From the IMG/VR virus record IMGVR_UViG_3300002835_001075, positions 1-24,046 of that record: a stretch of 24,046 nucleotides of DNA; one strand, 5' to 3'. Under the pieces are notes generated by a model that was given only the letters and a program-made list of their open reading frames with translations, was not told the DNA's origin and did no database searches. Origin of the DNA: a virus. Below are positions 1 to 24,046 of this stretch, in pieces. A program made the translations under genes and the position numbers. Numbering within the stretch: position 1 is the first letter of the stretch; every line of letters begins with the position of its first letter.

Positions 1-2
1 AA

Positions 3-797
3 GAAATAGGACATGAATATACAAGCAATGATGGTGAGAACATAAACTGGCTCAGTGTCACAGCTTTTATTGCTAAGTTTAAAGGCAAGTTTGATGCTTT
101 AGCACAAGCTAAAAAATCATCAAAAAACAAATATTCTAAGTGGTACAAAATGGATCCTTTACAGATAGTTGCTATATGGGAAGCTGAAACTACACGAGCT
201 ATTACATTAGGTAATTGGTATCATGGTCAGAGAGAAAAGGATATCTTGGATTTCCAGACTATTGAACGTAATGGTGTGGTTATTCCCATCATCAAACCTA
301 TAAATAAGAATGGTGTTAAGTTGGCCCCGGATCAAAAACTAAAAGATGGCATGTATCCTGAACACATGGTGTATTTAAAATCTTTGGGGTTATGTGGGCA
401 ATCAGACCTTGTAGAGATTGTAAATGGTACAGTTAATATTACAGATTATAAAACTAACAAGGAAATTAAACACACTGGTTATACTAACTGGGAAGGAATT
501 ACTTCCAAGATGTATAATCCTATAAGTCATTTGGATGATTGTCATATCAACCATTATAACCTGCAATTGAGTATTTATGCTTACATTATTAAAAAGCATA
601 ACCCTCAGTTAAATATAGGAAAGTTGACAATACAACACGTTACCTTCAAGGAAACAGGTAAAGATGAAAACGGATATCCTTTAACTGAAATGAAAAATGG
701 AGAACCAGTTATTGATGAGATTAAAATGTATGATCTACCTTATTTAAAAGATGAGGTTATTAGTTTAGTAATGTGGTTAAAAGATAACTTATGCTAA
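3..797 (+). CDS. RecB-like PD-(D/E)XK nuclease, 5' partial
   Basis: The frame is already open at the left edge, so the gene starts outside the window; the ATG at 150 is internal, because the 49 codons before it (SVTAFIAKFKGKFD and neighbours) read as normal protein. Motifs typical of RecB/Cas4-type exonucleases appear in order, numbered from the methionine at 150: GNWYHG (H25), GQSDLVE (D86), ITDYKT (D99, K101, the D-x-K catalytic pair) and QLSIY (Q139-x3-Y143). Such nucleases degrade or process DNA ends and are common in phage replication or recombination modules. The stop overlaps the next start by 7 nt, so it is probably co-translated with the packaging genes. The fold assignment is fairly firm; the exact role (recombination, host DNA breakdown or end processing before packaging) is not visible. 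Confidence 0.82.
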   Translation, partial: EIGHEYTSNDGENINWLSVTAFIAKFKGKFDALAQAKKSSKNKYSKWYKMDPLQIVAIWEAETTRAITLGNWYHGQREKDILDFQTIERNGVVIPIIKPINKNGVKLAPDQKLKDGMYPEHMVYLKSLGLCGQSDLVEIVNGTVNITDYKTNKEIKHTGYTNWEGITSKMYNPISHLDDCHINHYNLQLSIYAYIIKKHNPQLNIGKLTIQHVTFKETGKDENGYPLTEMKNGEPVIDEIKMYDLPYLKDEVISLVMWLKDNLC

Positions 798-1306
798 TAA
801 AATTATTTGATATACAAAATGGAAAGGTGATTCCTACGGAACATTGCTATGTTTTAAAATTCTTAAAAGAAATAATGGAAAAATATCCAGATAGTTATAT
901 GTCTGTATATCAATATATATTTTATATGACATGTCCTAACCCTGATTTAAATCCTTTCTTTAATACACCTGAAATAGATAAAGAAGACATAATTATACAA
1001 GAAGTGCAGTTAAAAGAATCTCCAGAAGATCCTGAGATTATTAATGCTTTAGAAATGTGTGCAGCTTTATATGAAACACCATCATCTAGGGCTTATAGGG
1101 GAATAAAATCAATGCTTGACCGGTTAGCTAAATATATGGAAAAAACACCTATAGAGCATGGACGGGATGGTAATATAAATTCATTAGTGAATGCTGCTGC
1201 TAAATTTGAACAAATAAGATCTTCTTATAAAGGAGCTTATAATGATATGATGCAAGAACAACAAAGCATTGTCCGTGGAGGACAAGGATTAGCATATGAC
1301 CAATAA
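791..1306 (+). CDS. Unknown protein between nuclease and GroES
   Basis: This 171-residue protein is not recognised with a function. It is acidic in the middle (EDPEIINALEMCAALYETPSS) and mostly helical by composition, ending in an MQEQQSIVRGGQG tail. It has no signal peptide or membrane segment. It overlaps the nuclease gene by 7 nt and the GroES gene by 11 nt, which indicates tight translational coupling within the nuclease-GroES-TerL unit. A small terminase partner would be one guess from its place just ahead of TerL, but I see no clear helix-turn-helix or other terminase small subunit signature, so that stays speculation. Confidence 0.8.
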   Translation: MLIKLFDIQNGKVIPTEHCYVLKFLKEIMEKYPDSYMSVYQYIFYMTCPNPDLNPFFNTPEIDKEDIIIQEVQLKESPEDPEIINALEMCAALYETPSSRAYRGIKSMLDRLAKYMEKTPIEHGRDGNINSLVNAAAKFEQIRSSYKGAYNDMMQEQQSIVRGGQGLAYDQ

Positions 1307-1601
1307 CAAAATTATGGAATCAATAAAACAAATCGTCATCCCTACAGGGAGAAAAGTATTAATCAAAAGAGCTTCGGCCCCCACTCATTTTCCAGGTACA
1401 ACACTTATAATTCCAGATTCTGTTAAAAAACAAGAATTTAAAGGAACAGTAGTTGCAGTTGGAAGTCAAGAACAAGAAATTAAAGTTGGAGATTTTGTCC
1501 AATATGCTGACTATGCTGTACCTACTTCTATGGAGCATAACGGTGAACCTCATCTTCTAATAAATGCAGCAGATGTTTTTGCAATAATTAGAACTGTATA
1601 A
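1296..1601 (+). CDS. GroES-like co-chaperonin (Cpn10)
   Basis: The 101-residue length is right for the GroES family. Sequence shows the family pattern: RKVLIKRA near the N-terminus (first beta strand), a mobile loop around residues 26-40 with the hydrophobic GTTLII stretch that corresponds to the GIVL contact of GroES, then FKGTVVAVGS, KVGDFVQY, and a C-terminal ADVFAIIRTV strand equivalent to the ESDILAIV end of bacterial GroES. Phage co-chaperonins such as T4 gp31 replace host GroES on host GroEL to fold the capsid protein; a similar role here is inferred. No GroEL is in the window. Its stop overlaps the TerL ATG in a TAATG junction. A second in-frame ATG lies at 1314, but 1296 is kept because it follows the overlap style of its neighbours. 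Confidence 0.9.
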   Translation: MTNNKIMESIKQIVIPTGRKVLIKRASAPTHFPGTTLIIPDSVKKQEFKGTVVAVGSQEQEIKVGDFVQYADYAVPTSMEHNGEPHLLINAADVFAIIRTV

Positions 1602-3790
1602 TGTTTATAACTATTCCGGCTTATAATAAACAAACTGATCTATGGTCTAATGTTGATTTTAAAACAAGATCTGATTTTTACACGTTTATTCTTTCTATAT
1701 TTAAAGAGCCGGGACAGTATGCATTTAATGAAACATCCCTTCTATTTAATACGGAAGCTAAAAAGTTTAATGAACAAGGCTTTTATTGTGCAAGCCCATT
1801 CAAATCTCAAGATTTTAGAGCATACTGGGATGACCAAAAAATTAAGTGCCGTAATGGAGTAATTTTTATTGATGGTTCTCAGACTTGGTATTTAACCCGT
1901 GATTATTACATGTGGTTAAACTTTCTTCCAATCTTTGATAAGGAAGAAAAACTATATGGATTTGCCAAAGTCCGGGATGCTCAGTATCATATGGCTTTAT
2001 ATGAATTACTGGCTGAACTGGATTATAAACATTGTGCTATTCTTAAAAAGAGACAGATTGCTTCTTCATATTTTCATATGGGGAAAATTATAAATCAATA
2101 TTACTTTGAAGAGGGTTCTGTTTGTAAAATAGGAGCTTCTTTAAAAGATTATATTGATGATAAAGGTTCATGGAAATTTTTAGATGATTACAAGAATTTT
2201 TTAAATGAACACACAGCTTGGTATAGACCTAGTAATCCTGATAAAGTATTATTGTGGCAACAACAGATTGAGGTTACTTTAAATAACAGGAAAACATCTA
2301 GAGGATTAAAATCTAAAATACAGGGGGCATCATTTGAAAAAAAGGCAACAAGTGGAGTAGGAGGACCAACAACTATTTTCTTTCATGAGGAAGCCGGGAT
2401 TGCCCCCAGGATGATGGAAACTTATGAGTATTTACGTCCTGCTATGTCATCAGGTATGGTGACTACAGGGATATTTATAGCAGCAGGTTCTGTTGGGGAT
2501 TTAACCCAATGTGAGCCTTTAAAGGATATGATTCTTAACCCTTTGGGGAATCTTATTTATGCTGTAGAAACAGACCTTATTGATAAGGATGGCACCATTG
2601 GTAAGGCTGGATTATTTATACCAGAACAATGGTCAATGCTTCCCTATATAGATGAATATGGTAATTCACTTGTTGAAGAAGCCTTAGCCGCAATCCTTGA
2701 ACAAAGAATAAAATGGAAAGCAGAACTTAGTTCAGAACAATACCAATTAAGAATTTCTCAGCAACCAATTAATATTGAAGAAGCCTTTGCCTATAGAAAA
2801 GAATCTATCTTTCCTCAAGGTGTGTTATCTCAACAAAATAAAAGAATTGAGGATAAAGAATATGCGTATGAGTATCTTGAATTAAAGAGAGAAGCCGGGA
2901 AGATTACAGCTGAAAAATCTAATAAAGTACCTATATCTACTTTTCCTGTTAATAAGAAAATGGTTAACAAAGAAGGTGTATTAGTAGTATATGAAAGACC
3001 ACCGGCTGAACCTGTATTTGGAGCTTACTATGGATCTGTAGACCCTGTTTCAGAGGGAAAAACTAATACGAGTGATTCATTATGTACTATTGTTATTTAT
3101 AAAAATGCTGTTGAAGTAACTAGAGAAACTCCACATGGTTTAGAGGTATTTATAGAAAAGGATAAAATTGTTGCTACATGGTGTGGTAGATTTGATGATA
3201 TCAATGACACACATGAATTTTTGTCTTTACTAATTGAATGGTATAACGCATGGACCTTAGTTGAAAACAACGTGTCTTTGTTTATCCAGTACATGATATC
3301 AAAGAGAAGACAAAAATATCTAGTGCCAAAACAACAAATATTATTTCTTAAAGATTTAGGAGCCAATCAAAATGTATTTCAAGAATATGGTTGGAAAAAT
3401 ACTGGAGTATTATTTAAAAACCATTTGATATCATATGCAATTGAATTTGTTAGAGAAGTTATAGATGAAGAAACAAATGAAAATGGAGATATTACTAAGG
3501 TTACTTATGGGGTAGAAAGAATACCTGATGGGATGATTATAAAAGAAATGTTAGCATACTATCCGGGATTAAACGTGGATAGATTAGTTGCATTTTCAGC
3601 TCTTATTGCTTTTGTAAGAATCCAACAATCTAATAGAGGATTCATGAAAAGACGGGAACAAGACAAGAATAATTTGGATAACTCACAGAATTTGTATAAA
3701 TTAAAGTATACACCTTTTAAAAATATTGAACGTAATAAAGGTGCAAGCAGCAATAAACCAAAAAGATCAGCTTTTAAAAATTTAAAATAA
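1601..3790 (+). CDS. terL: Terminase large subunit (TerL)
   Basis: This 729-residue protein is the DNA packaging motor and headful or end nuclease. The N-terminal ATPase half carries a degenerate Walker A at about 147-158 (ILKKRQIASSYF), a Walker B ending in acidic residues at about 258-266 (TIFFHEEAG, E263/E264), and a coupling motif at 291-300 (IFIAAGSVGD). The C-terminal RNase H-like nuclease half shows GSVDPV (D481), LVENN (E555) and NVDRLVAFSAL (D660), the usual acidic triad. A basic tail (KPKRSAFKNLK) closes it. The non-classical Walker A, lacking a GKT/GKS, is also seen in many crAss-like terminases as far as I recall. The start overlaps the GroES stop (TAATG) and the portal gene follows after 1 nt. 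Confidence 0.93.
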   Translation: MFITIPAYNKQTDLWSNVDFKTRSDFYTFILSIFKEPGQYAFNETSLLFNTEAKKFNEQGFYCASPFKSQDFRAYWDDQKIKCRNGVIFIDGSQTWYLTRDYYMWLNFLPIFDKEEKLYGFAKVRDAQYHMALYELLAELDYKHCAILKKRQIASSYFHMGKIINQYYFEEGSVCKIGASLKDYIDDKGSWKFLDDYKNFLNEHTAWYRPSNPDKVLLWQQQIEVTLNNRKTSRGLKSKIQGASFEKKATSGVGGPTTIFFHEEAGIAPRMMETYEYLRPAMSSGMVTTGIFIAAGSVGDLTQCEPLKDMILNPLGNLIYAVETDLIDKDGTIGKAGLFIPEQWSMLPYIDEYGNSLVEEALAAILEQRIKWKAELSSEQYQLRISQQPINIEEAFAYRKESIFPQGVLSQQNKRIEDKEYAYEYLELKREAGKITAEKSNKVPISTFPVNKKMVNKEGVLVVYERPPAEPVFGAYYGSVDPVSEGKTNTSDSLCTIVIYKNAVEVTRETPHGLEVFIEKDKIVATWCGRFDDINDTHEFLSLLIEWYNAWTLVENNVSLFIQYMISKRRQKYLVPKQQILFLKDLGANQNVFQEYGWKNTGVLFKNHLISYAIEFVREVIDEETNENGDITKVTYGVERIPDGMIIKEMLAYYPGLNVDRLVAFSALIAFVRIQQSNRGFMKRREQDKNNLDNSQNLYKLKYTPFKNIERNKGASSNKPKRSAFKNLK

Positions 3791-3791
3791 C

Positions 3792-6542
3792 ATGCAAGTA
3801 TTTAACGCAATGCAACTCAAAGCGGGAGCTAAGGCCGAAAGTGGATATCCATCTACTACAAGTCTTACCCAGCCAATACAGTTTTTACCAGCTAAAGAAA
3901 AAGATAATGACTGGGTAGCCTGGAACTTAGACTGGCTTGAGTTACAGGGAATGTATTTCTTGAGACAAAATGCTAGAAGACTTTTAAAGAATTATAAACT
4001 TGCCAAAGGTATAATTGATAGAACTGATTATATTGTAGAAGAGGATAATGATCTAAAAGATTTAATGGATGTATTGACTAAAGAAGATCAATCTGCGTTA
4101 GAACTTAAATTCTATCCAATTATTCCCAATGTAATAAATGTATTATCAGGAGAATTTTCAAAAAGATTAACTAAAGTACAGTTTAGAGCTGTTGATGATA
4201 AATCATATAATGAGATGCTTACTCAAAAGAAAGCACTTGTTGAAGAAAATTTATTGGCAGATGCAGAACAAAAGTTAATTCAGAAAATGTTAGCTATGGG
4301 AGCTGATCCTAATAGTCCTGAAGTTCAGCAACAATTATCTCCAGAAAATCTTAAAACATTACCTGAGATTGAAGATTTTTTTTCTAAGAGTTATAGAAGT
4401 ATGACTGAAGAATGGGCTACTCATCAAATGAATGTGGATGATGAAAGATTTAAAATGCAGGAACTTGAAGAAAGAGCATTTAGGGATAGTCTTATTACAG
4501 ATAGAGAGTTCTGGCATTTTAGAATGTTGGAAGATGATTATGAAGTTGAATTGTGGAATCCTGTTCTAACTTTCTACCAAAAATCTCCAGATACACGGTA
4601 TATTTCTGATAGTAATTATGCTGGTAAAATTGATTTAATGACTGTGTCAGATGTTGTAGACAAATACGGTTATCTGATGAATGAAGACCAATTGGCTTCT
4701 CTACAGAGAATATACCCTGCAAGGTCAGCTGCCTATCAGGTAAGTGGCTATCAGAATGATGGAACTTTTTATGACCCTAGTAGATCTCATGAATGGAATA
4801 CTAATATGCCAGGTTTAGCTTATAGACAATTTACAAGTCATTGGGATACAGCTCCTGAATTAGGTGGAGATATAGTAAGTGCTATACTTCAACAAGGTGA
4901 AGATTTATCAAATTGGAACCAAGGTTCTTTAATGAGGGTGACTACTGTGTATTGGAAAACTCAAAGAAAAGTTGGTCATCTTACAAAAATGACTAAACAG
5001 GGAGAGGTTATATCAGCAATCATAGATGAAACATTTAAAGTAACTGAAAAACCTATTTATGATACATCTTTATTTAAAAATAAAACAAAAGATAATGTAA
5101 TAGAAGGAGAACATATAGATTGGATATGGATAAATGAAACTTATGGTGGAGTTAAAGTTGGCCCAAATTTACCAGCTTTTTGGAGATCTAATATGAGTAA
5201 TAATATTAACCCTATTTATTTAGGAATTAATAGAAAAATTCCAGGAAGAATTCCTTTTCAGTTTAAAGGTAACCAAACATTGTATGGTTGTAAATTACCT
5301 ATTGAGGGGCGTGTATTTTCTGATAGAAATACAAAGTCTACAGCTCTTGTAGATTTAATGAAACCTTTCCAAGTTGGTTATAACTTAGTTAATAATCAGA
5401 TAGCCGATATTCTTGTAGATGAATTAGGTACTGTAATTTTATTAGACCAGAATGCACTGCCTAGACATTCTATGGGTGAAGATTGGGGAAAAGGTAACTA
5501 TGCAAAAGCATATGTAGCAATGAAAGATTTTCAAATTCTTCCATTAGATACATCAATATCTAATACAGAAAATGCTACAAATTTTCAACATTTTCAATCT
5601 TTAAATTTAGAACAAACAAGTAGGTTAATGTCTAGAGTAAATCTTGCTACTTATTTTAAACAGCAAGCATTTGATGCTATTGGTGTTAATCTTCAAAGAC
5701 TAGGGGCCCCTATTTCACAACAAACAGCAACCGGTATGACTCAAGCTTTAAATCAATCTTATGCTCAAACAGAGATTTATTTTACACAGCACTCTGATCA
5801 TTTAATGCCAAGAGTTCATCAAATGCGTACAGACCTTGCTCAGTTTTATAATAGCACCAAACCTAGTTTAAGATTAAGTTATATATCATCTGCTGCTGAA
5901 AAAGTTAATTTTACAATTAATGGTATAGATTTATTAGCTAGAGATCTTAATGTATTTGCTACAACAAAAACAAATCATAGAGGTGTATTAGATCAATTAA
6001 AAAGATTAGCTGAAACTAATAATACAACTGGTGCTACAATTTTTGATTTAGGTAATATTATTAAATCTGAGTCTATTGCTGAAATTACAGATATTCTTAA
6101 AGATGCTGAAATTAAACAAACAGCTGTTAGACAAGAAGAATTTGCCCATCAGCAAGAAATGCAACAACAAGCTTTAACTGCTAAACAAGAAGAAGCTAGA
6201 ATGAAACTTGAATTTGAATCTTCTGAAAATGAAAAAGATCGTCTTAATGATAGAACTATTGCAGAGATTAGAGCTGCCGGTTATGGTGCAACTTCTGATA
6301 TAAATCAAAATCAGATTAGTGATTATCAAGATGCAATGAAAGATATTAATATACAGAGTGAGAAAAGAGAAGAAATGAATTTTAAGAAAGAACAGGCAAC
6401 TGTTAAAAATTCACTAAGCAAAGAAGACCTTCAAATTAAAAGAGAAAAGTTAGCTACGGAAAGAGATATTGCAAATAAACAATTAGAAATTGCAAGGGTT
6501 AATAAAAATCGTTTTGATAAAGGATCAGATAAGAAGAAATAA
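3792..6542 (+). CDS. Portal protein
   Basis: This 916-residue protein directly follows TerL and precedes the scaffold-like and capsid genes, the classic portal position. The N-terminal part contains a helical region (FLRQNARRLLKNYKL, about 56-70) and FYPIIPNVINVLSGEF (about 107-122), a pattern seen in large portals of crAss-like and P22-like phages. A conserved core around residue 522 reads MKPFQVGYNLVNNQI. From about residue 756 onward the chain is a long charged coiled coil rich in Gln, Glu and Lys, ending KGSDKKK; this probably forms the barrel that projects into the capsid. Portals are dodecamers at one vertex and act as the DNA channel and the dock for TerL and the connector. The 916-residue length is on the large side. 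Confidence 0.87.
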   Translation: MQVFNAMQLKAGAKAESGYPSTTSLTQPIQFLPAKEKDNDWVAWNLDWLELQGMYFLRQNARRLLKNYKLAKGIIDRTDYIVEEDNDLKDLMDVLTKEDQSALELKFYPIIPNVINVLSGEFSKRLTKVQFRAVDDKSYNEMLTQKKALVEENLLADAEQKLIQKMLAMGADPNSPEVQQQLSPENLKTLPEIEDFFSKSYRSMTEEWATHQMNVDDERFKMQELEERAFRDSLITDREFWHFRMLEDDYEVELWNPVLTFYQKSPDTRYISDSNYAGKIDLMTVSDVVDKYGYLMNEDQLASLQRIYPARSAAYQVSGYQNDGTFYDPSRSHEWNTNMPGLAYRQFTSHWDTAPELGGDIVSAILQQGEDLSNWNQGSLMRVTTVYWKTQRKVGHLTKMTKQGEVISAIIDETFKVTEKPIYDTSLFKNKTKDNVIEGEHIDWIWINETYGGVKVGPNLPAFWRSNMSNNINPIYLGINRKIPGRIPFQFKGNQTLYGCKLPIEGRVFSDRNTKSTALVDLMKPFQVGYNLVNNQIADILVDELGTVILLDQNALPRHSMGEDWGKGNYAKAYVAMKDFQILPLDTSISNTENATNFQHFQSLNLEQTSRLMSRVNLATYFKQQAFDAIGVNLQRLGAPISQQTATGMTQALNQSYAQTEIYFTQHSDHLMPRVHQMRTDLAQFYNSTKPSLRLSYISSAAEKVNFTINGIDLLARDLNVFATTKTNHRGVLDQLKRLAETNNTTGATIFDLGNIIKSESIAEITDILKDAEIKQTAVRQEEFAHQQEMQQQALTAKQEEARMKLEFESSENEKDRLNDRTIAEIRAAGYGATSDINQNQISDYQDAMKDINIQSEKREEMNFKKEQATVKNSLSKEDLQIKREKLATERDIANKQLEIARVNKNRFDKGSDKKK

Positions 6543-6605
6543 TAATTAATGATCAAAAAGATAGCTATATACTACAGAAAATGAATCTCAATTTTCAAAT
6601 TTATT

Positions 6606-6636
6606 AAGTTTATTAGCAAATCTTTTTGTATATTAA
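6606..6636 (+). promoter_or_regulatory. Putative late promoter 1 (weak -33)
   Basis: The box GTATATTAA at 6628-6636 matches the other three late boxes in the window, and is preceded by a T-run. At the -33 position the bases are AAG (6606-6608) instead of TTG, so only the G is kept. The box lies 36 nt before the ATG of the scaffold-like gene, the same distance as at the promoter ahead of 15347. The rest of the 130-nt gap from 6543 to 6672 holds nothing else that I can support. Confidence 0.55.
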
Positions 6637-6672
6637 ATATGTAGTCAAACACAAAATAAAACCAACATAATA

Positions 6673-7935
6673 ATGAGTACAGACACAACACAAATTCAGA
6701 GCACAACTGCTCAAGTAGACATAGATCTAGATGAGATCTTTAATGGAACACCTGTGGGTGGAGATATAACTCTCCAAGATCCTGTAGATGGTAAAAAATC
6801 TATTTTTCAAAACTTTAATCCTAATGTAGATATGTCTTTTGCTGACCCTGGTGTTCCAGCAAAAGAAATAGATGATCTTACAAAGGATATTAAAGTTGAT
6901 GCTGACAAGAAAGTTGAAGCAGTAGATGACATTCTTAATTCTTTTACTATAGATGATCCTGATAGTGAAATTGAAAAAGAAAAAAGAGGAAGAAAACCAA
7001 TTTCAGGAATAGGAGATGTTTTTCAAAAGTTAATTAAGGATGAAAAAATTGTTCCTTTTGATGATGAAAAATCTTTTGATGAATATACAGCTAAAGATTG
7101 GGAAGAACTTATTGATGCTAACCTTGAAGAAAAGGCTAATCAAGTAAGGAGAGAAACCCCAAAACAATTTTTTGATAGTCTACCACAAGAACTTCAAATT
7201 GCAGCAAGATATGTTGCAGATGGAGGTCAAGATTTAAAAGGTCTTTTTATGACTTTAGGACAAGTTGAACAAACTAGAGAGTTGGATCCAAGTAATGAAA
7301 ATCATCAAGAGATAATTATAAGTGAATATCTTGGAGCAACTGGGTTTGGTTCTCAAGAAGAAATTCAAGAAGAAATAGATACTTGGAGAGATCTTGGAAA
7401 ATTAGAAACTCAAGCATCTAAATTTAAACCTAAATTGGATAAAATGCAGGAACAAGTTGTTATGCAAAAAATTCAAGAACAAGATTTAAGAAAAAAACAA
7501 CAACAAAAAGCTTCACAACAATACATGGAAAATGTATACAATACTCTTAAAGATGGTGAGTTGGGAGATTTAAAAATTGATAGAAAAGTTCAAGCTATGT
7601 TATATAATGGTTTAGTTCAACCAAACTATCCTTCAGTAAGTGGTAAGAATACAAATTTACTTGGACATTTGCTTGAGAAATATCAATTTGTAGAACCTAA
7701 CCATTCCTTAATTTCAGAAGCTCTTTGGTTATTGGCTGACCCTACAGGATACAAAGCAAAAATTATGGAAAAAGGTTCTGAAAAAACTATAGCAGATACT
7801 GTTAGAAAACTTAAAACAGAACAAGCTAATGTAGGGGGGACTACATCTTTAACTAATTCAGAAGATGATGAAACTAAAAGACCATCGGGGAATAAAAAAT
7901 TAGTAAGACCTCAAAATATTTTTAAACGATTTTAA
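6673..7935 (+). CDS. Putative scaffold or head assembly protein
   Basis: This 420-residue protein sits between portal and major capsid genes, the usual scaffold position. The first 120 residues are strongly acidic and look disordered (DIDLDEIFNGTP, DPDSEIEKEKRGRKP). A helical middle follows, with a Gln/Lys coiled coil at roughly 255-290 (KMQEQVVMQKIQEQDLRKKQ). The C-terminal part (LLGHLLEKYQFVEPNHSL) looks folded and ends in a basic tail LVRPQNIFKRF. Low complexity, acidity and coiled coils are typical of scaffolding proteins, but no family signature proves it; an internal head protein is the alternative. It opens the capsid transcription unit behind putative promoter 1 and is 34 nt from the capsid gene. 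Confidence 0.6.
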   Translation: MSTDTTQIQSTTAQVDIDLDEIFNGTPVGGDITLQDPVDGKKSIFQNFNPNVDMSFADPGVPAKEIDDLTKDIKVDADKKVEAVDDILNSFTIDDPDSEIEKEKRGRKPISGIGDVFQKLIKDEKIVPFDDEKSFDEYTAKDWEELIDANLEEKANQVRRETPKQFFDSLPQELQIAARYVADGGQDLKGLFMTLGQVEQTRELDPSNENHQEIIISEYLGATGFGSQEEIQEEIDTWRDLGKLETQASKFKPKLDKMQEQVVMQKIQEQDLRKKQQQKASQQYMENVYNTLKDGELGDLKIDRKVQAMLYNGLVQPNYPSVSGKNTNLLGHLLEKYQFVEPNHSLISEALWLLADPTGYKAKIMEKGSEKTIADTVRKLKTEQANVGGTTSLTNSEDDETKRPSGNKKLVRPQNIFKRF

Positions 7936-7969
7936 TTTAACAAATAAATAACCTAAAAAACAATCAATT

Positions 7970-9589
7970 ATGGCAACTCCAGTATTAAACAATGGGATTT
8001 ACCTAAGAGATACTAACTACAAAGCTAGTTCTCATGTGGATTCTTATCACTTAACTCAGATGCTTGGTTCAGCAGAACCAATGGATCTTGGACCAGTAGA
8101 CATTTGGGCAATGACACAAAAAGTGGAAATGCCTTTGTATCAAATGGCCTCTTTTGGCGGTAAGAACACCATTCTTGTAGACAATGCACGTGGTGAGTAC
8201 AAATGGCAAACTCCTATCGCACAAGATTTACCTTTTATTACAGCTGACATTGAAGCTGCTAATGATGAAAAAGGTGTTGATGGTACTACTTTCAAGATCA
8301 AACTTTCTAAGAGAGCTTTTGGTCATGGAGATATTATCACTTATGACAAGTACAATGGATTAGAACTTTACATTACAGCTGAAGATATTATCCCAGCTGG
8401 TGATGGTTTTATTTACACTGTACAATTAGTTAACAATAATAACAGTGCTATTCTTAGCAATGATTATTTAATCCAAGGAACTAAATACTTCCGTAAGGGT
8501 TCTGCCCGTGGTGAGTATGGTGAAAGATTCTCTGACATGGAGACTGGATCTGGATTCCGTGAATTTTATAACTTTGTTGGAGGTGCTGAAGCTCACGTAC
8601 ATTATTCAATTTCAAGCCGTGCTGATCTTATGATTAAAGGTGGTATGAATGCTGATGGTACTGTTCCTGTTACAGAGATTTGGAGAAACTTTAATCAAGA
8701 TCAACGTGATCCTTCTATATCTAATATTGAAGGTTTAGTTGCAAACATGGGTAAAGCCGGTGCAAAACAAGCATTTGAAAATGGTTCATTAAGCCGTACA
8801 TTCTTAACAAATCTTGAAGCTGCTCACCTTTCTAAAATTGCCAATGACATTGAGACTTATTTAATGTGGGGTAAAGGTGGTAGAATTAAGCAAGATGGTC
8901 CTGATGATATTCGTTTATCTGTAGGTCTTTGGTCTCAGCTTGATAACTCATTTAAGCGTGTGTATAACAAATCTAGTTTCTCTTTAGATATGTTTAAATC
9001 TGAACTTTACAACTTCTACCAAGGTAAGGTTGAATTTAAAGGTCCAGATCCACAACGTAAGTTAATTGTACAAACAGGTATTGGTGGAATGCAGTTAATT
9101 AATAAAGCCATTTCTGATGAAGTATTTGGAACAGGTTTGATTCAGAATGCTTCTGATATAGGAGCTGTTACTGGTAAAGGTATGGATCTTGATTTTGGAT
9201 TTGCTTACACTTCATTCACAATTCCTTTCTTGGCAAATGTGAAGTTTGTATTGAATCCTGCATTTGATAATCTTCATACAAATGATATTGAAAACCCATT
9301 GATTGATGGTCGTCCATTGAGCTCATACAGCTATATTATTTTTGATGTAACTGATAATGGTAATGACAATATCTATTTATTGAAGTTGTCTTGGGATAAT
9401 CAATTGAAGTGGTTCTATCAAAATGGTACCATGGATTACATGGGACGTACACAAGGATTTGCATCTACAGGAAACTTTAACGGTTACCGTGTATATATGT
9501 CACAAACAATGCCAGCTATTTGGGTAAAAGACCCAACTAAGGTGTTGAAGATTGTAATGAGAAACCCAATCACTGGAGGATCATTCTAA
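7970..9589 (+). CDS. Major capsid protein, HK97-type
   Basis: This 539-residue protein follows the scaffold-like gene and is followed at once by a strong terminator, as expected for the most highly made virion protein. Its codon use is visibly richer in G/C-ending codons (CGT, AAC, GGT, CTT) than its neighbours, a sign of selection for high expression. The N-terminal arm (NNGIYLRDTNYKASSHVDSY) and a long region around IWRNFNQDQRDPSISNIEGL fit capsid proteins of large Bacteroidota phages; the C-terminal part (GRTQGFASTGNFNGYRVYMS) is beta-rich. I assign it by position, length and composition more than by a diagnostic motif. No protease gene is seen, so maturation cleavage cannot be judged. It may be the main client of the GroES encoded upstream. 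Confidence 0.85.
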   Translation: MATPVLNNGIYLRDTNYKASSHVDSYHLTQMLGSAEPMDLGPVDIWAMTQKVEMPLYQMASFGGKNTILVDNARGEYKWQTPIAQDLPFITADIEAANDEKGVDGTTFKIKLSKRAFGHGDIITYDKYNGLELYITAEDIIPAGDGFIYTVQLVNNNNSAILSNDYLIQGTKYFRKGSARGEYGERFSDMETGSGFREFYNFVGGAEAHVHYSISSRADLMIKGGMNADGTVPVTEIWRNFNQDQRDPSISNIEGLVANMGKAGAKQAFENGSLSRTFLTNLEAAHLSKIANDIETYLMWGKGGRIKQDGPDDIRLSVGLWSQLDNSFKRVYNKSSFSLDMFKSELYNFYQGKVEFKGPDPQRKLIVQTGIGGMQLINKAISDEVFGTGLIQNASDIGAVTGKGMDLDFGFAYTSFTIPFLANVKFVLNPAFDNLHTNDIENPLIDGRPLSSYSYIIFDVTDNGNDNIYLLKLSWDNQLKWFYQNGTMDYMGRTQGFASTGNFNGYRVYMSQTMPAIWVKDPTKVLKIVMRNPITGGSF

Positions 9590-9604
9590 TTATGATTATA
9601 AATT

Positions 9605-9648
9605 AAAAAGGGGAGGATTATTTAAAATCCTCCTTTTTTTCTTTTTTT
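9605..9648 (+). terminator. Intrinsic terminator after capsid gene
   Basis: A perfect 8-bp stem, GGAGGATT (9612-9619) with AATCCTCC (9626-9633) and a 6-nt loop, is followed by a run of seven T, one C and seven more T. The A-run before the stem can pair with the T-run, lengthening the hairpin. It starts 15 nt after the capsid stop. I see no clear promoter between here and 9674, so downstream genes probably rely on read-through. Confidence 0.9.
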
Positions 9649-9673
9649 AATAAAAATTTTAAATTTTAAAATT

Positions 9674-9868
9674 ATGAGCATATATGAAAATAGAAAACCA
9701 GTTAACCGCAGTATTCCTAAAAAGATAAAAGTTCAACCTATAATAGTTACAGCACCAATTGAACCTATAATTGAAGAAATAATTGATACTCCCGTTGAAC
9801 CCATAATCAGTAAGTCTAAAAAGAAAACTCCAGTAGTGAAAAAAAAGAAAGTTATTAAAACAGTATAA
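9674..9868 (+). CDS. Small Lys/Ile/Pro-rich protein
   Basis: This 64-residue protein has no recognised family. It begins MSIYENRKPVNR, continues with a Pro/Ile/Glu segment containing a near-repeat (PIEPIIEEI, then PVEPIISKS), and ends with a strongly basic stretch KSKKKTPVVKKKKVIKTV. It looks unstructured, with acidic centre and basic tail. It follows the capsid terminator. The next gene also begins MSIY, hinting at a common origin of the two starts. A minor virion or DNA-binding role is possible but nothing proves it. Confidence 0.6.
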   Translation: MSIYENRKPVNRSIPKKIKVQPIIVTAPIEPIIEEIIDTPVEPIISKSKKKTPVVKKKKVIKTV

Positions 9869-9899
9869 TAAATTTTAAATCATTTAAATAATTATAATC

Positions 9900-10034
9900 A
9901 TGAGCATTTACAAACCATTAAAACCCAGAGAAAAAGGTTACACATTTGATAATGTGAATATCTTTCAAACACCAGAATTTAAAGAAGAAGTTGAAAAAAT
10001 TGGTGATGCTCGGTATGAGCCACTAGCACCTTAA
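9900..10034 (+). CDS. Small protein of 44 residues, MSIY start
   Basis: This short reading frame encodes MSIYKPLKPREKGYTFDNV followed by an acidic helix-like stretch (TPEFKEEVEKIGDARYE) and the end PLAP. It sits 31 nt behind the preceding small gene, on the same strand, with a similar A/T-rich leader and the same MSIY start, and ends in TAA like every gene here. The balanced amino acid composition argues that it is a real gene. Function unknown. Confidence 0.55.
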   Translation: MSIYKPLKPREKGYTFDNVNIFQTPEFKEEVEKIGDARYEPLAP

Positions 10035-10053
10035 TTTTAACTCAAAAAACTTT

Positions 10054-10069
10054 TGCCGGGAAACCGGCA
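10054..10069 (+). other. GC-rich hairpin with GAAA tetraloop
   Basis: TGCCGG and CCGGCA form a perfect 6-bp stem closed by GAAA, a stable GNRA-type loop if transcribed. No T-run follows, so it is not a standard terminator. It stands out as the most GC-rich patch in an AT-rich gap and is the first of three inverted repeats in a row ahead of the gene at 10134. Confidence 0.7.
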
Positions 10070-10074
10070 TTAGA

Positions 10075-10088
10075 AATTATTAATAATT
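10075..10088. repeat. 14-bp perfect palindrome
   Basis: AATTATTAATAATT equals its own reverse complement. It lies 5 nt after the GNRA hairpin and directly abuts the next palindrome. It may be a protein-binding site or part of an RNA fold; all-A/T sequence makes chance more likely than for the two neighbouring elements. Confidence 0.6.
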
Positions 10089-10104
10089 GTACATAATTAT
10101 GTAC
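10089..10104. repeat. 16-bp perfect palindrome, possible operator
   Basis: GTACATAATTATGTAC equals its own reverse complement. Its end overlaps TACTTTTG (10102-10109), a match to the Bacteroidota -7 box TAnnTTTG, so a dimeric protein bound here could block polymerase. I find no -33 TTTG at suitable spacing, so the promoter itself is doubtful. It sits 29 nt before the ATG of the 341-residue gene. Confidence 0.6.
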
Positions 10105-10133
10105 TTTTGAGTAAAATTTTAAAAACCAACACA

Positions 10134-11159
10134 ATGAGCAAAAAAGAAAATTACACAATTGTAGAAAAGTATCAGCAGTCTAAAAACAAGACAATTGCTG
10201 TGCGTCCTTTCTTTGACCCCAATAGACAGAACATGGGATTAGAACAGTACAAAATGGCCTTGCATGATGGGGTATGGCATGAAGAATCTCTAGCATGTTT
10301 AGAGATGAATGGTGTTAAACGTTATGTTACAGGTCTAAATGAATTTGCACCAGATGTTAAGTTACTTCCTCCAGGTGAAAAAGACATTAAAATTAAAGAG
10401 ATTAGAAAAGTAATTTGTCAGTTAGAACAAGAATTAGCAGCTAATGTACTTGACCCTGCAGATAAAGAATTTTGGAATAAGGTTAGTTTATTAAAACCTG
10501 ATAATTTTAATTTTTGGTCTAGAATAAGCATTAGATGTGGTAATGATCCACTTTTTTTAGATCCTGATAGAGATCCTTATGATTTAATAAAATTGTATGC
10601 AATTAATGCCGGTGGATTTTCCATCATAGCTAAATCATTTAAGTTAGCTAAACAATCTCCTAATCCTCCAAAATTTTATTTAGATCAATTAGAGGAAACT
10701 ATTAGTACTAGAACTGAATACACAAAAATAAAAAATGCAGCTATTGGGGAATTACAAAGTCTTTATAATAAGGATACTACCAAGTTAATGTATGTAGCCA
10801 AGGTAGTTGATGTAGATAGTGTGCAATACACAAAATCTACACCAAATGATATCTTATATGAAAATATGGATTTTTACATAAATGGAGATGGTTCTGAGTC
10901 TAATAAAATAAAAGCTGCTGAAAACTTTATTGATGCTGCTAAAGATTCTATGGAGAATCTAAAGATTAGAGCCCTTGTAAAAGATGCTCTATACTATAGA
11001 TACATTACAACTAAATCTACTGGTTGGATTGAAACTTTAGATGGTGGTGAGAAACTTGGAAAAAAACCTTCTGAAGTTGTAGATTATTTAAAAAATCCTC
11101 TTCATGAAGAAACTTTGTTAAATCTATTAAGCAAAGTTGAAACATATTGGGCTAGTTAA
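10134..11159 (+). CDS. Unknown 341-residue protein after capsid region
   Basis: I do not recognise this protein's function. The ATG at 10134 (MSKKENYTIVEK) is chosen over an upstream TTG at 10107, because the TTG overlaps the -7-like box and its leader codons are A/T-rich non-coding in style. The N-terminal part has VRPFFDPNRQNMGLEQYKM and a conserved-looking GLNEFAPDVKLLPPGEKDIKIKEI; the middle has FNFWSRISIRCGNDPLFLDPDRDPYDLIKLYAI, and the C-terminal half is helical with a TKSTGWIETLDGGEKLG segment. It has no signal peptide or membrane helix. Its size and position after the capsid gene suggest a virion or packaged protein. It is preceded by three inverted repeats, the most structured non-coding stretch in the window. 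Confidence 0.85.
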   Translation: MSKKENYTIVEKYQQSKNKTIAVRPFFDPNRQNMGLEQYKMALHDGVWHEESLACLEMNGVKRYVTGLNEFAPDVKLLPPGEKDIKIKEIRKVICQLEQELAANVLDPADKEFWNKVSLLKPDNFNFWSRISIRCGNDPLFLDPDRDPYDLIKLYAINAGGFSIIAKSFKLAKQSPNPPKFYLDQLEETISTRTEYTKIKNAAIGELQSLYNKDTTKLMYVAKVVDVDSVQYTKSTPNDILYENMDFYINGDGSESNKIKAAENFIDAAKDSMENLKIRALVKDALYYRYITTKSTGWIETLDGGEKLGKKPSEVVDYLKNPLHEETLLNLLSKVETYWAS

Positions 11160-11181
11160 TATAACAGTATAATAAAAAATT

Positions 11182-11472
11182 ATGAAAACTATAAAAAAAA
11201 TGCAAATGGGTGGAATGTCTAATGGTATAATAATGAAAGATACTATGATGAAAAATGGTGGTACTGTAAAGGCCACTAAAAAACCTAAGATGGCTATGGG
11301 TGGCGCATTAAAAGATGTACCTTCTAGTAAAGTTGGATTATCTAAACTTCCTACAGAAGTTAGAAACAAAATGGGTTACAAAAAGAATGGTGGTGCTACT
11401 ACACCTAAAGCAAACATGGGAGGTAGCATGAAATATGGGATGGGTGGTTCAATTAAAACTAAAAAGAAATAA
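11182..11472 (+). CDS. Small Met/Gly/Lys-rich basic protein
   Basis: This 96-residue protein is built from repeated MGG units (QMGGM, MAMGGA, NMGGSM, GMGGSI) separated by lysine-rich spacers, with one folded-looking segment, GLSKLPTEVRNKMGYKKNGG, which I remember from small proteins of Bacteroidota phages. It ends KTKKK. It is highly basic and has 12 or more Met. It opens a run of four very close small genes (gaps of 1-2 nt). The last 15 nt (ACTAAAAAGAAATAA) recur at the ends of the next two genes. A DNA-binding or head-internal role is plausible from charge only. Confidence 0.75.
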   Translation: MKTIKKMQMGGMSNGIIMKDTMMKNGGTVKATKKPKMAMGGALKDVPSSKVGLSKLPTEVRNKMGYKKNGGATTPKANMGGSMKYGMGGSIKTKKK

Positions 11473-11474
11473 TC

Positions 11475-11681
11475 ATGGCAAAAAATAAAACAATGTTAAG
11501 TGGTCCCGATAGACAATGGGAAATTGAAGATGCAATGAGAACTCTTCAAAGAGCTGAAGCTATTCGCAAGGATAAAGCTTTAATGGGTGGTGTAAAAAAA
11601 TCTATGGATTCATTAAACAAAATGATGTTTGGTGGAACCCCTAATATTTCAGTTAAAAAAACAATAACTAAAAAGAAATAA
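11475..11681 (+). CDS. Small basic protein with KKTITKKK tail
   Basis: This 68-residue protein has an amphipathic helix in the middle (RQWEIEDAMRTLQRAEAIRK) followed by GG-containing basic stretches (LMGGVKKSMDSLNKMMFGGTP) and the tail VKKTITKKK. The tail is the same in the next gene, at both protein and DNA level. It starts 2 nt after the previous stop. The MGG/FGG motifs tie it to the gene before it, so the three neighbours may be diverged members of one small-protein set. Function unknown. Confidence 0.72.
   Translation: MAKNKTMLSGPDRQWEIEDAMRTLQRAEAIRKDKALMGGVKKSMDSLNKMMFGGTPNISVKKTITKKK
11653..11681 (+). repeat. 29-bp direct repeat, copy 1
   Basis: The last 29 nt of the 68-residue gene, TAA stop included, are identical to 11939-11967. 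It encodes the KKTITKKK tail. A shorter 15-nt version ends the gene before it, at 11458-11472. Confidence 0.9.
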
Positions 11682-11682
11682 A

Positions 11683-11967
11683 ATGAAAAAAAAATTAAAA
11701 AAAGCTCAAACAGGAACTTCTATCCCAGCTTCAAAACCGCTTTCTAAATCAGATTCTACACAAGTAGCAAATATTAAAAAAGCATTATCTGATACAACTA
11801 AATATAATGGCAAAACATTTTATCCATCAATGCCATCAGGAGCCCTTGATAGTTTAATAAGTATTTATAAAAGAGATAATCCAGGAAAACCTATTAATAA
11901 AAAAAATGGAGGAGCTGTTGAATCTAAAAAAATGGCAATTAAAAAAACAATAACTAAAAAGAAATAA
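11683..11967 (+). CDS. Small basic protein with KKTITKKK tail
   Basis: This 94-residue protein begins with a basic stretch (MKKKLKKAQTG), has a central segment that could fold (DSTQVANIKKALSDTTKYNG, then FYPSMPSGALDSLISIYKRD), and ends KKNGGAVESKKMAIKKTITKKK. The KKTITKKK end and its DNA are identical to those of the preceding gene, so the gene is bounded on both sides by copies of one 29-bp repeat. It starts 1 nt after the previous stop. Unknown function; nucleic acid binding fits its charge. Confidence 0.72.
   Translation: MKKKLKKAQTGTSIPASKPLSKSDSTQVANIKKALSDTTKYNGKTFYPSMPSGALDSLISIYKRDNPGKPINKKNGGAVESKKMAIKKTITKKK
11939..11967 (+). repeat. 29-bp direct repeat, copy 2
   Basis: The last 29 nt of the 94-residue gene are identical to 11653-11681, offset by 286 nt. 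Recombination between the copies would cleanly delete or duplicate the gene lying between them without breaking either reading frame. Confidence 0.9.
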
Positions 11968-11969
11968 TT

Positions 11970-12119
11970 ATGGCTGAAAAGAAGGATAGAAAATGGATAC
12001 AAAAAGCAATTAATCCTGCTCATAAAGGATATTGCACTCCAATGTCTAAACCTACTTGTACTCCAAAAAGAAAAGCATTAGCTATCACTCTTAAAAAAAT
12101 GGCAAAATCTAAAAAATAA
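11970..12119 (+). CDS. Conserved-type small phage protein, 49 residues
   Basis: This short gene reads MAEKKDRKWIQKAINPAHKG, then YCTPMSKPTCTPKRKALAIT and LKKMAKSKK. The pattern KWIQKAI near the start and R/K-x-AL-A-x-TLKKM near the end is one I remember from many small phage proteins, where the middle varies; here the middle is short and carries two cysteines in CTP motifs. It is very basic. It starts 2 nt after the previous gene in the same tight run. Role unknown; a small virion or nucleic acid-binding protein is possible. Confidence 0.72.
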   Translation: MAEKKDRKWIQKAINPAHKGYCTPMSKPTCTPKRKALAITLKKMAKSKK

Positions 12120-12123
12120 AACA

Positions 12124-12771
12124 ATGAAAAATTTAATATTTTTAATTTTTATAAGTAGTTTAATAATTAGTTGCAATACTGGATCAACTAAACTTCCTGA
12201 AAAAAGTGTACTAAGAATTCATAAAAGCAAATTTGCATTTTGTGGAGCATCTGGTGCAGTACCAACAGGTAAAAAAATAATGATACAAGGTGTAGAGTAC
12301 AATGAAGGTTGTGCTATTTGCCCTGTATTAGAAGGTCCTTCAATTTCTAACTTGGCTATGTATGGGTCAGGTGGAACATGGGGGGATTTTAATATTGAAA
12401 ATAATTTTCAAACTCCTGATGGTACTAATAATACAGTTTGGTCTTTGTTTTGGTATTATGATTCAACTACATTAATTCCACAATTTAATCCTGTATCAAA
12501 ATCTTGGGAATTATTATCACCAGTAAATCGTAAGTTTACTATTAACATGAGTAATCCTGAAACTAGTGAAAGTAATATGTTTGCAATGCCGGGAATTATA
12601 TTTGATACAACTGCAACAGGTATTGTTCTTGCTAAAGTATATGGTCCATTAAATGAAGATGCTCTTCCATTAAGAATTGCAATCCCTGTTAAAAATGGAG
12701 AAACTTCAATTACTGCAGCTAAGAAAGGTACACCCTATCCTGTAGGAACTCCAATCCCAACAAAAGACTAA
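12124..12771 (+). CDS. Predicted phage lipoprotein
   Basis: The first 16 residues are a short signal peptide (KN, then LIFLIFISSLIIS) leading to a lipobox cysteine (IIS-C17), so a host lipoprotein pathway should lipidate Cys17. The residues after it (NTGSTK) lack the acidic surface-export signal known from Bacteroidota lipoproteins, so it probably stays on the periplasmic face; this is inference. The mature part (about 198 residues) has GCAICPVLEGPSISNLAMYG with a CxxC, a Trp/Tyr-rich TVWSLFWYYDS, and a Pro/Thr-rich end. No enzyme motif is seen. Phage lipoproteins often block superinfection; iron or receptor binding cannot be judged. It follows the small-gene run by 4 nt and is followed after 10 nt by another unknown. 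Confidence 0.75.
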   Translation: MKNLIFLIFISSLIISCNTGSTKLPEKSVLRIHKSKFAFCGASGAVPTGKKIMIQGVEYNEGCAICPVLEGPSISNLAMYGSGGTWGDFNIENNFQTPDGTNNTVWSLFWYYDSTTLIPQFNPVSKSWELLSPVNRKFTINMSNPETSESNMFAMPGIIFDTTATGIVLAKVYGPLNEDALPLRIAIPVKNGETSITAAKKGTPYPVGTPIPTKD

Positions 12772-12781
12772 AAAAAATAAT

Positions 12782-13315
12782 ATGTCAACTGCACATTTTA
12801 AAATAACAAATAGTACAAAAGTTCCTGTATGCTATGCGGTTTATGAACAGCCTAAAGCAAATAACAATCCTTCAAAACATGGAGTGCTTAAACCTAGTGA
12901 AACTAAGGAGTGGAATTCTGGTTCATTACTTATAGGAAACTATGAAGTTTGGGCTATTGTAGTAGGAGATGCTAAAGATCATACAGAACTAACAGCAGTT
13001 AGTGGTAGTGAACCTGTATTTCCAGGAGAAGATGTAATGAAAGTTTATTTTGAAGATGGGTTACCAAATTGGTTAGGTACTTTAAATAAAGCTGATATGG
13101 AAGCTTTCTCTACTGATGACTTAAAACAAACTTTAGGTGAAGATATGACTACATCCATTTGTCCTACTTTTTATTGGAACGGTATGTCAACTCATACTGT
13201 AAAAATAACAGGTGGACCTGAACTGGTTCAAGAACCAGAAACTGGTTTATATAGAATAGGTAAACCTGGAGAAGAAATTGAAGCAACAACTTTATTATGT
13301 TATAGAGCAAGTTAA
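12782..13315 (+). CDS. Beta-rich protein of unknown function
   Basis: This 177-residue protein lacks a signal peptide. The first 70 residues look like a beta sandwich (AHFKITNSTKVPVCYAVYEQ, then LKPSETKEWNSGSLLIGNYE). The C-terminal part (STHTVKITGGPELVQEPETG) is also strand-rich. The opening phrase ITNSTKVPVCYAVY with a later TKEWNSG segment recalls small membrane-binding or lectin-like sandwiches such as aegerolysins, but the match is too loose to name. It lies 10 nt behind the lipoprotein gene, and the two may form an accessory pair. Role unknown. Confidence 0.7.
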   Translation: MSTAHFKITNSTKVPVCYAVYEQPKANNNPSKHGVLKPSETKEWNSGSLLIGNYEVWAIVVGDAKDHTELTAVSGSEPVFPGEDVMKVYFEDGLPNWLGTLNKADMEAFSTDDLKQTLGEDMTTSICPTFYWNGMSTHTVKITGGPELVQEPETGLYRIGKPGEEIEATTLLCYRAS

Positions 13316-13325
13316 AAAAGAAACA

Positions 13326-13568
13326 ATGGCAAATAAAGTTAAAGTATCTGCTGATGGTGAAAAGCATATAGTCTATAAAAAGACTACTAAGCAAGGCAAA
13401 GGTCAACCTGGAAATATTATGGTTAATCACCCTACTAAAGATAAAGGTAAATGGGATACAATTGACCTTACCAAAAAAGCAGGTGCTAAAACTGTTGCAC
13501 AAGGTGTAGCAGTTACTAAGAAATGGCATAGAGAAAATCCTTACCCAAAACCTAAAAAGAAAAAGTAA
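13326..13568 (+). CDS. Small basic phage protein (KKWHRENP type)
   Basis: This 80-residue protein starts at the ATG at 13326 (MANKVKVSADGEKHIVYKK); a longer frame from 13278 would overlap the previous gene by 38 nt and is rejected. The segment KGKWDTIDLTKKAGAKTVAQ, then GVAVTKKWHRENPYPKPKKKK, resembles small proteins I remember from Bacteroidota phages, usually found among structural genes. The tail is basic like those of its neighbours. Its stop overlaps the next ATG (TAATG). Function unknown. Confidence 0.75.
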   Translation: MANKVKVSADGEKHIVYKKTTKQGKGQPGNIMVNHPTKDKGKWDTIDLTKKAGAKTVAQGVAVTKKWHRENPYPKPKKKK

Positions 13569-13711
13569 TGGCAAAGCAAATGTTAAAGAGAAAAGATGGT
13601 AGTGTATCTCAAAGAGGTCTTTGGGATAATATCCGTGCTAATAAAGGTTCAGGTAAAAAACCTACCAAAGAGATGCTTAAACAAGAAAAAAAGATTAAAA
13701 CTAAGAAATAA
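13568..13711 (+). CDS. Small phage protein, LWDNIRANKGSGKKPT type
   Basis: This 47-residue protein reads MAKQMLKRKDGSVSQRGL, then WDNIRANKGSGKKPTKEMLK and a basic tail. The LWDNIRAN-x-GSGKKPT core is a widespread short phage motif that, as I recall, lies next to the AWTRKEG family, as it does here. Both ends overlap neighbours in TAATG junctions, which shows that it is translated as part of a coupled trio. Role unknown; basic charge suggests nucleic acid contact. Confidence 0.82.
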   Translation: MAKQMLKRKDGSVSQRGLWDNIRANKGSGKKPTKEMLKQEKKIKTKK

Positions 13712-13983
13712 TGGCAAAGACAGCTGCTTGGACCCGTAAAGAGGGTAAGAACAAAACAGGAGGATTAAATGCTAAAGGTGTTGCTTCTTATAGAAAAGAA
13801 AACCCGGGTAGTAAACTTCAGATGGCTGTTACAACTAAACCATCAAAACTTGATCCTGATAGCAAAGATGCTAAAAGAAGAAAGAGTTTTTGTGCTAGAA
13901 TGTCGGGGATGCCTGGACCTATGAAAGATGAAAAAGGTAAACCAACTAGAAAGGCTCTTTCATTAAAAAAGTGGAATTGTTAA
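13711..13983 (+). CDS. Conserved phage protein, AWTRKEGKN family
   Basis: This 90-residue protein carries highly conserved phrases of a widespread small family: AWTRKEGKNKTGGLNAKGVA, YRKENPGSKLQMAVTTKPSK, AKRRKSFCARMSGMPGPMKD and a C-terminal TRKALSLKKWNC. I believe the family is listed as DUF6321, but could not check. The two cysteines (SFCARMSG and the terminal KWNC) and many Lys/Arg suggest a metal- or nucleic acid-binding mini-domain. Family members are common in phages and also found near packaging or DNA genes; no function is known to me. It closes the coupled trio and precedes the connector gene by 26 nt. Confidence 0.85.
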   Translation: MAKTAAWTRKEGKNKTGGLNAKGVASYRKENPGSKLQMAVTTKPSKLDPDSKDAKRRKSFCARMSGMPGPMKDEKGKPTRKALSLKKWNC

Positions 13984-14009
13984 ACTCAAATTTAAAAAGT
14001 TAAAGACTA

Positions 14010-14717
14010 ATGAATAATCAAACCCTATCTCTTAAAATAAAAGAAAGACTTAATAAACTTGCTAGTAATGACTATGATAATATAGAATGCTGGCAAATTA
14101 TTGAAGCTTTTAATAAAACTCAACTTGAATGGGTACGTAGACAACTTCATGGTAATAATATTTTTAAAGAAGGAGATGAATCTTCTAAAAGAAGAATTGA
14201 TGATTTACAACCTTTACTTACAGAATTAACATTAACAGGAACTTTATTAGATAATTATTTTGAGACTAATAATTTTCCTGTTGCTGATTATATGGAATAC
14301 AAAAGAGTGACTGCATACGCCACATCTGAGTGTTGCCCAGATCCAAGAACTATGGTTGTTTATTTATCTGAGTCAGCTAATATTGATTTGGTAATGAGAG
14401 ACCCTTTAAAAAATCCTAATTTCAATTGGGCAGAAACATTTTGTACATTAATAGGAAATACCATAAGGATCTATAGAGTAGCTGATTTTGAAATAAATAG
14501 TGGTTTATTTACATATTATAGAAAACCTATTAATATTCAAATCTCAGGTTGTCAAAATCCTTATACTGGAACTACTAGTACTACAGATGTTATTTGCGAA
14601 TTTAAAGATGATGTAGTTGAATTAATGCTTGATGAAACTGCATCATTAATTGCTGGTGATATTGATAACTTTAATCAGTTGACTAGAAACAAACAAGCAT
14701 CTGAACAAAATAATTAA
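14010..14717 (+). CDS. Putative head-tail connector or ring protein
   Basis: This 235-residue protein resembles a conserved family of crAss-like and related Bacteroidota phages: CWQIIEAFNKTQLEWVRRQLHGNN (shown here in part), a later RRIDDLQPLLTEL, then NWAETFCTLIGNTIRIYRV, LFTYYRKPINIQI and a C-terminal FKDDVVELMLDETASLIAGD. As I recall, this family is one of the virion proteins near the connector in crAss-like phages; the exact place (ring or adaptor below the portal) is inferred. Acidic C-terminal helix, no membrane segment. It is followed after 10 nt by the ferritin gene and thus shares its transcript. Confidence 0.62.
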   Translation: MNNQTLSLKIKERLNKLASNDYDNIECWQIIEAFNKTQLEWVRRQLHGNNIFKEGDESSKRRIDDLQPLLTELTLTGTLLDNYFETNNFPVADYMEYKRVTAYATSECCPDPRTMVVYLSESANIDLVMRDPLKNPNFNWAETFCTLIGNTIRIYRVADFEINSGLFTYYRKPINIQISGCQNPYTGTTSTTDVICEFKDDVVELMLDETASLIAGDIDNFNQLTRNKQASEQNN

Positions 14718-14727
14718 TAATAATATT

Positions 14728-15273
14728 ATGCAAAATAGAACATTAAAAACACCAGTTACAGGAGTACCTTCTAAAAAAAGTGATAATCCTCTTATAACTC
14801 CTCAAGCTGTAGATCATTTGAATTATAGAATTGAGCAAGAAGAATATTCTTCAAGAATATATCTAGCAATGTCAATGTGGCTAAATAATGAAGGTTATAC
14901 TGGAGCCGCTAGTTTATGGAAAAAATATTCAGAAGAAGAGTTAGCTCATGCAGAATGGGCTAGAACTTATCTTCTATCTTTTGGTATTCAACCTCTTACT
15001 CCGGCATTAAAACAACCTCAACAAACTTTTTTAGGTTTGCCTGAAATAATTGAGATGTCTTATGATCATGAGATTGAAGTAAGCAAACAAGCTAAAGAAC
15101 TTGCTGATAGTGCTTTTAAAGCAGCTGATCATATTTTATATGAACTAGCTCTTAAATATTTAAAAGAACAAGTGGAGGAACATGATAAAACTCAGACTTG
15201 GTTAGACAAACTTGCTGCATTTGGAACTGATCCTATAGCATTAAGATTATTGGATAATGAAATGGGAGGTTAA
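14728..15273 (+). CDS. Ferritin with intact ferroxidase centre
   Basis: This 181-residue protein aligns along its length with bacterial non-haem ferritin (FtnA). Residues matching the E. coli FtnA iron ligands are all present: E38 (EEYSS, equals E17), Y45 (Y24), E71 and H74 (EELAH, equals E50/H53), E115 (YDHEIE, equals E94), Q148 and E151 (KEQVEEH, equals Q127/E130). It should therefore oxidise Fe(II) and store ferric iron in a 24-subunit cage. It carries about 21 extra residues before helix A (NRTLKTPVTGVPSKK and so on), unusual for FtnA. No haem-binding Met as in bacterioferritin is evident. It is the last gene before the late promoter at 15279, cotranscribed with the connector gene. Whether it acts in the host cell or the virion is open. 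Confidence 0.95.
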   Translation: MQNRTLKTPVTGVPSKKSDNPLITPQAVDHLNYRIEQEEYSSRIYLAMSMWLNNEGYTGAASLWKKYSEEELAHAEWARTYLLSFGIQPLTPALKQPQQTFLGLPEIIEMSYDHEIEVSKQAKELADSAFKAADHILYELALKYLKEQVEEHDKTQTWLDKLAAFGTDPIALRLLDNEMGG

Positions 15274-15278
15274 AATTA

Positions 15279-15310
15279 TTTGCATTTATCAATTTTATTT
15301 CGTATATTAA
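15279..15310 (+). promoter_or_regulatory. Putative late promoter 2
   Basis: TTTG (15279-15282), 20 nt, then TATATTAA (15303-15310) with a preceding G. The spacing equals that of the two other TTG-bearing sites of this type. The box ends 36 nt before the ATG at 15347. It fills the 73-nt gap after the ferritin gene, which holds no obvious terminator. Confidence 0.7.
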
Positions 15311-15346
15311 ACTTATATATTTATTAATTTTTAATCATAAAACAAA

Positions 15347-16813
15347 ATGGCGTATTTTAATCATGCGTTCTACAAGAGTTTCTTAGCTTCAAGCGTAGAT
15401 ACTACTGGTGGAACTAAAACAAAAGATCTAGTTGCAGGTGAGCTTGCGCTAGTAGATGGTTCAGATTGGACTAGTGTTAGTACATTACCTGTTCCAAGTA
15501 TGGCTTACCTTGTACAAGGTAGTTTTCACACTCAAGACAACATTGGAAATAATCCAGGTCATGGTGGTTATTCAGAATCTGTAAAATCTAAGGGTATTAA
15601 TCCAAGGTATCTTACAAGAATTTGGGAATCTGAATGTTGTACTGCTGAATCTTCTACATTATGTGTAGCTGTTGATTCTGACTGTGCTCCTTGTGGTGAA
15701 GTTCTGTTTTTCAGGTTGGATGTTAAAGGTTCTCCTGCATTACGTTACTTAAATCACAATGCTTATGTTATTGCAGATTCAAGCAGAGCTTGTTGTGCAA
15801 CCGGACAATCTTATGTAGATCCTGCAGTTGTACTTGCTAATATTGGAAATATGGCATTACTTGATCCAATTGTAAAACCATTTATTGCAGAAGCTGTTGG
15901 AGGTGGAATTACTGTTAATGCAACAGCATTAAATGCAGTAGGTACAATTAATACTTTGGTTGGTGGAACTGGTTATACTAATGGTACATTTACAAATGTT
16001 GCTACAACAGGCGGTACAGGTACAGGTTTAACTCTTAATATAACAGTTGCTGGTGGTATTGTTATTGCGGCTTCAATTGCTTGTCCTGGTGGCGGTTATA
16101 CAGTAGGAAATGATCCTGTCATTGCAGGTGGAAATGCTGATGCAACAGTTAACGTTGCAGTTTTAGTACAATCTGCTGTTTATACAATAGCTGAAGTTCT
16201 TGCTGGAAATTATCCTGCATCTTTGGATCCAGTAACTGATGCTGTTACTGCTAATTTATGTTTTAGAGGAGCTTATGTTGAAACTAAGTTTGGAGATTGT
16301 TCATTTGATACTCGTGATTTCTATGAGAAAGAGCCTGTTCAATTGATTGGTTCTATGCTTAATGAAACTGGTGATCCATGTAATGATTGTGGTGTTGTAA
16401 CTACAACTCCAGGTTCAATGCAGCAAACTTCAGGTGAAACTGTGTTAAGAGCTTTATTAATGACTGAGAATTACATGCAGTCACCTTACAACCAAGGTAA
16501 CGCAGATTCAGCCCGTATCCGTGAGATAGTTGGTTCTGATAAAGTTTTAGCTGCTGTTAACCGTACAGCATTATACAAAACTTATTATGTACAACATAGT
16601 GTTCCACGTTTAAATAACCCAACTGGTGTGTTTGATAATGATCAGTATGTTTACCAAATATTTGTACCATGTGAAGACACAGCCGACCAAACAAAAATAG
16701 AAACTTTATTAGATGCACTAGTTACTGCAGCTAATGCTTCAGGAAACCCAATACTTAGAGAAGCACCTGTTAACAATAATGCAGTTGATGCATGTGCTAC
16801 TCCAATATTGTAA
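15347..16813 (+). CDS. Conserved virion protein with beta-repeat insert
   Basis: This 488-residue protein starts MAYFNHAFYKSFLASS and has NIGNNPGHGGYSESVKSKGI and NPRYLTRIWESECC, phrases I remember from a large virion protein of Bacteroidota phage contigs, tail-related by position; its exact role is not proven. At about residues 185-272 lies a Gly/Thr-rich segment (GGTGYTNGTFTN, GGTGTGLTLNITVAGG, GGYTVGNDP) that resembles the repeat domains in beta-rich virion proteins of T4-like cyanophages, and looks like an insertion: the flanks are less glycine-rich and would join smoothly. It has its own promoter and terminator, so it is probably made in large amounts. Many cysteines occur, including CC pairs. 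Confidence 0.72.
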   Translation: MAYFNHAFYKSFLASSVDTTGGTKTKDLVAGELALVDGSDWTSVSTLPVPSMAYLVQGSFHTQDNIGNNPGHGGYSESVKSKGINPRYLTRIWESECCTAESSTLCVAVDSDCAPCGEVLFFRLDVKGSPALRYLNHNAYVIADSSRACCATGQSYVDPAVVLANIGNMALLDPIVKPFIAEAVGGGITVNATALNAVGTINTLVGGTGYTNGTFTNVATTGGTGTGLTLNITVAGGIVIAASIACPGGGYTVGNDPVIAGGNADATVNVAVLVQSAVYTIAEVLAGNYPASLDPVTDAVTANLCFRGAYVETKFGDCSFDTRDFYEKEPVQLIGSMLNETGDPCNDCGVVTTTPGSMQQTSGETVLRALLMTENYMQSPYNQGNADSARIREIVGSDKVLAAVNRTALYKTYYVQHSVPRLNNPTGVFDNDQYVYQIFVPCEDTADQTKIETLLDALVTAANASGNPILREAPVNNNAVDACATPIL

Positions 16814-16830
16814 TTACTTTAAATAACATT

Positions 16831-16868
16831 AAAAAAAAGGCTATCATAATTGGTAGCCTTTTTTTATT
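16831..16868 (+). terminator. Intrinsic terminator after 488-residue gene
   Basis: Stem AAGGCTATC (16837-16845) with GGTAGCCTT (16852-16860), 9 bp with one G-T pair, loop of 6, followed by T-rich sequence (TTTTTATTTT). An upstream A-run can extend the stem. A late promoter follows immediately, so the next unit is transcriptionally separate. Confidence 0.88.
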
Positions 16869-16900
16869 TTTGAATGTATCATTTATTTTTTGTATATTAT
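16869..16900 (+). promoter_or_regulatory. Putative late promoter 3
   Basis: TTTG (16869-16872), 20 nt, then TATATTAT (16893-16900) with a preceding G. The -33 element sits at the end of the terminator T-run, so terminator and promoter form a compact switch. The ATG is at 16932. A further TAACTTTG (16917-16924) also matches TAnnTTTG, but its spacing to a TTG is 24 nt, slightly long. Confidence 0.7.
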
Positions 16901-16931
16901 ACTTACCATATTATATTAACTTTGTATTCCA

Positions 16932-17483
16932 ATGGCAGAAAAACACATATTAAGTTTAGAAATTCCAGTAGTAGCAAACACTGAGATTATGAGTATTGTA
17001 GATACAAGTCAGTACTCAGACAAACTTGCTATTGACTGTGCAGAATTATTAATAACAGCCCCCGGGTTTAATAGTCCATCACTTACAAGTGTTACTCAAG
17101 GATTTTATTTAAACTTAAATGCTTGTGATTTAAATTTACAAACTACTAACTGTGGCACAATTAGAACAGAATTACCAGATGGGGTTTATATTATAAAGTA
17201 TAGTGTTGCTCCAAATGATAAAGTTTATGTTGAATATAATCATTTGAGAGTTACAAAATTATTGACTTTATATTATGAAACTTTATGTAATATTGATGTT
17301 ATGGGTTGTACACCGGCTAGTGGCAGAAGTGATATTATTGATGAAATAAAGTATATTAAGACTGTTATTGATGGAGCTGTAGCTAAAGTTGAATATTGCG
17401 GTAGTCCTCAAGCTGGTATGAGTTTGTATGATTTTGCTAAAAAAAGATTAGATAAACTTAATTGTAAAATTGTTGGTTGTTAA
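16932..17483 (+). CDS. Conserved Bacteroidota phage protein, ILSLEIP type
   Basis: This 183-residue protein belongs, by memory of recurring phrases, to a family found in Bacteroidota phages: HILSLEIP near the start, LNACDLNLQTTNC, LPDGVYIIKYSVAPNDKVYV and EYNHLRVTKLL in the middle, and a C-terminal AKVEYCGSPQAGMSLYDFAK with cysteines before the end. The N-terminal two thirds look beta-rich, the rest helical. It lies in the appendage gene region and starts a unit of three small genes. A virion appendage role is inferred from position only. Confidence 0.75.
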   Translation: MAEKHILSLEIPVVANTEIMSIVDTSQYSDKLAIDCAELLITAPGFNSPSLTSVTQGFYLNLNACDLNLQTTNCGTIRTELPDGVYIIKYSVAPNDKVYVEYNHLRVTKLLTLYYETLCNIDVMGCTPASGRSDIIDEIKYIKTVIDGAVAKVEYCGSPQAGMSLYDFAKKRLDKLNCKIVGC

Positions 17484-17486
17484 AAT

Positions 17487-17624
17487 ATGACTTGTAAAAA
17501 TTGTGGAAAATCTTTTAGTTGTGGATGTCAAAAGACATCAGCTTCTGATGGCAGTACTGTACATAAAACTTGCCTTACAGAGTATAAAAACAAATTAAAT
17601 GGGCCCAAGCCCAACAATAAATAA
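17487..17624 (+). CDS. Small Cys-rich protein, 45 residues
   Basis: This short gene encodes MTCKNCGKSFSCGCQKTSAS, then DGSTVHKTCLTEYKNKL and a short tail. Cysteines at 3, 6, 12 and 14 (C-x2-C-x5-C-x-C) plus His26 and Cys29 suggest zinc binding. The same Cys spacing opens the protein at 19840, so the two share a module. It starts 3 nt after the previous stop and overlaps the next ATG by TAATG. Function unknown. Confidence 0.75.
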   Translation: MTCKNCGKSFSCGCQKTSASDGSTVHKTCLTEYKNKLNGPKPNNK

Positions 17625-17821
17625 TGGATCCAATATTAGCTAAACAAATTCAGGTTGAACAAACATTTGCAAATGCAGTGTATAGAAGTTTTACCCAAAT
17701 AAGGTATGGAATAACACCTTGTTGTTTTTTTGATCTTGATGATGCATGGATTAATTATGAATTATGTAGATGGCAACAAATACAACCTATTGATCCAAAT
17801 TGTGAAATAGTGTGTACTTAA
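17624..17821 (+). CDS. Small conserved-type phage protein
   Basis: This 65-residue protein has VEQTFANAVYRSFTQIRYGI, then TPCCFFDLDDAWINYELCRW. The phrase YGI-x-PCC-x4-D-DDA followed by ELC-x-WQ is one I remember from Bacteroidota phage genomes beside the ILSLEIP family, as here. Predicted helical, acidic, five Cys. Coupled to the previous gene by TAATG. Role unknown; perhaps a partner of the upstream protein. Confidence 0.72.
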   Translation: MDPILAKQIQVEQTFANAVYRSFTQIRYGITPCCFFDLDDAWINYELCRWQQIQPIDPNCEIVCT

Positions 17822-17830
17822 TTATAAGTA

Positions 17831-17861
17831 TTGTTTAATAATAAAAACTTTTGTATATTAT
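17831..17861 (+). promoter_or_regulatory. Putative late promoter 4
   Basis: TTG (17831-17833), 20 nt, then TATATTAT (17854-17861) with a preceding G. Only 19 nt separate the box from the ATG at 17881, so the leader is very short. It sets the expression of the fibre-like gene apart from the small genes before it. Confidence 0.7.
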
Positions 17862-17880
17862 ATTATAACCCAAACTAAAA

Positions 17881-19821
17881 ATGCCCTTACCAACAAATAA
17901 CGGAACTTCTCAGCCATGCACTGCAATATCATCTAACTGTATTATATGGCAGGGGCCTAACCTTCCATGCATAAATTTATGTAAAGGAGATACTATATCA
18001 GATGTAGTTGCAAAATTAGCTGAAGAGTTATGTGCTTTAATTGATGCCGCTTGTGTATGTGAACCGGATTTGGCTGGTTTAGATCTTAAATGCACATTGC
18101 CAGAAGGAGATCCTACCCCAGCAACCATTGAAGCTGTTATCCAATTAATTGTAGATTATATATGTAGTTTAGAACCATTGGTATATACTCTCCCAATAAT
18201 TGCTTTACCTTCTTGTTTATGGTATGATGATCCATTAGGTAATCCGGTAACTGCATTAAGATTGGATTTATATGCAGCATTATTAGCAAATAAGATATGT
18301 GTAATTACAGGACAAATAAATGTAATTAATGTAACACTTTTAAATCATGAAACTAGGTTAACAACATTAGAAGATTGTGTATTACCTTGTGAGCCAGAAT
18401 CACCTAATGAACCATTAGTAATGCCTCAATGTGTGTTACCGGCATCTTTAGTTGATTTATCAACTTTAACGTTAGCTTTAGAGTTAGCGTTTTGTTCTTT
18501 GAGTAATGCAGTTGGAACAACTACACAAATAGCAAATGCGGTTTCTCAGCAGTGTTTATTTAGTACTACGTCTACATTATCTACAACTTCTACATATGGT
18601 GTTCAAACAGGATGGCAATCAACAGCCTCTACTGTAGCTCAATCAATGCAGAATATGTGGATAGTTATTTGTGATTTATATGCAGCTCTTAAAAATGTTC
18701 AAGATAATTGTTGTCCAGGTGGATGTGATGCGGTTGTTTTTGGTTATACATATTCAACAGTAGTTGATGGTGGTGGTATAGTTACAGATTTAGTTTTAAA
18801 CTTTACATCTTCTACTATTCCAGCTCCTTTTGCTGATTGTGGTGGAAGTACTGTAATTAAAGTAACAGATTCAAATAGTGCATTTATTACTGTAAATGCT
18901 AACATTGCTGCTCTACAGACAAACCCATTAGGTTTAACTGTTGATATTTCATCGCTTAATACAACATCTGCTGTTACAGTTTATATTGCATATTGTGCTA
19001 CAGATGGCGTAAGCAATTGTTCTGAAATTAATACTCAGATAATTCCTTTACAAATCCCATGTCCAACAGGAGTAACTTTGTCACCATCTATAACATCAAC
19101 AACGATTAACTTTACAAATGCATTAGGCACTTCGGCTATTTATACAATAGTTGTTACAAATAATGTAACATCTGTAGTTACTGGTAGTGCCATTGTTATA
19201 AATCCGGGACCTACAGTTTCAAGCACTATATCAGGATTAGCTGGTACTACTCTTTATGATGTTACTATTACAGTTCAATATGGTGGTTCATCAATTGTGT
19301 GTCCTTCTGGAAGTTTTACAACACTACCTGCCTCACCTTTTTGGATAGTTAGAGATTGTTTAACTAGTGCTTCATTTATTGTTGATACAGGACTTACAAT
19401 TGTTACTCCGGGTGGATTTTATAACTTAACAAATACAGGTGCATCATATCCTGGATGGACAACTGGAAATACTAAATGTGTGGAAATAATTGGTGCTAGT
19501 TCCGGACCTGTTAATGTTATAGCATCTGTTGATGATGGGCCTCATTTAACTTGTGGATGTAGTGCAGAATTATATTTGTATGAAGTTGAAGATTGTGTTA
19601 CTCTTACTAATTTTAATGTAGAAAGTTTAAATGGTTTAGTTCCATTATCAATGTTAGATACTTTAAAAATGACTAATACAGGAGGAGCAATAGTTGGATG
19701 GGCATTAAATGAAGTAAAATGTGTTACTGTTATAGGAACAGCTTTGAGTTCAGTTGTTTCAGTAGTTGAAGGAGCTGGGTATGGTTCAAGTGATTGTCCT
19801 AGTTGTTTAGCGGCTTTATAA
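17881..19821 (+). CDS. Cys-rich appendage or tail fibre protein with FN3
   Basis: This 646-residue protein opens with a segment typical, as I recall, of Bacteroidota phage appendage proteins (SNCIIWQGPNLPCINLCKGD, then TISDVVAKLAEELC). Residues 1-290 are helical to mixed with about 20 cysteines; 290-390 are beta-rich; 394-484 look like a fibronectin type III domain (CPTGVTLSPSITSTTINFTN to SFTTLPA). The end holds two tandem repeats of about 77 residues (about 486-562 and 566-645), each starting with a DC-T/V-x-F motif and ending in a Cys pair. About 33 cysteines in all. FN3 and repeats at the C-terminus suggest a host-surface contact end. A host-range role is inferred. It has its own promoter. 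Confidence 0.72.
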   Translation: MPLPTNNGTSQPCTAISSNCIIWQGPNLPCINLCKGDTISDVVAKLAEELCALIDAACVCEPDLAGLDLKCTLPEGDPTPATIEAVIQLIVDYICSLEPLVYTLPIIALPSCLWYDDPLGNPVTALRLDLYAALLANKICVITGQINVINVTLLNHETRLTTLEDCVLPCEPESPNEPLVMPQCVLPASLVDLSTLTLALELAFCSLSNAVGTTTQIANAVSQQCLFSTTSTLSTTSTYGVQTGWQSTASTVAQSMQNMWIVICDLYAALKNVQDNCCPGGCDAVVFGYTYSTVVDGGGIVTDLVLNFTSSTIPAPFADCGGSTVIKVTDSNSAFITVNANIAALQTNPLGLTVDISSLNTTSAVTVYIAYCATDGVSNCSEINTQIIPLQIPCPTGVTLSPSITSTTINFTNALGTSAIYTIVVTNNVTSVVTGSAIVINPGPTVSSTISGLAGTTLYDVTITVQYGGSSIVCPSGSFTTLPASPFWIVRDCLTSASFIVDTGLTIVTPGGFYNLTNTGASYPGWTTGNTKCVEIIGASSGPVNVIASVDDGPHLTCGCSAELYLYEVEDCVTLTNFNVESLNGLVPLSMLDTLKMTNTGGAIVGWALNEVKCVTVIGTALSSVVSVVEGAGYGSSDCPSCLAAL

Positions 19822-19839
19822 AATTAAAATTAAAATAAA

Positions 19840-20412
19840 ATGAGTTGTAATAATTGTGGAAGTACTTCCCCCTGTGGTTGCAAAGACCATGCATTGACTA
19901 CACCCTGCGGATATACAGATTGTACCGTAGGTCATGAAAGATGTGATGATATTCAATGTGCAGAATGTGTAAGTTATTGTGGAACATCTTTCCAAGTAAA
20001 GATACTAGGGGAAGGATATTTAATACTTAAAGTAGAACAAGGTGAAAGACTTGATAGTATAATTCAAAAGTTTGCTTTAATGATAGCTAATGGATTAGGA
20101 GTATGTACTGCAGATAATTTACATCACGCTCCATATAATTTATATATGGCCAATATAACAGCTACATCTGCAGATGTTGTATGGACTGGTGTGTCATCTT
20201 TAACTGTAGGTCTTAATATATTTTATAATATTGAAGGTTCAGTTAATCCTGATATTCAAGCTAATGCATTAATAATAAGTCCTTCAGTAGATACATATTC
20301 TATTTTAAATTTGACACCTGCTACAGATTATATATTGTACATTGAGTCTGTAGATGCATTCTCTAATGAATGTAATTCTGTAACATTATTGTTTTCTACA
20401 CCAGCTACATAA
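19840..20412 (+). CDS. Cys-rich N-terminal module plus FN3-like domain
   Basis: This 190-residue protein starts with ten cysteines in 47 residues (MSCNNCGSTSPCGCKDHALT, then PCGYTDCTVGHERCDDIQC and AECVSYC), which suggests two zinc sites or a disulfide knob. Its first four Cys have the same spacing as in the 45-residue protein at 17487. A motif at 68-82, GERLDSIIQKFALMI, resembles GDTISDVVAKLAEEL in the fibre-like protein before it, so both may dock through a common helix. Residues 96-188 are an FN3-like beta sandwich (APYNLYMANITATSADVVWT, later ILNLTPATDYILYI). It is probably an appendage partner of the gene upstream. It ends ahead of a terminator. Confidence 0.72.
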   Translation: MSCNNCGSTSPCGCKDHALTTPCGYTDCTVGHERCDDIQCAECVSYCGTSFQVKILGEGYLILKVEQGERLDSIIQKFALMIANGLGVCTADNLHHAPYNLYMANITATSADVVWTGVSSLTVGLNIFYNIEGSVNPDIQANALIISPSVDTYSILNLTPATDYILYIESVDAFSNECNSVTLLFSTPAT

Positions 20413-20464
20413 AAATTAAAAAACAACTAAGTGATAGTTTGTTGGTTCTCTATCCCAAACGTTG

Positions 20465-20495
20465 AAGGGTCCTGTAATGGGACCCTTTTGTTTTT
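20465..20495 (+). terminator. Intrinsic terminator after appendage genes
   Basis: Perfect 8-bp stem AAGGGTCC (20465-20472) with GGACCCTT (20480-20487), loop of 7, followed by TTGTTTTT. It closes the appendage unit. The T-run also carries the -33 element of the next promoter. Confidence 0.9.
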
Positions 20496-20518
20496 ATTGA
20501 CCAAACAAATTAAATTTG
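20487..20518 (+). promoter_or_regulatory. Putative host-type promoter for tail genes
   Basis: TTTG (20487-20490), 20 nt, then TAAATTTG (20511-20518): a full match to the Bacteroidota housekeeping pattern (-33 TTTG, -7 TAnnTTTG). It differs from the TATATTAW boxes of the late promoters. The ATG follows at 20580, giving a leader of about 55 nt; the rest of the 167-nt gap shows nothing else clear. Confidence 0.7.
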
Positions 20519-20579
20519 TAGAGTCAAGATATTCAATTAATCTTTTAAAAGTGCCTTTTTTTTTGTAACTTATATTAAC

Positions 20580-21146
20580 ATGCCAGATAATTTTAAAAAA
20601 CCTGATTTAAAAGCTCCAAGATATAGAAATAAAACTTTGAGTTTATTAAATCAATCTATGCTAAAAGAATTTAAAGAAATAAATCCTGTGTATGCTAACA
20701 TAGATGATAAAAAATTAAAAGAAATTATTAGACTTTATAATGCAGCTTTAATTAAAGGTGTTATAGAGTATAGAGATGGTGTTGAATTACCTGAGTCACT
20801 AGGATATTTATTTATAGGAACTTGTCCTCCAGCCAAAAGTAAGAATGTTGATTTTTCTCTTTCCAAAGATTATGGGGTAACTCTTAAAAATAAAAATTGG
20901 GAAACTGATGGACATATTGCTAAAATATTTTATACAAATTGGTCAACAAAATATAGATTTAAAAATAGAGACCTTTGGAGTTTTGTGGCTAGCAGAACAC
21001 TTAAAAGAAGTGTGTCTACTGAATATCCTAAAAATTGGCATAAATATATTAAAATGAAAAATAAATTTAGAATCTCTCAGATGTATTCTACACGAACTTC
21101 TGCAGAAGAAGCTGAATTAGCAATATATAATGAATTTGAAACATAA
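20580..21146 (+). CDS. Conserved-type phage protein in tail cluster
   Basis: This 188-residue basic protein is not assigned a function. Visible segments are FIGTCPPAKSKNVDFSLSKD in the middle, TKYRFKNRDLWSFVASRTLK, and NWHKYIKMKNKFRISQMY near the end. The W-x-F-x3-R-x-LKR and NWHKYIK phrases recur, as I remember, in Bacteroidota phages next to ring proteins, as here. It has no signal peptide. One Cys only, unlike the appendage genes. It opens the tail unit behind the host-type promoter and is 3 nt from the next gene. A structural or assembly role is inferred from position. Confidence 0.7.
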   Translation: MPDNFKKPDLKAPRYRNKTLSLLNQSMLKEFKEINPVYANIDDKKLKEIIRLYNAALIKGVIEYRDGVELPESLGYLFIGTCPPAKSKNVDFSLSKDYGVTLKNKNWETDGHIAKIFYTNWSTKYRFKNRDLWSFVASRTLKRSVSTEYPKNWHKYIKMKNKFRISQMYSTRTSAEEAELAIYNEFET

Positions 21147-21149
21147 ACC

Positions 21150-21821
21150 ATGGCAACAATAGCAGAAGTTATTTCAAGATTAAGGGGTCAAGTAAAAGCT
21201 GAAGTACAAGATGCTTTTGTTACAGACCGCTATCTATATAGTTTAATTAACAAATTTGCACAAGTCCTAATGAGAAGACAGGACAGTGCAAATAAATTAA
21301 ACAAATTTAATTCAATATGGGAACCATTACCCTATGTTGAATTAATTGATGTTGATAGAGTAGAAGCAGACTGTGCAGGTGTGTTTAGTGGTTGTACAAT
21401 AAAACGTTCTAAATATAAATTACCAAAGATGATTGAAGGTTATTGGGGTAATTTGATTAGAAACATAACATCTATAGATTCATCTATAAATTTACAACCT
21501 ACTTATCCAAGTACTTATCTTTCAATAACTAGAACAACAAGTTTTAAATATAATAATACAAATTATTATTGGTTTTTAAATGGATATATTTATTGTCCAA
21601 ATCTTGACTGGGATGCCATTAGGATTGAAGGTATATTTGATGCTGATTTATCTGATTGGACATGCTATGGTTATGATAAATGTCTTCCTAGATATGAACA
21701 ACATTTAAATATTCCGGAAGCAATGTTGGCTGAAATTGAACAACAGGTTTTAAATATACTAATCAACACCATTAAAATCCCTGCTGATAATATTGATGAT
21801 AAAATTAATATAAATAGATAA
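21150..21821 (+). CDS. Putative tail ring protein
   Basis: This 223-residue protein resembles a conserved virion protein of crAss-like phages: IAEVISRLRGQVKAEVQDAF, TDRYLYSLINKFAQVLMRRQ, a KRSKYKLPKMIEGYWGNLIR segment and SIDSSINLQPTYPSTYLSI, then NYYWFLNGYIYCPNLDWDAI. As I recall, this group forms ring-type layers below the portal; that level of detail is inference. Mixed alpha/beta, no membrane segment. Its stop overlaps the ATG of the next gene (TAATG), so equal output is likely. Confidence 0.65.
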   Translation: MATIAEVISRLRGQVKAEVQDAFVTDRYLYSLINKFAQVLMRRQDSANKLNKFNSIWEPLPYVELIDVDRVEADCAGVFSGCTIKRSKYKLPKMIEGYWGNLIRNITSIDSSINLQPTYPSTYLSITRTTSFKYNNTNYYWFLNGYIYCPNLDWDAIRIEGIFDADLSDWTCYGYDKCLPRYEQHLNIPEAMLAEIEQQVLNILINTIKIPADNIDDKININR

Positions 21822-22726
21822 TGAGTGTATCACATAAATATAAAACATTTAATCAATTACTAGATGATGTTAGTGTGGATTTTTCTAACTACGCTATGGA
21901 TGGTATGTTAGAACCACAACAATTAATTAAAGTGGCTACAAGAATTAATTATGATCTTGGATTAAAAATTAATAGAACTAAACAGATTATTCTAGATGTT
22001 GAACATAGTAAAGCTAAACTTCCATGGGATTTTGCATTTTTAAATTATGCATTTATCTGTGGTGAATATACTGTTAGAATGGATATGCCATCAGGAACTC
22101 ATGTAGATACTACTAATCCTGTTCCTTATGTGCCTGATCCTGGATTTACAGGTCCATGTGCTGATCCAACTTGTTCAGATGTATGTGTAATAACACCTTG
22201 TGAAAATTCTACAGGTTATCAAGTTGTTCAGAAAGTTGGAAATTTAAGTCAATATAGAACATATAGTACATTTAGACAATTAAGAATAAATACTGTAAAC
22301 TCTATAGTATGTGATTGTCCTAATGTTAATGTTCAATCTCCAGATATTGCAGAAATAAGAGAAGGTTTTCTTTTAACTAATTTTCCAACAGGTAAAGTTT
22401 TTATGAGTTACCAAGGAGCCATGGAGGACAATCAGGGGAACTTATTAGTACTTGACCATCCTTATTGTAATGAGTACTATGAATATGGTCTTAAACAGCG
22501 TATATTAGAGAATATGATTTTTGCTGGTGAGAATGTAGCTAATCAATTAAGTTTAATTGAGCAACGTTATAGAGTAGCAAGAGTTACAGCATTGAGTTTT
22601 GTTAACACCCCAGACTTTGCAGAAATGAGACGTGTATGGGATCTTAATAGAAGAGCTCAGTACCATAAATATTACGATATGTTTACTTCTCATCCCCCAA
22701 ACTTAAATAGATATGGCAGAAGATAA
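21821..22726 (+). CDS. Putative ring/tail structural protein
   Basis: This 301-residue protein has the pattern SVSHKYKTFNQLLDDV, then GMLEPQQLIKVATRINYDLG, LKINRTKQIILDVEHSKAKL and PWDFAFLNYAFICGEYTV, which I recognise as a conserved crAss-like virion family. Its middle carries a Cys/Pro-rich loop (FTGPCADPTCSDVCVITPCE) that looks inserted and may be exposed. The C-terminal part (HPYCNEYYEYGLKQRILENM) is helical. It overlaps the next gene by 14 nt. Ring or tail-tube-like role is inferred from order next to the muzzle-type gene. Confidence 0.7.
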   Translation: MSVSHKYKTFNQLLDDVSVDFSNYAMDGMLEPQQLIKVATRINYDLGLKINRTKQIILDVEHSKAKLPWDFAFLNYAFICGEYTVRMDMPSGTHVDTTNPVPYVPDPGFTGPCADPTCSDVCVITPCENSTGYQVVQKVGNLSQYRTYSTFRQLRINTVNSIVCDCPNVNVQSPDIAEIREGFLLTNFPTGKVFMSYQGAMEDNQGNLLVLDHPYCNEYYEYGLKQRILENMIFAGENVANQLSLIEQRYRVARVTALSFVNTPDFAEMRRVWDLNRRAQYHKYYDMFTSHPPNLNRYGRR

Positions 22727-24046
22727 ATTTCAAAATACATCCTCTGTAATAACTAATAGTTTTATGAAGGGGATGTTAAAGGATCCTAATGCATCCTTTG
22801 AACCTAAAGAAAACTGGTCTCATGCTAGAAATACAGTTAACAACTCTGTAGATGGAGATGTTGCTGTAATTGGGAATGAACCGGCTAATATTCAATGTGC
22901 AGTTATACCTTATACTATTATAGGTGCTATTCATAGATATGCTGATCAATGGGTGATATTCTGTACAGATGATGTTAATTCTGAGATAGGATTATTTGAT
23001 GATAGTCAATGTTCCTATACAACCTTAATAAACGCTCCCTGTTTAAGTTTTAATAGAAAGTATTTAATAACAGGAGCTGCTAAAGAAAATAGTGACTGTA
23101 CCTGGCAAATATATTGGGATGATTCAAATAATCCATCAAGAACTTTAAACATAAATGATATTCCATATCTAAGAGTTATTACATCTCCACCTGGTGCAGA
23201 TTGTATTACTTATGAAGATACTACTATTTTAGATTGTGAAAAAATAAGGTTAGCTCCTTTAGTTACTACACCTTGTGTTGAGTTAAACAAAGCTGAAAAT
23301 GGTGGTCAACTAAGAAATGGAGCCTATCAAGCTTTTATTGCGTATGTTGTAAATGATCAAAAAGTTACTGATTATATTGGGGTATCAAATGTTCAAACGT
23401 TGTTTGATCATGCGGGCACATCAGGTTCATTGAATATATCAATCTCTAATTTAGATCCAGACTTTGATTATTTTGAATTAGTTATTTTAAGTAATAACCA
23501 ACAAAACACGGTTGCCAAAAGGATTGGTATTTATAGTACTCAGCAGTTTAGTATAACTATTGATTATATAGACCAGTCATTGATAACTATTCCTTTAGAG
23601 ATTATCCCTTTAAGAAATCCTGCTTATGAAAAATCAGAAGCAATGTATGTTGTTAATGATTGGTTAATACGTTCAGGTCCTACTGAACAATTTGATTTTA
23701 ATTATCAAGCTATTGCAAATAATATAAAAACCGTTTGGGTAGTTGCTGAATATCCTGCATCTTATTATTATAAAGGTGGTAATAAAACCGGATTTATGAG
23801 AGATGAACAATATTCATTTTTCATAAGATGGATTTATAATACAGGTGAAAGATCATCATCTTATCATATTCCCGGAAGAGCTCCTAATATTAATGGCACT
23901 AATCAATATGGTGATATTGTAGATGAGACAGCTATAGGTGGTGGAGTTAATACAATTGATCCAGGCACTGAATATAATTTCCAGATCTTTAATACAGCTA
24001 CATCAATACCAACAGTACCTATACCTGTAGGTGATGGGGGTGTTAT
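22713..24046 (+). CDS. Muzzle-type tail protein, 3' partial
   Basis: The frame is open from the ATG at 22713 to the right edge, 444 codons, with no stop; the gene continues beyond the window. Signatures: ENWSHARNTVNNSVDGDVAV, IGNEPANIQCAVIPYTIIGA, FCTDDVNSEIGLFDDSQCSY and ENSDCTWQIYWDDSNNPSRT, which I recall from the large conserved tail protein of crAss-like phages that forms the muzzle at the tail end. The rest is beta-rich. It overlaps the previous gene by 14 nt. This is the best single clue for crAss-like identity. A generic tail stabilisation protein is the alternative name. Confidence 0.75.
   Translation, partial: MAEDKFQNTSSVITNSFMKGMLKDPNASFEPKENWSHARNTVNNSVDGDVAVIGNEPANIQCAVIPYTIIGAIHRYADQWVIFCTDDVNSEIGLFDDSQCSYTTLINAPCLSFNRKYLITGAAKENSDCTWQIYWDDSNNPSRTLNINDIPYLRVITSPPGADCITYEDTTILDCEKIRLAPLVTTPCVELNKAENGGQLRNGAYQAFIAYVVNDQKVTDYIGVSNVQTLFDHAGTSGSLNISISNLDPDFDYFELVILSNNQQNTVAKRIGIYSTQQFSITIDYIDQSLITIPLEIIPLRNPAYEKSEAMYVVNDWLIRSGPTEQFDFNYQAIANNIKTVWVVAEYPASYYYKGGNKTGFMRDEQYSFFIRWIYNTGERSSSYHIPGRAPNINGTNQYGDIVDETAIGGGVNTIDPGTEYNFQIFNTATSIPTVPIPVGDGGV

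Follow-up and report, generated by a model that had tools for sequence, protein, structure and literature searches.

Ferritin and Dps cages both oxidise Fe(II) and store the ferric product, and the known role of Dps is the detoxification of iron and peroxide. Phage genes of the ferritin family are already known and have so far been listed singly, as auxiliary genes; Dps-like virion proteins are known as well. In two phages of the Ackermannviridae, LIMEstone1 ORF78 was confirmed as a structural protein by mass spectrometry, with 3 unique peptides and 28.21% coverage (PMC3296691), and Sajous1 gp217, modelled as a ferritin, gave 10 spectra from CsCl-purified phage (PMC10892097). Our sequence checks place both in DUF5856 (PF19174, phrog_858), a Dps-like family of T4-like and Vi01-like phages: gp217 is a member, and ORF78 matches PF19174 at 8.8e-29 as well as the profile of the Dps-like proteins described below. 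Dense iron-loaded cages could, on general grounds, contaminate phage preparations, and since such cages can co-purify with phages, the published detections are not proof of incorporation.

Viral genes for iron or oxidant handling, as in the present case, include those of gut phages, whose Dps and Mn-catalase were proposed to raise the oxidative tolerance of the hosts (PMC8008677), and a giant-virus ferritin (PMC7136201); the parts of these two papers covered here describe no fixed structural slot, common tag or exchange of cage types. According to the covered part of the PhicrAss001 virion atlas (PMC10172136), the crassvirus virion holds about 5.5 MDa of cargo, head and tail together, so that a cage is physically plausible there; the same part reports no ferritin or Dps cage among the virion proteins.

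The window, that is, the whole stretch of 24,046 nucleotides analysed here, is a fragment of a crAss-like phage, with matches to TerL, portal and major capsid proteins and to both Pfam CrAss_Ring_1 and CrAss_Ring_2. Its distant relatives include Leptolyngbya phage Lbo-JY46, csAssE-Sib and Cellulophaga phi17:2/phi4:1. It has in common with PhicrAss001, as far as the covered part of the atlas goes (PMC10172136), the two ring proteins, related TerL, portal and major capsid proteins, and a ring-3/4-like neighbour of the ferritin gene. A GroES-like (Cpn10) gene (window 1296-1601, 2.1e-12) is located immediately upstream of the terminase gene.

The gene at 14728..15273 (plus strand) is a complete open reading frame encoding 181 aa, from ATG to TAA. 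Its original assignment to the ferritin family was borne out: the protein matches Pfam Ferritin PF00210 at 4.6e-22 (78.9 bits, curated cut-off 24.5), its best sequence match in the PDB is the V. cholerae ferritin 3qz3 (1.7e-24), and its AlphaFold2 model, calculated as a monomer (pLDDT 89), superimposes on 3qz3 with an r.m.s. deviation of 0.9 Å over 158-159 residues (TM 0.94 on the target, 33% identity), the TM values with 3qz3 and E. coli FtnA 1eum being 0.94-0.95. In this model the ferritin body (14797..15270, plus strand) is made up of five helices (residues 25-54, 58-84, 104-131, 135-165 and 169-180), which form a four-helix bundle and a short fifth helix. It carries the ferroxidase ligands E38, E71, H74, E115, Q148 and E151, equivalent to E17, E50, H53, E94, Q127 and E130 of FtnA, together with Y45 and the site-C type glutamates E70, E147 and E150. 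All 10 residues of this ligand region, including the six ligands and Y45 that had been predicted to be kept, are invariant in 26 aligned relatives and in 32/32 unique ferritins from the same genomic slot, which are under strong purifying selection (median dN/dS 0.09).

To judge from its sequence, the window gene almost certainly encodes an intact FtnA-type ferroxidase. The protein resembles bacterial FtnA (PF00210; 1eum, 3qz3) in its fold, body length, ferroxidase ligands and additional FtnA-type glutamates, whereas it is only 28-33% identical to it, carries an N-terminal tag of about 12 residues plus a linker, and is encoded in a phage structural operon. It also falls outside the equivalog PRK10304 (E. 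coli non-heme ferritin), with 71.7 bits against a threshold of 178. Two conserved peptide patterns were used to scan 84,980 genomes for near relatives, a scan that reaches close relatives only; it returned none except on a phage-like contig (43%), and a recent capture from a host is unsupported, with no nearby bacterial ferritin found. In a phage-like contig binned as a Sulfuricurvum MAG (L123, 6094-6576), a 43%-identical ferritin has Arg in place of the ligand His (SDEEVKRSE), a substitution that may alter its enzyme.

Scanning viral contigs for relatives of the ferritin yielded 39 loci (44-100% identity, about 26 distinct sequences), and nearly all of them show the same gene order: connector, ferritin, a 488-aa gene and a 183-aa gene. 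The gene had been predicted to lie inside a phage structural region, and looking for it at the same position in related phages had been proposed as a check; both points hold, the gene occupying a conserved slot after the connector. Because the gene is found again in this slot in many independent contigs, with dN/dS about 0.09, chance or contamination is ruled out as an explanation for the gene.

The left border of the slot is the gene of a tail ring/adaptor protein, the connector (14010..14717, plus strand), which in the window matches phrog_29507 (virion structural protein, 9.4e-08). One member of the connector family matches Pfam CrAss_Ring_3_4 (5.8e-06), three match SU10_adaptor, and the csAssE-Sib counterpart is annotated as 'ring protein'. 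A PDB search with the connector profile returned no ring protein, and comparison of this profile with that of the Ring 2 protein of the window was negative; we describe the connector as CrAss-ring-3/4-like on the basis of one Pfam match, one annotation and synteny. The ferritin start codon is found 10 nt downstream of the connector stop codon in the window and at -4 to +26 nt relative to it across the ferritin loci. On the right, the slot is bordered by a promoter-like element, TTTGC-N19-TATATT (15279..15308, plus strand), and by a structural gene (488 aa; 15347..16813, plus strand) that follows ferritin, Dps and empty slots alike; the TATATT element is present upstream of this next gene in almost all relatives inspected. 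Similar elements are found upstream of 6673, 16932 and 17881 in the window, and the recurrent TTT(T/C)GTATATTA, at window 6629, 15303, 16893 and 17854, 27-44 nt upstream of gene starts, is a candidate late promoter. Since the TATATT element lies downstream of the ferritin gene, the latter is probably the last gene of a unit containing the capsid and ring genes; from gene position alone, we infer its co-transcription with the connector and its late timing.

A few ferritins lie elsewhere. L002/L003, L015/L016 and L018 belong to another lineage and are outside the slot order, the ferritin of L018 being near tail-fibre and lysis genes. In L039, another crassvirus (448-12945), a 44%-identical ferritin gene is flanked by one for the virion RNA polymerase (match to PDB 6vr4, 8e-40) and by a giant 1484-aa gene, with tight gene spacing; this ferritin is associated with cargo genes but has no tag.

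The alternative occupant of the slot is a protein of about 128-176 aa that belongs to DUF5856 (PF19174; 8e-15, and 1e-13 to 7e-20 across slot members) and to phrog_858, labelled Dps-like in PHROGs; the window gene itself falls outside DUF5856. A PDB profile search with this occupant, hereafter the slot Dps, identified Dps at 5.8e-05, and the top Foldseek matches of its model in the PDB are Dps structures, with a TM of about 0.6 and weak significance (E > 0.01). Among 103 slot Dps sequences, whose median dN/dS is 0.13, each of the residues H53, H56, H68, D83 and E87 is shared by 102-103. Hand alignment with the E. coli Dps ligands H51, H63, D67, D78 and E82 matches H56, H68, D83 and E87 of the slot Dps, with Asn or Gly at the D67 position. 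The first 23 residues are disordered in the slot Dps model. The Ackermannviridae members of DUF5856, unlike the slot Dps, have no tag and are outside the tail-ring context. Another relative of this family is T4 rI.-1 (H95, AF158101 58831-59148), which is annotated as hypothetical.

Slot loci were gathered by similarity to three connector queries, and the proportions that follow are for this reason not population frequencies: over 168 distinct connectors, the slot contains Dps in 96, ferritin in 33 and nothing in 39, and one connector sequence was found with ferritin as well as with Dps. The 39 empty slots mean that the occupant is dispensable in some phages. None of the 28 large records carries ferritin and Dps together, and five empty-slot records have neither, most records being fragments. 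On the connector tree the slot states require 35 changes, or at least 21 when ferritin and Dps alone are considered, and well-supported branches force at least 11 changes of the ferritin label.

The exchange is seen at the nucleotide level in L205 (119,556 bp) and L207 (27,146 bp), which, one gene excepted, share 98-99% identity across almost the entire 10.7 kb of the comparison. Their identity spans the connector and the first 11 codons of the slot gene (MAEQPRNLLKR), after which the sequences are unrelated, encoding ferritin in L205 and Dps in L207, and identity returns just past the stop codon. The same breakpoint is present in L019/L215 (connector 90%), L007 and L008/L166 (87-88%) and L172/L227 (78%), where similarity holds to about the L-K/R-R/K codons and is then lost. 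A chimeric assembly behind the difference between L205 and L207 is unlikely, as it needs two joins around one gene and the other pairs break alike. The slot thus exchanges ferritin and Dps. Comparison of the ferritin and Dps profiles gave one short, weak match and no further relation. Two distantly related cages swap repeatedly at a single position of a virion operon, with the tag retained, which amounts to a natural domain-swap experiment. This exchange, absent from the original prediction, is our strongest evidence for the function of the protein and for the role of its N-terminal extension: the phage requires some ferroxidase cage at that place and time, and either kind will do. The invariance of the ligands, together with the exchange for Dps, rules out a helical bundle co-opted purely as structure. 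The open-licence literature searched describes no tag that is linked to the phage backbone and combined with cage types replacing one another at a single structural position. Other genes also occur at this position: in L042 (5717-7521), a glycosyltransferase-like gene (459 aa) is inserted between the connector and the slot Dps gene, and in L117 (5714-5887), a relative whose slot is otherwise empty, a small holin-like gene (PF23987, 4.3e-17) is found in the slot region.

The original prediction had pointed out about 21 additional N-terminal residues. The extension is real, and its first 12 residues or so are a conserved tag that is also found on Dps, whereas the remainder varies in length and sequence. 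In the window the tag covers codons 1-12 (MQNRTLKTPVTG; 14728..14763, plus strand), a diverged version (MQNRTLKTP) with R-T-L-K-T-P in place of R-x-L-K-R, and is followed by a variable linker (residues 13-23; 14764..14796, plus strand); residues 1-14 have a pLDDT below 50 and are disordered in the AlphaFold2 model. A motif close to R-[MLT]-L-K-[RKT], after which P or N is common, is present in the N-termini of the 32 ferritins and 103 Dps. LKR occurs within the first 15 residues of 20/32 ferritins and 47/103 Dps, compared with 8/570 other open reading frames of five phages (first 16 residues); the Fisher p-values for ferritin and for Dps, both below 1e-22, are nominal because the sequences are related. 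In three phage genomes, a matrix trained on the Dps tails placed the ferritin N-terminus either at the top of the ranking or within the first few places.

Between ferritin and Dps, the similarity of residues 1-12 tracks that of the connectors (rho 0.30; 0/500 permutations) and continues to do so when the connectors are thinned to 95, 85 or 75% identity (still 0/500 at 75%), whereas the similarity of residues 13-24 does not. The tag is absent from the related ferritins outside the slot (L002, L015, L018 and L039) and from the DUF5856 proteins of other phages in which it was sought. Since it follows the connector and is missing outside the slot, the tag is a property of the phage backbone that outlasts a change of cage. 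It is probably functional as a peptide, and the exchange marks it out as a candidate targeting signal amenable to testing. The idea that many virion proteins share it as a general tag for export or packaging is unsupported: when five phage genomes were scanned with a PSSM, the slot protein came out top or near the top and there were few other credible carriers. The best non-slot candidate in one ferritin phage is a 135-aa protein of its structural region (L259, 8727-9134), with a similar N-terminus (MAAKSKQMLKRKDGS).

The tag is short and degenerate, and it could also have been kept as the left homology arm for recombination, or for DNA binding. The first of these, in which the codons serve slot exchange and the peptide has no function, we regard as improbable. 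The homology of swap pairs does stop within or just past the tag codons, and the codon choice is fairly uniform (TTA AAA AGA), but AT-rich genomes favour these codons anyway and synonymous variants occur (CTA/CTT for Leu, AAG, CGT). The R-x-L-K-R residues are retained at differing distances from the start codon, and an anchor further upstream, within the connector gene, would do equally well. As to DNA binding, many tags contain K/R residues, as do the DNA-binding tails of Dps.

Fe(II) oxidation and ferric storage are common to both cages and are therefore, on family knowledge, most likely what the phage retains. Their repeated exchange behind one tag suggests a part for a tagged iron cage in building the virus particle or in shielding it. 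On balance, we lean towards a module composed of a backbone docking tag and a ferroxidase cage of exchangeable type; it would be produced late and probably brought to the virion, or to its DNA, to oxidise Fe(II) and prevent Fenton damage, the docking and the virion role being what we infer. The window ferritin would be the ferritin version of this two-part module in this group of crAss-like phages, the short N-terminal tag of the backbone being fused to either a 24-mer-type ferritin or a 12-mer-type Dps. The cage would be translated alongside the adjacent tail-ring gene during virion building, and the tag would recruit it to a virion part under assembly or, close to the portal and tail, to the phage DNA. 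Drawing on Fe(II) together with O2 or H2O2 and storing the ferric mineral, the cage would protect the packaged genome or the assembling particle from Fenton damage, and it would either be carried off with the virion, as a minor constituent, or remain in the dying cell.

A purely auxiliary role, in which the cage would be a soluble iron and peroxide sink late in the infected cell and the tag a 5' leftover or DNA-binding tail with no virion partner, appears rather unlikely. It would account for the invariant ligands and the interchange with Dps, for the tagless ferritins retained at other positions and in other lineages, and for the K/R residues that liken many tags to Dps tails, and it agrees with the host tolerance proposed for phage Dps and Mn-catalase in the covered part of PMC8008677. 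It fits poorly with a tag that stays with the backbone when cages are exchanged and is not seen beyond the slot, with the fixed place of the slot inside a tail-ring/structural operon, and with the detection of DUF5856 relatives in virions (PMC3296691, PMC10892097). An association of the ferritin or Dps cage with the virion is plausible, if just short of probable. The more specific version of the docking module, with the R-x-L-K-R N-terminus as a capsid or tail docking signal and the exchangeable 24-mer/12-mer iron-oxidising nanocage as a virion component, is put forward tentatively; if true, the nanocage would guard the packaged DNA or reach the next host. The question of iron in phage particles gains here a concrete, testable gene, and the tag is a possible small peptide for loading protein cages onto or into phage particles.

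The Ferrojan Horse idea raised in the original prediction, according to which virion iron held in the cage would draw the tail to siderophore receptors and aid entry, is unsupported and seems very improbable. The cage gene adjoins a tail-ring gene, and in Sajous1 a DUF5856 protein was detected together with a tail protein. The Sajous1 paper, the one proposal of this mode of entry for such a protein in the literature searched, nevertheless saw no TonB or FeoB dependence: tonB and feoB mutants of its Salmonella host stayed sensitive to the Vi01-like phages, at similar efficiency of infection (PMC10892097). A ferric mineral in a closed cage should moreover be hidden from receptors, and no link between the slot and tail-fibre exchange was found.

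Structure searches also suggested, with weak E-values, ferritin-/Dps-like domains in three BFVD entries named 'prohead protease' from uncultured phages (A0A6J7WPK9, A0A6J7XDU5 and A0A6J7WIS1), which might be a further connection of Dps folds with virion assembly.
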